In this document: positions 1-54,684 of the stretch, piece after piece
Layout: each line of letters starts with the position of its first letter
How positions within the stretch are numbered: position 1 is the stretch's first letter
IMG/VR virus record: IMGVR_UViG_3300010399_000045
Span: 1-54,684 of that record
Length of the DNA: 54,684 nucleotides
From: a virus
Direction: 5' to 3' (one strand)
Translations under genes and position numbers: made by a program
Notes under the pieces: generated by a model
The model's input: the letters and a program-made list of their open reading frames with translations, nothing else
Told to the model about the DNA's origin: nothing
The model's database searches: none

Positions 1-2
1 AA

Positions 3-218
3 CAGGTCCAGCGTGGCGTTGACGTGAAAGAAAAGACCCAGTTCGAGGTGTCGGCCGCCTGGATGAAGTCCTGCGGACTCGGCAGCGAGGCGAAGGTGTT
101 CCCAGTGCTGCGTACGCAGCACTACCCGAAGGCGGCGGACTGGTGTGCGGTGATGGTGATCGTGGAGCGCGACGGCCGCGAGTGGACGGTCGCGCAAGGA
201 CGCGGCAAGTTTATCTGA
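3..218 (+). CDS. Hypothetical protein, 5' end outside window
   Basis: The frame is open to the window edge (reads QVQRGVDVKEKTQ...), so the gene very probably begins upstream; a GTG at 24 is the first in-window start and would give 64 residues. The product is small and soluble (WCAVMVIVERDGREWTVAQGRG) and of no recognised family. The TGA at 216-218 lies directly before the first hammerhead ribozyme, as for most genes in this region. Confidence 0.6.
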   Translation, partial: QVQRGVDVKEKTQFEVSAAWMKSCGLGSEAKVFPVLRTQHYPKAADWCAVMVIVERDGREWTVAQGRGKFI

Positions 219-285
219 GTCGAAACCGGGCCAGGGTGCCCGGTCGCGCAGCACCCGGCCCGCTGCGCCTGATGATGACAGGCCG
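219..285 (+). ncRNA. Type II hammerhead ribozyme, copy 1
   Basis: Stem II 5' strand GUC 219-221; GAA(A) 222-225; stem III 225-231/238-244 (ACCGGGC with GCCCGGU); H17 is C245, so cleavage is predicted between 245 and 246; stem I 246-252/262-268 (GCGCAGC/GCUGCGC); core CUGAUGA 269-275; U276 extra; stem II 3' strand GAC 277-279, which pairs with GUC where most copies have GGC with GCC. Loop I bases 256-260 (CGGCC) pair with 281-285 (GGCCG) as a pseudoknot. Stem II is the open helix, which defines type II. The element begins one base after the stop of the preceding gene; the RBS of the next gene follows it. Cleavage is inferred, not observed. Confidence 0.9.
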
Positions 286-300
286 ACAGGAGCAGCTGAT

Positions 301-438
301 ATGCTGCGCTTTTTGATTGTCGAGCTGTGCAAGGCGATCCTGACCGTCGTGGTTGCTGCCACCCTGGTCATGTCGTTCGGCGCGTGGCTCGTCGGAGATG
401 AACAGGAGAGACCATATGCCGCGCATGACCGACGCTGA
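301..438 (+). CDS. Small membrane protein, 45 aa
   Basis: The ATG follows an AGGAG ribosome site after hammerhead 1. It encodes 45 residues with one strongly hydrophobic segment at about residues 12-32 (AILTVVVAATLVMSFGAWLV), so a single-pass inner-membrane peptide is likely. The next gene starts inside its last codons in another frame. No family is recognised. It is the first gene of the unit between ribozymes 1 and 2. Confidence 0.55.
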   Translation: MLRFLIVELCKAILTVVVAATLVMSFGAWLVGDEQERPYAAHDRR

Positions 439-626
439 CAAGCAGCGCGCGAAGTCCGAGATGGCGTGCATGTGCCTGACCGCGGTGCGCGACTACCTTG
501 GTTCAACCCGAGGTGCCCATCTCATGGGACCGGGGGCCAAGGCGGAACTCGGCGATCCACAAGACGATCATCGTCACCACCGCCGGTGGCACCTTCAAGG
601 TGGCGGTCAGCGAGTACCCCAACTGA
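416..626 (+). CDS. Hypothetical protein, probable +1 frameshift
   Basis: The ATG at 416 has a GGAGAG ribosome site and reads MPRMTDADKQRAKSEM...CLTAVRDYL. In that frame the protein then degrades into unlikely sequence and runs into hammerhead 2, stopping at 661. The +1 frame from about 498-501 reads well (LVQPEVPISWDRG...HKTIIVTTAGGTFKVAVSEYPN) and stops at 624-626, five bases before the ribozyme, where the other genes stop. The simplest reading is one gene of about 70 residues with a +1 shift near CTTGG at 497-501: a programmed shift, a mutation or a sequencing error. A separate GTG start at 513 is the alternative. No family recognised. Confidence 0.45.
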
Positions 627-630
627 AAGA

Positions 631-699
631 GCCGAAACGCCGCAGGGTGCGGCGTCGGTAGGGAGATGGGCCGACCCTGCCCTGATGATGGCAGGCCCA
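631..699 (+). ncRNA. Type II hammerhead ribozyme, copy 2
   Basis: Stem II GCC 631-633 with GGC 690-692; GAAA 634-637; stem III 637-643/649-655 (ACGCCGC/GCGGCGU); cleavage predicted after C656; stem I 657-663/675-681 (GGUAGGG/CCCUGCC, one G-U pair); core CUGAUGA 682-688; extra U689. Loop I UGGGCC 667-672 pairs with GGCCCA 694-699. Stem I differs completely from copy 1 yet stays paired. The unshifted frame of the preceding gene would be translated into this element as far as 661. Confidence 0.9.
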
Positions 700-715
700 A
701 ACCCGGAGAGAAAAA

Positions 716-916
716 ATGAAGGTCACGATCGATCCGATCGACGTCGACTCGATCACCGTCGAGATCAGTGGTGTGCCACTTCGCCTGTCGATCGACGTGA
801 ACGATTGCCTTCGCATCGAGTCCCAGAAGGACTACCTTGGGGCCGCGGTGCTGGCCAGCAACACGGTCCTGGTGTCGTACCTGTCGCCCCCTCCGAAGAA
901 AAAGGTGCGCAAATGA
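716..916 (+). CDS. Hypothetical protein, 66 aa
   Basis: The ATG follows CCCGGAGAGAA, a purine-rich ribosome site found behind most of the ribozymes. The protein is rich in beta-type sequence (KVTIDPIDVDSITVEISGVPLRLSIDV) and ends in a basic tail PPPKKKVRK. Its stop overlaps the ATG of the next gene (ATGA), so the two are probably translationally coupled. No family is recognised. Confidence 0.65.
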   Translation: MKVTIDPIDVDSITVEISGVPLRLSIDVNDCLRIESQKDYLGAAVLASNTVLVSYLSPPPKKKVRK

Positions 917-1362
917 TCACAAAACATCAGGTCAAGGCACTCGAGCGCGAGTTCCCGGAGGGCATCCCCGCATGGATGCTGACGGGCGGCCACAGCGCCG
1001 ACCAGATCCGCGAGCTCATGACGCTGCGGCGTGCCGGCCCCGCCAGATCGGCGGAAGGGCAGGCCCCGGAGCACAACTTCAGTGTCGAACCCGAGCAGTG
1101 GGACGACGCTGTCGTGATGAACGCCGCCTACTTTCAGATCGTCATCGGGCGAAACCCGGTGACGCGCGAGCGGATGCAGTGCAAGGATCTGCCCGAAGCT
1201 GTCAACCTCGCGCGGGTGCTGCTGCACACGGTCGCCGGCCAGAGGCCGATGATCTACGCTGTCACCGCGACCGGCCGCAGCACCATGCTGGTGCCGCAGC
1301 GCTGGGAGCACTACCTCAAACTTTGGGAGAAGCATCATGGGACTGCAAAAGTTTCGGGCTGA
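913..1362 (+). CDS. Hypothetical protein, 149 aa
   Basis: The start overlaps the previous stop by four bases. The 149-residue soluble protein opens with MITKHQVKALEREFPEGIPAWMLTGGHS and has a helical C-terminal half (EHYLKLWEKHHG). No catalytic motif or known domain can be seen. It lies in the three-gene unit between ribozymes 2 and 3. Confidence 0.7.
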   Translation: MITKHQVKALEREFPEGIPAWMLTGGHSADQIRELMTLRRAGPARSAEGQAPEHNFSVEPEQWDDAVVMNAAYFQIVIGRNPVTRERMQCKDLPEAVNLARVLLHTVAGQRPMIYAVTATGRSTMLVPQRWEHYLKLWEKHHGTAKVSG

Positions 1363-1615
1363 CAAGTTCGACAAGCAGTCGGACGGTGCCGAGATAGGCG
1401 TCTCCGAGTGGCTAGGCGGCCCGACGGTCTCGCTGGTCCGCAACTGCCGCCTCGCCAACCTGGAGGGTAACATGCGTCGCACGGTCTACGCGACAGGCGA
1501 TCCCGACACGTTCTTCTCCATCCCCGCGGTGACCGTGATCGCAGGGTGCCATGTCAACGGGCACCTGACGCTCGACGAGGATTGCCTGACGGTGTTTCGT
1601 CAGTGCTACTACTGA
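1337..1615 (+). CDS. Hypothetical protein, 92 aa
   Basis: The ATG lies 26 bases inside the end of the previous gene, preceded by GGGAGAA. The product is 92 residues, with four cysteines spread along it (NCRL, GCHV, EDCL, QCYY) and no obvious metal site. Its TGA at 1613-1615 precedes ribozyme 3 by two bases. No family is recognised. Confidence 0.65.
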   Translation: MGLQKFRADKFDKQSDGAEIGVSEWLGGPTVSLVRNCRLANLEGNMRRTVYATGDPDTFFSIPAVTVIAGCHVNGHLTLDEDCLTVFRQCYY

Positions 1616-1617
1616 TC

Positions 1618-1682
1618 GCCGAAACGCCGCGGGTAGCGGCGTCGTGCCGACCTGGTCCACGGCACCTGATGATGGCAGACCA
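1618..1682 (+). ncRNA. Type II hammerhead ribozyme, copy 3
   Basis: Stem II GCC 1618-1620 with GGC 1674-1676; GAAA 1621-1624; stem III 1624-1630/1636-1642; cleavage predicted after C1643; stem I GUGCCG 1644-1649 with CGGCAC 1660-1665; core CUGAUGA 1666-1672; extra U1673. Loop I UGGUC 1653-1657 pairs with GACCA 1678-1682. Stem and loop I are almost the same as in copies 6 and 9. Confidence 0.91.
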
Positions 1683-1701
1683 AAGATTCAGGAGCAGCCC
1701 A

Positions 1702-1908
1702 ATGGGCAAGCGATACAAGATGCTGAACGGAGAAAAGATGCCGGAGTTTCGCGCGCGCTGCCAGCGGCTCGAGGAGGAGCGGCGGGCGCCACCGCCTCCG
1801 CCGAAGCCCAAGCGGGTGCGCAAGTCCCGTGCCAAGCCGAAGCCCACGCCGATCGCCGACAAGGTCGACGGTTTCGACCGCGACAACCTCGGGTTGTCCC
1901 CCGACTGA
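1702..1908 (+). CDS. Basic, proline-rich small protein, 68 aa
   Basis: The ATG follows AGGAGCAGCCC. The 68-residue product has a helical start (EFRARCQRLEEERRA) followed by a run of prolines and Lys/Arg (PPPPPKPKRVRKSRAKPKP), so it is very basic and could bind nucleic acid or RNA; this is inference only. It is the only gene between ribozymes 3 and 4, so self-cleavage would leave it as a monocistronic message. Confidence 0.65.
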   Translation: MGKRYKMLNGEKMPEFRARCQRLEEERRAPPPPPKPKRVRKSRAKPKPTPIADKVDGFDRDNLGLSPD

Positions 1909-1977
1909 TTGCCGAAACCCGGACCAGATGTCCGGGTCCGCGCGGCGGTGGTTCCCCGCGCGCTGAAGAGGCAAACC
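1909..1977 (+). ncRNA. Type II hammerhead ribozyme, copy 4 (variant core)
   Basis: Stem II has five pairs, UUGCC 1909-1913 with GGCAA 1970-1974; GAAA 1914-1917; stem III 1917-1924/1930-1937; cleavage predicted after C1938; stem I CGCGCGG 1939-1945 with CCGCGCG 1956-1962; core CUGAAGA 1963-1969 (position 7 is A; the family tolerates any base there). Unlike all other copies there is no extra U between core and stem II, so this copy is closest to the classical consensus. The pseudoknot is weaker: GGUU 1950-1953 with AACC 1974-1977, partly competing with stem II. Confidence 0.87.
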
Positions 1978-1994
1978 CCCGGAGAGATCAAAAG

Positions 1995-2423
1995 ATGATC
2001 AAACATGATGACCACCCGTTCAAGCCGGGCGTGAAGGTCGCGGTGATCAGCGCCTACGGCACCAAGCGCACCTTCCGCGAGGACGAGGTCGCCAAGGTTC
2101 ACAAGACCGGGCGCTTCTCTCTGCAGCAGACGGGTGCGCAGTGGCGCGTGGAGCACGGCACGATCACATACGGCGGGCCGCGTGTCTGGTACGCCGAGCA
2201 ACCGGCCCAGTCTGGTCGCCGCTTCCGCGACCGGGTGCGAGTCCTCGACGAGTCATTCCTCGCCGAGATCGAGGTGGAGAAGGCTGAGGAGGCGCGGCGT
2301 ACGCGCGTGATCGAGGCGGTTCGGACAGCTGAGAAGTTTCTGGGTGGGCGATCGCAGGATCGCCTGACCGACTGGCAGCTCGAGGCACTCGAGACCTTCA
2401 ACAACCTGTGCAAGGAGCACTGA
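1995..2423 (+). CDS. Hypothetical protein, 142 aa
   Basis: The ATG follows CCCGGAGAGATCAAAAG. The first half looks beta-rich (VKVAVISAYGTKRTFREDEVAKVHKTGRFSL, WRVEHGTITYGG); the second half is a charged helix (FLAEIEVEKAEEARRTRVIEAV) ending in LTDWQLEALETFNNLCKEH. No known domain can be named. It is followed after five bases by the next gene in the same ribozyme-bounded unit. Confidence 0.7.
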   Translation: MIKHDDHPFKPGVKVAVISAYGTKRTFREDEVAKVHKTGRFSLQQTGAQWRVEHGTITYGGPRVWYAEQPAQSGRRFRDRVRVLDESFLAEIEVEKAEEARRTRVIEAVRTAEKFLGGRSQDRLTDWQLEALETFNNLCKEH

Positions 2424-2428
2424 TACAC

Positions 2429-2686
2429 ATGAGCGAGATTATCACCCGAATTGTGGAGCTTGGAAACGCCATGAAAGTTGCCCGGGAACGAAGCGAACTC
2501 GACCGCCTCTACGAGAAGGCGCGTGCCTACGGCGAGATGGTTGTCGACTATGAAGACGACGCCGACCCGGACACGATCTACGACGCGTGGATCCGGGCAG
2601 CGCGCAAGGCGCTCGAGCATGAGCCCGACCGTGCGCTCGCCGAGCAGGCTGCTTCCAAGGTCGCGCAGGCGTTCGCGCAGCCCTGA
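2429..2686 (+). CDS. Hypothetical helical protein, 85 aa
   Basis: The start at 2429 (MSEIITRIVELG) was chosen over the upstream in-frame start at 2408 because GGAG at 2414-2417 lies at a fair distance and the longer form overlaps the previous gene. The protein is all-helical and acidic in the middle (VVDYEDDADPDTIYDAWIRAARKALEHEPDRALAEQAASKVAQAF). No family is recognised. The stop is seven bases before ribozyme 5. Confidence 0.65.
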   Translation: MSEIITRIVELGNAMKVARERSELDRLYEKARAYGEMVVDYEDDADPDTIYDAWIRAARKALEHEPDRALAEQAASKVAQAFAQP

Positions 2687-2693
2687 AAGAATC

Positions 2694-2758
2694 GCCGAAA
2701 CCGGGCACCTAGCCCGGTCGTGCGGGGGTGAGCTCCCCGCGCCTGATGATGGCAGCTC
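2694..2758 (+). ncRNA. Type II hammerhead ribozyme, copy 5
   Basis: Stem II GCC 2694-2696 with GGC 2751-2753; GAAA 2697-2700; stem III ACCGGGC 2700-2706 with GCCCGGU 2712-2718; cleavage predicted after C2719; stem I GUGCGGGG 2720-2727 with CCCCGCGC 2735-2742; core CUGAUGA 2743-2749; extra U2750. Loop I GAGCU 2730-2734 pairs with AGCUC 2754-2758. Positions 2696-2758 are identical to 5376-5438 in copy 8. Confidence 0.91.
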
Positions 2759-2776
2759 TACCTACGGAGAGAACAG

Positions 2777-3766
2777 ATGACCGCAGCTGTAGAGACGATG
2801 GCCTGGACCGGTCAGACACCGTGGCACGGCGAGGGGTTCAAGGTCGACAACAACCTGACGCCCGAGCAGATGGTCGCCGCGGCGAAGATCAACTGGACCG
2901 TGTCCAAGCGCAAGGCCTTCTTCGAGCACGACGGTCAGATGGTACCGGCAAAGGATGAATACGCGCTGGTGCGCGACAGCGACGGCTTCAAGCTGTCGAT
3001 GGTCGGTGCCGGCTACAAACCCGTCCAGAACGCCGACGCCATGGACTTCTTCAAGCGCTTCGTCGACGCCGGTCACATGACGATGGAGACGGCCGGCGCC
3101 CTGTGGAATGGCCGCTACGTGTGGGGCCTCGCGCGGGTCGGCAAGGACTTCAAGCTGGGTAACAAGGACGAGGTGCGCGCGTATCTGCTCCTGTCGTCGC
3201 CGCACGTGCACGGCCGGTCGTTGAATATCCAGTTCACGACCGTGCGTGTCGTGTGCTGGAACACCCTCACGATGGCGCTCGGCGCCAAGCTGGACGGTGG
3301 CAAGGGCAAGGGGTTCCGTGTGCCACACTCGATCGCCTGGAACGATAAGGTGAAGGAGCAGGCGCAGGAGGCCTTCGGGCTCGCCGCGGAGCAGATGGTC
3401 CAATTCAAGGAGGCGGCGACAGTCCTCGTCAAGAAGAAGGCCGCGACGGCCGAGGTCGAGGAGTACTTCTGCGAGGTGATGCGGTACGATCCGAAGGAGA
3501 ACACCCGCAAGAAGAAGGCGGACGGGTCGGAGCGCGAGCCGAGGTCCCTGCCGAAGTTCCGCGCGGCGCTCGAGCACAGCCCCGGCCAGCAGCTGGCGCC
3601 GGCGCTCGGCACCTGGTGGGGCGCCCTGAACGCCGTCACCTTCGTGATCGATCACGAGATCGGTCGCGACCGCACGACGGCCCTGCGCAACGCCTGGATG
3701 GGTCACACCGCAGGCATCAAGCGGCGGGCCCTCGACCTGGCCCTGCAGAAGGCCGTGAAGTCCTGA
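2777..3766 (+). CDS. DUF932 phage/plasmid-like protein
   Basis: A 329-residue member of the DUF932 (phage/plasmid-like, TIGR03299) family. Family signs are the N-terminal TMAWTGQTPWHGEGFKV, the central TTVRVVCWNTLTMALG at about residues 155-170, and the C-terminal GTWWGALNAVTFVIDHEIGRDR. Proteins of this family are common on phages and plasmids; their biochemical role is unknown. It is the largest gene of the ribozyme-punctuated region and stands alone between copies 5 and 6, so processing would give it its own message. Confidence 0.9.
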   Translation: MTAAVETMAWTGQTPWHGEGFKVDNNLTPEQMVAAAKINWTVSKRKAFFEHDGQMVPAKDEYALVRDSDGFKLSMVGAGYKPVQNADAMDFFKRFVDAGHMTMETAGALWNGRYVWGLARVGKDFKLGNKDEVRAYLLLSSPHVHGRSLNIQFTTVRVVCWNTLTMALGAKLDGGKGKGFRVPHSIAWNDKVKEQAQEAFGLAAEQMVQFKEAATVLVKKKAATAEVEEYFCEVMRYDPKENTRKKKADGSEREPRSLPKFRAALEHSPGQQLAPALGTWWGALNAVTFVIDHEIGRDRTTALRNAWMGHTAGIKRRALDLALQKAVKS

Positions 3767-3769
3767 ATT

Positions 3770-3842
3770 GCCGAAACCTGCGGGGCCCGACAGCCCCCAG
3801 GTCGTGCCGATCTGGTCCACGGCACCTGATGATGGCAGACCA
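3770..3842 (+). ncRNA. Type II hammerhead ribozyme, copy 6
   Basis: Stem II GCC 3770-3772 with GGC 3834-3836; GAAA 3773-3776; long stem III 3776-3780/3798-3802 continuing across a bulged C3781 into GGGG 3782-3785 with CCCC 3794-3797; cleavage predicted after C3803; stem I GUGCCG 3804-3809 with CGGCAC 3820-3825; core CUGAUGA 3826-3832; extra U3833. Loop I UGGUC 3813-3817 pairs with GACCA 3838-3842. Confidence 0.9.
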
Positions 3843-3867
3843 AAAAAGTGGAGAGGAAAAGCAGGTC

Positions 3868-4179
3868 ATGGCTGAGATCCACATCACCCTGAACGAGGAT
3901 TCGTACTACAAGTGCCTGACTGACGTCGGTCTTCTAGATCTGATGGCCGTTGCGCACGTCGACCGCGTTGGTGACAACTATCACGTGCGTTTGACCCACA
4001 AGGATCTGGAACAGCTCCTGAAAGGTGAAAAGATCAGCCCAGACGAGTACGCGCACGAATTAGCCTGCCAGCTTGTTCGTCAAAGCCGGCCCAAGAAGAC
4101 GAAAAGTTACCTACTTAGTGCGGCCGTTGTCGTGTGGGCCACGGCGAGCGTACTCCTATTGTTCTTGGCGTATCAATAA
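3868..4179 (+). CDS. Small tail-anchored membrane protein, 103 aa
   Basis: The ATG follows GGAGAGGAAAAGCAGGTC after ribozyme 6. The first 80 residues are soluble (MAEIHITLNEDSYYKCLTDVGLL...), and the last 22 form one transmembrane segment (LLSAAVVVWATASVLLLFLAYQ) preceded by a basic stretch (RPKKTKS), so the soluble domain probably faces the cytoplasm. It is slightly less GC-rich than its neighbours. No family is recognised; it is the only gene between ribozymes 6 and 7. Confidence 0.7.
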   Translation: MAEIHITLNEDSYYKCLTDVGLLDLMAVAHVDRVGDNYHVRLTHKDLEQLLKGEKISPDEYAHELACQLVRQSRPKKTKSYLLSAAVVVWATASVLLLFLAYQ

Positions 4180-4182
4180 ATG

Positions 4183-4255
4183 GCCGAAACCCAGGTCTTC
4201 CAGTGTACCTGGGTCGTCGCGGGCTGGGTACCCGCGGCCTGATGATGGCAACCCA
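4183..4255 (+). ncRNA. Type II hammerhead ribozyme, copy 7
   Basis: Stem II GCC 4183-4185 with GGC 4247-4249; GAAA 4186-4189; stem III ACCCAGGU 4189-4196 with ACCUGGGU 4207-4214; cleavage predicted after C4215; stem I 4216-4223/4231-4238 (eight pairs, unlike any other copy); core CUGAUGA 4239-4245; extra U4246. Loop I UGGGU 4225-4229 pairs with ACCCA 4251-4255. Stem I and the pseudoknot both differ from copy 6 but stay complementary. Confidence 0.91.
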
Positions 4256-4271
4256 AACCCGGAGAGAAACG

Positions 4272-5177
4272 ATGTTAAAGAGCTACGAGCAGCGCGCGCA
4301 GGAGTACCTGGGTCGCGACCTCGCGGGCCTCACCGCGTACCTGCAGGGCTGCAGGGTCGACATGCACGAGCCCGACGAGCAGGGTGTCAAGGCAAGTGTA
4401 GTCGGCAGTCACCTGGACAACTCGTTCGGCAATACCGGCACCAACGACGAGCTGGTTGTGCTCCTCGACCGCGACGGCAAGCCACAGGAACGTTTTAACC
4501 TGGCTACACTGATCGCGCTGGCACGGCTCGCCGACCTCGGGTCCTTGATCCCGCGCGAGTATCAGCTGACGCCCCTGCAGATCACGATGCTCCTGCACTA
4601 CCACGCGATCGTTACACCCTACGGCCGCGGCGAGCCGGAGCACGCCAACTCGCCGGCCGTGCGGCAGCAGCGGGAAGCGATGGTGACGATGGGCCTGCTG
4701 TACGCGACCGACGAGTTCCCGTCAGGCTACAGGACGACCGAGGCCGGGCGCCGGCACGTCGAGCGCCTGACGCAGATGAGCCCGGGGCGCGCGTCTGACA
4801 GCACCCCGCTCGACGAGCTGTTCGATGAGCGTGAGCGGCAGCAGAACAACATGATCTTCGCTGCCGCGAATATCAGGGCGCACGCGGAGGCGTTCCGTGA
4901 GGTGACCGACCGCATCGTGAACATCCTCATGACCGGCGGCGGTGGGCACGACGAGGTCATCGACGAGACGGAGGTCATGAACACCGACACCTACGTCGAC
5001 CATGTGCTCATGACCGAGGCGGCTGGCAAGATCGACGAGAAACGCCGGCGTGTCTCCAAGCTCGAGCAGTTGCTGTGTCAGATCGTCGACGCCTACTTTG
5101 GGAAACAGCCTATTCGCGATGCCATCGCTGAGGCACGTGAACTCGTCAAGGACGTGCCACGGGAGGTCAGGTCGTGA
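4272..5177 (+). CDS. Hypothetical protein with winged-helix-like middle, 301 aa
   Basis: The ATG follows CCCGGAGAGAAACG. The protein is 301 residues. The middle (about residues 96-170: LTPLQITMLLHYHAIVTPYG...MVTMGLLYATDEFPSGYRTTEAGRRHVERL) resembles the arrangement of a winged-helix domain in which a short hairpin leads into a final helix, but this is a weak structural guess. The C-terminal half is a long charged helix region. No named family. Its TGA overlaps the GTG start of the next gene. Confidence 0.7.
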   Translation: MLKSYEQRAQEYLGRDLAGLTAYLQGCRVDMHEPDEQGVKASVVGSHLDNSFGNTGTNDELVVLLDRDGKPQERFNLATLIALARLADLGSLIPREYQLTPLQITMLLHYHAIVTPYGRGEPEHANSPAVRQQREAMVTMGLLYATDEFPSGYRTTEAGRRHVERLTQMSPGRASDSTPLDELFDERERQQNNMIFAAANIRAHAEAFREVTDRIVNILMTGGGGHDEVIDETEVMNTDTYVDHVLMTEAAGKIDEKRRRVSKLEQLLCQIVDAYFGKQPIRDAIAEARELVKDVPREVRS

Positions 5178-5392
5178 AGGACGACCTGGTCTGCATCAGG
5201 CCCAGCGCTGGAGGAAACCTCACCTGGGCCAGCAGGGCTGCGTGCATACGCAGCCTGCGCGAGTTCAGCCCGGCCCCGCGGGCTGCGCACCGTGTCGTCC
5301 GGTTCTGGTCGACCCGGTATGGTAAATGGCGGTATTGTCGAGTCCTAGACCCGACTCGGTGCCGCAAACAGAAGTCGAAACCGGGCACCTAG
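5174..5392 (+). CDS. Hypothetical basic protein whose stop lies in a ribozyme, 72 aa
   Basis: GTG start in a GTGA overlap with the previous stop. The 72-residue product is basic and rich in Arg, Trp and Cys (WSTRYGKWRYCRVLDPTRCRKQ). Its last nine codons encode the stem II strand, the GAAA and half of stem III of ribozyme 8, and its TAG (5390-5392) lies at the end of loop III. A ribosome finishing this gene would therefore cover and unfold the ribozyme. No family is recognised. Confidence 0.6.
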   Translation: MKDDLVCIRPSAGGNLTWASRAACIRSLREFSPAPRAAHRVVRFWSTRYGKWRYCRVLDPTRCRKQKSKPGT

Positions 5393-5440
5393 CCCGGTCG
5401 TGCGGGGGTGAGCTCCCCGCGCCTGATGATGGCAGCTCAC
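5374..5440 (+). ncRNA. Type II hammerhead ribozyme, copy 8 (overlaps a stop codon)
   Basis: Stem II GUC 5374-5376 with GGC 5431-5433 (one U-G pair); GAAA 5377-5380; stem III 5380-5386/5392-5398; cleavage predicted after C5399; stem I GUGCGGGG 5400-5407 with CCCCGCGC 5415-5422; core CUGAUGA 5423-5429; extra U5430. The pseudoknot is the longest of the set: GUGAGCU 5408-5414 with AGCUCAC 5434-5440. The upstream gene ends inside loop III, seven bases before the scissile bond. Confidence 0.91.
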
Positions 5441-5464
5441 AGAACATGGAACCCGGAGAGAACC

Positions 5465-6256
5465 ATGCAGGATAACAACAAGATCATCGACAAGATCCGC
5501 AAGGTGCTGGCCCTCACGTCCTCGCCGAACGAGGGTGAGGCGGCGAGCGCGGCAGCACGCGTGCAGGAGATGCTCGCCAAGTACAACCTTCAGCTCGGCG
5601 ACGTCATCGAGAAGAAGGCGGACGAGGCGATCCAGATCTACAAGGGCATGCGCACGCCTTCCCGGCCCTGGTGCCGGCAGATCGCGGTAGCGACCGCCAG
5701 TCTGTACTTCTGCCGCTACTACTACACGTTCGTCAAGGAGGGTGCCGCGCGCAAGTGCGGCTACATCCGCTACGACGAGCACTATTTCGTCGGCCGTCCG
5801 CACAACGCGGCGGTCGCCATGATGATGTTTGAGTACCTGACCAAGACTGTCGAGCGGTTGGCGGTCGCGGGCAGCAAGTCGGTGCCGGCCACCGAGCGGA
5901 CCTCCTACATGACCTCGTTCCGCACAGCCTGCGCCCTGCGCCTGAACGCCCGCATCTACGCCCGGCTCACCGAGACCATCAAGTCGGCGACCCGCAGCAC
6001 CGAGGTCAATGGTAGCGGCGGTGCCCCCAGCAGCAACCTCCCCGCGCTCGCCAGCCTGTACCAGCAGGCGAAGCAGGAACTGCAGGAGTTCATGGATGAG
6101 AACTTCAGCAAGAACAGTATCAAAGAGAAGGTGACCAAGGTCGTCTACAACCACAGCAAAGGTACCCAGGACGGCGACAAGGCCGGTTCCTCGATCGGCC
6201 TCGACCAACAGGTCGGTGCGGGTGGCAAGCCCTCCGCACTGATCGGGAGGACCTGA
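5465..6256 (+). CDS. DUF2786 domain protein
   Basis: The ATG follows CCCGGAGAGAACC. A 263-residue protein whose first 45 residues (IIDKIRKVLALTSSPNEGEA..AAARVQEMLAKYNL) are a clear DUF2786 domain. The middle (PWCRQIAVATASLYFCRYYYTF.., EHYFVGRPHNAAVAMMMFEYL) matches the companion domain usually found after DUF2786. Such proteins are frequent in phages and mobile elements; the function is unknown. It is followed after two bases by a small gene in the same unit. Confidence 0.85.
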   Translation: MQDNNKIIDKIRKVLALTSSPNEGEAASAAARVQEMLAKYNLQLGDVIEKKADEAIQIYKGMRTPSRPWCRQIAVATASLYFCRYYYTFVKEGAARKCGYIRYDEHYFVGRPHNAAVAMMMFEYLTKTVERLAVAGSKSVPATERTSYMTSFRTACALRLNARIYARLTETIKSATRSTEVNGSGGAPSSNLPALASLYQQAKQELQEFMDENFSKNSIKEKVTKVVYNHSKGTQDGDKAGSSIGLDQQVGAGGKPSALIGRT

Positions 6257-6258
6257 TC

Positions 6259-6462
6259 ATGGCTCGAATGATCGTCAGCGAGCGCGAGCGCCTGCTTCAC
6301 GGCGCCGTCCACGACCTCAGCAGCGCATTGCAGCACGTGCTGCGCGCGATCGACCTGTCGCAGGCGAACGGCGACGCGAGTGTCACCGTTCGCCAACCCC
6401 TGATCGAGGCACTCGCGTGCATCGACACAAGCCGCATCGAACTGGAAGGATTCATCGGATAA
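6259..6462 (+). CDS. Hypothetical helical protein, 67 aa
   Basis: The ATG is two bases after the stop of the DUF2786 gene. The product is 67 residues, all-helical (RERLLHGAVHDLSSALQHVLRAIDLSQ). No family is recognised. Its TAA is one base before ribozyme 9. Confidence 0.65.
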   Translation: MARMIVSERERLLHGAVHDLSSALQHVLRAIDLSQANGDASVTVRQPLIEALACIDTSRIELEGFIG

Positions 6463-6463
6463 A

Positions 6464-6531
6464 GCCGAAACGGCGCGCGTCGTCGCGCCGTCGTGCCGAT
6501 CTGGTCCACGGCACCTGATGATGGCAAACCA
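6464..6531 (+). ncRNA. Type II hammerhead ribozyme, copy 9
   Basis: Stem II GCC 6464-6466 with GGC 6523-6525; GAAA 6467-6470; stem III ACGGCGCG 6470-6477 with CGCGCCGU 6484-6491; cleavage predicted after C6492; stem I GUGCCG 6493-6498 with CGGCAC 6509-6514; core CUGAUGA 6515-6521; extra U6522. Loop I UGGU 6502-6505 pairs with ACCA 6528-6531. Confidence 0.9.
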
Positions 6532-6549
6532 AACCCGGAGAGAAACCAC

Positions 6550-7011
6550 ATGACCAAAGGTCGCAAGGTCAACCCGAGATATGCAAGCAAGAAGCGGACA
6601 CCCCGCCCGACGAGGGAAGAGTTGAGCCGGCGTCTGCAGGATCTCAGTACAGAACTGCGCATCGTGGAATCTGTGCGCGCCAGTGCCGAGGAGCGTGCAG
6701 GCCGATACTGGGAGGAGATCACGAAGCTGAAGCAGTACCTGGAGGAGGCCCAGGCAGGATCACGACATGCCTATGAGCAGCGCGACGATACGATACGCGA
6801 GCGCAACGAGGCCGAGGCTCGCATGTGGCGCCAGGCAGGAGCGCTGCAGCTGATCTGGGCCGAGTTCGCGCCGTACAACATGCTCGGCGCTGACCCCAAT
6901 CGCCTGAAGAACTCGCTGCGCGTGATCCACGGCATCGCCGAGCAGGCACTCGGCAGACAGAGCCTGGGTTGCGGCCTTTTCGAGGCCGCGCAACTGCGGA
7001 AGACCAACTAG
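6550..7011 (+). CDS. Coiled-coil protein, 153 aa
   Basis: The ATG follows CCCGGAGAGAAACCAC. A basic N-terminus (TKGRKVNPRYASKKRTPRPT) leads into a long charged coiled coil (about residues 22-100, EELSRRLQDLSTELRIVESVRAS through RNEAEARMWRQ) and a compact C-terminal part. No enzyme motif. The G of its TAG stop (7009-7011) is also the first base of ribozyme 10. Confidence 0.7.
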   Translation: MTKGRKVNPRYASKKRTPRPTREELSRRLQDLSTELRIVESVRASAEERAGRYWEEITKLKQYLEEAQAGSRHAYEQRDDTIRERNEAEARMWRQAGALQLIWAEFAPYNMLGADPNRLKNSLRVIHGIAEQALGRQSLGCGLFEAAQLRKTN

Positions 7012-7076
7012 CCGAAACCGGGCGCCCTTCGCCCGGTCGCGCGGACCTGACCCGCCGCGCCTGATGATGGCAGGTC
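7011..7076 (+). ncRNA. Type II hammerhead ribozyme, copy 10
   Basis: Stem II GCC 7011-7013 with GGC 7069-7071; GAAA 7014-7017; stem III ACCGGGC 7017-7023 with GCCCGGU 7031-7037; cleavage predicted after C7038; stem I GCGCGG 7039-7044 with CCGCGC 7055-7060; core CUGAUGA 7061-7067; extra U7068. Loop I ACCU 7045-7048 pairs with AGGU 7072-7075. The first base belongs to the stop codon of the upstream gene. Confidence 0.9.
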
Positions 7077-7103
7077 GAAACAAAATTCCCCGGAGAGAAA
7101 GAT

Positions 7104-7289
7104 ATGATCACCGAAAACAAGCTGAAACGCGTACCGCGCATCTACCGCTGGATTGAGGGCTACGCCACTCTCATGGTCGGTGGTGGTGGTGTCATGATGC
7201 TGCTCCAGCAGCCCCTTTGGGCGATCGCCTTCTTCACTGGCGCGATCGCTCTAAAGCTGGACCTGCGCGACACAAGGGAGGGTTACTGA
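7104..7289 (+). CDS. Small membrane protein, 61 aa
   Basis: The ATG follows CCCCGGAGAGAAAGAT. The 61-residue protein has two short hydrophobic segments, about residues 20-35 (YATLMVGGGGVMMLL) and 38-51 (LWAIAFFTGAIALK), with a basic N-terminus, so a membrane hairpin is likely. Its stop overlaps the next ATG by one base (TGATG). No family is recognised. Confidence 0.7.
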   Translation: MITENKLKRVPRIYRWIEGYATLMVGGGGVMMLLQQPLWAIAFFTGAIALKLDLRDTREGY

Positions 7290-7519
7290 TGGTACGGGAA
7301 AAGGAGGTCGTAAATCTCGAGTGCCTCGACCGCGACGACCTGTCGGATTACATCCGCAAGCACCAGGACGATCCGGCCTACAGCTACCAGGTGTCGATCG
7401 CGCAAACCATCCGTGAGGCCCAGGCGGCGCAGTTGACAGGGCAGATCTCCCGCGCCCTCACCCTCGAGAAGCATGCGGACGCGCTCTACAAGCTCCTGCC
7501 GCAGGAGGAGCGCTGGTGA
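7289..7519 (+). CDS. Hypothetical protein, 76 aa
   Basis: The ATG overlaps the previous stop. The 76-residue soluble protein is largely helical (DRDDLSDYIRKHQDDPAYSYQVSIAQTIREAQAAQL) and ends KLLPQEERW. No family is recognised. Its stop precedes ribozyme 11 by three bases. Confidence 0.7.
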   Translation: MVREKEVVNLECLDRDDLSDYIRKHQDDPAYSYQVSIAQTIREAQAAQLTGQISRALTLEKHADALYKLLPQEERW

Positions 7520-7522
7520 GAA

Positions 7523-7590
7523 GTCGAAACGGCGCGATGACGCGCCGTCGTGCAGCACCCGGCCCCGCTGCGCCTGATGATGACAGGGCC
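7523..7590 (+). ncRNA. Type II hammerhead ribozyme, copy 11
   Basis: Stem II GUC 7523-7525 with GAC 7582-7584, the same compensated pair as copy 1; GAAA 7526-7529; stem III ACGGCGCG 7529-7536 with CGCGCCGU 7541-7548; cleavage predicted after C7549; stem I GUGCAGC 7550-7556 with GCUGCGC 7567-7573; core CUGAUGA 7574-7580; extra U7581. Loop I GGCCC 7561-7565 pairs with GGGCC 7586-7590. It is the last copy found in the window. Confidence 0.91.
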
Positions 7591-7604
7591 CCCGGAGAGA
7601 GAAG

Positions 7605-7964
7605 ATGAAGAAGGCATCAGTTGACCCACGCGAAGCGCGCCTGCCGGTTTGGGCACGCGACGAGCTCGACACGCTACGCCGCAAGGTCACGGATCTGCAG
7701 AAGGCGCTCACAACTATCACCGAGTGCAACAAACCGGCCCAGTTCTGGGTCGACCTCGGGCCATCGAGCAACACCCCCGGTCGCTTCTACCTGCAACAGC
7801 CGCGGATGCACTTCGGCGTGGACCCGATGGACGACGGTTTCGGTACCCAGCACCTGCAGCTGATCCATCGCGAGGAAGGTGGTCAGCACTACCTCGAGAT
7901 CAACGGCAAGCAGGCCCTGTACGTGCGTCCGTATGCTAGCAACGTCCTGCGGATCATGGTGTGA
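7605..7964 (+). CDS. Hypothetical protein, 119 aa
   Basis: The ATG follows CCCGGAGAGAGAAG. An N-terminal helical part (residues 20-45, ELDTLRRKVTDLQKALTTI) precedes a beta-rich C-terminal part (FWVDLGPSSNTPGRFYLQQP, HYLEINGKQALYVRP). No family is recognised. It starts the 3.6 kb gene series that carries no further ribozyme; its stop overlaps the next GTG. Confidence 0.7.
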   Translation: MKKASVDPREARLPVWARDELDTLRRKVTDLQKALTTITECNKPAQFWVDLGPSSNTPGRFYLQQPRMHFGVDPMDDGFGTQHLQLIHREEGGQHYLEINGKQALYVRPYASNVLRIMV

Positions 7965-8320
7965 GCACCATGACCAAGTTCAAGCAGGGCAAGGAAGCTG
8001 CGGACCGGGTGCGCCAGCACCACGCGGACGAAGAGCAGTACGAACTGCCCGAACCCGACGTGACCCCCGCTACCCACCCCGACCATCACACGGTCGGCAA
8101 GGAGTTCATGGGTCACGACTACCGGCGACACGGGTGGCCCGCGGTGCGCTGGTTCTGCGAGTCACATGACCGATGCGGCTACTGGATGTACGCGACCGAC
8201 GGGTCCGGTCATTGGACCAATGTGTCGGAGCGCGCAATCGGCCGCAGCTTCCACGAGATCGAGCGCTTGCCGTCCGGTCGCCTGATCTGTGCGGGCTGGC
8301 GGGTTCCAACTTATACTTGA
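7961..8320 (+). CDS. Hypothetical protein, 119 aa
   Basis: GTG start in a GTGA overlap; the ATG at 7970 is an alternative. The N-terminal 45 residues are charged and look disordered. The C-terminal 75 residues contain a beta-rich stretch with Trp, Cys and His (WFCESHDRCGYWMYATDGSGHWTNVSERAIGRSFHEIERLPSGRLICAGW). No family is recognised. Confidence 0.65.
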   Translation: MSTMTKFKQGKEAADRVRQHHADEEQYELPEPDVTPATHPDHHTVGKEFMGHDYRRHGWPAVRWFCESHDRCGYWMYATDGSGHWTNVSERAIGRSFHEIERLPSGRLICAGWRVPTYT

Positions 8321-8331
8321 AAGGAGGAGAC

Positions 8332-9171
8332 ATGCGTGCGCAGCGAAGGACCGCCGAACCTCGATGGGGTGTCGTCGGAGCTGCGATTACGTTGGCTGCC
8401 GCTGCCGGTTACTTCAGTGTAACCGGCATGGCAGCACTCTATGCGGGGTCGGCGATCGGGGTCAGCGTAATCTTTGCGGCGATCGAGATCGGTAAATTGG
8501 CAACCGCCGCTTCCCTGCATCGCTACTGGCCCGGTCTGTCGTGGGTCGTTCGGATCGGACTGATGGTGGCCCTGCTGGCCGCCATGCTCCTGACCTCGGC
8601 TGGTGTGTACGGCTACCTTCTGCGGGCCTACCTGTCGCGCGCACCAGCACTCACCTCAGCGCAGCAGGTGGTAGCCTCACAAGAACGCCTGATCGTCGAC
8701 CTGGAAGCGCGCCTGCGTGCGGCGCCTGCCAAGATCAACCTGCCTTCTCGCATCTCGTCCCGCGCGATGACGATCGCTGCACAGGCGCAGGCAGCAGAAC
8801 AAAAGAGACAGGCGACAGATAGAATGCGCCTGACGACCGAGTACCAAGCTGCTCTACAACGGCTGGCGGAATTGCGCACAACAGCGGCCGAGGTGGAGGT
8901 GGAACTTGGACCCGCAAGAACACTCGCCACGTGGCTCAACCTGGGGCAGTCCGGTGCTGTAGAGGTGCTGACCTTGATCTCGGTGTTGTGCCTCGATCCG
9001 CTAGCCGTCCTGCTGATGATGGCCGGCAGTGGGCGCGCACAAAACCTTCCTATCAGGCGGGTCAAGAAGAAACGAAAAAGTCTCAAGAAGAAGGTGCGTA
9101 AAAGCTTACCGCGAGTAACACCAACCTACACAACACCAGTAGCGCGTTTAACAAGCAGCAAGAAGGGGTAA
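8332..9171 (+). CDS. Multi-pass membrane protein with coiled coil and basic tail
   Basis: The ATG has a strong AAAGGAGGAG site. A 279-residue protein with hydrophobic segments at about residues 13-35, 38-53 and 68-92, a long amphipathic coiled region (about 105-200, rich in Ala, Gln and Arg), another hydrophobic segment at about 214-233, and a very basic tail (RRVKKKRKSLKKKVRKS). This resembles membrane proteins of mobile elements with a long non-membrane loop, but no family can be named. The basic end could bind nucleic acid or anionic lipid. Confidence 0.7.
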   Translation: MRAQRRTAEPRWGVVGAAITLAAAAGYFSVTGMAALYAGSAIGVSVIFAAIEIGKLATAASLHRYWPGLSWVVRIGLMVALLAAMLLTSAGVYGYLLRAYLSRAPALTSAQQVVASQERLIVDLEARLRAAPAKINLPSRISSRAMTIAAQAQAAEQKRQATDRMRLTTEYQAALQRLAELRTTAAEVEVELGPARTLATWLNLGQSGAVEVLTLISVLCLDPLAVLLMMAGSGRAQNLPIRRVKKKRKSLKKKVRKSLPRVTPTYTTPVARLTSSKKG

Positions 9172-9176
9172 AACCT

Positions 9177-9356
9177 ATGGGTATCGAAGAGATCCGCGCC
9201 GCACTTGCGCGGCGCGTCATGGAGCGGGGTCGACAGGCGGCTGTTGAGTCCCGAGTGCTGGACGTGGTCCGGTGCCTCCAAGAACTGCTCGGCCTGCTGC
9301 CCGAGGACGAGGTCGAGCAGTTCAGACAGGAGATCCAGACATGCGGCGAGTTATGA
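9177..9356 (+). CDS. Small helical protein, 59 aa
   Basis: The ATG at 9177 follows AAGGGGTAAAACCT. It encodes 59 residues of charged helix (GIEEIRAALARRVMERGRQAAVESRVLDVVRCLQELLGLL). No family is recognised. Its last 16 bases overlap the next gene. Confidence 0.6.
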   Translation: MGIEEIRAALARRVMERGRQAAVESRVLDVVRCLQELLGLLPEDEVEQFRQEIQTCGEL

Positions 9357-9472
9357 TCTTTACAGCATCGGTGGTACCGGCGCTGTGCTTCACCGCGTTC
9401 ATGGCGGTGGCGCACTACTGCCAGGTCAAGCAAGCGCTCGGTCTGCCGACCACTTTCTGCACCAGGCGGTGA
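9341..9472 (+). CDS. Small membrane peptide, 43 aa
   Basis: The ATG overlaps the end of the previous gene and has AGGAG eight bases upstream. The 43 residues include one hydrophobic segment (VMIFTASVVPALCFTAFMAVAHY) after MRR, compatible with an uncleaved membrane anchor. It ends TTFCTRR. No family is recognised. Confidence 0.55.
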   Translation: MRRVMIFTASVVPALCFTAFMAVAHYCQVKQALGLPTTFCTRR

Positions 9473-9503
9473 TGCCTGGTATGATCGGAGAGGAGTTTAG
9501 CAT

Positions 9504-9944
9504 ATGAAACGATACACGGTACACGACTACGTGGTGCGAGCACTTGCTGGATCTGTGTCACGCGGATACGTGACGACCGATCCGCTGGTGGTCGCTGAGA
9601 TCGAGAAGTTCTACAAGTACGCGCGCGAGATGTACGGCTACTCGCGTAGCGGTGCCGACAGGTGGCTCTCGTGTGCGAGCAGTGAGCGGTTAGACGCTGT
9701 GGTCGACCAGATCAGGGATGCCGATAAGCTCCTTCGCTTCAAGGCGGCCTGGGATCGGCTGAGCTCGGAGCAGCGGCAGCAGGTCGTCAATTGGGTCGAG
9801 GTGTTGTCAGCGACAGGTCGTCAGGTCGATCAGGGACCCGCCAGCCCGCAGACGCCTCAGGTCACCTGTGACCGCTGCGGCATCCTGAAGCGGCCCGCGA
9901 ATGAGGCGGATCACAACTGCGGAAGCTGCGGGGAACTGATATGA
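9504..9944 (+). CDS. Hypothetical protein with C-terminal zinc ribbon
   Basis: The ATG follows GGAGAGGAGTTTAGCAT. The 146-residue protein is helical for its first 110 residues and ends in a probable zinc site (CDRCGILKRPANEADHNCGSCGELI: two CxxC pairs). The N-terminal part is not recognised. Its stop overlaps the next ATG, in the run that leads to the primase. Confidence 0.7.
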   Translation: MKRYTVHDYVVRALAGSVSRGYVTTDPLVVAEIEKFYKYAREMYGYSRSGADRWLSCASSERLDAVVDQIRDADKLLRFKAAWDRLSSEQRQQVVNWVEVLSATGRQVDQGPASPQTPQVTCDRCGILKRPANEADHNCGSCGELI

Positions 9945-10171
9945 CAGATCAGGAACCCAAACGTGTCGACGTGCAGGTTATGGAGCTGCTGCCCGGTCTG
10001 ATGAACCGCGTCCTGCGGCTCATCGAATGGGGTGGGTACAGTAAACCGAAGACGCTGTCCTTGCCGAACTACACCGTCAGGCATCTGAGCCTGAAGACCG
10101 GAAGCATCTTCTGGCAACAGAGGCGTTCATTCGGTCACAAGGAACCGGCCAACTGGTACAAGGTGCTCTGA
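9941..10171 (+). CDS. Hypothetical protein, 76 aa
   Basis: The start overlaps the previous stop, and its TGA overlaps the primase ATG (TGATG). A soluble protein of 76 residues, LLPGLMNRVLRLIEWGGYSKPKTLSL..., with a basic C-terminal half. Position and coupling suggest co-expression with the primase; no family is recognised. Confidence 0.65.
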   Translation: MTDQEPKRVDVQVMELLPGLMNRVLRLIEWGGYSKPKTLSLPNYTVRHLSLKTGSIFWQQRRSFGHKEPANWYKVL

Positions 10172-11172
10172 TGGACTGGGAGCACACCCTGTCGCAGCAC
10201 GGGGTGCCCTACGCGACCCGCGGGCCTAACGTGGCCCGCGGTGCGATAGCTGTAAAATGTCCGTTCTGCGGGCCGGCAGATCCGTCCGAGCACCTGGTCA
10301 TCGACCTCGGTGGCAAGGGTTGGCTCTGCCGGCGCTCGCGTGAGCACAGGGGCCGCTCCGCGACACGCCTTCTGCAGGCGCTCCTGGGCTGCACGCGCGA
10401 GCAGGCGCAGCGCCTATCAGGCGAGCGCAGCATCCCCGACGATATGCTGTCGATCGTCCGCGCGCGCCTGGGCCTCGACCTGCCTGCGGCTGTGCAGATG
10501 CGGAAACCACCGAACATGCCTGCCGGGTTCAAGCGATTCACCGGACTGCCCTCGTCGCGCCCGTTTGTCCACTATCTAGCGGGGCGGGGTTTTGACGACC
10601 GGCAGATCCGCGACATGATTGACAGATACGACCTGCGGTACTGTGTGCGGGGTTCGTTCGGCGGCCGGGTGATCTTCCCAATCAAGAGAGACGGCACACT
10701 GGTGTCGTGGACCGGCAGATCTATCAGCGCCGGGGCGCGCCTGCGGTACAAGACGCTGCCCGAGGACCCGGACGCTGCACGCGACCTCGACTGCGATCCG
10801 GCGGTCGCGCCCATATCGCACTACCTGCTGTGGGAAGACGAGCTGCGCGCGACCGAGGCCGACACCGTATCGATATCTGAAGGTCCTTTTGACGCACTAC
10901 GTGTAGCGCTCCTGGGCCGCGAGCTCGGCGTTTGTGGCACCTGTGTGTTCACCGCCGAACCGTCCGACGAGCAGGTCGGACTACTTCACGAGATCTTGCC
11001 TCGATTCAAACGGCGACTGCTCCTGCTGGATCAGAGTACTGTTAACGCGACGATGCGGATCAGCGCCGCACTCGCCGGGTTGTCAGTTGAACCTGTGTAC
11101 CTGCCAGCAGGGTTGAAGGACCCAGGTGAGATTCGCAGTACAAAAGACCTGGCCCAAGTCCTTTCTATATAA
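10171..11172 (+). CDS. DnaG-type primase (zinc finger and Toprim)
   Basis: A 333-residue protein organised like a DnaG-type primase. The N-terminus has a zinc-binding start (KCPFCGPADPSEHLVID...GWLCRRSREHRG). The middle follows the usual pattern after the zinc domain (FVHYLAGRGFDDRQIRDMI, GRVIFPIKRDGTLVSWTGRSI). A Toprim domain follows at about residues 225-305: SISEGPFDALRVAL with the catalytic Glu, then LLLLDQSTVNATMR. It lays RNA primers for the phage polymerase. The second Toprim motif reads LDQST rather than the usual DxD, so the metal site is altered and activity is not certain. No helicase domain is fused. Confidence 0.85.
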   Translation: MDWEHTLSQHGVPYATRGPNVARGAIAVKCPFCGPADPSEHLVIDLGGKGWLCRRSREHRGRSATRLLQALLGCTREQAQRLSGERSIPDDMLSIVRARLGLDLPAAVQMRKPPNMPAGFKRFTGLPSSRPFVHYLAGRGFDDRQIRDMIDRYDLRYCVRGSFGGRVIFPIKRDGTLVSWTGRSISAGARLRYKTLPEDPDAARDLDCDPAVAPISHYLLWEDELRATEADTVSISEGPFDALRVALLGRELGVCGTCVFTAEPSDEQVGLLHEILPRFKRRLLLLDQSTVNATMRISAALAGLSVEPVYLPAGLKDPGEIRSTKDLAQVLSI

Positions 11173-11338
11173 CCGACGATTTTTCTTGAGGTAAAGTCCG
11201 CTTTACCCTACCTTGACTCTATGCCGAGTTGCGTGGCATCTCTCCGCGGTGCTGGGGACCCCCGTCGCAATAGTCCCCGTTTACTCTTTTACTGAACAGG
11301 GTTCGGAGAGCTTGGAGTCAAAAGGGAGGCAGGGCCCG
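11173..11338 (+). promoter_or_regulatory. Gap with inverted repeat upstream of the sigma-like gene
   Basis: A 166 bp gap between primase and the next gene, one of the two largest on the plus strand. It holds a seven-base inverted repeat, GGTAAAG 11190-11196 with CTTTACC 11201-11207, after a T-run (11180-11184). A second dyad is GGGGAC near 11253-11258 with GTCCCC near 11273-11278, followed by T-rich sequence. TTGAGG at 11186 and TTGACT at 11213 are possible -35 boxes but no good -10 is seen. It could hold a terminator for the primase operon, an operator, or a promoter. The gap ends in a strong GGGAGG ribosome site. Confidence 0.4.
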
Positions 11339-11893
11339 ATGATAGGCAAAGCACCGATGGCACCCGGTATGGATCAGGGTGCTCTGGGATGGATGATCAG
11401 GACAGCGAGAAAGAACCACTGGCGGGTTTCCGCCTACATCGATCTGGACGACCTGATGCAGGACGGGTACTTTTACTGGTTACGGATCGGCAGCAGGTAC
11501 CCAGATGTCAAGGACCAGCCGCTCCGCATGCGCTTGTTTCAAACCGCATTCAACAATCACCTTACAAATCTGGCGACTCGACGCACCCGCCAACCGAACT
11601 TCCTCCCCCTGATGGTGCAGCAGCTCGAAGAAGAAGCCGGCCGAACGCCTGAGCACGAGCTGATCGAACTCCCCCCAACGACCATCGCCTACTCGGATCA
11701 TGGTATCTGTCGCAACCTAGTACGCCGCGCGATTGAAGCGCTCGGCAGCGACGCTGGTGCCGCCGCATGGCGTGCTCCGTACGACCGGCGAGCCGACGGC
11801 ACACGCGAGACTACCAACGAGCGGCTGTGCCGCATCGTGGGCGTGGACCCCACCCAGATCAACATGCTTGCAGTACTCCGCGCGGCGCTCTGA
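11339..11893 (+). CDS. Sigma-factor-like protein
   Basis: The ATG at 11339 has GGGAGG nine bases upstream; a TTG at 11213 would extend the frame by 42 residues through the regulatory gap and is less likely. The 184-residue protein has at about residues 20-75 a pattern like sigma-70 region 2 (ARKNHWRVSAYIDLDDLMQDGYFYWLRI, then MRLFQTAFNNHLTNLATRRTRQ), where sigma factors bind RNA polymerase and the -10 element. Its C-terminal third is helical (TTNERLCRIVGVDPTQINMLAVL), which could stand in for region 4. A role in directing host polymerase to phage promoters is an inference. Confidence 0.5.
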   Translation: MIGKAPMAPGMDQGALGWMIRTARKNHWRVSAYIDLDDLMQDGYFYWLRIGSRYPDVKDQPLRMRLFQTAFNNHLTNLATRRTRQPNFLPLMVQQLEEEAGRTPEHELIELPPTTIAYSDHGICRNLVRRAIEALGSDAGAAAWRAPYDRRADGTRETTNERLCRIVGVDPTQINMLAVLRAAL

Positions 11894-11946
11894 TACGCCG
11901 CGGTATGTACCTGGTACAAGGTCTTCTACCTGGAGAGACAAACAAG

Positions 11947-12411
11947 ATGCCAGTTGAGATCACCCGGCGCGTCGAGTTCGACGCCGGTCATCGCATTCCG
12001 AACCATGCGTCAAAATGCCGCAACATCCACGGTCACCGCTACCGCCTGGAGGCGACCGTGTCAGGGGCCGTCCTAGAAGCCCGCGGCGAGTCGGACGACG
12101 GGATGATCGTCGACTTCGGCCTCCTCAAGCAGGTCATGAGCGAGTGTGTCGCCGACAGGTGGGACCACGCCTTCCTCTGCTGGGAGGGTGACCACTCGAT
12201 GTGCTGGGTTCTGGAGCACGCGCGCGACGAGCTCGGCGATCACCGCACGGTCATCATGCCCGATGTGCCGACCGCCGAGAACTTGGCACAGGCGGCCTTC
12301 CGCCTGATCGACGGGGGGTTGCAAACGGCAGGCGCACCGTTCGAGCTCGTGCGGGTGCGCCTGTACGAGACCCCGAACTGCTGGGCCGACGCGACGAGGG
12401 GGGAGACCTGA
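11947..12411 (+). CDS. queD: QueD, 6-carboxytetrahydropterin synthase
   Basis: A 154-residue protein of the 6-pyruvoyl-tetrahydropterin/QueD family. Visible motifs: FDAGHRIPNHASKCRNIHGH (zinc-binding His residues and the catalytic Cys), IVDFGLLKQVM, WDHAFLC, PTAENLA and the late Glu in RLYET. QueD converts dihydroneopterin triphosphate, the product of FolE, into 6-carboxytetrahydropterin, the second step to preQ0. The gene heads the cluster with queC, folE and dpdA, which points to DNA modification rather than tRNA queuosine. The ATG follows CCTGGAGAGACAAACAAG. Confidence 0.92.
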   Translation: MPVEITRRVEFDAGHRIPNHASKCRNIHGHRYRLEATVSGAVLEARGESDDGMIVDFGLLKQVMSECVADRWDHAFLCWEGDHSMCWVLEHARDELGDHRTVIMPDVPTAENLAQAAFRLIDGGLQTAGAPFELVRVRLYETPNCWADATRGET

Positions 12412-12412
12412 G

Positions 12413-13204
12413 ATGCCGCACACCGCGGAGGAGCTCGCGAAGGTCGAGGTCACAGGGCCGGTGCTGTTCGCCGACGGCGCACGCGGCATGGCCCGACAGG
12501 AGTTTCAGGCGGTCGGCATCGAGCGCCTGCGCTACGTGTGGTCGCGGAAGGACCGCGACGACAAGGGCCGCACCTATTGGGCGGTCGATGGCACCGAGGT
12601 CGCGGATCTTGCGCATGCCGCCGAGATGCTCAACCGCGATCCAGACCCCGAGTCGCCGGCCGAGCAGTGGAAGCGCTGGCGCGCGGAGCAGGACGCCTCG
12701 CCGAAGCTCGCGGGTCGTGCTCGGCGCGCGCGCAACGTGGCCGAGTGCGCCGCGCACGTGGCCCCGGTCGGCCAGTTCAGCATGTGGCGCGAGCGGGTGG
12801 ATCATGCGTGGCACACCGGCATCAATCACTACGCCGACGACCTGCGCCATCAACCGCACGACCCCGGAACCTCGGTTCATCCGTACTGGTTGTACGACGT
12901 CAAGTACATGACCGGCGAGATGTCGCGGCTGCAGCACCTATGGGCCGCCGATCGCAAAGAGGACCAGGAACTGATCTGCGCGCTCGGTACCCGCTGCCGG
13001 GACTGCCCGATCCTACAGCAGATAGAGCTGTCACTCATAGAAGCACGGATCAAGAAGCCCTTCCCGCAACCCGACATCGAGGACGGGGACATCGACCTCG
13101 TCAAGACCATGACGTGCATCGGACACGTGCTGTCCCGGGGCGGCCCGCACAGCCTGCTGCACGACGGTTGCCTTATCACCAACAAGCGCGACAGGGAGGA
13201 TTGA
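12413..13204 (+). CDS. Unknown protein in the 7-deazaguanine cluster, 263 aa
   Basis: It starts one base after queD (TGAGATG). A 263-residue soluble protein, not recognised. Visible features: an Arg/Ala-rich stretch near residues 98-110; the motif CRDCPIL near 198; conserved-looking MTCIGHVLSRGGPHSLLHDGC at 232-252 with further Cys and His. The cysteines could bind zinc or a cluster. Its place between queD and queC suggests a role tied to the modification, but it is not QueE: no radical-SAM CxxxCxxC motif is present. Confidence 0.7.
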   Translation: MPHTAEELAKVEVTGPVLFADGARGMARQEFQAVGIERLRYVWSRKDRDDKGRTYWAVDGTEVADLAHAAEMLNRDPDPESPAEQWKRWRAEQDASPKLAGRARRARNVAECAAHVAPVGQFSMWRERVDHAWHTGINHYADDLRHQPHDPGTSVHPYWLYDVKYMTGEMSRLQHLWAADRKEDQELICALGTRCRDCPILQQIELSLIEARIKKPFPQPDIEDGDIDLVKTMTCIGHVLSRGGPHSLLHDGCLITNKRDRED

Positions 13205-13289
13205 ACCCAAAGCCAAAAACGGGATGGACCCGGGCGGTCCCGGAGAACTAGCGGCCCGGTCGGAAAAACCTTCGCAAAGGGTAGTACTT

Positions 13290-13916
13290 ATGACAAGCAT
13301 CTTGCAGGAACTGTCGAAAGCGGCCAGCATGAAGGCGCCGAAAGGCGGGCCGGACGAAGCTTGGTTGCGCTCGCTGGTCGAGACCATCAACGCAAAGGCC
13401 GACACCGACCAGGACTTCTGGGACAAGCTGTCCGAACCAGCACAGCAGTACGTCAACGACGGACAGCTCGCGCTGAACGAGGGCAAGCCCATCCCATCGA
13501 TCGACGACAACGGCCCGGCACCCAACGGTAACGGTGCCGATCATCAGGAGCAGGACGACATGACCGACAAGACCACCAAGAAGGCGAAACCCGCTGGTGG
13601 CGGTGGAGCGAAGAAGGCAGCGGCCGCGAAACCCGCGGGCGATCCCAAGAAGAAGGCAGCGGCACCGGCCAAAAAGGCAGCGGCAGCGAAGCCCGCGGCC
13701 GACAAGGCGGCGGGTCCCAAGAAGGTATCCGGGATCAAGGTTGCGATCAAGATGGCGATCATCAAGCAGCCCGGCATCTCGCTGGAGGACCTGATCGGCA
13801 AGCTCGAGAAAGATGGCGAGAAGGTTTCGCGGTACACGACGGCCTCCATCAGGTCGGAGTTTCGCCACAGCCTGCGCGTCCTCAATCAGGCCGGGGTCAC
13901 CAAGATCGATCTCTGA
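13290..13916 (+). CDS. Histone-H1-like Lys/Ala-rich protein with winged-helix-like end
   Basis: A 208-residue protein. Residues 1-70 are a small helical domain (FWDKLSEPAQQYVNDGQLAL). Residues 92-147 are low-complexity Lys/Ala/Pro repeats (KKAAAPAKKAAAAKPAADKA) like the tails of histone H1 or bacterial HctB/AlgP. Residues 148-208 (SGIKVAIKMAIIKQPGISLEDLIGKLEKDG...FRHSLRVLNQAG) look like a small winged-helix DNA-binding fold. It probably binds DNA; whether it coats modified DNA or regulates is unknown. Two strong hairpins follow. Confidence 0.7.
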   Translation: MTSILQELSKAASMKAPKGGPDEAWLRSLVETINAKADTDQDFWDKLSEPAQQYVNDGQLALNEGKPIPSIDDNGPAPNGNGADHQEQDDMTDKTTKKAKPAGGGGAKKAAAAKPAGDPKKKAAAPAKKAAAAKPAADKAAGPKKVSGIKVAIKMAIIKQPGISLEDLIGKLEKDGEKVSRYTTASIRSEFRHSLRVLNQAGVTKIDL

Positions 13917-13917
13917 T

Positions 13918-13940
13918 CTGCGGCTTCCCCCGCAGGGGTT
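13918..13940 (+). terminator. Hairpin after the H1-like gene
   Basis: CTGCGG 13918-13923 pairs with CCGCAG 13930-13935 across a six-base loop, two bases after the stop codon, followed by GGGTTTGTTT. The tail is T-rich but broken by G, so termination here would be partial. A second, better hairpin follows. Confidence 0.55.
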
Positions 13941-13946
13941 TGTTTC

Positions 13947-13988
13947 AAAAAGAGCGCGGGTCGGTTGAGATCCCAGGCCCGCGCTTTT
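13947..13988. terminator. Rho-independent terminator, probably bidirectional
   Basis: GCGCGGG 13954-13960 pairs with CCCGCGC 13978-13984, followed at once by TTTT 13985-13988; an A-run (13947-13951) on the other side gives the same shape on the minus strand. It separates the H1-like gene from queC, so queC, folE and dpdA probably have their own promoter or depend on read-through. Confidence 0.75.
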
Positions 13989-14021
13989 GACCTTCTCGGA
14001 ACTAAAAAAGGAGCACGCCGT

Positions 14022-14765
14022 ATGCCGTGCCTTGTCCTGCTATCCGGTGGAATGGATTCCACCGTGACGTTCTACGATCTGCTGCATAAGGCAAAGAAGG
14101 ACGAGATCCTCACAACAAGTGACGGTCACCGGCGATGCTATGTTTCGGGTCCGGTTCACGCCGCCGCGTTGTACTACGGGCAGCGTCACGAGAGGGAGCT
14201 CGCGGCCGCCGAACAGATCTTCAGGATGGCGCAGGGTCAGGACTTGCCTGCGGGGAGGTTCTTCGTACCCCCGAGGCTCGAGACATTCTCGGCTGACCAC
14301 TCGTGCTTGACAGGTCCCACCACCGTCGCCACGTACGAGAACCCACCCACCGAGCGCGAAGCAATGCGCGACCCGGCGTTCGTGCCCTACCGCAACCTGC
14401 TGTTCTTTACCGTCGGGGCCATGCTGGCCCGCTCGCTGGACGCGCACGTTATCGGCACCGGCATCCGCGGGGGGTACCCCGACTGCACCGAGGCGTTCGA
14501 GCGGCAGGTTGAGGCAACCCTCGAGGCGGCGGTACCTGGTACACAGTTGATACTCTACAGCGCGGCCCACGGCAGTCGTGCCGAGACGGTGTCACGTGCA
14601 CGAGGTTTGTCGGGGTGCTGGGAGGCACTGGCTCTCACGGTTACCTGCTTCCAGCGAACCCCTGTGATCGGCGGCTGCGGCAGGTGCTTGCCGTGTCATC
14701 GCCGCGCGCAGGGATTCGCTGCCGCCGGCTTCGCCGACCCAGCCCTCCCAGCCCTCCCCGCCTAG
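14022..14765 (+). CDS. queC: QueC, 7-cyano-7-deazaguanine synthase
   Basis: A 247-residue QueC: the ATP pyrophosphatase P-loop LSGGMDSTVTFYDLL at residues 7-21, LYYGQRHERELAAAE, VPYRNLLFFTVGAMLAR, GTGIRGGYPDCTEAFERQ, and the C-terminal zinc site GGCGRCLPCHRRAQGF. It makes preQ0 from 7-carboxy-7-deazaguanine with ammonia and ATP. The insert between residues 28 and 48 (KKDEILTTSDGHRRCYVSG) is longer than in many bacterial QueC proteins. The start follows AAAGGAGCACGCCGT, behind a terminator. Confidence 0.93.
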   Translation: MPCLVLLSGGMDSTVTFYDLLHKAKKDEILTTSDGHRRCYVSGPVHAAALYYGQRHERELAAAEQIFRMAQGQDLPAGRFFVPPRLETFSADHSCLTGPTTVATYENPPTEREAMRDPAFVPYRNLLFFTVGAMLARSLDAHVIGTGIRGGYPDCTEAFERQVEATLEAAVPGTQLILYSAAHGSRAETVSRARGLSGCWEALALTVTCFQRTPVIGGCGRCLPCHRRAQGFAAAGFADPALPALPA

Positions 14766-14766
14766 G

Positions 14767-15435
14767 GTGCCGTTTTTCCGCGACCTGGCAGATCGCCGGG
14801 AGGAGATTTCGCGATCCCCTATGGGGACATCACCGGAGACGCCCAAGATGCCCCGCGACCGACTTGCCGCCGTTGCCGCTGTGCGTAACCTGCTGGAGTT
14901 CAGTGGTGACAACCCTTTACGAGAGGGTCTGTCCGACACCCCCGAACGGGTCGTCAAGGCTTGGGAGTTCTGGACCTCGGGCTACGGGGTGAACCCGCAA
15001 GACCTGCTGACGACCTTCGAGGACGGGGTGTGCCGCGACGAGCTTGTCTTCCAGGCCGCCGTCCCGTTCTTCTCGCTCTGCGAGCATCATATGTGCCCGT
15101 TCTTCGGCCTCGCACACGTCGGGTATATCCCGGGTGCGCGGGTCGTCGGCCTGTCAAAAATTGCGCGGGTGATCGAGGTGTTTGCGCGACGTCTCCAGGT
15201 ACAGGAACGTTTGACAGGGCAGGTCGCCGACACTATTTGGGGAGGTCTCGGCGCCATGGGGGTGGGTGTCGTCATGCAGGCCCGCCACCTATGCATGGAG
15301 TCACGCGGTGTCCAAAAGATCGGCACCGTGACCACCACCACGGCCCTACGCGGCAACTTCAAGGAACGGCCCGAGGTGCGCGCCGAGTTCATGACCCTGG
15401 TCGGGGTCGCCATGCAGGGGATCAAAACGATATGA
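14767..15435 (+). CDS. folE: FolE, GTP cyclohydrolase I
   Basis: A GTP cyclohydrolase I: the core EGLSDTPERVVKAWEFWTSG, the zinc and catalytic motif FFSLCEHHMCPFFGLAHVGYIP, GLSKIARVIEVFARRLQVQERLT, and HLCMESRGVQK. It opens GTP to dihydroneopterin triphosphate, the first step to preQ0. The GTG at 14767 is one base after queC and gives 222 residues; an ATG at 14821 gives a more usual 204 but its GGGAGGAG site is rather far. The stop overlaps the next ATG. Confidence 0.93.
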   Translation: MPFFRDLADRREEISRSPMGTSPETPKMPRDRLAAVAAVRNLLEFSGDNPLREGLSDTPERVVKAWEFWTSGYGVNPQDLLTTFEDGVCRDELVFQAAVPFFSLCEHHMCPFFGLAHVGYIPGARVVGLSKIARVIEVFARRLQVQERLTGQVADTIWGGLGAMGVGVVMQARHLCMESRGVQKIGTVTTTTALRGNFKERPEVRAEFMTLVGVAMQGIKTI

Positions 15436-15911
15436 AAAAGATCGACTGGGAAGAGGTCGTGGCTTTCCTAGACAACCAGCCCTACGACCGCGACGACGGG
15501 GCGTCCCATCGGCTGGCGGACGCGCTGCGCGCCGGCCTTGCTGAACCTTCACGCGCCGATCCCGACGTCGACTGGGACGCAGTCGTCACCAGGCTGTTCG
15601 CCAAGGGCGGCAGCCTCACCTTCAACGTGCCGGAACCTGTCGCCCTTACCCCGCGGCCAATCCAGTACTCCTACAACAGGGCTGGGTCGATCATGCTGCC
15701 CCCAGGTGCGCCGTTCGACGGCAAGGAGGTGCTGATCGAGCTCGCGGCCGGCTGGGTGCAGGCGCGCTGGGAGGACGAGAGGTCCTACGAGACCCAGGAC
15801 GGCAGGGAGACCACGGGCTTCTGCTGGGTATGTCTCGACGATGGTTACACCCAGCAGGAGCTCGACTGCGCGAAGCGCTGGATGCCCATCCCGTCGCCCG
15901 CCGAAGGATGA
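15432..15911 (+). CDS. Unknown protein between folE and dpdA, 159 aa
   Basis: The ATG overlaps the folE stop. The 159-residue acidic protein contains two similar short blocks, IDWEEVVAFLDNQPYDRDDG (residues 4-23) and VDWDAVVTRLFAKGG (about 47-61), which hint at an internal repeat, and a Trp-rich C-terminal half (GWVQARWEDERSYET, GFCWVCLDDGYTQQELDCAKRW). Not recognised. Coupling to folE and closeness to dpdA suggest a part in the modification. Confidence 0.7.
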   Translation: MKKIDWEEVVAFLDNQPYDRDDGASHRLADALRAGLAEPSRADPDVDWDAVVTRLFAKGGSLTFNVPEPVALTPRPIQYSYNRAGSIMLPPGAPFDGKEVLIELAAGWVQARWEDERSYETQDGRETTGFCWVCLDDGYTQQELDCAKRWMPIPSPAEG

Positions 15912-15920
15912 TCAAAACCG

Positions 15921-17030
15921 ATGGTGACAAAGAAGACAAAGTTTGCCGTCGATTTGATGATGGACTCGGGCATCTTCAGCGCTTGGAACCGGGGTAAGAG
16001 CCTGAACTTGCTCGACTACATCAAATACGTCAAGGACAACAAGCACCTGCTGTGGACCTACGTCAACATGGACGAGATCCCCGGCAAGTTCGGGCAGAAG
16101 CGCACCCAGCGCGACGTCGACGAGTCTGCCGAGATCAGCTACTACAACCTGCAGACCATGAAGTCGCACGGCCTGCACCCGATCCCGGTCTTCCACCAAG
16201 GGGAGCGCTTCACCTGGCTGGAGCAGCTTCTGAAAGACGGCGAGGACTACATCGGTATCTCGTCGGCGAAGGACCTCAACCGACCCGCGCAGCAGGCCTG
16301 GCTGGACCAGGTGTTCTCGATCCTGTGCGACGGGCGCGGGCGGCCCATCATCAAAACCCACGGCTTTGGCATCTCGCGGGTCGCCTTCCTGCTGCGCTAT
16401 CCCTGGTGGTCGTCCGACTCGACGACCTGGTCGCTGACCCCGGGCTACGGTTCGATCCTGGTCCCACCCTGGGACGGCCGCAAGTTTGACTACAGCCGGT
16501 CTGCCTTCCGGTGCGTCACCTCAGGCGTGCAGCAGACAGGTGCGACCCTGCAGAAGCGCCAGTTCGAGGCCCTGGGTCCGCAGCAGCAGGCCGTCGTTCT
16601 GCGCTACCTCGCCGAGATCGGGGTGACTCTCGTCGAAGCGCGCTACAGCACCCAGCAGCGCCGGCGATGCGTCCTGCACTACTATCTGCAGCTGCAGAAG
16701 CATCTGGATGGTGTCAACTTCCGAGGTCACGGCAAGGCGAAGTCAGAGGGCATGGCTCCCTTCCGCACCAACATCGTCTACGCGACGATGCTCGACAAGG
16801 CGTGGGGCCAGCTGATGAACGAGCTCGGGGCGCGCACCCGCCTCCTGTCCTATTGGGAGATGCGCGACCAGCCCAGCGAGGTGCTCGCCCGGTATGTCGA
16901 GACAGGCACCCACGGTCCGTGGGTGCCGCGGGCACCGAAGCAATCATGGAAGTCAGAGGCCTACCGGAACTACCGCCGAGCGGCCCTGCACAGGAGAGGT
17001 TTGCAGGATGGAGAGGAAATTACTGCTTGA
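15921..17030 (+). CDS. dpdA: DpdA-like DNA-guanine transglycosylase
   Basis: A 369-residue protein of the phage DpdA group, related to tRNA-guanine transglycosylase. Seen in the sequence: LMMDSGIFSAWNRG near residue 12, matching the DSG general-base motif of the TGT family; YIGISSAKD; THGFGISRVAFLLRYPWWSSDSTTW at about residues 147-171, the phage signature whose Asp in SDST is a candidate nucleophile; and a helical C-terminal half. DpdA exchanges guanine in DNA for preQ0 or a derivative. With queD, queC and folE alongside, this phage DNA probably carries a 7-deazaguanine. Its end overlaps the clamp gene by 23 bases. Confidence 0.8.
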   Translation: MVTKKTKFAVDLMMDSGIFSAWNRGKSLNLLDYIKYVKDNKHLLWTYVNMDEIPGKFGQKRTQRDVDESAEISYYNLQTMKSHGLHPIPVFHQGERFTWLEQLLKDGEDYIGISSAKDLNRPAQQAWLDQVFSILCDGRGRPIIKTHGFGISRVAFLLRYPWWSSDSTTWSLTPGYGSILVPPWDGRKFDYSRSAFRCVTSGVQQTGATLQKRQFEALGPQQQAVVLRYLAEIGVTLVEARYSTQQRRRCVLHYYLQLQKHLDGVNFRGHGKAKSEGMAPFRTNIVYATMLDKAWGQLMNELGARTRLLSYWEMRDQPSEVLARYVETGTHGPWVPRAPKQSWKSEAYRNYRRAALHRRGLQDGEEITA

Positions 17031-18051
17031 GGCGGCGGAGAGCGTCGCACCAGCACTGTCCGCGACCGACATCATGCCAATCATGCAGTGCCTGTGGTTC
17101 TCAGGCGACTCGGTCATGGCCTACAACGACGTGATCGCGCTGCGCGCGCTTCTGCGCACCGACTTCTCCGGCGCCGTCTCAGGCAAGACCCTGCTCGCGC
17201 TCCTGCGCGCCTCGCGCGCGAAGGACGTCGAGACGATCGCGGCGGGTGACGCCCTGAAGATCAAGGCCGCGGGTGCGCGCATGACCCTGCCGGTGCAACC
17301 GGTCGACCACTTCGTGTTCGAGTTCCCCAAACTGGAGACGGTGCCACCATTGCCGATCGACAACACTGCGTTCTTGCAGGCGCTCGCCGCTTGCATGCAG
17401 TCGATCGGCGACGACACGGGGCACCCCGACACGCTCGGCGTGACCCTGATCGCTGGCAAAGACTCGATTACCCTATACTCGACCAACAACCGCACCATGA
17501 CCCGCGCTGTCCTGCCCGTCAATAAGGGTGCCAAGCTTCACAAGCTGGCCGCACGCTCGGTCCTGCCTGCGCTGTTCTGCGCACAGCTGCTCAAGCTGGC
17601 ACGCAAGGGTATCAACCTGCAGATCGACGACATTGAGGCGCATCTCACAGCGCCCGACGCCAGCATGTACGGCAAGCTGGTTCAGGTCGACAAGCCCCTC
17701 GACTTTGACGGGATATTTGGTCATCACGTGCCTGGTGATTACCGCAAGCGTCTCCGCGAGATCCCGAAACGATTGGCACTCGCGCTTGAACGTGCGACGA
17801 TCGTCGCCGGCGAGGACAGCAAGACCCTCCTGTCGGTCAAGGAGGGCAAGCTGCGGCTGGTCACCACCACCGATGGTAAGGGCGAGATACGCGACGTGCT
17901 GGCCTTCCCCGACCACGAGGATGCCGAGTTCTCGGTCAAACCGAAGGTGCTACGCGCGGCGATCGACGGTCAGGAGAAGATGCTGATCACCAAGCAGTGC
18001 GCGGTGCTGGAGCACGGCTCGATCCTGCATCTGGTCGCCGGCCAGGGCTGA
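17008..18051 (+). CDS. DNA polymerase sliding clamp, beta-clamp-like
   Basis: A 347-residue protein laid out like a bacterial beta clamp: an N-terminal domain (LLEAAESVAPALSATDIMPIMQCLWFSGDSVMAYNDVIALRA), a middle domain (NTAFLQALAACMQSIGDDTGHPDTLGVTLIAGKDSITLYSTNNRTMTRAVLPV) and a third domain ending KQCAVLEHGSILHLVAGQG. It would tether the downstream PolA-type polymerase and be loaded by the ATPase at 21218. The ATG at 17008 follows AGGAGAGGTTTGCAGG, inside the end of dpdA. Confidence 0.82.
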   Translation: MERKLLLEAAESVAPALSATDIMPIMQCLWFSGDSVMAYNDVIALRALLRTDFSGAVSGKTLLALLRASRAKDVETIAAGDALKIKAAGARMTLPVQPVDHFVFEFPKLETVPPLPIDNTAFLQALAACMQSIGDDTGHPDTLGVTLIAGKDSITLYSTNNRTMTRAVLPVNKGAKLHKLAARSVLPALFCAQLLKLARKGINLQIDDIEAHLTAPDASMYGKLVQVDKPLDFDGIFGHHVPGDYRKRLREIPKRLALALERATIVAGEDSKTLLSVKEGKLRLVTTTDGKGEIRDVLAFPDHEDAEFSVKPKVLRAAIDGQEKMLITKQCAVLEHGSILHLVAGQG

Positions 18052-18059
18052 GCGGGGGC

Positions 18060-20600
18060 ATGGGGTTCTTTCCCGCAGGGCCTGCCCGGCCGCAGGGTCC
18101 GCGCGATCTCGGCGGGATCTCCCTCGCCACCCTTCACAAGGGCGGTTGCAGCATCTGCCCGCTGAACCACCAGCGCGGGCTGCACCATCCGCAGATGAAG
18201 CCGCACGGTGCGACAAAGCCCCGCGTCTACATGCTGGGTGAGGCGCCCGGCGAGAAGGAGGATGAGAAGGGTCGGCCCTTCGTCGGGCCCGCTGGCAGCA
18301 TGCTTCGCCAGCACATGCCCGACAAGTGGCGCGACGACAGGATACGCTGGAACAACGTCGTCCGCACCCGGCCTCCTGACAACCGAGACCCGGCACCTGT
18401 GGAGATCGAGTGTTGTAGACCCAGTATCGTAGCCGACGTAGAGGAGGCGGCACCCGAAGCAATATTTGGTTTCGGCAACGTGCCTCTGCACTGGGCGACC
18501 AGGCAGACAACTATCTCCAACTGGAACGGACGGCGGATACCCGTGCGGATCGGGAACCACACCTGCTGGTACTTCCCGATGCTGCACCCGTCCTTCATCC
18601 TGCACCTGCCCTCGCGGCGGTCGGCGGAAGAGTGGGAGTTCATATTTGCGCTGAACCTGTACCAGGCCTTCGAAGCCGTGGAGGCGGGCCTTCCCAAACC
18701 TGTGGTGCACACGCCCGAACGTGCGCTCGCCAACGTCGAGGTCGTGGACGGGTCAGGCGGGGAGGCGGACGTCAAACGTGTCGTTGAACTGATCCGGGGG
18801 TTGTACGACGAGAAGACAGCCGGCCTCGACTACGAGACCAAGCGCCTGCGACCGTACTACAACGACTCGCGCATCCTGTCAGTTGGACTGTCCTCGCGCA
18901 CGTCGACCTTCGCCTTCCCTGTCGACCACCCTGGGGGCTGGAAGAAGACGCGATACCGCGACGCTGTCGTCGACGAGTACAAGCGATTCCTGTACGAGGC
19001 GCCCACCATCAAGATCGCACATCAGCTGGCCTTCGAGCACGAATGGTCGGGCTGGACGTTTGGTCGGGACTGCATCCGCAAAGGTTGGGAGGACACCGCG
19101 TCACAGGCCTACATCCTGGACGAGCGCCCCGGCCACGGCAAGTGCCATTCCCTCAACTTCCTGTGTGTTCAGTACTTCGGGCTACCGATCAAAGACCTGC
19201 ACAGGCTCGACAAGGACAATCTGGACAAGGCGCCGATCCGCGACGTGCTGCAGTACAACGCGGTCGACGCGCGGTACTGCCGCTTCCTGCATTTCCCGCA
19301 GATGCAGCGTCTGCGCGACGAGTGCCTTGAGGTCGTCTACCGCCGACACATGCGGCGGATCCCGACCATGGTCCTGACCCAGATGAAGGGCATCCCGATC
19401 GACCAGGAGGTGGTGGCAGACTTCGACGAGAAGTTCACCAAACAGAAGGCGAAGATCGAGGCAGAGATCGCCGCGATCGACGTCGTGCAGCTGTTCGCGA
19501 AAAAGAAGGGTGCGCCGTTCAACCCGGGGTCGAACCCGGACATCATGTACGTGCTCAACAGACTGCTACTACTTGGCGTCGCGAACTGCGACGAGTCGAT
19601 CCTCAAACCACTCAAGCATCCTTTTGCGAAGACCATCCTGCGGTACCGAAACGTCACCAAGCTACACTCAACCTACGTCAAGTGCCTGATGCTGGGCAGT
19701 TCTGATCTGCATCCTGACGGCCTGATCCGCCCGTTCCTGGCAACGACTAAGACACGCACCTGGCGCACCTCATCCGAACAGCCTAACTCACAAAATTTTC
19801 CCAAGCGCGAGAATAAAGAACTGCGATCACAAGTCCGCAAGCGCGGCCACAAGGTCGTATCCTTCGACTATGGGCAGATCCAGGCGCGAAACGTGGGGAT
19901 GGAATCGCGCGACCCAGTGCTGGTCAAAGCTTTCTGGGACCATTACGACATCCATACCGCCTGGACCGAGATCATCGTCAAGTTATACCCCGCTTGGATC
20001 AAGGAGGGTGCAAAGACGCTCGCCACCGATCCCAAATTGTTCGAGAAGTACCGCGATCGCACGAAGAACGAGCTGGTGTTTCCCTCGTTCTTTGGTGCAC
20101 AGGCGACGTCGGTCGCTCGCTACCTTGGGATCCCCGACAACATCGCCAAGGAATTGCACGATCGCTTCTGGGATCGCTTTGGCGGCATCAGAAATTGGCA
20201 CCGACGCCTGGAGGCGAACTACAAGAAGACAGGCTACGTGACTGGGCACTCGGGTTTCAGACGGCGGGGTCCCATCAGCCCGAACGAGCTGATCAACGCG
20301 CCGATCCAGGCGGACGAGTCCCTGATCGTCTGCGACGCCATGGCACGCCTGTCGGAGCTCGGACCGGAGGAGTACCAGGCCAATATGGAGATCCACGACG
20401 ATCTCACCTTCATATGGCCGACAGAGAAGGTTGACGAGTACTCCGAGGTCGTGATCCGCGAGATGCTGCGGATCGAGTATGATTGGATTAACGTGCCGCT
20501 GGTCGTCGACCGCAGCATCGGCGACGACTGGGCCTTCAAGGAAGGTGCGGGTCGGTTCGAGACGAAGCGCGACGGTTCGTACTACGAGATCAAGAAATGA
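18060..20600 (+). CDS. DNA polymerase I with N-terminal uracil-DNA glycosylase domain
   Basis: An 846-residue fusion. Residues about 20-200 are a family-4-like uracil-DNA glycosylase: CSICPL, GEAPGEKEDEKGRPFVGPAG, NNVVRTRPP, a Cys pair (ECCRPS) able to complete an iron-sulphur site, and MLHPSF. About 250-440 is a 3'-5' exonuclease (GLDYETKRLRPYY, IAHQLAFEHEW, YNAVDARYCRF). The C-terminal polymerase has motif A VVSFDYGQIQARN, motif B RTKNELVFPSFFG and motif C MEIHDDLTF, all of family A. It would replicate phage DNA and may sense or remove uracil as it does so. The start follows AGCGGGGGC, eight bases after the clamp gene. Confidence 0.92.
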   Translation: MGFFPAGPARPQGPRDLGGISLATLHKGGCSICPLNHQRGLHHPQMKPHGATKPRVYMLGEAPGEKEDEKGRPFVGPAGSMLRQHMPDKWRDDRIRWNNVVRTRPPDNRDPAPVEIECCRPSIVADVEEAAPEAIFGFGNVPLHWATRQTTISNWNGRRIPVRIGNHTCWYFPMLHPSFILHLPSRRSAEEWEFIFALNLYQAFEAVEAGLPKPVVHTPERALANVEVVDGSGGEADVKRVVELIRGLYDEKTAGLDYETKRLRPYYNDSRILSVGLSSRTSTFAFPVDHPGGWKKTRYRDAVVDEYKRFLYEAPTIKIAHQLAFEHEWSGWTFGRDCIRKGWEDTASQAYILDERPGHGKCHSLNFLCVQYFGLPIKDLHRLDKDNLDKAPIRDVLQYNAVDARYCRFLHFPQMQRLRDECLEVVYRRHMRRIPTMVLTQMKGIPIDQEVVADFDEKFTKQKAKIEAEIAAIDVVQLFAKKKGAPFNPGSNPDIMYVLNRLLLLGVANCDESILKPLKHPFAKTILRYRNVTKLHSTYVKCLMLGSSDLHPDGLIRPFLATTKTRTWRTSSEQPNSQNFPKRENKELRSQVRKRGHKVVSFDYGQIQARNVGMESRDPVLVKAFWDHYDIHTAWTEIIVKLYPAWIKEGAKTLATDPKLFEKYRDRTKNELVFPSFFGAQATSVARYLGIPDNIAKELHDRFWDRFGGIRNWHRRLEANYKKTGYVTGHSGFRRRGPISPNELINAPIQADESLIVCDAMARLSELGPEEYQANMEIHDDLTFIWPTEKVDEYSEVVIREMLRIEYDWINVPLVVDRSIGDDWAFKEGAGRFETKRDGSYYEIKK

Positions 20601-20607
20601 GGTCAAG

Positions 20608-20964
20608 GTGACTATCGGGTTCGCAGACTTTGTCGGATTCCTCGCGCGCGAGATGACCAAGGGCGTCACCGCGGGGACGGCGCTCCGGCGGGCCGTGATC
20701 CACTTCCTGCCCCGCGGGCCTGCGGACAGGCCTGATCAGGGCCTCGCTGTCCTGCTGTCCCTGATCCAGGCGGAGATGCTGAAGGGCAAGAAGCCCTGCC
20801 AGGCCCTGCGCGTCGCCATTGAAAAGCTGGACTGGCAAATACGCGATGGGGCGAAGCGGCAAACCCGGGCGTGCATCCGAGGTCGCAACGAAGAACACAA
20901 AATAGCGCGTGATCGACTTCCCGACAACCTGCTGGACGACCTAGATGAGGAGATCCCGTTTTGA
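20608..20964 (+). CDS. Hypothetical protein, 118 aa
   Basis: GTG start behind GAGGTCAAG, seven bases after the polymerase stop. The 118-residue protein has a hydrophobic-helical first half (FADFVGFLAREMTKGVTAGTALRRAVIHFL) and an acidic end (NLLDDLDEEIPF) of the kind that often contacts replication partners. Its stop overlaps the next start. No family is recognised; context suggests a replication accessory. Confidence 0.65.
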   Translation: MTIGFADFVGFLAREMTKGVTAGTALRRAVIHFLPRGPADRPDQGLAVLLSLIQAEMLKGKKPCQALRVAIEKLDWQIRDGAKRQTRACIRGRNEEHKIARDRLPDNLLDDLDEEIPF

Positions 20965-21218
20965 AGAACAACAGGGTTCTTCCGAGACGTCCACGCCAGC
21001 CGCGTTACATGCCGGACTGGTCCGACGACAAGGTGGCACGCGAGGTCCTGCTCGACACCTACATCAACAAGGCACGTAAGGAGTTCAAGGCCGCGCGCCG
21101 CCGTATCACCGAGGTGCTCTCCGCGGAAGGGGATCCACCGTCACCGATCGAGATGCGGCGCATGGAGTTCGACGCCGTCGTCAAGATCGCCGAAGCCCTG
21201 GGAGTGAAATTACTCTGA
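20961..21218 (+). CDS. Hypothetical basic protein, 85 aa
   Basis: TTG start in a TTGA overlap. The 85-residue protein is basic and helical (NKARKEFKAARRRITEVLSAEG). Its stop overlaps the clamp-loader ATG. Position between polymerase and clamp loader suggests a small replication subunit, such as a second clamp-loader part, but no motif proves this. Confidence 0.6.
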   Translation: MKNNRVLPRRPRQPRYMPDWSDDKVAREVLLDTYINKARKEFKAARRRITEVLSAEGDPPSPIEMRRMEFDAVVKIAEALGVKLL

Positions 21219-22150
21219 TGTCCCTTATCACCAAGCATCGCCCACGCAACTTCTCCGAGGTCGTCGGCCAGGAGACGGCTGTCAAGGTTCTGGAGGGCCT
21301 GGTTAAACGCGGGGAGGCGCACGCCTTCCTCCTGTCGGGGCCCGCAGGCACCGGCAAGACCTCCCTCGCGCGGATCGTCGCGCGCGCTCTCGGCATCCTC
21401 GACAAGGACATGCTCACGATCGCGGCGGCCGTCAAAACAGGCGTCGGTGACATGCGCGACGTGCTGGAGCTGACGCTCTACGCACCGCTCGGTAAGGGCA
21501 GCGGGCGCGCGATCATCCTCGACGAGGCGCACCGCTTGTCGGCCAACGCGTGGGACTCGCTACTGCTCGCGATCGAGGAACCGCAGAAGCATGTATACTG
21601 GTTCCTGTGCACCACCGACCCGCGCAAGATACCGGCGACCATCAAGCAGCGCTGTGCAGACATCAGCCTCAAGCCCGTTCCTGACAAGGTGCTGGGTACG
21701 CTGTACGACCGGGTGTGCAAGGTCGAGAAGATCAACTTGCCAGGTGACGTCGGCGACCTGATCATCCGCGAAGCCAACGGCTCACCGCGGCAGATGCTGG
21801 CGAACCTGGACGTGTGCCGCGATGTCAGCAGTCTGAAGGACGCGGCAAATCAGCTCAAGAAGGTACTCGACACCGAGCCTGTGATCGAGCTCGCGCGGTT
21901 CCTGCTGAACGGGGGTGGCTCGTGGGCGAAGGTCGCCGCGATCCTGGTCAAGCTGAAGGAGGAGCCCCCGGAGTCGGTTCGCATCGTCGTTGTGAACTAC
22001 ATCGCCGGCTGCATCAGGAACGCCAAGGCTGAGAAGGAGGTCTGCCACCTGCTCAGCGTGCTGGAAGCGTTCGCGACACCCTACAACCCGGCCGAGGGGC
22101 AGGCACCCCTCCTGCTGTCGGTGGGCAGGGTATTGTATTCAGGAAATTGA
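21218..22150 (+). CDS. Clamp loader ATPase (DnaX/RFC type)
   Basis: A 310-residue AAA+ protein: LITKHRPRNFSEVVGQE at the start, Walker A LLSGPAGTGKTSLAR at about residues 39-53, Walker B IILDEAHRLS near 103, sensor-1 region WFLCTTDPRKIPATIKQRC. It loads the sliding clamp (17008) onto primer ends. The loader zinc site and long C-terminal tail of bacterial tau are absent, so it resembles gamma-type and T4 gp44-type loaders. Confidence 0.9.
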   Translation: MSLITKHRPRNFSEVVGQETAVKVLEGLVKRGEAHAFLLSGPAGTGKTSLARIVARALGILDKDMLTIAAAVKTGVGDMRDVLELTLYAPLGKGSGRAIILDEAHRLSANAWDSLLLAIEEPQKHVYWFLCTTDPRKIPATIKQRCADISLKPVPDKVLGTLYDRVCKVEKINLPGDVGDLIIREANGSPRQMLANLDVCRDVSSLKDAANQLKKVLDTEPVIELARFLLNGGGSWAKVAAILVKLKEEPPESVRIVVVNYIAGCIRNAKAEKEVCHLLSVLEAFATPYNPAEGQAPLLLSVGRVLYSGN

Positions 22151-22173
22151 CAGGCCGCGAGGGAAAGGGACCG

Positions 22174-22734
22174 ATGAAACGAACACCACCGGAAAGAGCT
22201 CCCGCGAAGTCCGCGCCTGAAAAGCGCGAACGCGCACCACCCGCAACCAACCCGGTCGACGATGAGCTCTACAGCGAGCTCGAGCTGGCGCTGCGGATCG
22301 ACGAGAACGCGCTCGACGAGGCCGAGATCAGGCAGGTCGACTGCTACCATGAGGCGAGTAAGCAGCTCAAGTTCCTGATCTCGCGCAGGGACGCGGCGAA
22401 GCAGCATCTCGCCGAGGCGGAGGCCGAGGCCTACCTACACGTCAAGTCTTTCCTGGAGAAGGCTGAGGCGGACGGCAAGAAGAAGGCGACCGAGAACGAG
22501 ATCAAGGCCCACGTCGTACAGGACCGGCAGGTACGCGAAGCGAACGCCACGCTGCTCGCGCTCTCTGAGCAGGTCGGTAAGTGGCAGGCGCTGGTGTCCT
22601 CCTTCGAGCAGCGCTCCTACGCGCTAAAGGATCTGGCGGCCCTATGGATCGCCGGTTACAACGGCGCCCGCGCGCCGCTGGTTCGCGACGTCAACAGGGA
22701 GGCGCTTGCCGCCGAGCGAAGGAGGCGCTCGTGA
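22174..22734 (+). CDS. Coiled-coil protein in replication cluster, 186 aa
   Basis: The ATG at 22174 has GAGGGAAAGGG upstream; a TTG at 22147 overlapping the loader stop is an alternative. A basic, proline-rich N-terminus (about 35 residues) precedes long helices (EAEAEAYLHVKSFLEKAEADGKKKATENEIKAHV, REANATLLALSEQVGKW). This layout recalls phage proteins of unknown function encoded beside SSB and recombination genes. No enzyme motif. Confidence 0.7.
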   Translation: MKRTPPERAPAKSAPEKRERAPPATNPVDDELYSELELALRIDENALDEAEIRQVDCYHEASKQLKFLISRRDAAKQHLAEAEAEAYLHVKSFLEKAEADGKKKATENEIKAHVVQDRQVREANATLLALSEQVGKWQALVSSFEQRSYALKDLAALWIAGYNGARAPLVRDVNREALAAERRRRS

Positions 22735-22889
22735 CCGAAAGCCTGATCGCGGGGGCGGCGCTAGTGCTGACCGCCGCCTTGTTCACGGCAGCTACCATCA
22801 ACTACTACTTCCACTGCAAGCTGGGGTTCCACAGGCAGCTCATGCGTGATGCCGCGCACCCCGCAACACAAAGGAGCGACATCGGATGA
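22731..22889 (+). CDS. Small membrane peptide, 52 aa
   Basis: GTG start in a GTGA overlap, with GAAGGAGG upstream, a strong site. One hydrophobic segment (LIAGAALVLTAALFTAATINYYF) is followed by a basic part (HCKLGFHRQLMRDAAH). Its stop overlaps the ATG of the SSB gene. A membrane peptide coupled to an SSB gene is odd; the function is unknown. Confidence 0.6.
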   Translation: MTESLIAGAALVLTAALFTAATINYYFHCKLGFHRQLMRDAAHPATQRSDIG

Positions 22890-24133
22890 TCATGCGAGCT
22901 GAGAAGAAGCGGGGCGCGTCAGGCCGAAGGCCCGGGAAGGGTTTCAAGTACAAGCCGCGGAACGCCGAGGCCGTCAAGGCGCGGGCCGAGCAGTCCGGCG
23001 GCCGGTTCGACTCGGCGTTCAAGTCGAGCTTGGATCTGTGGCGCCCCAAGGAGGGCGACAACCTGGTGCGTATCCTGCCCCCGACCTGGGACAGCGATCA
23101 CTACGGCCTCGATATCTGGGTGCACAAGTTCATCGGTGCCGACAACGGTACCTACCTGTGCAACGAGAAGATGGTCAACAAACCGTGCAAGGTCTGCAAC
23201 GCCATGCGCGAGGCCAAGGCCGAGGGCGAGGCAGACGAGGTGAAGGCGCTGACGCCGGCCCGGCAGGTCGTCTACTGGATCCGCGATCGCGACGACGACG
23301 CCAACCCACCGAACCCGCAGCTGTTCGCTGTGTCCTGGCAGGCCGACAAGGACATCGCAAAGGAGTGCCACGACAACCGCACCGGCAAGCTGCTGCTGAT
23401 CGACCATCCCGACGACGGCTACGATCTACGCATCTTCCGCGAGGGCAAGGGGCTGCGCACCCGCTACAAATACAGCGTAGCGCGCGACAACTCGCCGATC
23501 GACGACGATGCCGAGGTGCAGGACAACATCCTCGCTTTCATCACCGACAACCCGCTGCCGTCCTGCCTGCACTACTACAGCAGCGAGCACATCCAGCGCG
23601 CGCTGGAAGGTGTCGGCGGCGAGAAGGACGAGGAACTCGACGAGCGACCGGACCGCACCAAGCGGCGCCCGGCAGACGAGGAGGACGACGAGGACGGGGG
23701 CAAAAAGAAACCGGCACGCGGGCGATCCAGCGAGGATGAGGACGAGCGTCCGCGTCGTACCAAGCCTGCGCGCGACGAGGATGAAGACGAGGACCCCGAG
23801 GACGAGGAAGAGCAGGACGAGGAGGACAACGACGCCGAGGCCGAGGAGGCCGGTAGCGACGAGGACGATGACGATGCCGATCCTGAGGATGAGGAAGCCG
23901 GCGAAGACGCTGACGAAGACGAAGCCAGCGACGACGAGGACGAGGATCCTGAGGACGAGGAGGAACAGGCACCCCGCAAGAGGCCGGCCGCCGCGAAGCC
24001 GTCCCGCGAGCCTGAGAAGCCGCGCAAGTCGGGCACGACCCGGGTGCAGCCGCGGGAACCGGCGAAGACCTCCAGGGTCGCAGGCAAGACCCAGCGTACC
24101 GGCAGCGGCAGGAAGCAATACGACCGGGACTAG
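22886..24133 (+). CDS. Single-stranded DNA-binding protein, T4 gp32-like, long acidic tail
   Basis: A 415-residue protein. Residues 1-230 resemble T4 gp32-type SSBs: a basic N-terminus, SSLDLWRPKEGDNLVRILPP, and the region WVHKFIGADNGTYLCNEKMVNKPCKVCNAMREA with a His/Cys arrangement suited to one zinc. About residues 245-365 are almost only Asp, Glu and a few basic residues (EDEDPEDEEEQDEEDNDAEAEE), far longer than the usual acidic tail, and the last 50 residues are Lys/Arg/Pro-rich. The acidic part probably recruits replication proteins and competes with DNA; the basic end is unusual. The ATG at 22886 overlaps the previous stop. Confidence 0.85.
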   Translation: MIMRAEKKRGASGRRPGKGFKYKPRNAEAVKARAEQSGGRFDSAFKSSLDLWRPKEGDNLVRILPPTWDSDHYGLDIWVHKFIGADNGTYLCNEKMVNKPCKVCNAMREAKAEGEADEVKALTPARQVVYWIRDRDDDANPPNPQLFAVSWQADKDIAKECHDNRTGKLLLIDHPDDGYDLRIFREGKGLRTRYKYSVARDNSPIDDDAEVQDNILAFITDNPLPSCLHYYSSEHIQRALEGVGGEKDEELDERPDRTKRRPADEEDDEDGGKKKPARGRSSEDEDERPRRTKPARDEDEDEDPEDEEEQDEEDNDAEAEEAGSDEDDDDADPEDEEAGEDADEDEASDDEDEDPEDEEEQAPRKRPAAAKPSREPEKPRKSGTTRVQPREPAKTSRVAGKTQRTGSGRKQYDRD

Positions 24134-24141
24134 CCTTTGCC

Positions 24142-24552
24142 ATGTATTGGCGCAAAATACCTGGGTACGGGCTGTACGAGGTGTCCAGTTTCGGCGAAGT
24201 TCGTCGGGCATTGGATTCCCCCAGAGGTCATGGCACGTACCCAGGGCGCCCCTGCAAACAAGCAAAGTCAGCTGCCGGTCGAGCTAACTTCACCTTGGTG
24301 AATGATCTTGGTCAGTGGAAACGCGGAATTTTGGCTAGTACTTTAGTCGCCTTAGCCTTTATTGGTCCGCGACCTTCCCCCAAGCATGGGGTACTCCACA
24401 AGGATGATGATAGAGGCAATGACCATATCGGCAACCTGTACTAGGGTACCCACAGTGACAATGGAAAGGATGCCGTCAAGAATGGGCGCATCCCTACTGG
24501 CCGTCAGCACCACCTGTGGAAACACGGGCGGAATTGCAAGAAGCGAGACTAG
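24142..24552 (+). pseudogene. HNH homing endonuclease (NUMOD4/HNH) with in-frame TAG
   Basis: Reads MYWRKIPGYGLYEVSSFGEVRRA, a NUMOD4 DNA-binding motif, then an HNH core (LVALAFIGPRP..., HKDDDRGNDHIGNLY). A TAG at 24442-24444 interrupts it exactly where relatives have Trp (NLYWGTHSDN); after the stop the frame goes on as GTHSDNGKDAVKNGRIPTGRQHHLWKHG...CKKRD to a second TAG at 24550-24552. The open part alone (24142-24444) is 100 residues and lacks the end of the nuclease fold. Lower GC than its neighbours, sitting between ssb and recA: a free-standing homing element that has decayed or depends on amber read-through. Confidence 0.8.
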
Positions 24553-24554
24553 GC

Positions 24555-24580
24555 GACCTGTTGCAGGAATGCAACAGGTC
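24555..24580. repeat. Perfect 10-bp inverted repeat after the HNH gene
   Basis: GACCTGTTGC 24555-24564 is followed by AGGAAT and then GCAACAGGTC 24571-24580. No T-tract follows. It could be a hairpin that protects or ends the upstream message, an operator, or a mark of the inserted element. It lies three bases after the last HNH stop. Confidence 0.7.
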
Positions 24581-24604
24581 TGGGCCGCGTCGTAGGAGAG
24601 GGCA

Positions 24605-24634
24605 GGGGTGCCGTGAACGGTTTTCCGGCACCCC
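24605..24634. repeat. Stem-loop upstream of recA
   Basis: GGGGTGCCG 24605-24613 pairs with CGGCACCCC 24626-24634 around a 12-base loop. The 163-base stretch 24553-24715 before recA contains this, the preceding perfect repeat and no convincing gene or promoter. Confidence 0.6.
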
Positions 24635-24715
24635 CCACCGCAGGGAGGCCCAAAAACCGCCCCAGCAGCTCCCGCAGATGCATTTTCAGGCGTGATTAGG
24701 CAAGGAGTAGCAGCG

Positions 24716-25756
24716 ATGGCGCAGCGGGTGCGCGCGAACGCGAAGGAACGGGCAGCGGGAGGTGGGAACTACTTCTCGCTGGCCCGACAGGATGTCGAGT
24801 TCATCCCGACAGGATCCAAGCTGCTCGATCTGGCCTTGGGCGGTGGGTGGGCCGAAAGGCGTATCGCCAACATCATCGGCGACAAGTCGAGCGGGAAAAC
24901 CTTATTGTGTATCGAGGCCGCGGCGAACTTCGCGCGCAAGTACGCGAAGGGTGAGATCAGGTATCGGGAGACCGAGGCGGCCTTTCTGCCAGAGTACGCC
25001 GGTGCGCTCGGCATGCCCCTATCGCGGGTCGACTTCGGTGACCCACAGAAGCCTCTGGAGACGGTCGAGGACCTGTTCGAGGACCTCACCGCGATCGTCA
25101 AGGTGGCGAAGCGACCGACTCTGTACATCCTCGACTCGCTTGACGCCTTGTCGGACCGCGCAGAGATGGAGCGCGACTTCGACGAGGGTTCCTACGGGAC
25201 CCAGAAGGCGAAATACATGTCCAAGATGTTCCGCATGCTGATACGCCAGCTCGCCGTCAAGAACGTGACGATCCTGGTCGTCTCACAGATCAGATCGAAG
25301 ATCGGGGTCACCTACGGCGAGCAGACAACGCGCACCGGCGGTCGGGCGCTGGACTTCTACTGCTCCCAGGTGCTGTCGCTCGCGCAGACCGGCAAGGACG
25401 TGCGGACGGTCGGTGGCATCAAGCGGGTTGTCGGGGTCGACGTGCTGGGTCGGGTGAAGAAGAATAAGATCGGCCTGTCGTTCCGCGAGGCGGAGTTCAA
25501 CATCTCCTTCGGTTACGGCATCGAAGACGTTGCCTCGTGTGTCGCCTGGCTGAAGCAGGCGAAGGCCCTTAACCGCATCGGGGTTGACGGGCGAAAGGAT
25601 GCCGACAAGGAGTACCTACACGCGCTGCAAAAGAAGCCCGACAAGGAGTTCTGGGCCGAGGTCGCGAACCTGCACAAGGCCGTCGATGCACGCTGGCGCG
25701 AGATCGACGCCTCCTTCCTGCCGACGAGGCGAAAGTATGGACAAGAGCAGGCGTAG
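24716..25756 (+). CDS. RecA/UvsX-type recombinase
   Basis: A 346-residue RecA-fold recombinase: FIPTGSKLLDLALGGGWAERRI, Walker A GDKSSGKTLL near residues 58-65, Walker B region PTLYILDSLDALS, ILVVSQIRSKIGVTYGEQTTRTGGRALDFY with the loop-2 region, then a C-terminal helical part. It promotes strand exchange in phage recombination and recombination-dependent replication, together with the SSB upstream and gp46/47 downstream. The ATG at 24716 with AAGGAG upstream is preferred over a GTG at 24692. Confidence 0.9.
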   Translation: MAQRVRANAKERAAGGGNYFSLARQDVEFIPTGSKLLDLALGGGWAERRIANIIGDKSSGKTLLCIEAAANFARKYAKGEIRYRETEAAFLPEYAGALGMPLSRVDFGDPQKPLETVEDLFEDLTAIVKVAKRPTLYILDSLDALSDRAEMERDFDEGSYGTQKAKYMSKMFRMLIRQLAVKNVTILVVSQIRSKIGVTYGEQTTRTGGRALDFYCSQVLSLAQTGKDVRTVGGIKRVVGVDVLGRVKKNKIGLSFREAEFNISFGYGIEDVASCVAWLKQAKALNRIGVDGRKDADKEYLHALQKKPDKEFWAEVANLHKAVDARWREIDASFLPTRRKYGQEQA

Positions 25757-26015
25757 AAAGCATCGGGTGGTACTCGAGATCACCATGGCCCGCGAGTGCG
25801 GACTCGTCGAGGCGATGCAAGCGCTGACCCACGCCCTCGAGCAGGGTGACTTTCGCTCCTGGGGCATCGACAAGGCGCTTCCGCTCGACTACCGCAAGAC
25901 CCTGACCAAGGTCGCCGGCTACGACAAGCAGTATCTGATCGACAACATCGAGGCGGCGATCGACACGCTGCGTGATGCTCGCACGCAGCTGGTGCGAACG
26001 GAGCCGCGGCCATGA
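25737..26015 (+). CDS. Hypothetical protein, 92 aa
   Basis: The ATG lies 20 bases inside the end of recA. The 92-residue protein has a basic N-terminus (MDKSRRRKHRVVLEITMAREC) and a helical remainder (LVEAMQALTHALEQG, YLIDNIEAAIDTLRDARTQL). No family is recognised. The stop overlaps the next ATG. Confidence 0.65.
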   Translation: MDKSRRRKHRVVLEITMARECGLVEAMQALTHALEQGDFRSWGIDKALPLDYRKTLTKVAGYDKQYLIDNIEAAIDTLRDARTQLVRTEPRP

Positions 26016-26215
26016 GGCGGCCTCGGCCCATGCAGTTAGCGCCCAATAATCGCGCGCACCCGCTGCTGATCACCAGGCACATCCTCGACAAGGTCGACAC
26101 GGTCGGTCTCTTACGACGTGCTGATCAGGGTCATCAGCGATGGGTCGAGCGCTGGCGCATGACGCTGCGTGCCGACATAGCGCGGCGGAGCAAACCGAGG
26201 AGGCGGCACACATGA
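26012..26215 (+). CDS. Hypothetical basic protein, 67 aa
   Basis: Overlaps both neighbours by four bases. The 67 residues are Arg-rich (RRADQGHQRWVERWRMTLRADIARRSKPRRRH), so nucleic-acid binding is possible. No family is recognised; coding confidence rests on the tight overlap pattern. Confidence 0.5.
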   Translation: MRRPRPMQLAPNNRAHPLLITRHILDKVDTVGLLRRADQGHQRWVERWRMTLRADIARRSKPRRRHT

Positions 26216-26643
26216 GCAGGGACGAGACCATTCATTTGATCGCGCTCGCACTGTCGACTCACAGCGTGCAGGTAAGCCTTGATCGCCTGGGCATCGGGTA
26301 TTCCCTGAACCAGGTCGCGGCGACCATCGCCAACCAGGTGGCTGCACATCTCGGTGAGGCTGAGGCCGTGTACGAGAGCCTGCACCAGGTCGAGGAGGCG
26401 CAGCGTACAGGCTCCTTCCCGGTGATGCACTTCGCGCGGGACTACGGTGTCGACTATGGGGATGTGCTGATCATGTTCGCGTACTACCTCCGAACAGACA
26501 GGTTTTACAGAATACGCAAGGCAGAGTTCAAGCGGCAGGAGTTCCTTGCGTCAAAGCGTCTGATGGATCATGATCCCGGTATATGCCACGAGATCGAGGT
26601 GCTGGCACAGGCCGAGCGAGAGCGACGAGAGAAGGTCATTTGA
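26212..26643 (+). CDS. Hypothetical protein, 143 aa
   Basis: The ATG overlaps the previous stop (ATGA), with GAGGAGG upstream. The 143-residue mainly helical protein (DETIHLIALALSTHSVQVSLDRLGIGYSL..., GVDYGDVLIMFAYYLRTDRFYRI) has no known motif. Its stop overlaps the ATG of the nuclease. Confidence 0.65.
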   Translation: MSRDETIHLIALALSTHSVQVSLDRLGIGYSLNQVAATIANQVAAHLGEAEAVYESLHQVEEAQRTGSFPVMHFARDYGVDYGDVLIMFAYYLRTDRFYRIRKAEFKRQEFLASKRLMDHDPGICHEIEVLAQAERERREKVI

Positions 26644-27257
26644 TGGCAAAGAAGGCGGCGACGCGCGTCAAGAAGCGATCGCGCAGCAAGCAAAAAGGCG
26701 GCCAGTTCGAGCGTGACACTTGCGTCAAGCTCTCCCACTGGCTCACCGGTGGCAAGAACAAGGACGTGTTCTGGCGAAGCGCCATGTCGGGTGGTCGCGC
26801 CACCGTCACACGACGCACAGGGCAGGCCGTGCGACAGGCCGGCGACATCTGCGCGGTAGCGGCCGAGGGTCATGTGCTGACCGATCGATGGTTCGTCGAG
26901 CTCAAGCACTACCGCGACCTGCAACTGGACCGCTTTCTTCTGCAGGGAACCGGCATCCTCACGCGGTTCTGGGACAAGGCACGCGAGGAGGCGCGATCGC
27001 ACGACAAGATGCCGGTCCTGATCGTCAGGCAGAACGGCTGGCCGGAACTGCTGATCATGCCTGACACCGCGATGATCGCCGCGGCCCCGCCGCGCGTTGC
27101 CATCTTGGGACGGGGGTCGTGCCGGGTGTGGATCCTCGCTGACTTCCTGCGGCGGGTCGCCATGTGCGCCGCATGTGGTACGCTGGTGGCGCGGCGGGTC
27201 ACCGGTCGCGGTATGCACAGATGTGCATCGTGCGCCAAGGTACAAGATGGGATCTGA
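26643..27257 (+). CDS. PD-(D/E)XK-type nuclease, Holliday-junction-resolvase-like
   Basis: A 204-residue protein. A basic start (KKRSRSKQKGGQFERD) and the order FERDTCVKLSHWL ... FWRSAMSGGRAT ... AGDICAV ... WFVELKHYRDL fits a PD-(D/E)XK nuclease such as the Hjc group: Glu in FERD, the GD motif, and ELK as the E-x-K. The C-terminus adds a zinc ribbon (MCAACGTLVARRVTGRGMHRCASC). It likely cuts branched recombination DNA; the substrate is inferred from recA next door. Confidence 0.7.
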   Translation: MAKKAATRVKKRSRSKQKGGQFERDTCVKLSHWLTGGKNKDVFWRSAMSGGRATVTRRTGQAVRQAGDICAVAAEGHVLTDRWFVELKHYRDLQLDRFLLQGTGILTRFWDKAREEARSHDKMPVLIVRQNGWPELLIMPDTAMIAAAPPRVAILGRGSCRVWILADFLRRVAMCAACGTLVARRVTGRGMHRCASCAKVQDGI

Positions 27258-27260
27258 GAG

Positions 27261-27653
27261 ATGCGCAGGTTACGGCATCTGAAGCGTGGGAGTTACTACA
27301 ACGAGGTGGCGCGCGGCACCCTGCAGGCCTCGGATCTGCAGCTGCTGCGTGATCAGGCCCCGGTCGCCATCTACCGGGCCGACGACGGATCGTGGCACGT
27401 GCGGGCCGCCGCCGAGTTCGACGACGGGCGTTACGAGGTGATGCCGGTGATCGTCCGCCACGTGGACGAAAGTAGACTATGGGCGTACCTGCGCCTGGGC
27501 TGGCACGCCGAGTATGTTGGAGAGAGAGGCCCGGGCAGCACCTACATGGTGTCCTGGATGCGGGCCGGGGACCCTGTCGAACCCGAGGAGGTCAAGCATG
27601 GTGGCACGAGTCAGGCCGGCGAACAGGGCGCCCCGACAGGCACCCCCACCTGA
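27261..27653 (+). CDS. Hypothetical protein, 130 aa
   Basis: The ATG follows GGGATCTGAG. The 130-residue protein looks beta-rich (VAIYRADDGSWHVRAAAEFDDGRYEVMPVIVRHV) with a flexible Gly/Thr/Pro-rich end. Its last 56 bases overlap the next gene in another frame. No family is recognised. Confidence 0.65.
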   Translation: MRRLRHLKRGSYYNEVARGTLQASDLQLLRDQAPVAIYRADDGSWHVRAAAEFDDGRYEVMPVIVRHVDESRLWAYLRLGWHAEYVGERGPGSTYMVSWMRAGDPVEPEEVKHGGTSQAGEQGAPTGTPT

Positions 27654-27966
27654 ACTGCGGGTGACCATCCGCTTCCGGCGCTACGCCAGCACCGGGCCGC
27701 GCTACAGCGCGGTGATCACATCCGGCGATCGACACGTCGGAGACGTCGAATCCTCTCGGGTACCCTTCTGCGACGGCGCGCGGGTGGCGAAGGCGACCGG
27801 CCTGTTCCCAGACAGCACCCGGATCGTCATGGTGCGCGAGAACAGCGACGTTGTCGCGCTGCACGGCGAGCTCGGCAGGGTCGCGGGGCTGACCGTGTCG
27901 GAGAACGTGGTGCACCGTTTCGTGCCCTACCAGGCACGCCCCGCTACCGAGGAGGACGAGGAATGA
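27598..27966 (+). CDS. Hypothetical protein, 122 aa
   Basis: The ATG at 27598 has GAGGAG upstream, inside the end of the previous gene. A basic, proline-rich N-terminus is followed by a beta-rich body (VTIRFRRYASTGPRYSAVITSGDRHVG) and an acidic end (ATEEDEE). No family is recognised. The stop overlaps the next ATG. Confidence 0.65.
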   Translation: MVARVRPANRAPRQAPPPELRVTIRFRRYASTGPRYSAVITSGDRHVGDVESSRVPFCDGARVAKATGLFPDSTRIVMVRENSDVVALHGELGRVAGLTVSENVVHRFVPYQARPATEEDEE

Positions 27967-28169
27967 GCGCCAGCGCAGGTTCGGCGTTGCCGGCCCGCCC
28001 TGTCCTCCTCGGTACAAACTTGCCGCATGAGGTTTGGTGCACCCAAGGACAAGGCGGTACCTGCATCGCGGCCTTCGCTTCAAAGAAGGATGCTCGCGCT
28101 TTTCTGGATACTTGTGTTGCCAGGGGTGATGCCAGTTACGGGATAAGAACCAGGGAGAAGCTCTGGTGA
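27963..28169 (+). CDS. Hypothetical protein, 68 aa
   Basis: Overlaps both neighbours (ATGA, then GTGA). The 68-residue product reads EVWCTQGQGGTCIAAFASKKDARAFLDTCVARG, a beta-alpha pattern typical of very small phage proteins. No family is recognised. Confidence 0.6.
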   Translation: MSASAGSALPARPVLLGTNLPHEVWCTQGQGGTCIAAFASKKDARAFLDTCVARGDASYGIRTREKLW

Positions 28170-28669
28170 GTAAACAAGTGGTACTGCGCCCGATTCTCCT
28201 CGGTATGAACAACCCGATCTCGGAGAACCCCGAGCACGCGCTCTACCCGCACCCGCCGAACTGCGCCGGCTGGCGGCTGTGGAAGATGCTGCAGGTCGGG
28301 CTCGGTGAACCAGTCGCCGCCGCTGCCTACCGCCGCGTGTTCGAGCGGCGCAACCTGCTTGAGGGTCGGAACTGGTCGGTAAAGGCGGCGCGTGCGCAGG
28401 CGCCTTTCCTGCTGAAGCAGCTCCGCGGCCGGCAGGTTGTAGTACTCGGCGCGCAGACCTGGGATTGTCTCACAGACTCCTGCCTACGGCCGGGACCGGC
28501 CCAGATCTGGATCAAACTAGCTGAGACCGGTTTGCCCACCACGCTGTACTATCTGCCCCACCCGTCAGGCCGCGACCGCTGGTACAACGACCCGCAGAAC
28601 TACGACCTCGCGGCCGACCTTCTCGCGAAGTTGTACTGCGATTACACAGAGAGCCGGGTACCAACATGA
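28166..28669 (+). CDS. Uracil-DNA-glycosylase-superfamily-like protein
   Basis: GTG start. The 167-residue protein has the order of the UDG fold: PILLGMNNPISENPEHALYP at residues 9-28, GWRLWKML, QVVVLGAQTWDCL, and LYYLPHPSGRDRWYND, where HPS matches the second active-site motif. The first motif (GMNNP) differs from the classical GxDPY and from the GEAPG of the polymerase fusion, so catalytic activity on uracil is uncertain. Confidence 0.5.
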   Translation: MSKQVVLRPILLGMNNPISENPEHALYPHPPNCAGWRLWKMLQVGLGEPVAAAAYRRVFERRNLLEGRNWSVKAARAQAPFLLKQLRGRQVVVLGAQTWDCLTDSCLRPGPAQIWIKLAETGLPTTLYYLPHPSGRDRWYNDPQNYDLAADLLAKLYCDYTESRVPT

Positions 28670-28809
28670 CCGCTTCCGACAAAGATCAGATCAGGTGCGA
28701 CACCTGCGATCAATGGGTCCACAAGGACAAGATCGCCGACTGCCAGCTGACGCCCTGCGGACTACGGCCCCGTCTCGATCGGTGGTGGACCGATGATAAA
28801 ACCACCTGA
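28666..28809 (+). CDS. Small CxxC protein, 47 aa
   Basis: The ATG overlaps the previous stop. The 47 residues include RCDTCDQWVHKDKIADCQLTPCG, four cysteines and one histidine in a spacing suited to one zinc. It overlaps the next gene by 17 bases. No family is recognised. Confidence 0.5.
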   Translation: MTASDKDQIRCDTCDQWVHKDKIADCQLTPCGLRPRLDRWWTDDKTT

Positions 28810-29194
28810 GGTTACGAAGCACCCGCAGACCGGCGCGATGCTACCGACAGGTGATACCGAGATGGTTCACGACCTGCTGCAGTCTATTCTGCGGACGGCA
28901 AAGGTCGGTTCAGACCTCGCCGTGGAGGTGCTGCAGCTGAAGGATACCGTCGCTGACCTGGAGAAACGCAACGCGGATCTGAATGCAGAGTGCCTGGCCG
29001 GCATGACAGAGATCAGCCGACTCCGCGCGGAGAATATGACGGCAGAGGCTCATGCCGCCGAGCTTACCCGCGCACTGCGCAAGATCAGAGCGCGCACGTA
29101 CAGTTCAGATCGTTCCTGCCCCCTGACCGCCTTCGCCATCGCGGAGATCAGCGACACCGCAGCGATAGTCGCGGAAATCGACACTCAGGACTGA
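28793..29194 (+). CDS. Coiled-coil protein, 133 aa
   Basis: The 133-residue protein has a central coiled coil (about residues 45-100: VLQLKDTVADLEKRNADLNAEC... through AAELTRALRKI). No enzymatic motif. The ATG lies in the last codons of the previous gene. Confidence 0.6.
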   Translation: MIKPPEVTKHPQTGAMLPTGDTEMVHDLLQSILRTAKVGSDLAVEVLQLKDTVADLEKRNADLNAECLAGMTEISRLRAENMTAEAHAAELTRALRKIRARTYSSDRSCPLTAFAIAEISDTAAIVAEIDTQD

Positions 29195-29198
29195 GGCT

Positions 29199-29552
29199 AT
29201 GCTCGTGTACATCGGATGGCTGATTGGTTTCCCGATCCTGACGATCATGTTAATCCTCGCCAAAGTGATACCTAACGAATTTGGCCTGCTCGCGTTTCCG
29301 ATTTGGTGGCTCGGCGGGATACTGATTGAGGCTGCCAAGAACAAAGAACTGCTTGCTACCTTGTGCATGGGGGCAGTCATAGTCAGCGCGTTCGCCGTGC
29401 TGTTTGGGGAAACTTACCTGTGGACGGAGATCATACAGGTACCAGCATGGCTGTTGTTCTTGCTGATGCTGTCGCTCGCGCCGCGTTGGGGGTTCACTCT
29501 AATCGGCATTCAGCATCTTTGTTTGGTAATAAGTAGGAGACGGAACACATGA
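29199..29552 (+). CDS. Multi-pass membrane protein, 117 aa
   Basis: The 117 residues have at least three hydrophobic segments: about 3-22 (VYIGWLIGFPILTIMLILAK), 29-46, 55-70 and 78-105. Lower GC than its neighbours. No family is recognised; a membrane function in infected cells, such as immunity or lysis control, is possible but not shown. Its stop overlaps the thyX ATG. Confidence 0.65.
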   Translation: MLVYIGWLIGFPILTIMLILAKVIPNEFGLLAFPIWWLGGILIEAAKNKELLATLCMGAVIVSAFAVLFGETYLWTEIIQVPAWLLFLLMLSLAPRWGFTLIGIQHLCLVISRRRNT

Positions 29553-30559
29553 CCATCACGGCGAAGATCATCGCGGCATCCGCCCACCCGCACGGCGGCC
29601 CGCCGCTCTACACTCTGCAGCTCCGTTACCCCAAATTTATCCATGGTGAGGGGAAAACGCACCGCCTGATCCGGATCGCGGACAGGGCCTACGAACTGCT
29701 GCAGGAGGTCGGGTTTATGGACGACCCGGACCTTTCGCGCAACGCCTCGTCGTCCCGCGCGATCCCGGTCGAACGCATGATCCAGGACGTGATGGATGAC
29801 CCAGTCATCCCGATGCACTGGGGCAAGAACCAGCCCGGCATGCAGGCGCGCGAGGAACACAACGCACCTGTCATGATGCCGATGCCTGACATCGATGATC
29901 AGACGCATATGTGCTGCGACCGCCTGCATGCATGGCTGCGCGCGCGGGATCAAATGATCGGAGCTGCGCGCGCCTTTGCCAAGGCCGGCTATGCCAAGCA
30001 GTTCGTCAATCGCCTGCTGGAACCGTGGCTGCACATCAACGTGGTCGTGACCGCGACCGAGTGGTCCAACTTCTTCGCGCTGCGCTGCCACCCCGACGCG
30101 CAGCCCGAGATGCGCGCGCTCGCCGAGTCCGTGCGGGAGGCGATCGCACTTGCGACTCCGCGGGTGCTGCAGCCCGGCGAATGGCATCTGCCATATGTAT
30201 CCGCAGAAGACGAGCATCGGATTGACGAGTTCGCAGCAGGCGAAGAGGTGGCGGACGTCTATTCGCATGTCAGTGTTGACGAACGTTTGATCAAATTGTC
30301 GGTGGCCCGCTGCGCGCGCGTCTCCTACCTGACCCAGGATGGCAAGGTCCCGGCGATCGAGCAGGACCTCGCGCTCTATGACCGGCTGGTAGCTTCTGTC
30401 CCGCTTCACGCTTCGCCGTGTGAGCACCAGGCGACGCCTGATACGCAGGAGTGGGTCGACGCGGCTTGCACCAGAACTACTTGGGAGTATCCGCAGCTCC
30501 ATGGCAATCTGCGCGGGTGGCGCCAATTTCGCAAGACGCTGCCCGGTGAGTGCCAGTGA
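29549..30559 (+). CDS. thyX: ThyX-like flavin-dependent thymidylate synthase with insertion
   Basis: A 336-residue ThyX-family protein: LQLRYPKFIHGEGKTHR, then SRNASSSRAIPVERM, NQPGMQA, ARCARVSYL and SPCEHQATP near the end. ThyX makes dTMP from dUMP with flavin and folate. In usual members the signature runs on as THRxFSRNASSSRA; here about 22 residues (LIRIADRAYELLQEVGFMDDPD) separate THR from LSRNASSSRA, so the substrate-binding loop carries an insertion. Activity on dUMP is likely but a changed substrate cannot be excluded. Confidence 0.85.
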   Translation: MTITAKIIAASAHPHGGPPLYTLQLRYPKFIHGEGKTHRLIRIADRAYELLQEVGFMDDPDLSRNASSSRAIPVERMIQDVMDDPVIPMHWGKNQPGMQAREEHNAPVMMPMPDIDDQTHMCCDRLHAWLRARDQMIGAARAFAKAGYAKQFVNRLLEPWLHINVVVTATEWSNFFALRCHPDAQPEMRALAESVREAIALATPRVLQPGEWHLPYVSAEDEHRIDEFAAGEEVADVYSHVSVDERLIKLSVARCARVSYLTQDGKVPAIEQDLALYDRLVASVPLHASPCEHQATPDTQEWVDAACTRTTWEYPQLHGNLRGWRQFRKTLPGECQ

Positions 30560-30747
30560 ACCGTGAGGACCCGGAGACGCGGGAGATCAAGGAAGCGCGG
30601 CTGACTGAGTTCCGCCGTCAGTTCAGCGCGCGGGAGATCTCGCTGCACCTGTTCCGCGCCCGCCTTCACATGCTGGGCCTGCGCGGGCAGGCGATCCAGA
30701 ACGAGGTGTTCGCCAACTGGCCGCCGGCCGTCAAAAAGAGGAGCTGA
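30556..30747 (+). CDS. Hypothetical protein, 63 aa
   Basis: GTG at 30556 in a GTGA overlap with the thyX stop (another GTG at 30550 adds two residues). The product is a charged helical protein (REDPETREIKEARLTEFRRQFSAREISLHLFRARL). No family is recognised. Confidence 0.6.
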   Translation: MNREDPETREIKEARLTEFRRQFSAREISLHLFRARLHMLGLRGQAIQNEVFANWPPAVKKRS

Positions 30748-30751
30748 TAAA

Positions 30752-31045
30752 ATGATCACGTTTACCCAGTATCTGCTACCCGACGGACAAAAGCAGGAGG
30801 TCACGGTCGAGCGGCCCCCGGAGATCGAGGCGTTGGCGAAGCGCTTCGTCGACGCCGGGGGCAGGTACGAGGCTGAGATCCTCACAACCGGGCAGGTGTC
30901 GTTAACCGCCGTCTACTCGGTCGACGGCGAACCGCAAGATGTGATCATCAAGATCGGAGCCAACGGGCACGGCCTGCTCGACATGACCGACGACCTGATC
31001 CGCAGGTCCGTGGACTATCTAGACGGCAACGTCGACCCGACCTAA
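30752..31045 (+). CDS. Hypothetical protein, 97 aa
   Basis: The ATG follows AAGAGGAGCTGATAAA, a good site. The 97-residue protein has a beta-rich body (TFTQYLLPDGQKQEVTVERP, LTAVYSVDGEPQDVIIKIG) and a helical end. No family is recognised; the composition is typical of small soluble phage proteins. Confidence 0.65.
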   Translation: MITFTQYLLPDGQKQEVTVERPPEIEALAKRFVDAGGRYEAEILTTGQVSLTAVYSVDGEPQDVIIKIGANGHGLLDMTDDLIRRSVDYLDGNVDPT

Positions 31046-31074
31046 AGGAAGGGTATGTCAAGAGGAACGGACTG

Positions 31075-31677
31075 ATGCGGAGGTTTACGTTCGTGACCAC
31101 GATACCAGATCGCTGGAAAAGGATCCTGGGAGCCGTTCAATCGGCGACACCAGAGGCGCTGCTCGCCGGTGGCGCCCTGCGTGACCGCGTCATGGGGCGG
31201 GAACCCAAGGATCTCGACATCTTCGTGCCGTACAACAGCGTGCAGCCCGAGGTCGTCGAGAAGATGGACGCCGCGCTCGCCAAGCTGGGCTACCGCTACC
31301 TGGAGCCACCCGAGGTCGAGGAGGGTGCTTCGTCCGAGCTACCGGACGACGCCGTGATGAAAGAGGAGTACCACTACACCTCAGAGCATCCCGACGACCT
31401 GCCGATCAACATGATCGAGGTCGGTAAGGATTGGACGCCGAAGAAGCGTCTGTACCACTTCGACTTCGGTCTGTGCCAGATCGGCTACGACGGCGACCGG
31501 CCGATCGTGACCGACGCCTTCCAGCACGACAAGGACTTCGAGTGCTTCACCCTGTTGCATGCGCCGACCTGGCGCATCTTCTATCAGTCGCTGAAGCGCT
31601 ACCGGCGCTTCCTGGCGAAGTACCCAAAATTTCCGCTGGTGATCAAACCTGACCTGGTGTGGCCAAAGCCGGATTGA
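31075..31677 (+). CDS. Nucleotidyltransferase-fold protein
   Basis: The 200-residue protein has LLAGGALRDRVMGREPKDLDIFVPY at about residues 26-50: the GG motif followed by a D-x-D pair, as in the head domain of class II poly(A) polymerase / CCA-adding enzymes. The neck and body domains of those enzymes are absent. The second half (MIEVGKDWTPKKRLYHFDFGLCQIGYDG) is typical of stand-alone phage nucleotidyltransferases. The substrate (tRNA, nucleotide or protein) cannot be told. Confidence 0.65.
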   Translation: MRRFTFVTTIPDRWKRILGAVQSATPEALLAGGALRDRVMGREPKDLDIFVPYNSVQPEVVEKMDAALAKLGYRYLEPPEVEEGASSELPDDAVMKEEYHYTSEHPDDLPINMIEVGKDWTPKKRLYHFDFGLCQIGYDGDRPIVTDAFQHDKDFECFTLLHAPTWRIFYQSLKRYRRFLAKYPKFPLVIKPDLVWPKPD

Positions 31678-31693
31678 AAAAGGGAGCAAGCGA

Positions 31694-31891
31694 ATGGTGC
31701 GGGTTCGACCCATGATCAGGACGACGGTCGGCCGGGTTCGTTTGTGGACCGTGGACAACATGAACTGGGTGATGGCGCCCAAGTCTGTCGAGGTTGGTGG
31801 GACGGTCGTGTGGGCCGGCAGGACCTACAAGGTTGTACGCGCCGCGGACGGTACTCGCCGCGTGCGAGAGATTCGCGGTAGGGAGGCGTAA
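31694..31891 (+). CDS. Small beta-rich protein, 65 aa
   Basis: The 65 residues (RVRLWTVDNMNWVMAPKSVEVGGTVVWAGRTYKVVRAADGTRRVRE) form a likely small beta barrel. The ATG follows GGGAGCAAGCGA. No family is recognised. Confidence 0.6.
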   Translation: MVRVRPMIRTTVGRVRLWTVDNMNWVMAPKSVEVGGTVVWAGRTYKVVRAADGTRRVREIRGREA

Positions 31892-31892
31892 T

Positions 31893-32255
31893 GTGACCTA
31901 CAAGGGGCGTACCGACACGATCGAGGTCCGGCGGCGCAAGCGGGCGGCGATCAACAAGCGGAACGGGCACGAGCCTGGTTACGCAGAGGAGGCCCTCGAC
32001 CTGTACCTGTCGGGTGAGCACATGGCCGAGATCGCGGAGGCCTTTGACATCGGCATCAAGACCATGCGGATCAGCATCGCGCATGCCGCCTTGTGGCGCC
32101 TGCTCGAGGCAGGTGGTGCCAGTACTCCGCGCGACATGTCAACAGAGCAGGTGGCGAAGAGCTCCGCGCTGATGCGGGAGGTGATCGCGCTGCGCGCTGA
32201 GTGCACAGCGCTGAAGCTACGCCTCGAACTGCGCACCGTTGGTGCACAGGCCTGA
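31893..32255 (+). CDS. Helix-turn-helix protein, 120 aa
   Basis: GTG start with GGGAGG upstream. Residues about 24-60 (YAEEALDLYLSGEHMAEIAEAFDIGIKTMRISIAHA) have the helix-turn-helix pattern of resolvase- or sigma-like DNA-binding domains. The rest is a helical tail. The extension upstream to 31794 in this frame overlaps the previous gene and is unlikely. A small regulator is plausible. Confidence 0.6.
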   Translation: MTYKGRTDTIEVRRRKRAAINKRNGHEPGYAEEALDLYLSGEHMAEIAEAFDIGIKTMRISIAHAALWRLLEAGGASTPRDMSTEQVAKSSALMREVIALRAECTALKLRLELRTVGAQA

Positions 32256-32261
32256 TCCACA

Positions 32262-32435
32262 ATGATCCCGCCGGCCTGGATCGCCCTGCACATCGGCTGG
32301 ATCACGATACTGCTGGTCGGAGGAGTTTCCATCGAGATTGGTCGACCTGTGCCGGCCTGGATGATTGTACACCTCGCCTCCTGGGCGGCGGTGATAGTAG
32401 GGATCGCCGCACTGATCAGCGCGAGGAAGGGGTGA
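32262..32435 (+). CDS. Small membrane protein, 57 aa
   Basis: The ATG is six bases after the previous stop. The 57 residues have two hydrophobic segments (WIALHIGWITILLVGGVSI and WMIVHLASWAAVIVGIAALI). No family is recognised. Confidence 0.55.
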   Translation: MIPPAWIALHIGWITILLVGGVSIEIGRPVPAWMIVHLASWAAVIVGIAALISARKG

Positions 32436-32441
32436 CCAAAG

Positions 32442-32693
32442 ATGCTCTCCATTTTTATCTGCCACTTCCTTCCCGGAGCACGTCGGCGTCGGCGGGCGGC
32501 AGCGGAGGCTTCAGTACTCGCCGTGATCGAGGCGAGTCCTGGTGGACTCAGCGCCATGCAAATCCAGGAAGCAACAGGCATCGGAACGGGCATGCTCTAC
32601 CTAGTACTCGACGAGCTCGAGGAAAGTGGCAAGATCAGCGGAGTATGGATGGACGAACCGTACCCCCGGCGACGGATCTACGTGAAAAGGTGA
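32442..32693 (+). CDS. Winged-helix DNA-binding protein, 83 aa
   Basis: Residues about 24-80 (VLAVIEASPGGLSAMQIQEATGIGTGMLYLVLDELEESGKISGVWMDEPYPRRRIYVKR) show a classic winged helix of the PadR/MarR shape, the last strand being the wing. The first 20 residues are basic. It is probably a small transcription regulator; the target is unknown. Confidence 0.65.
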   Translation: MLSIFICHFLPGARRRRRAAAEASVLAVIEASPGGLSAMQIQEATGIGTGMLYLVLDELEESGKISGVWMDEPYPRRRIYVKR

Positions 32694-32699
32694 TCAAAG

Positions 32700-33224
32700 A
32701 TGCGACAGGCAATCGTCATAGCCGAGATCATGTCGGGCGGTCAGACGGGTGTCGACCAGGCGTTCCTGCGCGCGGCCGCTGCCTGCCGCATCCCGACGAG
32801 GGGCTGGATGCCTCGCGGGTACCTGACAGAGGACGGCCCGCGACCCGATCTCGCGCGACGGTTCTGCCTGGAGGAGCACCTCTCCGACAAGTACCCACCA
32901 CGGACAGCGAAGAACATCCACGAGTCGGACGTCACCCTGCTGATCGCCCCGTACAGGTTCGGGCCCGGCAGCAAGTTGACGATGACGATGTGCGAGTCCA
33001 TGAAGAAGCCCTGCTACCACATCGCCTCAGATTCCCTACACTCCCACTATACCGACGCGCGCTTCTATGCTGTTATAAGCTGGCTCAAGAAGGCAGCGGC
33101 GCTCAAGGGCGCGCTGACCGTCAACGGTGCTGGTTCACGCGAGTCAAGTCAGCCGGGCATCGGTGTCGCGGCCGAGAAGTTCCTGATCGCCCTGTTCAGG
33201 TACCTTGACGGGAAGCCGATATGA
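32700..33224 (+). CDS. SLOG-fold protein of the putative molybdenum-carrier family
   Basis: The 174-residue protein has EIMSGGQTGVDQAFLRAAAACRIPTRGWMPRGY at the N-terminus, then EDGPRPDLARRFCLEEH, YPPRTAKNIHESDVTLLIA: the pattern of the putative Mo-carrier (SLOG) family related to DprA and lysine-decarboxylase-like nucleotide-binding proteins. Despite the family name, a nucleotide-ligand role is considered likely for SLOG proteins near mobile elements. Its stop overlaps the gp47 start. Confidence 0.7.
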   Translation: MRQAIVIAEIMSGGQTGVDQAFLRAAAACRIPTRGWMPRGYLTEDGPRPDLARRFCLEEHLSDKYPPRTAKNIHESDVTLLIAPYRFGPGSKLTMTMCESMKKPCYHIASDSLHSHYTDARFYAVISWLKKAAALKGALTVNGAGSRESSQPGIGVAAEKFLIALFRYLDGKPI

Positions 33225-34243
33225 CCGTCCTCATCGCCGCCGACCTTCACCTCAGTGACCTGCCTCGTGACGAGTACCGCCACGTCTGGCAAGAGTGGCT
33301 CCGCGCGCAGGTGAAGCACCACCGAGTCACGCGTGTGCTGATTCTCGGCGACCTTACCGAACAGAAGGGGCGCCATTCAGCGCAGCTGGTCAACCGGATC
33401 GTTGACCACATGGCGCGACTGGCGGCCATGTGCCCTGTCACCTTCCTGCGCGGCAACCACGACGGGTTCTCGCCTGACAACCCGTTCTTCGGGTTCCTGC
33501 GCGAGATCGAGAACATCGACTGGATCAACGATCCGTCCAGTGCCGACTACCCAGAGCTCGGCCGGTGCCTGTTCCTGCCGCATAGTTCGCGCCCTGAGAT
33601 CGATTGGGTAACCGCGCTGGAGGCAGCCTATCCGCCACGGTGGGTGTTCGCCCACGCGACATTCGCCGGTGCCAAGGGTGAGTCGGGGAGGGAGCTTCAC
33701 GGCGTGGCGCAGGAGCCACTGCACCGTTTCCGGGCACCCATCATCGCGGGGGACGTGCACGTGCCGCAGGTCATCGGCAAGGTCCAGTATGTCGGTGCCC
33801 CGTACACCATCGACTTCGGCGACGCCTACCGCGGTCAGGTGCTGCTGGTCGAAGGCGACCGGCCGAAGGACAAGCCGCGGCAGCTGATCTACAACGGTCC
33901 GCAGAAGATGCTGGTGGACTCGGAGCTGCTCCTATCAGGCAACATCGGGGCCCCTCAGTACGCCGGCTGGGTCGTCAAGGCACGGGTGCATCTGCGGGCC
34001 GTCGACCGCGATAGGTTTCCTGACATCCGACGCAGGCTGGTTGAACGCGCAGGGGAACTCGGCCTCGAACTGCATTCCGTCGAACCTGTGATCGCGGCAC
34101 CCGACAGGCCGCCGGCCGGCACCCCGGTACCGCGCGCGCGAAAGCGCGACGACGAACGCCTGATCGCCGAGTATGCACAGCGTAGGGGCCTGCCCGCAGC
34201 GACGCTGAAGACGGGCCTGCGGATCGCAAAGGAGACGTCATGA
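33221..34243 (+). CDS. SbcD/Mre11-like nuclease subunit (gp47 type)
   Basis: The 340-residue calcineurin-like phosphoesterase has the Mre11/SbcD order: DLHLSD, LGDLTEQKG, LRGNHDG, FAHATFAG, and GDVHVPQVIG followed by YVGAPYTIDFGD. With the SbcC-like partner at 36533 it should form the complex that resects DNA ends for recombination (T4 gp46/gp47). Genes for a small membrane cassette lie between the two subunits, which usually are adjacent. Confidence 0.85.
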   Translation: MTVLIAADLHLSDLPRDEYRHVWQEWLRAQVKHHRVTRVLILGDLTEQKGRHSAQLVNRIVDHMARLAAMCPVTFLRGNHDGFSPDNPFFGFLREIENIDWINDPSSADYPELGRCLFLPHSSRPEIDWVTALEAAYPPRWVFAHATFAGAKGESGRELHGVAQEPLHRFRAPIIAGDVHVPQVIGKVQYVGAPYTIDFGDAYRGQVLLVEGDRPKDKPRQLIYNGPQKMLVDSELLLSGNIGAPQYAGWVVKARVHLRAVDRDRFPDIRRRLVERAGELGLELHSVEPVIAAPDRPPAGTPVPRARKRDDERLIAEYAQRRGLPAATLKTGLRIAKETS

Positions 34244-34452
34244 AGTTGTCAGTACTAATGGTTCTCGCGGCGGTCACCGGAGGTGTGGACGAGCCCGCAC
34301 TAACCTGCGACCAGCGATTGATGATACTGCACGAAAACTCTGTCAGGCTGGCGACGCGTTCCTTCCTGTTCGGCCACGCCTGCGCCAGGAGTGGAGAGTC
34401 TGTCAAGGTCTGCTCGGAGCAATTCCTCGCTGCGACGAGCAGCTTACCGTGA
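34240..34452 (+). CDS. Small exported protein, 70 aa
   Basis: The ATG overlaps the gp47 stop. A short N-terminal hydrophobic stretch (MKLSVLMVLAAVTGG) could be a signal peptide; the remaining 55 residues contain three Cys (TCDQRL, HACARS, VCSEQF), consistent with a periplasmic disulphide protein. No family is recognised. Confidence 0.55.
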   Translation: MKLSVLMVLAAVTGGVDEPALTCDQRLMILHENSVRLATRSFLFGHACARSGESVKVCSEQFLAATSSLP

Positions 34453-34480
34453 GAACCCGCTTCTTCAGGAGGATAAAACT

Positions 34481-34588
34481 GTGCTCGCCCTTGAAATCAT
34501 CGGCGCTTTGGTCATTGCCGTGCTTATTGGACTCGGCGTGACGAAGTATCTCGAACGTCGCAACCACCAACTCAACCGAAGGAAATAA
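34481..34588 (+). CDS. Membrane peptide, 35 aa
   Basis: GTG start with CAGGAGG eight bases upstream, the strongest ribosome site in the neighbourhood. The 35 residues are VLALEIIGALVIAVLIGLGVTKYL followed by a basic tail, a classic single-pass peptide with the tail in the cytoplasm. It lies directly before the SPFH gene and may act with it. Confidence 0.55.
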   Translation: MLALEIIGALVIAVLIGLGVTKYLERRNHQLNRRK

Positions 34589-34592
34589 GCTC

Positions 34593-35489
34593 ATGCCCCC
34601 ACGTGCCTCACAAGACGGTTACACCGCTGCTGGCCCGATCGCCATCGGCGCAGGTGCGGCCGCGTTTATTGTCGCAATGATGGTCATCTTCGGCTCCTGG
34701 TACACCATCGATCAGACCCAGCGCGGTGTGCTACTGCGCAACGGCGCCTTCGTCGAGGTCGTCCAGCCCGGCCTGCACTTCAAGTTGCCTTGGTTCGAAA
34801 ACGTCGTGAAGATCGACATGCAGACGCACACCACGACCTACGACAAGATGGAGGCGTACTCAGCCGATCAGCAGCCGGCGCACCTGCGCGTGTCCGTTAC
34901 CCGGCACGTCGCGGCCGACAAGGTCCCGGAGATGTACTCGCGTTTTGCCGGTGACACCGACGCCGCTGTGCAGCGCCTCATCGCCCCGCACGTCTACGAG
35001 CGCACCAAGGTCGTGTTCGGCCAGTACACAGCCGCCCGCGCGATCTCCAGTCGCGGCCAGCTCAACGCCGACGCGGCCAAGAGCTTGATCGAGGCCATCG
35101 CCTACGATCCGGTCTTCGTCATCGAGTCCACCCAGATCGAAGACATCACCTTCAGCGGCGACTACATCAAGTCCGTGGAGAGTCGCATGCAGGCCGAGGT
35201 GGAGGTGCTGCGCCTGCGGCAGAATCTGGAGCGCGAGAAGGTGCAGGCTGACATCGCTGTGACGCAGGCGACCGGCCGCGCTAACTCGGTGCGGGCCGAA
35301 GCCCAGGCACAGGCAGATGCGATCACACTCCGGGGCAATGCGGAGGCAACAGCAATTCGCGCGCGTGGTGCAGCGTTAGGGGACAATCCCAACCTTGTTT
35401 CCCTCACGCAGGCTGAACGGTGGAATGGTGTACTGCCGACCACCATGCTTCCACAAGGCTCGGTGCCTATGCTCACGCTGGGGCGCTGA
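34593..35489 (+). CDS. SPFH/band 7 (prohibitin-like) membrane protein
   Basis: The 298-residue protein has an N-terminal membrane segment (about residues 15-35, PIAIGAGAAAFIVAMMVIFGS), then an SPFH domain (YTIDQTQRGVLLRNGAFVEVVQPGLHFKLPWFENVVKID), then a long helical region (ESRMQAEVEVLRLRQNLEREKVQADIAVTQATGRANSVRAEAQAQADAITLRG) typical of prohibitin/HflK proteins that form large membrane rings. Host HflKC guards FtsH and affects the lysis-lysogeny choice of lambda; a phage copy could modulate host membrane proteolysis or scaffold membrane patches. This role is inferred. Confidence 0.85.
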   Translation: MPPRASQDGYTAAGPIAIGAGAAAFIVAMMVIFGSWYTIDQTQRGVLLRNGAFVEVVQPGLHFKLPWFENVVKIDMQTHTTTYDKMEAYSADQQPAHLRVSVTRHVAADKVPEMYSRFAGDTDAAVQRLIAPHVYERTKVVFGQYTAARAISSRGQLNADAAKSLIEAIAYDPVFVIESTQIEDITFSGDYIKSVESRMQAEVEVLRLRQNLEREKVQADIAVTQATGRANSVRAEAQAQADAITLRGNAEATAIRARGAALGDNPNLVSLTQAERWNGVLPTTMLPQGSVPMLTLGR

Positions 35490-35530
35490 TTGCTCCTTAA
35501 AAGGAACAAAACCCAGTGCACATGCCGTAA

Positions 35531-35806
35531 ATGCCGGGCATGCGCATCGGACCAAAAACCGGGGTTGACATGACGACACTGCGGCCAGAGGTACGCTGCG
35601 TCGGCGCGACCGACGCCTGCGGTCAGGTCAGCGGCGTCTGTCCCTGCTGCGAGCTTGTCAATGCGCGGCCTCCGAAGCGCTGGCGCTCTCCGCGGGTGTG
35701 TCCTCGCTGCGGAGATCGCTGCACCAAGATCTTCCATCTGAGCACCGGCAAGTACGAGTGCCAGATCTGCGACCACAGATACGACCCGCCGGAGAGACGC
35801 GCATGA
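35531..35806 (+). CDS. Zinc-ribbon protein
   Basis: Reads MPGMRIGPKTGVDMTTLRPEVRCVGATDACG...; ATGs at 35531 and 35570 are both possible. Cysteine pairs (VCPCCELV, VCPRCGDRC, YECQICDHRY) suggest two zinc ribbons. The ATG at 35531 directly follows a two-codon reading frame (ATG CCG TAA, 35522-35530) so it may be reached by reinitiation. Its stop overlaps the next ATG. Confidence 0.6.
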   Translation: MPGMRIGPKTGVDMTTLRPEVRCVGATDACGQVSGVCPCCELVNARPPKRWRSPRVCPRCGDRCTKIFHLSTGKYECQICDHRYDPPERRA

Positions 35807-36099
35807 TCAGGACCATCATCGTCCATCCGGATATGGGGATCTACCTGGGCAGCTGCATGGGCATGGGATTCTTCTCATTGCTCGACGCGGTAGGGCAGGA
35901 CCGCGCAGTTGTGTTCCTCGACGAGCCCCAGGCGCGCGACCACGTGGCGCACCGGGAAAATAACAACGATCCTGATGCGTACCAGTACAAACAGGTAAAC
36001 GTCAAAGACGACTACTACGCCGACCCGAATGAACTGCTGTCGGCCGGATTACCTGAGATGTTCGTCTTACCTTTGATGACCCCGGAGGGCCACGCATGA
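35803..36099 (+). CDS. Hypothetical protein, 98 aa
   Basis: The ATG overlaps the previous stop. The 98-residue soluble protein reads IRTIIVHPDMGIYLGSCMGMGFFSLLDAVGQDRAVVFLDEPQARDHVAHREN. No known motif. Its stop overlaps the next start. Confidence 0.65.
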   Translation: MIRTIIVHPDMGIYLGSCMGMGFFSLLDAVGQDRAVVFLDEPQARDHVAHRENNNDPDAYQYKQVNVKDDYYADPNELLSAGLPEMFVLPLMTPEGHA

Positions 36100-36536
36100 C
36101 CAACACCCTCATGATCCCCGCGAGCGCACTGCTCGCGCTGCTGGAGCAGTACCCCGACGTCAAGATTGAACTCGTCAAGAATGCCACCCTCCAGGTGGCG
36201 GAGGCGCTGCGCAAGCGCATCGATCGATCGGAGCTGTCCAAGGAGATCGTCGAAGACATCCGCGCGCAGCTCGCCGGCAACTTCTCGCGCTACAACCTGC
36301 CCAAGACCCTGCTCGCTGTGATCGACGATGCGGCGAAGCACGCCGTCGACGAGAAGATCAACAGCAAGGTCACGGAGGAAGCGCGCAAACTGCTCGATGA
36401 GACTGTCAAACGACAGCTGGAAGCTTGGCGTCGTCAGATCGACATCGAGGTGCGTGTGAAGGTCACCGAGGCCGCCGAGAAGCAGGTCAGCGCGATGCTC
36501 GCCGCGGCGGCCAAGATCGGGCGGGGCGCGCGGTGA
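36096..36536 (+). CDS. Coiled-coil protein before gp46-like gene, 146 aa
   Basis: The 146-residue helical protein (MIPASALLALLEQYPDVKIELVKNATLQVAEALRKRI...) has a coiled-coil C-terminal half (EARKLLDETVKRQLEAWRRQIDIEVRVKVTEAAEKQV). It overlaps the GTG of the SbcC-like gene, so it may be made with that complex. No family is recognised. Confidence 0.65.
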   Translation: MTNTLMIPASALLALLEQYPDVKIELVKNATLQVAEALRKRIDRSELSKEIVEDIRAQLAGNFSRYNLPKTLLAVIDDAAKHAVDEKINSKVTEEARKLLDETVKRQLEAWRRQIDIEVRVKVTEAAEKQVSAMLAAAAKIGRGAR

Positions 36537-38467
36537 TACTGTCGCTCGACCGGCTCGAGATCTCCTGCTTCAAGTCGTTCGGTGCGCCGGCGACGTTCGA
36601 CCTGCGCGTGCTCGAACCTGGGCTGCACCTGCTCGCGGGGGAGACTGGCGACGCGGCGATGGGTTCGAACGGCGCAGGCAAGAGCACCGTCTGGGATGCG
36701 TTGTGCTGGTGCCTGTACGGCATCACCCCGCGGGGGCTGCGCGGACCACAGATCAGGCCGTGGGTGGGGGAGGGGCAGACGAAGGTCGCGCTGACCTGGC
36801 GTGCGGACAACAAGACGCGCACCTGCACACGCACCGCGACACCGAACAGTCTGCGGCTTGACGACGTCGACGCCGGGCAGGAAGACGTCACCCGCGCCTT
36901 CGGCCTGTCCCAGCCGGTGCTGCTGCACACGCTACTGTTCGGGCAGGCGCAGCCGCTGTTCCTCGACCTCGAACCGCGTCGCAAGATGGAGATCCTGTCA
37001 GAGGTGCTGGAGCTCGAGCGCTGGGACAGGCGCGCGCAGGCCGCCTCCGACAAAGCGAAGCGCTGGCGCCTACGCACCGAACAGTCAAATATCGAGGCGG
37101 CGTCAGCGCTGGAGCAGGAGGAGCGCCTGCGTGAGATGCTGGCGCGCGCGAAGACAGACTCGGCGGACTGGGAGGAGGTCAGAAGGGCGAAGCGCGAGAA
37201 GCGCGCGGCCATGATCACCGAGCTGCAGCAGGTGCTCGAGGTACAGGGGAAGCGCCAGGCCGACGCCGAGCTCGCACTGGACGGCGCTGAGACGGAGCGG
37301 CGGGCCTGCGCACGCGAGGTCGACCAGATGATCGACTGCATACAGGGTCGGCGCGTCGAGTACAACGGTATCAAGGTCGAGCGCGAGGTGGCGGATCGCG
37401 AGGTCGTGCGGCTGCGCGGCAACCTGAAAAAAATGCAGGCGGGTCGCTGCCCGGAGTGCGGTCAGAACATCGCGGCGGGACACCGAGCGAAGCATGAGAA
37501 GGCGCTCACCGCGGCGAAGAAGAACGCGCAGAAGCTGGCGGGACCACTTGCTGAGTGCGGGGAGGAGCTCGTAGAACTGGAGGCAAAGCGTACGCGCGCA
37601 GCACAGGCGGCGTCCGAGTTCTCGCGCAAGGCTGACAGGGCACGGGACGACCTCGATCTGATACAACGCGAGGTCGCCACAGCGCAAGCGCAGTTGAACG
37701 CGCTAGAGGGGGAGGAGGTCGAGGAGAACCCACACCTCGCGCGGGTCGCCGACCTGAGGGCGGCTGTCCGCAAGATCGCGGCAAAGTGCGGCGAGGCCGG
37801 CAAGCAGGCGCGGAAGTTCGAGGCGGCAGGCGAGCGTGCCGAGTCCTGGGTCAAGGGGTTCAGGGAGATACGGTTGTACCTGCTCGACGACGTACTCGCC
37901 GAGCTAGAGATCGTGACGACAGGGCTGCTGGAGGGGTTCGGGATGCCGGGCTGGCGGGTACGACACGTGGTCGAGCGCGAGACCAAGTCAGGCAGCGTGC
38001 GGCGCGGTCTGACTACGATGATCTCGGTGCCGGGGAGCCCGGAGGAGGTGCAGTGGGAGAACTGGTCGGGAGGGGAGGCGCAGCGGCTGCGGCTGATCGG
38101 ATCGATGGCGCTGTCGCACGTGCTGCTCGACCGCGCGGGCCTGCAGATCGACACCGAGATCTGGGACGAGCCGTCCCAGCACCTGTCGGAGGCCGGCATC
38201 GTCGCGATGTGCGACGTGCTCGCTGACAGGGCGCGCGATACCAAACGTCGGGTGATCTATTGCGATCACCACGTGATAGACGGCGCCAGGTTCGAGTCGA
38301 CGATCCGCGTCGTCAAAGACGCGAACGGATCGAGGATCGAGGGTGCCGCCGCGGCACGGGCCTCCCTGCGTCAGGAGCTAACACCGCAGGGAGACCCGGC
38401 CCGCGCCCCGGCGATGGCGTGCCGGGCCGAAGAGCGTCAAAGTTTGCGGCGGATCCGCAAGAAGTAG
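36533..38467 (+). CDS. SbcC/Rad50-like ATPase (gp46 type)
   Basis: GTG start overlapping the previous stop. The 644-residue protein has an N-terminal head (LDRLEISCFKSFG, Walker A GSNGAGKSTVWDALCWCLYG), two long coiled arms around a zinc hook (GRCPECGQNIAAGH), and a C-terminal head with the signature WSGGEAQRLRLIGSMAL and the Walker B region DTEIWDEPSQHLSEAG. It is the ATPase partner of the nuclease at 33221. The last 45 residues (from about SRIEGAAAARASLRQ) go beyond the usual end and overlap, antisense, the end of the minus-strand gene at 38437. Confidence 0.9.
   Translation: MILSLDRLEISCFKSFGAPATFDLRVLEPGLHLLAGETGDAAMGSNGAGKSTVWDALCWCLYGITPRGLRGPQIRPWVGEGQTKVALTWRADNKTRTCTRTATPNSLRLDDVDAGQEDVTRAFGLSQPVLLHTLLFGQAQPLFLDLEPRRKMEILSEVLELERWDRRAQAASDKAKRWRLRTEQSNIEAASALEQEERLREMLARAKTDSADWEEVRRAKREKRAAMITELQQVLEVQGKRQADAELALDGAETERRACAREVDQMIDCIQGRRVEYNGIKVEREVADREVVRLRGNLKKMQAGRCPECGQNIAAGHRAKHEKALTAAKKNAQKLAGPLAECGEELVELEAKRTRAAQAASEFSRKADRARDDLDLIQREVATAQAQLNALEGEEVEENPHLARVADLRAAVRKIAAKCGEAGKQARKFEAAGERAESWVKGFREIRLYLLDDVLAELEIVTTGLLEGFGMPGWRVRHVVERETKSGSVRRGLTTMISVPGSPEEVQWENWSGGEAQRLRLIGSMALSHVLLDRAGLQIDTEIWDEPSQHLSEAGIVAMCDVLADRARDTKRRVIYCDHHVIDGARFESTIRVVKDANGSRIEGAAAARASLRQELTPQGDPARAPAMACRAEERQSLRRIRKK
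38362..38393. terminator. Hairpin at the convergence point of the two transcription directions
   Basis: CTCCCTGCG 38362-38370 pairs with CGCAGGGAG 38385-38393 in the last codons of the gp46-like gene, close to where plus- and minus-strand genes meet. No T-tract follows on either strand, so this could pause or stabilise RNA ends rather than terminate by itself. Confidence 0.35.
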
Positions 38468-38901
38468 AACAACCCGCCGAGGACGATCCAGGCGGATAGG
38501 GCAGCTAGCAATCCGACGGTGGCGAACAGCACAGCGACGAAGGCTGTCCCGATCCAGGGCCACTCACCCCAGGTGCGCGGCGACCATATCCTGATGTAGC
38601 ACAGCCCTCCGATAGCGAGCACGGCGGCGCCCACAAGGATGATCTTGTCCTGGTGCAGGACGATAAAATCAGGTGGCAGGCCGGCGTTGGAGCGGGTACG
38701 CACCCACCAGATAACCCCAGCCTTGACCATCTCCCCGGAGAACACAGCACCCAGGGAGATCGCGGCGCGCGCGCGTAGCCGGCTGTACCCGAAGGATGCC
38801 ATCTCGATCCAGAGGTACCGCGCGACCAGGAAGGCCATGCCGGAGAAGATCGCCAGGATGCCAGCGTTGACGGCTTCCAGCAGTTGTGAGTTCAAGGTCA
38901 T
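38437..38901 (-). CDS. Four-segment membrane protein, 154 aa
   Basis: The 154 residues have hydrophobic segments at about 9-30 (AVNAGILAIFSGMAFLVARYLW), 46-66, 84-104 (IILVGAAVLAIGGLCYIRIW) and 115-146. It is the last gene of the minus-strand series and overlaps the gp46-like gene tail to tail by 31 bases. It may belong to the lysis set, as a holin or antiholin, but the family is not recognised. Confidence 0.65.
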   Translation of the reverse strand: MTLNSQLLEAVNAGILAIFSGMAFLVARYLWIEMASFGYSRLRARAAISLGAVFSGEMVKAGVIWWVRTRSNAGLPPDFIVLHQDKIILVGAAVLAIGGLCYIRIWSPRTWGEWPWIGTAFVAVLFATVGLLAALSAWIVLGGLFYFLRIRRKL

Positions 38902-39179
38902 CTGTCATTGTGCTCCGCTGAACGTCGAACATCCTCGTCCCGGCGAAAGTCATGCGCCAGAACGTCGAACATGTCGGCGCCGTCCACGTCGTCCGGGTCG
39001 TGCCTTGTGATCTCCTCTGCCTTCTGCTGCATACGGCTCACCTCGGTGCGTAGTTCTGAAGATGCCGCGTCGGCGGCACGCTTCATCTCGTGATCCTCGC
39101 TGCCGAGGAACAGGACCTTCATGAACTGGAAGATCTTCCGCAGTCTATCCACTGGCGGTGTCCCTGTTGCGGCGGCCAT
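38898..39179 (-). CDS. Hypothetical helical protein, 93 aa
   Basis: The ATG at 39179 (MAAATGTPPVDRLRKIFQFMKVLFLGSEDHEMKRAADAASSELRTEV...) was chosen over a more distant ATG at 39215; both overlap the end of the upstream gene. The product is a charged helical protein with an acidic middle (RHDPDDVDGADMFDVLAHD). No family is recognised. Confidence 0.6.
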   Translation of the reverse strand: MAAATGTPPVDRLRKIFQFMKVLFLGSEDHEMKRAADAASSELRTEVSRMQQKAEEITRHDPDDVDGADMFDVLAHDFRRDEDVRRSAEHNDR

Positions 39180-39474
39180 CTCCCAGTTCTCTCTGCCGGA
39201 TCTCGTTTGATACACGAGAACTTTCCGACAACGAGGTCACCACCTGTCGGATGACCCGCATCTCCTCGACCACCTTGTTGATTATTGCATTATTGGCTGC
39301 GAAGGCTTCGGCCGAGGCCTTCGCGTCGTCAACACGTGTCTGCCATGACTTGATCAGCAGCTGTACCGCGCGTATCGCGAGGACCCAACCAGCGAGCGCG
39401 AGCAGACCAATCGGTCCAGACTCGATCAGCGCGCGGACGATCGCGGCGATCGCTGCAGTTACAGGATCGACCAT
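39145..39474 (-). CDS. Membrane-anchored coiled-coil protein, 109 aa
   Basis: A hydrophobic N-terminal half (VTAAIAAIVRALIESGPIGLLALAGWVLAIRAVQLLI, residues 5-41) is followed by a coiled coil (AFAANNAIINKVVEEMRVIRQVVTSLSESSRV). The shape recalls an i-spanin (Rz) or a holin-like protein; the C-terminal part overlaps the next gene in another frame, as Rz/Rz1 pairs do, but the second gene has no lipobox. Its ATG is four bases after the previous stop. Confidence 0.6.
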   Translation of the reverse strand: MVDPVTAAIAAIVRALIESGPIGLLALAGWVLAIRAVQLLIKSWQTRVDDAKASAEAFAANNAIINKVVEEMRVIRQVVTSLSESSRVSNEIRQRELGDGRRNRDTASG

Positions 39475-39478
39475 AAAA

Positions 39479-40072
39479 TTAACGAGTCACGGTTGCGGAA
39501 ACGTTAGGCATCGGCGTGTAGGACGGTCGGTACCAACCGAAGGGTCCGCACTCGTGTCTGGCGAACGCGCGGTGAGTCAGCGGACCGGGCAGGCAGTCCT
39601 CCGGCATGACGATCTGTCGGCACTTGGCGTCGACCTTACCAATATTTGCCGGAGTTGAGATCGTGTAGACCGGATAGTCAAACCGCCTCTCGATCACCAG
39701 GTTAAGTTCAGGCGGTGCGCCTGGGGCGCGCACGTAGCAGGTCACGTTGTAGATGAGCTCCGAGCGGCACACCTTGAACCACTCAACGCCCTCGAAGCAG
39801 AGGTTCGCCTTCTTGCCGGCCTGGACCGTGTCCGGGACGAACTTCGTCTGCGATGGTTCCCCGTAAGTGACTACACGCTCGTTGCGCCACGGAGCAAGTA
39901 CCTCGCTGTTCCACAAGGTGACCCCACCGCCGACCAGGACAGCGCCGAGCACGGGTGCCAGATAACGCTGGCGCCCTCGTCTCGGTGGGAACTTCCCACT
40001 GCTCGGCGCCGTGCTGCCGAGATTTTGATCGATCATGATACTGTTCCCTGAGGTTTTGGCGCCGTTGACCAT
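39479..40072 (-). CDS. Single-pass membrane protein with extracytoplasmic domain, 197 aa
   Basis: The ATG at 40072 has AAAAGGAG nine bases upstream; another at 40036 is possible. One membrane segment at about residues 38-56 (LAPVLGAVLVGGGVTLWNS) after a basic stretch (RRGRQR), then about 140 residues with six to seven Cys (LCFEG, KVCRSEL, VTCYVR, DAKCRQ, EDCLP, HECGPF), suited to disulphides in the periplasm. Position near lysis genes suggests a cell-envelope role; no family is recognised. Confidence 0.6.
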   Translation of the reverse strand: MVNGAKTSGNSIMIDQNLGSTAPSSGKFPPRRGRQRYLAPVLGAVLVGGGVTLWNSEVLAPWRNERVVTYGEPSQTKFVPDTVQAGKKANLCFEGVEWFKVCRSELIYNVTCYVRAPGAPPELNLVIERRFDYPVYTISTPANIGKVDAKCRQIVMPEDCLPGPLTHRAFARHECGPFGWYRPSYTPMPNVSATVTR

Positions 40073-40116
40073 CCCCTGAAGCTCCTTTTGCCGCCCTTTT
40101 CTAAACCAAACGAGGA

Positions 40117-40138
40117 AAATCCCCGGGCCACGCGGGGG
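40117..40138 (-). terminator. Minus-strand rho-independent terminator
   Basis: On the minus strand CCCCG pairs with CGGGG around a seven-base loop (GCGTGGC), followed by ATTTTCC. It lies 60-80 bases after the stop of the gene at 40198-40422. The 125-base gap 40073-40197 contains no gene. Confidence 0.55.
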
Positions 40139-40197
40139 CTTGACCGGCGGCAGCTTTTTTATCAGACCACCGCCGGATCGTTCGCGGGCCTGACCTT

Positions 40198-40422
40198 TCA
40201 GGACGGATCGTCGGGGATGTCCTTGTTGAACTCGGCGAGGTCACTGTCGAACTCCGCCTCGACCTCTGCCAGCTCAGCGTCGGTGATCGTTCCCTTCTGG
40301 CCGCCCTCGGACAGGCGCTTCATGCGATCGATGATCTTGACAACCTCAGGGGTCGCGTTGATGACCTGCTCGAGGACGCCGAGGCCTTTGCCCAGCAGCT
40401 CCATGATCTTTACGTAGTCCAT
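40198..40422 (-). CDS. Hypothetical helical protein, 74 aa
   Basis: The ATG has AAAGGAG upstream. The 74-residue acidic protein reads VKIMELLGKGLGVLEQVINATPEVVKIIDRMKRL... then an Asp/Glu-rich tail (ELAEVEAEFDSDLAEFNKDIPDDP). It sits in the lysis cluster. No family is recognised; an amphipathic helix could touch the membrane. Confidence 0.6.
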   Translation of the reverse strand: MDYVKIMELLGKGLGVLEQVINATPEVVKIIDRMKRLSEGGQKGTITDAELAEVEAEFDSDLAEFNKDIPDDPS

Positions 40423-40460
40423 CTTTCTACTCCTTTGCGCTTGACCGTCGCGCGGTTCCG

Positions 40461-40835
40461 CTACTGCGTGACACCGCTCGCGACGGCGATGCGCTTGGCG
40501 TTGGACATCAGCTGGGTGAGCTGATTGTACACGACCAGCGCGTTGACCTGATCGTTCTCCTTAACGAAGCCGCGCAGCTGTGCGACCAGCGGCGGCACCT
40601 GCCGTGTGTAGACCTGGATCGCGCGGATGTTGGCGCGGCAATGCACGTCCGCGGCACCGCGCAGGCACGACCGTCGGTAGACGAGCAGGCTCTTGGTGGC
40701 GAGGTCGAGTGTCTGCTCGACCTGCGCAAGCGTGGTGCGATCGACCGGGTTGTCGACCGAGCCGGTGAGGATGCGAAGCTGCGCGCAGCCGGCGAGGCTG
40801 GCAGCGATGAGAACCGCGGCGAGAAGACGCTTCAT
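40461..40835 (-). CDS. Lipoprotein, 124 aa
   Basis: The N-terminus MKRLLAAVLIAASLAGCAQLRI is a type II signal peptide with lipobox LAGC, so Cys17 should be lipidated and the protein held in the outer or inner membrane. The mature part is helical (TTLAQVEQTLDLATKSLLVYRRSCLRG..., VPPLVAQLRGFVKENDQVNALVVYNQL). Next to a holin-like gene and the endolysin, it may serve as an o-spanin-type lysis lipoprotein, though longer than most. Its stop region overlaps nothing; its ATG overlaps the holin stop. Confidence 0.7.
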   Translation of the reverse strand: MKRLLAAVLIAASLAGCAQLRILTGSVDNPVDRTTLAQVEQTLDLATKSLLVYRRSCLRGAADVHCRANIRAIQVYTRQVPPLVAQLRGFVKENDQVNALVVYNQLTQLMSNAKRIAVASGVTQ

Positions 40836-41131
40836 TTCGGCACCACCTTCATGGTTGCACTGGATACGATGTTGGTCTCAGGGGTGTCGTGCGCGGTCTG
40901 CGCGTCGGTCACGACGGTGAAGCCCTTTTGGGCTGCGGCGGCCTGTGCGAGCGCCTTCGGGCGATTGATCCACCAGGCCCACGCACCACCGACCGCGGTG
41001 GTCGCGCCTGCGGCGATGTACGCGGCCATATCCTGGTCGATATAGCCCTTGCCGACGAGCTTCACCAACACCGCCATCACGGCGGCGTAGACCAGGCGCT
41101 CGGCGATGCCTTTTGTTTGATCTGTGTTCAT
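40832..41131 (-). CDS. Holin-like membrane protein, 99 aa
   Basis: The 99-residue protein has two hydrophobic segments, about residues 10-28 (ERLVYAAVMAVLVKLVGKGY) and 35-56 (DMAAYIAAGATTAVGGAWAWWI), then a soluble tail. This resembles small phage holins with two segments of the Pseudomonas/Rhizobium type. It lies between the endolysin and a lipoprotein, the usual place for a holin. Family assigned by pattern and place. Confidence 0.65.
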   Translation of the reverse strand: MNTDQTKGIAERLVYAAVMAVLVKLVGKGYIDQDMAAYIAAGATTAVGGAWAWWINRPKALAQAAAAQKGFTVVTDAQTAHDTPETNIVSSATMKVVPK

Positions 41132-41137
41132 GACGTT

Positions 41138-42049
41138 TCAGTTTTGCTCCTTCTTCGCCGGGGACGTGCGGGCGCTGCGCTCGGCGAGTGCCGAGGCGAC
41201 AGCGGCGCGGGTGACGGGTCCGGCGATCCCGTCTACCGCGAGGTGGTGGTCGCGCTGGAAGGCGCGTACAGCGGCGGCGGTGCGCCTGCCGTAGCTCCCG
41301 TCGACCGTCAGTGGGGTACCCTCGACGCCCAGCATGTTGAGTCCGCGCTGTAGGTCCGCGCAGGTGTCGAGCTCGACACGCTGGGATGCCTTTTTCGGGC
41401 TGGGTGCGGGATCGCCAGGAGGCGTTTCTGGCACGGGCTGTAGGGGGGTGGCGGACAAGGTCGGAATAAGCCCCAGGTCGGGCGCGAGCTCGATCATGCG
41501 CAGCATGACCGGGACGACGCCGAGCTGCCCGTCCTCGTGATTAGGATCCCACCTCCCGTCCCGTATGTACTTGCCGCGGGTGTAGTGATCGGTGCCGGCC
41601 CACAGGTAGCCAGTATTGATGCCGTGGTTGCGCGGGCCGAAGCCGTTCCAGGCCTCCGCACGGTAGCAGCAGTAAGGCAGGGTCCAGGGGCCCCTATCAC
41701 CAACGAGACTGTCGTAGGTCAGCGCGTCGATCGCGGCGTACTCCCAGGTCACCGGAAAGCCCATTCCCGGGAGAAGCTTCGGTCGACCCTTGGGCACGTG
41801 GGTACTGGGTCGAGACAACGGGTCGCCCTGCGCGAGGTTGGTTTTGAAGTCGAAGTCAGACTCGCGCATGTGCAGGGTGGCGAGCAGTAGGACAGGCACG
41901 TCGGTCGACCTGGTGACTTCCTCGTAGCGCGCGCGGTGGGACAGACCGAGCCGCGCTGCCTTGTCAACAGCGGACGTACGGGTGATCTTCACGGTAGCCA
42001 GAAGCCGCTCATACTCGGGCCGCAGCTGATCGAACGTCGGGTGCTTCAT
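41138..42049 (-). CDS. Endolysin: lysozyme-like muramidase with peptidoglycan-binding domain
   Basis: The ATG at 42049 (MKHPTFDQLRPEYERLLATVKI) was chosen since a start at 42091 would overlap the upstream gene. Residues about 45-190 match the phage lysozyme/transglycosylase-type enzymes (LLATLHMRESDFDFKTNLAQGDPL with the catalytic Glu, GINTGYLWAGTDHYTRGKYIRDG). Residues about 235-290 are a peptidoglycan-binding module (CADLQRGLNMLGVEG..LTVDGSYGRRTAAAVRAFQRDH..AVDGIAG). 303 residues, no signal peptide, so holin-dependent release is likely. Confidence 0.87.
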   Translation of the reverse strand: MKHPTFDQLRPEYERLLATVKITRTSAVDKAARLGLSHRARYEEVTRSTDVPVLLLATLHMRESDFDFKTNLAQGDPLSRPSTHVPKGRPKLLPGMGFPVTWEYAAIDALTYDSLVGDRGPWTLPYCCYRAEAWNGFGPRNHGINTGYLWAGTDHYTRGKYIRDGRWDPNHEDGQLGVVPVMLRMIELAPDLGLIPTLSATPLQPVPETPPGDPAPSPKKASQRVELDTCADLQRGLNMLGVEGTPLTVDGSYGRRTAAAVRAFQRDHHLAVDGIAGPVTRAAVASALAERSARTSPAKKEQN

Positions 42050-42062
42050 CTGAAGTAACTTT

Positions 42063-43169
42063 TTACAGGGTGATGGTGATCGGACGGGCAACGATCTGGG
42101 AGCCCGGTAGTCGGGTGTCGGCGTAGATGATCAGGAACGAGTTCCCGGTCGTCTTCAGCATGGTCATCCGAAACGTCGTCGTACTGTCGATCGTCGTCAG
42201 GTGACCCCAAGACTCGCCGTTGTCCTCAGAGAAGAGCAGGTAGAGGCCCGTACCTGGAATTGAGTAACCGAGAACGACGACCCCGTTGTCCAGGACGACC
42301 ACCTGCGGCGCATCACCACCGAGTGTCTGATCGACAGCGATCGAGACAGCGAGCGGTGTCGAGGTCGACCCCAGATCTCCGGACGACACGGTGTAATAGA
42401 TCGGCGTCGTCAGGATCGGCGCTTCCTGGGTTGCCACCCGCGTGCCGGAACGCGCGAAGCAGAGGACAGATCCGTTCGCCGCGATGCCGGCGCAGTTGAC
42501 GGTCGAACCCTCCATCGACACCATCGGCACAGGAATGATGTCCAGCAGATCGGGATCGAGATTGGTCCCCCGGCCGAGCGCCAGGTTGTTGAAGATCGTC
42601 GTTGGCGGCCCCCACGTAGCCCCTTTGTCTAACGACAGGCTTCGGACGACCCGCGCTTTCATGGTACCGTAGGCGGTTGGCCAGCAGGCGGCCGGAGTCA
42701 CGTCCCCCGTGTGGAGACCGTAAAACAAGGCCATGAGGTTGCCAGAGGCAAGTTTGACGACGCCTCTGTCAAATATCATGGAAGGGACGCGGGACTCGCC
42801 CGGTGGATTATAAGCGACAGACGAGGCCTGCGTGACGGCCCCCGATTCCCCTGTTACTGTCACCCAGTCGTTTGTTGATCGACGCTGGGCAAGTGACCAT
42901 GGCGAGGCTGATCCTGTCAGCTGCCGCGACATGGACAGGATCTCGTTCGACGCGACGTAGAGTGCCGCCACCTCGCCCGTCCCCAGCCCGGGCCCGGGCG
43001 CTGTACGTCCTCCGATCGGCGTCGGTCCCCAGGACACACCGTTTGCCGACCAGGCGCTGGTCGAGGGGCCGGCAGCGACACAAAACGTGCCGTCTGCAAA
43101 GCGGAACGCGCGGGTGTCGATCGCCGCGGGGATCGGCGAGAGGGCACCGGCCGTCAGTGTGAAGCTCAT
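42063..43169 (-). CDS. BNR/sialidase-like tail protein, copy 2
   Basis: A 368-residue protein with repeated Asp-box-like turns (DKGATWGPPT, SEDNGESWGHLT) as in six-bladed sialidase-type propellers. It shares the start and block pattern of the upstream gene (FRFADGTFCVAAG against FRFCDGTIAVKGA; WGPTPIGGR in both; GTGEVAALY against ASGEQVATY), so the two are tandem paralogues. A receptor-binding or glycan-cleaving role on the tail is likely. Confidence 0.75.
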   Translation of the reverse strand: MSFTLTAGALSPIPAAIDTRAFRFADGTFCVAAGPSTSAWSANGVSWGPTPIGGRTAPGPGLGTGEVAALYVASNEILSMSRQLTGSASPWSLAQRRSTNDWVTVTGESGAVTQASSVAYNPPGESRVPSMIFDRGVVKLASGNLMALFYGLHTGDVTPAACWPTAYGTMKARVVRSLSLDKGATWGPPTTIFNNLALGRGTNLDPDLLDIIPVPMVSMEGSTVNCAGIAANGSVLCFARSGTRVATQEAPILTTPIYYTVSSGDLGSTSTPLAVSIAVDQTLGGDAPQVVVLDNGVVVLGYSIPGTGLYLLFSEDNGESWGHLTTIDSTTTFRMTMLKTTGNSFLIIYADTRLPGSQIVARPITITL

Positions 43170-44527
43170 GAGACCCGCACCTCAAGCGGAGTCGACACGG
43201 GCGAGCTGTCAACAGTCGACGTACCGCTGAGCGTGAACTCGGTAGTCGCCGACAACATGCCGGTGGTCTTGTAGCTATTGGGATTGACCGAGAGGTTGGT
43301 GTACGGTCCGCCGTTTAGCTTTAGGTTAGTCGCGCGGATCGAGAACCACTGCAGAAGCGCCGAACGGCCGCTCTTTACACCCCACGGCGTCGCGATCGTC
43401 TGGATGTACGCGTTATTCTGCTGACCGTCGACGTCGACCACGATCTGACGCGCGACGAAGTCGCCGGCCGTCGTCGAGTAATACACCAAAAGGACCGTGT
43501 TCCAGCCGATCTGCACCAGGTCGAGGTCGTTGCCCGAGTTCGTCAGCTTGAGGACCGTTCCCCAGCCCGACCGACCGCCGTCTTCCGAGAACGCGACGTA
43601 GCCGTACGGCTCGCAGAAGGTCATGCACACAACGCCATTGCCGAGTACAGCGAGGCGTGTCGAGGCGGATCTGATGATGCCGCTGTTCTGGGAACCGACA
43701 GGTGCGGTCGCGCGGGGGAGATCCCAGTCGTACCCGTTGGGTGAGCGGATGAGATAGATCGGCGTGTGCGGAACGGGCGCCGTCGCGACGCTCTTGCGCG
43801 AGCCTGACCGTACCGCGACCAGATAGTGCCTGTTGGGCGGCCCTTCACGGCACATTCCCGCCTCGTTCATACCCTCCTGGTCCAGGGTTGGTGCCTCCGC
43901 CAGATCCCAGCCCTGCGCGTCGGGCTGTGTTCCCCGCACCAGCATCTTGTCGTAGCCGATCGTCTTGGCGTTCCCCCAGGTCGACCCGTAGGGCGGCGGG
44001 GAGTACATGACGATGCTGCGCGACTTGATGGCCCCGTACACTGCTGGGTAACCATCGTAGAGCCTGGTGTCACCGACGTTGTTGCCGAAGAACGTGGCGA
44101 TCAGCTCGCCGGTGTCGGTGAACTGAACCCCGTGGTGCTCGATGTATGCCGGGCTGGTGTCACCCGCGTCACCGGTGAAGGGCTTCGCGTCGGGGGCTGT
44201 GCAGGCACCTGACAACGAGCTGACAGCGCCCCAGTCATTCGTCGACATGCGGTACGGCAACGCGTACGGCGACATCTCGCCGGTCATGGTTGCCTGGAGG
44301 GCGATGATCCCGCCGTTGCCATCGGTGTAGGTGGCAACCTGCTCACCGCTCGCGCATCCCGGACCAGGATCTACCCGCCCGCCGATCGGCGTCGGACCCC
44401 AGGTACCGCCGCCGTCGCTCGTCCACGCACCTTTAACAGCGATGGTGCCGTCGCAGAAGCGGAAGGGATGGACGTCCTGGCATCCGGGAATCACGTTCTC
44501 AGCGCCGAGCGTAAGCGTGATGCTCAC
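43166..44527 (-). CDS. BNR/sialidase-like tail protein, copy 1
   Basis: A 453-residue paralogue of the next gene, with the same N-terminal pattern (VHPFRFCDGTIAVKGAW, GGTWGPTPIGGR, PGPGCASGEQVATYTD) and Asp-box-like motifs (SEDGGRSGWGTV). It has an extra C-terminal beta domain of about 85 residues (SVNPNSYKTTGMLSATTEFTLSG...). Its start overlaps the stop of the tail fibre gene. Probably a tail spike or fibre tip domain. Confidence 0.75.
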   Translation of the reverse strand: MSITLTLGAENVIPGCQDVHPFRFCDGTIAVKGAWTSDGGGTWGPTPIGGRVDPGPGCASGEQVATYTDGNGGIIALQATMTGEMSPYALPYRMSTNDWGAVSSLSGACTAPDAKPFTGDAGDTSPAYIEHHGVQFTDTGELIATFFGNNVGDTRLYDGYPAVYGAIKSRSIVMYSPPPYGSTWGNAKTIGYDKMLVRGTQPDAQGWDLAEAPTLDQEGMNEAGMCREGPPNRHYLVAVRSGSRKSVATAPVPHTPIYLIRSPNGYDWDLPRATAPVGSQNSGIIRSASTRLAVLGNGVVCMTFCEPYGYVAFSEDGGRSGWGTVLKLTNSGNDLDLVQIGWNTVLLVYYSTTAGDFVARQIVVDVDGQQNNAYIQTIATPWGVKSGRSALLQWFSIRATNLKLNGGPYTNLSVNPNSYKTTGMLSATTEFTLSGTSTVDSSPVSTPLEVRVS

Positions 44528-46446
44528 TTGGCGAACTCCACGGACGCGCCGTGGAGGCGGGCGTTCGCCGTCGCTGACGTGACGACCCTCACGTCCACGA
44601 TCTGACCCGCGGTGACCGAGGCCGTGTGGGTCGTGTCGTTGCAGACGCTAACGGCCGATGTGACGGTGCACGTGATCGAGCTCGCGACGCCCGCCACCAT
44701 CACCGTCATTACAAAGGTGTCGGAGCCACCCGGCGAGCCGCCTGACTTCACACGCAATCGACTGAGCGTGCCGTTGGACGTCGCCGCGAACCCCCCGACG
44801 TCGGCTGTGGTCTGCGTGCAGTTTGACGGGGTTATGTAGGCCGTCGTGTTCGCTGCGATGGTCGCACCGCAGGACCCGAACGCGATAGGAGTTGCGGGTG
44901 ACGAGCACGTGTAGGTACCAGCAGTGAAGTCGCTGACGAACAGGCCGACGCCGCAGGTGACGTTCAATGCCATGTAGGAGAAGGTGGTGCCGTCCGAGTA
45001 CAGCGTCCGACCGATCTTCGTCCCGCTGTCGATCCAGAACGCGGCCTGACCGGACGGCGGCGTGGACGGTGCCGAGACGGCTGTCAGATACAGTCCGTTC
45101 AGCAGGGGCGTCTGGCTGCAGGTGGGATCACCGCTCGCTGTCGTGATGAACGCGTAGCCGGCGGTCTGGCACGCGTCCCCAATAGTCACCGGCAGGAGGC
45201 CGTTGCCGCGCCCAACCATGAGCCGATGATTGGACAGATTCAGCGGGGCCGATACCGACGGCGAGTATCCGCTGGTGATCGGCGACAGCCTGATCGACCC
45301 GTAGGCCGCGGCGAACGTCACCGACGCTTGCCCCCCGATCAGTTCTGCGCCGTTGGGGACGATCGTCCACTGGTTGGTCGCGGCTGTGCCGTTGTTGTCG
45401 AAGATCGTCACCGCCACCGTCTTCGACGCGGCGGCCGGAAGATTGATCGTGCATGCGGCGGCAGCGTTGACGATGATCACAACGTCGGTCGCTGCGACGG
45501 TGATGGGACTGGAACAGGTGCTGGTCTGGGTGGTGCCGCCGGAGGTCGAGACGGCCGACAGCAGCACCTTCTTGAGCTGCCCGGTGCTCTGGTCTGCGAG
45601 CAGCAGCAGATCGGATGCGCTCGGCGTCGTCTGCTGTGTCAGCGCCGCGATCGTCGAGTCCTGCGGCGCAGCCGACGACCCCGTAAAGTTCCCCTTCAGG
45701 GTGTAGGCCGCGCTATTTGACAGCTTGGAGTTGGCCGTAGAACCGGCGACCAGCTGGGAGCCGTCGATCGTCTTGTTGGTCAGCGTGTCGGAAGTCGCGC
45801 GACCGACCAGCGTGTCGGTGGCATTCGGGACGGTGACGGTCGCGGTACCGGCACTCGCCGACAGAGTGTTTCCGTTGATCTTAATAGTGTTCGGGCCGGC
45901 GGTGTCGATCGTCTTGTTGGTCAGCGTAACCGTGTTGTCTGACGTGACGAAGGTACTGCCGCACGCGAACCCCGCGTCGGTCGTCCACTGCAGAGCCGAG
46001 GTCGCCGACGAACACGACGGCATCGCGAACGGGAGCGGCTGCGCGAGGCCTGACGTCGCGTTGGCGATCACCGTGTTCCCGGCGGTAGGCGGTCCGTAGG
46101 ACCCGTACAGAGGACCGACCGTCACGCCTGACACCTGCATGAACAACCCGGACAGGGTCATCCACATGTCGCCGTCTACCGGTGCCGACGGTACGCCGCC
46201 GGGGGCGATGTTGAACGCCGCGAACTGGTTGATCAACAGCGACGAGACGGCGAGGCGGCCGAGGATCGTGTCCCCACCCTTGTTCAAGGGTGTAAAACCA
46301 AGGACGTCCTGCTTCATGGCGAAGTAGGAGTTCCACTGCGCGGCGGTGGGCACCTGCCCACGCGACAGATTCGGCGACGACTGGCCGAACGCCGGCGAAG
46401 CGAGTGCGCACAGCGCGAGGCAGACTGACAGAAAACGCGGGCGCAT
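44524..46446 (-). CDS. Tail fibre protein with N-terminal signal-peptide-like sequence
   Basis: The ATG at 46446 has AAAAGGAGAG upstream. The 640-residue, Ser/Thr/Gly-rich beta protein has typical fibre repeats (VTLTNKTIDTAG and DTLTNKTIDGSQ) and VPTAAQWNSYFAMKQDVLGFTPLNKGGDT near the N-terminus. It begins MRPRFLSVCLALCALASPAFGQ, which looks like a Sec signal peptide with cleavage after AFG. Most tail fibres lack one, so either the fibre is exported before use or the stretch is an anchor. Confidence 0.75.
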   Translation of the reverse strand: MRPRFLSVCLALCALASPAFGQSSPNLSRGQVPTAAQWNSYFAMKQDVLGFTPLNKGGDTILGRLAVSSLLINQFAAFNIAPGGVPSAPVDGDMWMTLSGLFMQVSGVTVGPLYGSYGPPTAGNTVIANATSGLAQPLPFAMPSCSSATSALQWTTDAGFACGSTFVTSDNTVTLTNKTIDTAGPNTIKINGNTLSASAGTATVTVPNATDTLVGRATSDTLTNKTIDGSQLVAGSTANSKLSNSAAYTLKGNFTGSSAAPQDSTIAALTQQTTPSASDLLLLADQSTGQLKKVLLSAVSTSGGTTQTSTCSSPITVAATDVVIIVNAAAACTINLPAAASKTVAVTIFDNNGTAATNQWTIVPNGAELIGGQASVTFAAAYGSIRLSPITSGYSPSVSAPLNLSNHRLMVGRGNGLLPVTIGDACQTAGYAFITTASGDPTCSQTPLLNGLYLTAVSAPSTPPSGQAAFWIDSGTKIGRTLYSDGTTFSYMALNVTCGVGLFVSDFTAGTYTCSSPATPIAFGSCGATIAANTTAYITPSNCTQTTADVGGFAATSNGTLSRLRVKSGGSPGGSDTFVMTVMVAGVASSITCTVTSAVSVCNDTTHTASVTAGQIVDVRVVTSATANARLHGASVEFAK

Positions 46447-46472
46447 CTTCGTTTCTCTCCTTTTGATAGTTC

Positions 46473-46985
46473 TCACTTGCGGTTGCGCCGTGCGGCAGGA
46501 GGCGCGATACCGGCGAAGGCGCTGACGACCGCGACTTCCTCGTTGATCGCACCTGCCTCGATCGCCGCAACGACCTCCGCCTCCTTGGCGAAGCACCGCT
46601 GCACGTGCGCACCTACAGCAACCGCGATCGCGAGCACCTGGTCGCGCGAGATCTCGATGAAGCCCATGCCGGTCTTCCACTGGAAGGTCGCGTTCTTCGG
46701 GCCGGCCTGGGCCGCCATCGTGGCACCCATGATCAGTGCCTGACTCTGCCGATCGGTGGAGACAGCGATGTTCTCGACCGTGATACCCCCGATCTCGGCA
46801 CGATAGCGTGCCAGGGCCGCCGCAGCCAGCAGCTTGGTGCGCGCGGGTGGGTTCTCGCGCAGGATCGCCTCGATCCTGGCTTTTTGCTCCGGGTCGAGCC
46901 CGTGGTCAACAAGGCGCTCGTCGTCTTCGATGGAGAACGGCAGGCCATTCAGCCCGGCCGCCCTCAGCTTGTCCCATACGCTCAT
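46473..46985 (-). CDS. Tail-associated protein, DUF4376-like
   Basis: A 170-residue protein; its C-terminal half (ATFQWKTGMGFIEISRDQVLAIAVAVGAHVQRCFAKEAEV) matches the DUF4376-type pattern found in phage tail fibre assembly or associated proteins. The N-terminal half has no known motif. It lies between two fibre genes. Confidence 0.65.
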   Translation of the reverse strand: MSVWDKLRAAGLNGLPFSIEDDERLVDHGLDPEQKARIEAILRENPPARTKLLAAAALARYRAEIGGITVENIAVSTDRQSQALIMGATMAAQAGPKNATFQWKTGMGFIEISRDQVLAIAVAVGAHVQRCFAKEAEVVAAIEAGAINEEVAVVSAFAGIAPPAARRNRK

Positions 46986-46998
46986 GGTGCGCGGTACC

Positions 46999-48438
46999 TC
47001 ACTGGTTCACAAGAAGTAGGGTCGTGATGTTGTCGACTCGCATGGTGTCAGATACGTTCGCTGACTGGAACACGCTGGTTGCGAAGTGCGATCCGCGCGA
47101 CAGCACAGCACTGGTTGCGTAGGACGACGCCGGTACCCAGGTGTCCTGCTGCACTCGTGCTGCTGTTCCTTGCGCCGCGGCGACAGCGTCGATACCGACA
47201 GCGTAGTGCCCATCGGCGTTGACACCGAGGGTGTCGGCTCGCATAGACGACGCCCCGATGACGACAGCGTACCCATCGTTACAGACAAAGGTGATGCGGG
47301 TCGATGATATCTCGATGAAAGCCGTAGACGTCGTGGTCGACTGCCCGGAGTTATTGGCCGAGAAGGCGCGGGGCTGCGCGTTGAAGTGGCTGGCGAGGCC
47401 TGGGCGGTCCTGCCACAGCGAACCTGCGGTCGTCAGTGCGATGCCGACGTAGGTCGCGGTGAGGTCATTGTTCTGCACCAGCAGCCGATAGACAGGGTGC
47501 GCGGCCGGCGGGTTGGTGTTGTGCACGAGCACGATCGCCGACCCGCTCCAGGTCGCGTAGACGTAACGGATCTGCGAGCTCGATGCGCCTGTCGGTGCGA
47601 CCGCGACACCGGCCGACGGCACCGTGCGAAACACGCCGTTGATGAAGATCTGGTCACCGAAGTAGGGCGTCAGACGCAGGTTGCTGCCGTCGAGGTTCAG
47701 CTGAACCGCGCCGAAGGCCTGGGCCGCGTTCAACAGCAGCGACGACGCTGTCGGGTTCAAGACCTGAAAGCTAGTGCCGTCATAGGTCAGCAGGTAGATG
47801 CCGTCAGCGACCACCGTGCCCGCGGCGAGCGCTGAACCGTCAACGTTGACGAGAGGGGCAGCTCCGAGCCCGTTGAGATTTACGGTGGTCGCCCCGGTGT
47901 TGGTCACGTTGACCTTCACCAGGAAGTGCCGTCCCTCAGCGTAGGCCGCGATCGCCGGGACAGGGGTGCCGACGATCGTATTCGCTGTACCGGTGTCGGT
48001 AACGTAGACGTCGTCGGGCAGGTTGAATCCGACCCAGCCGGCACCACCCGCGTCGGGGTCCGACACGTTGTTATTGATGGTCGACCGCCAGAAGGAGGTG
48101 AAGGCCCCGGCACCCGACCGCGCGATGAGGATGGCACCCTTGGGGTAACCACCGCGGGCGCCGGCGAAGGTCGCATCATAGTAGGCTTGACCGCCGAGTG
48201 CCTGCCAGATCGACCACTGGGTGATCAGGTTCAACAGGCCGTTGAAGTCCTGACCGAACGGAGGCACGCCACCCGAGCCAACAGGCAGAAAGTTCAGGGG
48301 CGGAAAGCCGTCGGTCAGCGAGGCCGCCCCGTCCTGGATGCCGATCTGGGAGGCCTGCGGCACCGTGCGGATGTAGGAGGTTCCCGCCGACGAGGCGAAC
48401 GGGATGTTGAACTTGGACGGGATGTCGGACGACTGCAT
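46999..48438 (-). CDS. Tail fibre protein, 479 aa
   Basis: The N-terminal 120 residues (SSDIPSKFNIPFASSAGTSYIRTVPQASQIGIQDGAASLTDGFPPLNFLPVGSGGVPPFGQDFNGLLNLITQW) are a widespread attachment block of phage tail fibres. It is followed by GGYPKGAILI, a long beta-rich shaft, and a C-terminal part that ends SDTMRVDNITTLLLVNQ. Likely a fibre joined to the baseplate. Confidence 0.8.
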   Translation of the reverse strand: MQSSDIPSKFNIPFASSAGTSYIRTVPQASQIGIQDGAASLTDGFPPLNFLPVGSGGVPPFGQDFNGLLNLITQWSIWQALGGQAYYDATFAGARGGYPKGAILIARSGAGAFTSFWRSTINNNVSDPDAGGAGWVGFNLPDDVYVTDTGTANTIVGTPVPAIAAYAEGRHFLVKVNVTNTGATTVNLNGLGAAPLVNVDGSALAAGTVVADGIYLLTYDGTSFQVLNPTASSLLLNAAQAFGAVQLNLDGSNLRLTPYFGDQIFINGVFRTVPSAGVAVAPTGASSSQIRYVYATWSGSAIVLVHNTNPPAAHPVYRLLVQNNDLTATYVGIALTTAGSLWQDRPGLASHFNAQPRAFSANNSGQSTTTSTAFIEISSTRITFVCNDGYAVVIGASSMRADTLGVNADGHYAVGIDAVAAAQGTAARVQQDTWVPASSYATSAVLSRGSHFATSVFQSANVSDTMRVDNITTLLLVNQ

Positions 48439-48453
48439 TATCCTTTTCCTTCC

Positions 48454-49200
48454 TCAGAAGAACTGCACAACGCTAGCCTTGACACCAGTCGGTTTTGGCA
48501 GCACACCCGAGTTCAACACGATCGCCTGCTCGGACGGACTCAAGGCAAAGTTGAACGTATAGGTCATCGTCATCCGCGGCTGCGCAGACCCATCAAAAAA
48601 TGCAGCCTGATTGAAGCCCGTCACGGTGTCCAGTTGCTCGGCGAAACCGAAGAACAGGATCGGCGGGTTGCCCTCGGTGACGTAGGCGTTACCCCTGTTG
48701 GGGAACAGGGTCATCAGCATCCTGTTGATCGCCGGGATGCTACCCGAGGTGATGTTCGCCGCGGCCTTCGTCAGGATCAAGGTGCGATAGGACTGATCCG
48801 ACAGAAAGAAGTTCTCGGTCAGCGGGGTGCCTGACCACATGGCCGACTGACCGAAGGGGTCGGCGTCGAGGGTACCCATCTCGGCGAACCCGAACCACTT
48901 GCCGACCGTGATCTGCAGGACGCGGTTGACGCCGACAATCCGGCCCCACACGTCCAGCCCGTAGCCCTCGGCCGTGTCCAGGTTCCAGACCTTGTCGAAG
49001 AAGTCGTCAAGGTTCGCGGTCTGGTCGACATAAGAGAAGAAGTTCTGGATCAGCTGAACGATGATCGGCGAGTTGGCGTATTGTGATAGGATCGTGTCCC
49101 AGATATCAAACGGAGGCTGGGTGCCGATCGGCGACTCACCGATGACGAACTCGCCGATCGCGTTGGGGATCGGGCCCCGCGGAAGGTCAGGTCCGGTCAT
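48454..49200 (-). CDS. DUF2612 tail protein
   Basis: The 248-residue protein has YANSPIIVQLIQNFFSYVDQTANLDDFFDKVWNLDTAEGYGLDVWGRIVGVNRVL, the mark of DUF2612 proteins that sit next to baseplate J and link it to fibres. The ATG directly follows the stop of the J gene. Confidence 0.87.
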   Translation of the reverse strand: MTGPDLPRGPIPNAIGEFVIGESPIGTQPPFDIWDTILSQYANSPIIVQLIQNFFSYVDQTANLDDFFDKVWNLDTAEGYGLDVWGRIVGVNRVLQITVGKWFGFAEMGTLDADPFGQSAMWSGTPLTENFFLSDQSYRTLILTKAAANITSGSIPAINRMLMTLFPNRGNAYVTEGNPPILFFGFAEQLDTVTGFNQAAFFDGSAQPRMTMTYTFNFALSPSEQAIVLNSGVLPKPTGVKASVVQFF

Positions 49201-50682
49201 CTATGTTTCCAGTATCAGGGTGATGTCCGCGAGCGAGACAGTGGGGGCCTGATCGATCAAGACGGGAGACTCGTCTACCAGCGCGCGGATGGCGTACATC
49301 ACCTGCAGCACCGTCGACTGCGATACGCTCACCCGATAGGTGCCGATACCACCGAGCGTCCCGGACAGGTGTGCGAGGATCATCGTGCCGGCAGCGACGC
49401 CTGATCCCTGCACCGTCTGACCCACAGACAGCGTGCCGGAGGTGATCGCGGTGACGGTCATCGTTCCGCCGATCGAACCTGACGAGATCAATCCTGTGAA
49501 CTGGGCCGAGGTCGTGTTCTGGGTGCCGATCTTGATGTTGACAATCGCGACCGTCGGACCCAGGGCCTCGGCCACAGGCTCGTAGAAGCGCGACGCGAAC
49601 AGGGTCGCGCCGATCGTCGCGCGGGAACCCCCGTCGGCCCCGGCCATCGCCCTGATGATCGCCTGCTGGGTCAGGGTCAGGGCATTCGCTGGTACCAGCG
49701 GGTTCGGCTTGATGGTGACCGAGAATATCACAGGCAGTGGTTCGGGAACCTGGTAGGACACCTGATAGGCCGGGAAGGGCGGGTTGTAACCCTCGCTGGT
49801 GTCGTACACGGTGCGTGTCGTGTTGCCGTTGTACGCGCAGCCTGGGGCCTTCTTCTCCCAGATCGCGCGGCAGATCTCATCTGGGTCACCGCCGACGACA
49901 GCGACGTAGAGCGAGTTCGGTGCGAGTACTACACCGCCGATCGTGCGCGGGGTGTTCTCCACGTTCTCGACGACGTACGCGTCGATCACGCCCTCCAGCG
50001 ACAACACAGATCCCAGGATCGCCGGCAGAAAGCCCAGCGCGTTCTGCGCCACCGACAGTGAACGCCTGCGCTCGAACTGTGCGCGCGTCTCGAGGTCCTG
50101 GCCGAGGATGCCTTCTGTCAGGTTCTCGATCCGATCCCAGCCGAGGATCGTCGAGAAGATGGTGTCGAGCGCACCGGGAGGGCACGGGATCGGTCCGGGG
50201 ATCGTGCAGGCGAATGGGAGGGTAATGGCACCCGAGGCCGGGATCGTTCCTGACCCGGTGCAGGTGTACAGATTGCCGTCAACAGCCTTCGCGGTCGCAC
50301 CGACAGGGATGAGGACGCCCTCCAGCCCCGTACACAGCGCTTCCACGGTTGTGGGCAGGGACGGCTTGCGCTCGATGAAGTAGATGCGCGCGAGGCCGTC
50401 CTGGTACCGACCGAACGAGAAGGCCGGGTCCAGCATCTGGGTCATCATCAGGAACGTGTCGTTGACGTTACCGACGATCGCCGAGATCGAGGCAGCGAGC
50501 TGCCCCTGCGGCGTCGCGTTGGTCAGGCTTCCGTCTGTCGTGCTGAAGTTCAGCACACCGCCGAAGGCGGCCTGCATGTCCTCGATGATGCCGCGCAGGA
50601 TGTCCGACTCCGCGGGCTCGATGAAGCCCTGCGGACCGAAGGTCGGGCCCGGAACATTTGTCGTGACGGTCGTGGTCGCCAT
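49201..50682 (-). CDS. Baseplate J-like protein
   Basis: A 493-residue baseplate wedge protein of the gpJ type: an N-terminal part (ESDILRGIIEDMQAAFGGVLNF..TPQGQLAASISAIVGN), a central region with LGWDRIENLTEGILGQDLETRAQFERRRSLS, and VFSVTIKPNPLVPANALTLTQQAIIRAM. A stretch near residues 390-460 (GLISSGSIGGTMTVTAITSGTLSVGQTVQGSGVAAGTMILA) is an inserted small beta domain common in phage structural proteins. Confidence 0.87.
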   Translation of the reverse strand: MATTTVTTNVPGPTFGPQGFIEPAESDILRGIIEDMQAAFGGVLNFSTTDGSLTNATPQGQLAASISAIVGNVNDTFLMMTQMLDPAFSFGRYQDGLARIYFIERKPSLPTTVEALCTGLEGVLIPVGATAKAVDGNLYTCTGSGTIPASGAITLPFACTIPGPIPCPPGALDTIFSTILGWDRIENLTEGILGQDLETRAQFERRRSLSVAQNALGFLPAILGSVLSLEGVIDAYVVENVENTPRTIGGVVLAPNSLYVAVVGGDPDEICRAIWEKKAPGCAYNGNTTRTVYDTSEGYNPPFPAYQVSYQVPEPLPVIFSVTIKPNPLVPANALTLTQQAIIRAMAGADGGSRATIGATLFASRFYEPVAEALGPTVAIVNIKIGTQNTTSAQFTGLISSGSIGGTMTVTAITSGTLSVGQTVQGSGVAAGTMILAHLSGTLGGIGTYRVSVSQSTVLQVMYAIRALVDESPVLIDQAPTVSLADITLILET

Positions 50683-50693
50683 TGCCTGCTACC

Positions 50694-51047
50694 TCAGAAG
50701 TCGGCGGCGGTGACGAAGCCGGCCTGATCCCGTACCTGGACCTGCCCTGTCACGGTGCGGCCCTCTATGGACCTGATGAAGCAGCGCGCGGCCAGCACGT
50801 TCGGTACCGTCAGTGCTGCGCGGGTGAACAGCGCCTTCATGAGCGTCTTCGGCGGGTACTTACCCAGCACCTGCCCGAAGTAAGGGATGCCCTGCGACTT
50901 GTCGTACCAGAGCTCGGCCTCGAACAGCTTGATCGAGGAGGCGGCGTCCTGCGCCAACGCGTAGGGCTCGGCGGCGACGGCGATGTTTCCATCAGCTCCC
51001 ACCACCAGGTCCCAGGTCTCGGTGTCGAGTAGGAGTGTTGATGCCAT
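50694..51047 (-). CDS. Baseplate protein, gpW/gp25-like
   Basis: The 117-residue protein LLLDTETWDLVVGADGNIAVAAEPYALAQDAASSIKLFEAELWYDKSQGIPYFGQVLGK fits the small sheath-initiator or wedge proteins (DUF2634 / gp25-like) usually coded next to gpJ. It keeps the compact size and the order before J. Assignment is by pattern and place. Confidence 0.75.
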   Translation of the reverse strand: MASTLLLDTETWDLVVGADGNIAVAAEPYALAQDAASSIKLFEAELWYDKSQGIPYFGQVLGKYPPKTLMKALFTRAALTVPNVLAARCFIRSIEGRTVTGQVQVRDQAGFVTAADF

Positions 51048-51048
51048 G

Positions 51049-51744
51049 TCAGTTGCTGTCCGACTCGTTGATCACGGCGAACACCTTCTCGGACGGTCCG
51101 TCGACCGTGACGACGGCGTGCGCCGCGTTCTTCTTGCCCAGGTCGATCCGGTTAGGCGTCACGTAGACAGCGATGCCGTTCGCGTGCATCCTGATCTCGT
51201 CCTTCTTGATCGAGAAGAACGTCTTCCCCTCGTCGGGGGAGATGGTGATCGTCCCGTTATTGTCGAACTGGATGTAGGAGGTCGGCTTGTCCTTCGACGC
51301 CACGACCCCGACGAACACACCGTCAGCGAAGTCGTTGCGGCGCTTGCTGCCCGGGTTGGACTGTTTGAGGTTCTTTTTGACAGCCGATATGTCGCGGTCG
51401 GCAAAGACAACGAGACCAATATCGCCGTCCTGCGGATCCATGATGATCGCCTGCTTACCGGACTGCGACCGGAAGTACGGCATGTTGTGGACGACCTGGT
51501 GCTTTACCGGCTTCCCCGAACCGTCGACCATGTTGACGAGCGGCAGCACGTCCAGGTAGCCGATCGGCTGCACCTCGCCGGCCTTCCCCTTGCTGTCCTT
51601 CTCACGCGGCTTGTACTTCTTGACCTGAACCAGCGTCGCCGTAGACATGAGCTTTTGGCTCTGCTGGATGTGGAAGTCCCGCTCGGAGAAGCCTGAGGTC
51701 GACGAGGCCGCGTTGTTCTGCCCGAAGTAGCCCTTTCCTGCCAT
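51049..51744 (-). CDS. Baseplate spike protein, gpV/Gp138-like
   Basis: The ATG at 51744 (MAGKGYFGQNNAASSTSG) with AAGGAA upstream is preferred to one seven codons earlier. Residues about 35-130 form an OB-like N-terminal domain (LVQVKKYKPREKDSKGKAGEVQPIGYLDVLPLV, YFRSQSGKQAIIMDPQDGDIGLVVFADRD) as in phage spike N-domains (Gp138/gpV). The C-terminal part is beta-rich (FDNNGTITISPDEGKTFFSIKKDEIRMHANG) like a beta-helix spike. It pierces the outer membrane. Confidence 0.82.
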   Translation of the reverse strand: MAGKGYFGQNNAASSTSGFSERDFHIQQSQKLMSTATLVQVKKYKPREKDSKGKAGEVQPIGYLDVLPLVNMVDGSGKPVKHQVVHNMPYFRSQSGKQAIIMDPQDGDIGLVVFADRDISAVKKNLKQSNPGSKRRNDFADGVFVGVVASKDKPTSYIQFDNNGTITISPDEGKTFFSIKKDEIRMHANGIAVYVTPNRIDLGKKNAAHAVVTVDGPSEKVFAVINESDSN

Positions 51745-51770
51745 GCAAAAATTCCTTGCTACCAAGAATC

Positions 51771-52631
51771 TCAGGAGGACACGGTTGGCCCCTGGCCTTC
51801 CCTGATGCCCTCGATCGTCACGAACCAGTGGCCCTTGGGGACCTCGGACTCGAGATCATACTCTAACCTATTGATCATCCAGTCTCCGCAAGCTGGAACG
51901 ATGTCAGACTTCACGGTGAACTTCTGCCTGTAGGACAGCGCGCGCGAGAACTCCTGTTTGACCAGCACCCCGACCGCTGTAAAACCCGGGTAGGACACCA
52001 TGCCTGTTTCCGGCGCGACCAGCAAGCCTCCACCTCCGCGTGCCTTGTTCTGCGGCATGATGGCGAGCACGTTGCGGTCGATCACCCATGATATGCCGGC
52101 CGCCGCCGCGATCTGTTTGACCATGTTGCGCGGCGAGCCCCACAGGTAGGGCGAGTCCAGCTTGACGTTCACCCCGTGGTTCTCGAATAGGGAGACCTCA
52201 TCCATCTGACCCTGCACCTTCTTCAGGATCGTGGCGACGTCGGTACTTCCGTCAAACGACATGGGTTCGACCGGCTTCATCGCGTCGAGGAGGCCGGCCT
52301 GCGCGAGGATGTGGAAGGGGACCAGCGGCGCACCTTGAAAGTCCGGCCACGCCTGGGTGATGGTGCCGCGGAAGATCTCCGACATCCCGTTGACGTCGTC
52401 GCCAGCCTCGATGATCAGGGTGTTGCGCTGGTACTCGGTGACGCGCTGCCCGAATGTCGCAAGCTGGTTCATGGTGTCGAGCGTCAGTCCGTAGATAAGC
52501 ACGTCCGCTGTCCCCATCTGCACCTCGCCGGCCATAGCGACGCGCACCGAGGTCTTCAGGCCCTCCTCTGTTAGCCCGGCGATCTTGGTGCCGGACACCG
52601 TCAGCTTGATGCGGCGACGTGCAAAGGTCAT
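51771..52631 (-). CDS. Baseplate hub protein, gpD/gp27-like
   Basis: The 286-residue protein has RRRIKLTVSGTKIAGLTEEGLKTSVRVAMAGE at the N-terminus, QMGTADVLIYGLTLDTMNQL, and LVPFHILAQAGLLDAMKPVEPMSF. The order is that of hub proteins (gpD, gp44 of Mu) that carry the spike. Its ATG overlaps the previous stop. Confidence 0.75.
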   Translation of the reverse strand: MTFARRRIKLTVSGTKIAGLTEEGLKTSVRVAMAGEVQMGTADVLIYGLTLDTMNQLATFGQRVTEYQRNTLIIEAGDDVNGMSEIFRGTITQAWPDFQGAPLVPFHILAQAGLLDAMKPVEPMSFDGSTDVATILKKVQGQMDEVSLFENHGVNVKLDSPYLWGSPRNMVKQIAAAAGISWVIDRNVLAIMPQNKARGGGGLLVAPETGMVSYPGFTAVGVLVKQEFSRALSYRQKFTVKSDIVPACGDWMINRLEYDLESEVPKGHWFVTIEGIREGQGPTVSS

Positions 52632-52948
52632 GCGTCAAATCCCAGATCGGCCAGATCCTGCGACGACAGGTAGGCCAGCGAATAGCGCGTACCCAGACCT
52701 GTGTAGACAGGGTCCGTCTCGCTCTGATTGTCAATGAAGATGAAGTCCCCATCAAACGCTAGGTAGACAGAACGCACGATACGGTTGAGGTTCTGGCAGA
52801 TCACCCCGCCGACGATCAGGACGTCGTCGACCAGCAGGTCGAGGAACAGACCGTAGAACCGCTGGTACACGCGCAGAGTGACAGCCTGCTCTGCGAGCAC
52901 GGTGTTGAGTATCTGCGACGGGGCCGCCTGCAGCGGGATGATCAGCAT
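52628..52948 (-). CDS. Baseplate plug-type protein, 106 aa
   Basis: The 106-residue protein (LIIPLQAAPSQILNTVLAEQAVTLRVYQRFYGLFLDLLVDDVLIVGGVICQNLNRIV) fits a small family found before the hub gene in many myophages (baseplate plug / DUF6983). Its beta-rich form suggests a closed ring or plug in the hub. The stop overlaps the hub ATG. Confidence 0.7.
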   Translation of the reverse strand: MLIIPLQAAPSQILNTVLAEQAVTLRVYQRFYGLFLDLLVDDVLIVGGVICQNLNRIVRSVYLAFDGDFIFIDNQSETDPVYTGLGTRYSLAYLSSQDLADLGFDA

Positions 52949-52963
52949 GGTTGCGAGCTACCT

Positions 52964-53581
52964 TCAGGTCGCCGCGGTCGCCGCGGAGCTCTGGTTGCCG
53001 GTCGGGGCTGTCGGCTGCACGTTGCCGCCCTGCAGAGGGTCGGCACCTGATGGGGAGGCCGAGTCACGCACGGTCGTCGCGCCCTGCACGCGCACCTCCT
53101 GCACCATCACGTCGACGACGATCATGCCGACACCGTTGGTCGTGGTGCGCCTATAGTCGTAGCGCACCATGTTGGCGTTGACGTAGACGACCTCGGGCGT
53201 GACGATGTTGTAGAGGTCAAGGGTCGGCAGGGCTGCGGCGACCGACAGCAATAGCGCCTCGCGCGCCGCCTGGGTGCCGCCTGCGACGAACTGCACACGC
53301 GCCTCGTACGGCCTGTCGACCTTGTCATACGACTGGAACGAGCCCCGCTCCAGCGGAAAGTCGGCAACCACCTCCTCGCCCTTGTAGTCGAATGCCGTCA
53401 CCGTGTCGGCCGTGATGACAGCGCGACCGCCGAGGTAGAGTCCCCACTGCGGGCGCAGGCCGGCGCCGAAGCCGACGGTCTCGTCCCGATCCATCAGGTC
53501 GGGCGGTGCCGGGGCGGCGACCCCCGGCTCGCGGATCAGCGGCGGGACGCCCGGTGCGATGGGAACGACTGGGAAAGGCAT
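52964..53581 (-). CDS. Tail/baseplate protein, 205 aa
   Basis: A 205-residue protein with a proline-rich N-terminus, a beta-rich body (YLGGRAVITADTVTAFDYKGEEVVADFPLERGSFQSYDKVDRPYEARVQFVAGG) and a flexible Ala/Ser/Thr-rich end. Its place between tape measure and plug proteins fits a distal-tail or tail-hub ring protein. Assignment by pattern only. Confidence 0.65.
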   Translation of the reverse strand: MPFPVVPIAPGVPPLIREPGVAAPAPPDLMDRDETVGFGAGLRPQWGLYLGGRAVITADTVTAFDYKGEEVVADFPLERGSFQSYDKVDRPYEARVQFVAGGTQAAREALLLSVAAALPTLDLYNIVTPEVVYVNANMVRYDYRRTTTNGVGMIVVDVMVQEVRVQGATTVRDSASPSGADPLQGGNVQPTAPTGNQSSAATAAT

Positions 53582-53582
53582 G

Positions 53583-54684
53583 CTAGTTGGGCCCGTAATT
53601 CGCCTGGTTCATCTGGGAGGCGCGGTCGATCGCGGACGGAAGTTCGCGCGCGATGCCGTAGGCGTCGGTCGCCTGGGTGTGCACGTTGAGCGATCCGATG
53701 TGCGTCTCCGCGCGCGACGAGTTGTTGCTGACGGTCGAACTCTGGTTGAAGAATCCGGTCCGCACCATCTGGTCGACCATCGGTGTACGCGGCCGCAGCT
53801 GATTTGACGCAGACTGCTCGCGCGCGATCTCAGAGAAGGTGGGGCCCTTCTCAGCGGCGGTAGTTGCCGACTTACGCACCTGCGCCTGCTGGCGCTCGCG
53901 CCACTGCCGCGAACCGGGGTAGCCCCAGTCGTTGAACCGTTCCTTGTTGATGTTGATCCCGATCCCGCCAGCCTCATAGTTCGGGTCGCCTTTGCTCCCC
54001 TGGTCGGTATACCCCTCGATGGTGTTGCTGCCAGCGAGTGCAGCGTCGGTCCGCCTGTTCATCTGCGCTGCAAACTTCGGGTCGTTCATCTTCTGCAGAT
54101 GCGCGTTGATCGACCTGTTGCGTATCGGATTGTAGAAGCTCTTTCCGCCGCCGATCGACGGGTGGCCGACGATCATGTCGCGCAGAGTCAGCGGGGGAAG
54201 GCCGCGCTTGGCGCGCGCCTGGTTGACCATCGCCGTCCGGTTCATAAGAGACTCGGCAACCGCCGGCCCGGCCCCCGGATTCTCGGAGCTGATGACAGCA
54301 CCCAGCAGCTTGCGCGTCTCCGGGTTCTCCTCCAGCTCCTTGGCAAAGGGTGCTCGCTGGGAGGCGAGGAAGGCGTTACCCGTCTTCGACAGGTCGCCAC
54401 CCAAACCAGCATCGGCTGCTCCACCGATTCCACCACCCCCTTGACGTCTGCCACCCCCGGACCCCGCATCGCCTCCTGGCGATCCCGCACCGCGCCCGAA
54501 ATTGCCGCCCCCACCGGAGCCAGACCCGCCCCCACCGCCGAGCGAGGCCTGCATGACACGGGCGTCGCCGAACTGCCCCCCACCGCTCGGACTGAACGCG
54601 GAACGCTGGAAGCCGAGGATATTCATCAGCCCGTCCAGGATGCCCTTTTTGGTACCCTCCTCCGCGCCCTTGCGCGTGGCGTCC
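53583..54684 (-). CDS. Tape measure protein, C-terminal part with hydrolase-like domain
   Basis: The frame is open through the window end (reads DATRKGAEEGTKKGILDGLMNILGFQ...), so the gene continues outside and its start is not seen. A Gly-rich linker (SLGGGGGSGSGGGGNFGRGAG) leads to a domain reading LGAVISSENPGAGPAVAESLMNRTAM... and IEGYTDQGSKGDPNYEAGGIGIN, which resembles cell-wall hydrolases carried by tape measure proteins. Such a domain would open peptidoglycan during DNA entry. The C-terminus is a helical Gln/Ser-rich tail. Confidence 0.7.
   Translation of the reverse strand, partial: DATRKGAEEGTKKGILDGLMNILGFQRSAFSPSGGGQFGDARVMQASLGGGGGSGSGGGGNFGRGAGSPGGDAGSGGGRRQGGGGIGGAADAGLGGDLSKTGNAFLASQRAPFAKELEENPETRKLLGAVISSENPGAGPAVAESLMNRTAMVNQARAKRGLPPLTLRDMIVGHPSIGGGKSFYNPIRNRSINAHLQKMNDPKFAAQMNRRTDAALAGSNTIEGYTDQGSKGDPNYEAGGIGININKERFNDWGYPGSRQWRERQQAQVRKSATTAAEKGPTFSEIAREQSASNQLRPRTPMVDQMVRTGFFNQSSTVSNNSSRAETHIGSLNVHTQATDAYGIARELPSAIDRASQMNQANYGPN

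Follow-up and report, generated by a model that had tools for sequence, protein, structure and literature searches.

An ordered array of eleven type II hammerhead ribozymes between early-type genes of a phage

The window, i.e., the whole 54,684-nucleotide stretch of virus DNA analyzed here (positions 1 to 54,684 of IMG/VR record IMGVR_UViG_3300010399_000045), contains eleven elements that are probably type II hammerhead ribozymes punctuating one co-directional phage transcript, which they would divide into gene-unit mRNAs by predicted co-transcriptional self-cleavage. The anatomy, covariation, placement, recurrence, and conserved arrangement of the elements were observed directly. The kind of element is already known, since type II hammerheads, their pseudoknot between loop I and the 3' tail, prophage clusters, and a role in mRNA processing were described or proposed by Perreault et al. 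in 2011 (PMC3088659). New features are the copy number, the rigid cassette of stop codon, ribozyme, Shine-Dalgarno sequence, and start codon at every non-coupled junction, the maintenance of the array in a lineage diverged to about 52% identity, and the reassortment of stem III and stem I halves between copies. The elements and the gene units between them (301..7964) are listed below; all eleven cut positions were predicted from the motif.

219..285, plus strand: type II hammerhead 1; GAAA 222, cut after 245; stem II GUC-GAC; pseudoknot CGGCC/GGCCG; 33.2 bits in isolation
301-438 and 416-~626, plus strand: gene unit
631..699, plus strand: type II hammerhead 2; GAAA 634, cut after 656; pseudoknot UGGGCC/GGCCCA; Rfam 47.2 bits
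716-916, 913-1362, and 1337-1615, plus strand: gene unit
1618..1682, plus strand: type II hammerhead 3; GAAA 1621, cut after 1643; pseudoknot UGGUC/GACCA; Rfam 47.3 bits
1702-1908, plus strand: gene unit
1911..1977, plus strand: type II hammerhead 4; GAAA 1914, cut after 1938; pseudoknot GGUU/AACC; Rfam 41.9 bits
1995-2423 and 2429-2686, plus strand: gene unit
2694..2758, plus strand: type II hammerhead 5; GAAA 2697, cut after 2719; pseudoknot GAGCU/AGCUC; Rfam 48.8 bits
2777-3766, plus strand: gene unit (DUF932)
3770..3842, plus strand: type II hammerhead 6, with a long stem III; GAAA 3773, cut after 3803; pseudoknot UGGUC/GACCA; Rfam 35.0 bits
3868-4179, plus strand: gene unit
4183..4255, plus strand: type II hammerhead 7; GAAA 4186, cut after 4215; pseudoknot UGGGU/ACCCA; Rfam 45.1 bits
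4272-5177 and 5174-5392, plus strand: gene unit
5374..5440, plus strand: type II hammerhead 8, almost identical to copy 5; GAAA 5377, cut after 5399; pseudoknot GUGAGCU/AGCUCAC; Rfam 48.2 bits
5465-6256 (DUF2786/DUF7168) and 6259-6462, plus strand: gene unit
6464..6531, plus strand: type II hammerhead 9; GAAA 6467, cut after 6492; pseudoknot UGGU/ACCA; Rfam 41.9 bits
6550-7011, plus strand: gene unit
7011..7076, plus strand: type II hammerhead 10; GAAA 7014, cut after 7038; pseudoknot GACCU/AGGUC; Rfam 34.4 bits
7104-7289 and 7289-7519, plus strand: gene unit
7523..7590, plus strand: type II hammerhead 11; GAAA 7526, cut after 7549; stem II GUC-GAC; pseudoknot GGCCC/GGGCC; 27.7 bits in isolation
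7605-7964, plus strand: gene unit (DUF7239)

A scripted motif scan of both strands, which demanded GAAA, stem III, UH, stem I, CUGANGA, and stem II, found exactly these eleven elements in the 54.7 kb window, with none elsewhere in it or on the minus strand and none in 60 order-2 Markov shuffles. Their positions and cut sites were identical to those given in a preliminary description of this DNA. The Rfam search suggested there matched all eleven copies to RF02276 (Hammerhead_II) over the full model length (positions 1-66); seven copies scored above the gathering threshold (41.9-48.8 bits) and four fell under the curated value of 37 bits (35.0, 34.4, 33.2, and 27.7, the last two for copies 1 and 11 with their stretches searched alone). 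A covariance model built from the eleven copies recovered just those eleven within the window. The elements share with RF02276 the order of core and stems, the GUC cut site, CUGANGA and GAAA, a short stem II, and the pseudoknot, but differ in the four copies under the threshold, in a stem II of 3 bp, and in an extra U in ten copies.

The core (GAAA, UH at the cut, and CUGANGA) was present in all eleven copies by construction of the scan. It was also intact in 64 of 66 matches of the window-trained covariance model, for which the core was not demanded, and one of the two exceptions was a truncated match. One detail to add to the first description is that copy 4 has CUGAAGA without the extra U ahead of stem II. 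Stems I and III are closed by loops and stem II is open, and the helices covary among both the eleven copies and 66 array members. In a MAFFT alignment of the eleven made independently of the structure, 93.8% of cells were paired versus 74.6% after shuffling, two-sided changes occurred at 11 of 19 pairs, and the covariation score was 0.528 versus 0.173 for shuffled alignments, a value reached in 0 of 500 shuffles and falling to 0.14 or less when the structure was slid. On the 66 array members, in a structure-fitted alignment, the score was 0.951 versus 0.208. A chance origin was rejected on the absence of elements in shuffles and on the covariation relative to shuffled alignments. The open-stem-II form proposed initially agrees with architecture, covariation, and Rfam membership alike. 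The account of stem II needed one correction: GUC-GAC is indeed confined to copies 1 and 11, but the GUC/GGC wobble of copy 8 had been overlooked, and because of it GUC stands in stem II of copies 1, 8, and 11.

In all eleven copies, loop I can form four or more Watson-Crick pairs with the 3' tail, giving a pseudoknot absent from the preliminary description. In a pairing control, the copies' own 3' tails outscored swapped tails in 300 of 300 cases. In published hammerheads, pseudoknot truncations slowed cleavage about 20 to over 100-fold (PMC3088659). Folding z-scores of the full elements were only -0.7 to -2.5, the three-stem fold was not uniformly favored by energy, and several free leaders folded otherwise without the pseudoknot; energy folding alone is uninformative, since the pseudoknot lies beyond its model.

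Inside the units, genes overlap or lie no more than 5 nt apart, and every other junction of 301..7964 carries a ribozyme, in the order stop codon, ribozyme, Shine-Dalgarno sequence, start codon. Ten of the eleven elements begin -7 to +1 nt from the stop codon, and the stem II of copy 10 shares the last base of the upstream UAG. The exception is copy 8, where the upstream ORF (5174-5392) enters the stem III loop and ends there, still 5' of the cut. The start codon follows the cut by about 57 nt, within 55-65 nt in all copies. Among 136 other viral hammerheads, a stop codon was found at -12 to +3 in 79% (11.5% for random positions), and a Shine-Dalgarno sequence with a start codon 40-70 nt from the cut in 68% (4.7% for random positions). 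The array adjoins a replication module encoding primase, DNA polymerase, clamp loader, and RecA, and the genes are early-type, in line with the location first assigned to it. Consensus scans of positions 1-12000 for promoters and terminators gave background levels only, and the repeats were therefore rejected as promoters or terminators; if there are promoters of a type that a sigma-70 scan does not cover, the units could be transcribed separately.

Since every ribozyme falls between the stop codon of one unit and the start codon of the next, a long transcript should cut itself into separate messages. We infer catalysis, co-transcription across the array, and an effect on mRNA stability or translation, in the following form. 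Each element would fold during transcription, its 3-bp stem II being locked by the pseudoknot, and would cut itself a single time, immediately downstream of the stem III hairpin. The upstream unit would be freed shortly past its stop codon with the stem III hairpin and a 2',3'-cyclic phosphate, and the downstream unit would start with a 5'-OH and a 55-65 nt leader that carries stem I and the pseudoknot and closes with the Shine-Dalgarno sequence and start codon. Because the downstream fragment keeps both pseudoknot strands, the pseudoknot can remain there as a structured 5' terminus. The phage would probably gain decoupled gene units, translated and degraded independently, with both mRNA ends protected against 5'-monophosphate-dependent decay and 3' exonucleases.

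Alternatively, cleavage could be regulated or incidental, in which case each element would be a switch for translation or decay and not a constitutive processing site. The ribozyme would then compete with the ribosome, because the pseudoknot tail adjoins the Shine-Dalgarno sequence: only a few nucleotides separate them in several copies, as in copy 2 (GGCCCA-AACCC-GGAGAG) and copy 11, and copy 8 lies partly in a coding frame, so that translating ribosomes would unfold it. We consider this unlikely, since the geometry is the same from copy to copy and recurs in unrelated phages, as would suit a standard leader, and the Rfam search found no aptamer or other regulatory family. That processing serves RNA circularization or trans-ligation rather than linear mRNAs is extremely improbable. 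Internal units would bear the 5'-OH and 2',3'-cyclic phosphate ends expected from the hammerhead reaction, and Perreault et al. considered this purpose, but their search for spliced or circular RNA found neither (PMC3088659).

Related systems have been described. The clusters of Perreault et al. are one-orientation hammerheads flanking single prophage genes or short blocks, exemplified by the Agrobacterium tumefaciens triple around ardA, and processing into gene-length mRNAs was proposed for them; three tandem clusters were cleaved at all their sites in vitro and the A. tumefaciens triple in E. coli too, while 4 of 18 consensus hammerheads assayed showed no in vitro cleavage (PMC3088659). A triple is the largest arrangement named in that text, whereas the window has eleven copies that occupy all non-coupled junctions of the region, and its phage encodes a replication module of its own. 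The HHphage hammerhead of haloviruses HF1/HF2 likewise lies close upstream of an early gene (helicase), with a transcript 5' end mapped within 3 nt of the cut site, but it is a single copy with a variant core in an archaeal virus (PMC3088659).

Similar arrays occur in each of the eight cultivated Arquatrovirinae (Streptomyces) phages examined: R4 (nine sites), Marav, Alvy, Diane, Thestral, Omar, Salutena, and phiScoe1 have 9-13 type II hammerheads apiece, all on the same strand and within the arm of small genes. There, unlike in the window, stem II is often GGC/GCC, stop and start spacing is looser, and the genomes read carry a serine integrase; the comparison with the window phage is one of arrays. 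Three uncultured relatives of the window phage have 8-12 copies. The earlier judgment that the array is unusual thus holds against most sampled viral contigs (0-3 copies) but not for these two groups. Some annotated small ORFs in such genomes sit on ribozymes. No description of long arrays or of Arquatrovirinae hammerheads was found in the open-access literature searched.

Arrays are kept in relatives whose DUF932 proteins are about 52% and primases 43-46% identical. In each of the four array bearers, a ribozyme immediately precedes the DUF932 gene (hammerhead 5 in the window and the equivalent junction in L124, L125/L254, and L253). L251, a close DUF932 relative, has no array there; therefore, the array is not essential in that lineage. 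Rfam found no other ribozyme class replacing hammerheads in array-less relatives. Searches of viral contigs with the DUF2786 protein and with a window-specific ribozyme sequence yielded no relatives, and a near-identity search of phage records gave no match. A BLAST match in Gordonia phage Bakery did not qualify as a type II hammerhead at the sensitivity of Rfam. Phage PaP3, with a core-variant hammerhead according to Perreault et al., had no RF02276 match; variants therefore escape the search, and the copy counts given are minimum values.

Similarities of the stem III and stem I halves were unlinked in the window (r=0.11, P=0.19): the copies with GAAA at 634 and 1621 are alike in stem III (0.94) and not in stem I (0.56), and those at 3773 and 6467 are alike in stem I (1.00) and not in stem III (0.52). 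The halves were likewise unlinked in L253, L254, L332, and L334, and linked in L127, L126, and L331. The elements might thus be mainly DNA recombination seams, short conserved boundary modules for cassette exchange with self-cleavage secondary or vestigial. The unlinked halves would suit this, as would the persistence of the array though few small inter-ribozyme genes have a detectable counterpart in relatives. However, a seam needs no intact catalytic core, covariation, or pseudoknot, the halves are linked in three genomes, and short GC-rich hairpins may converge, which makes this reading very improbable. A broader reading that keeps ribozyme punctuation is advanced tentatively: some phage lineages may cut one long early-type-region transcript into most of its mRNAs, with successive hammerhead halves as unit ends. 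Being independent hairpins, the halves could also be interchangeable end modules, so that cassettes swapped or inserted at any ribozyme would yield a working chimeric ribozyme.

The arrays bear on why phages carry hammerheads, a question standing since 2011, as it is hard to regard 9-13 copies filling most junctions of a region as strays. The question of ribozyme-based mRNA processing is tractable in the cultivated Streptomyces phages, R4 among them, and RNA-seq data from array-bearing phages would be misread under a simple polycistronic model of transcription.

The record, from an uncultured virus in IMG/VR, comprises 54,684 bases, and no end repeats were found in it. A motif scan detected 11 type II hammerhead motifs on the plus strand between positions 219 and 7590, reproducing exactly the positions of the 11 elements and their predicted cut sites from the preliminary description. 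The rest of the window and its minus strand contained no further copies, and the motif was absent from 60 second-order shuffles of the sequence. With the Rfam type II model (RF02276), seven copies scored above the gathering score and the others reached 35.0, 34.4, 33.2, and 27.7 bits, the last two being copies 1 and 11, which gave full-model alignments when their own stretch was searched. A covariance model built from the 11 copies matched precisely those 11 in the window; since it was trained on the same copies, this result speaks only for the absence of others. The array may be longer than seen, because the contig begins 218 bases before copy 1.

The helices covary between copies. In a plain MAFFT alignment of the 11 copies, standard pairs occupied 93.8% of the stem and pseudoknot cells versus 74.6% in shuffles, two-sided changes occurred at 11 of the 19 pairs, and the covariation score was 0.528 versus 0.173 in shuffled alignments (none of 500 shuffles reached the observed score), falling to 0.14 or less once the partner was slid by 1–3 columns. 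When array members of other contigs were included (66 in total with those of the window), the covariation score was 0.951 versus 0.208, in an alignment fitted to the structure. In all 11 copies, loop I can form 4–7 Watson-Crick pairs with the tail that immediately follows stem II on its 3′ side; with tails shuffled between the window copies, the observed mean pairing was reached in none of 300 trials, and pairing likewise exceeded that of shuffled tails in 150 other viral copies. This pseudoknot is required for fast cleavage according to Perreault et al. (PMC3088659).

The ribozymes occupy a fixed position relative to genes. Ten of the 11 copies start between 7 nt after and 1 nt inside the stop codon of the preceding gene. 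The exception is copy 8: the preceding ORF reaches into it and terminates within the loop of stem III, before the predicted cut. The distance from predicted cut to start codon is 55–65 nt in all copies, with a Shine-Dalgarno sequence (GGAGA, AGGAG, or GAGGA) before the start. In the gene list of the window, to which 716–916, 913–1362, and 1337–1615 were added by reading the sequence, every junction of the array region is an overlap, a gap of at most 5 nt, or a ribozyme, and no other kind was found. This cassette of stop codon, ribozyme, ribosome site, and start codon is also common to other viral type II hammerheads: a stop is found at −12 to +3 nt relative to stem II in 107 of 136 (11.5% at random positions), and a ribosome site and start lie 40–70 nt past the cut in 92 of 136 (4.7%).

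Most genes within the array have no known relatives, with the exception of the first two listed here.

Genes with recognizable domains within or next to the array
2777–3766, plus strand, DUF932 gene, within the array
5465–6256, plus strand, DUF2786/DUF7168 gene, within the array
7605–7964, plus strand, DUF7239 gene, just past the last ribozyme

The array region adjoins a replication module encoding primase, DNA polymerase, processivity factor, clamp loader, RecA, and SSB-like and SbcC-like proteins, and from this neighborhood we infer that the array genes are early genes. Tail, baseplate, and endolysin genes are located on the opposite strand at the right end of the window. The second gene after ribozyme 1 (416–661) contains an apparent frame change, possibly a sequence error or a real break: the frame open from the start enters ribozyme 2, and another, ending at 626, would give a plausible C-terminus. 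GTP cyclohydrolase and a queuine tRNA-ribosyltransferase family protein (14848–17030), together with a QueE-like radical SAM protein of the relative L124 (2032–2748), suggest the presence of a 7-deazaguanine pathway that may serve to modify DNA. A 93-nt tRNA-Glu predicted by ARAGORN at 22161–22253 on the minus strand, antisense to replication-module genes, is probably spurious.

A pattern scan of IMG/VR yielded at least 120 hammerhead matches, and 119 records were then searched whole with RF02276. Most contained 0–3 matches, and five contained at least five (G055, 5; G058, 6; G063, 11; G099, 7; G106, 5). G063 and G099, with 12 and 8 copies by motif scan, are related to the window phage, at about 52% identity in DUF932 and 43–46% in primase, and carry the array in the same place, while G055 has a DUF2786 protein in common with it (42%). 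The ninth hammerhead of G055 (contig L127, 3551–3648, minus strand) has the core CCGATGA in place of CTGATGA (U4C), a change also known from an active viroid variant. A DUF932 profile search revealed a third relative with ten copies, L253 (G125). All four phages with an array have a ribozyme directly upstream of DUF932, and the tree of that protein groups them in a clade (100/97) with the array-less L251 (G124), whose sole RF02276 signal was 22 bits (8566–8645); L251 may have lost an array.

Cultivated Streptomyces phages of the Arquatrovirinae emerged from a search for distant DNA similarity to one element of the array. Long one-strand arrays were present in all eight examined, although these were picked for matching the search and are not an unbiased sample.

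Type II hammerhead copies in Arquatrovirinae phages
R4, 9 copies
Marav, 13 copies
Alvy, 11 copies
Diane, 9 copies
Thestral, 11 copies
Omar, 9 copies
Salutena, 12 copies
phiScoe1, 10 copies

The ordered array, initially considered unusual, is therefore so only against the bulk of viral contigs, since these eight phages and three relatives also have arrays. In R4 (L331, JX182370), the annotated ORFs gp67.1 and gp60.1 sit on type II hammerheads (6855–6947 and 9227–9310), and these hypothetical proteins may not be real genes. OCR-like antirestriction genes lie inside the arrays of R4 (5240–5770) and another member, L332 (6790–7203), recalling ardA of A. tumefaciens, which is placed between hammerheads. 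A literature search confined to open-access papers found no descriptions of Arquatrovirinae arrays.

Copies within a single phage frequently have just one half in common. In the window, the copies starting at 634 and 1621 are alike in stem III (0.94) and not in stem I (0.56), while stem I is alike and stem III little so for 1621 and 3773 (0.95 and 0.48) and for 3773 and 6467 (1.00 and 0.52). Stem III similarity and stem I similarity showed no link in the window (r = 0.11, permutation P = 0.19), nor in the viral sequences L253, L254, L332, and L334; they were linked in L126, L127, and L331. On inspection, the ribozymes upstream of DUF932 in sisters L253 and L254 have quite different hairpins in a DNA stretch 84% identical overall, and their first array copies retain complementary stems despite many substitutions. 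These patterns suggest, with moderate confidence, that stem III and stem I halves may have been swapped between copies; short hairpins can also converge.

Type II hammerheads, their pseudoknot, their clusters around single prophage genes, and the idea of a processing role were reported in 2011, when three tandem clusters were found to cleave in vitro and one, the A. tumefaciens triple, also in E. coli (PMC3088659). A later paper states that hammerheads and twisters are enriched near one another and near Mu-like phage genes, and calls the biological reason unknown (PMC10085705). The new features here are the scale and regularity of the array, its persistence across divergent relatives, and the link to cultivated phages; half-module reassortment is suggested as a further one, at moderate confidence.

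In a scan for sigma-70-type promoter and terminator consensus sequences, the array region scored no higher than background; this is compatible with one long transcript across the array but does not prove it, since promoters of other types could drive the units separately. Hammerhead cleavage produces a 2′,3′-cyclic phosphate and a 5′-OH. Decay of the RNase E type is slowed by 5′-terminal hairpins and non-monophosphate 5′ ends, and exonucleases by blocked or structured 3′ ends. Given the known chemistry and the anatomy of the elements, cleavage at the predicted sites would leave each upstream mRNA ending in stem III, shortly past its stop codon, and each downstream mRNA beginning with stem I and the pseudoknot.
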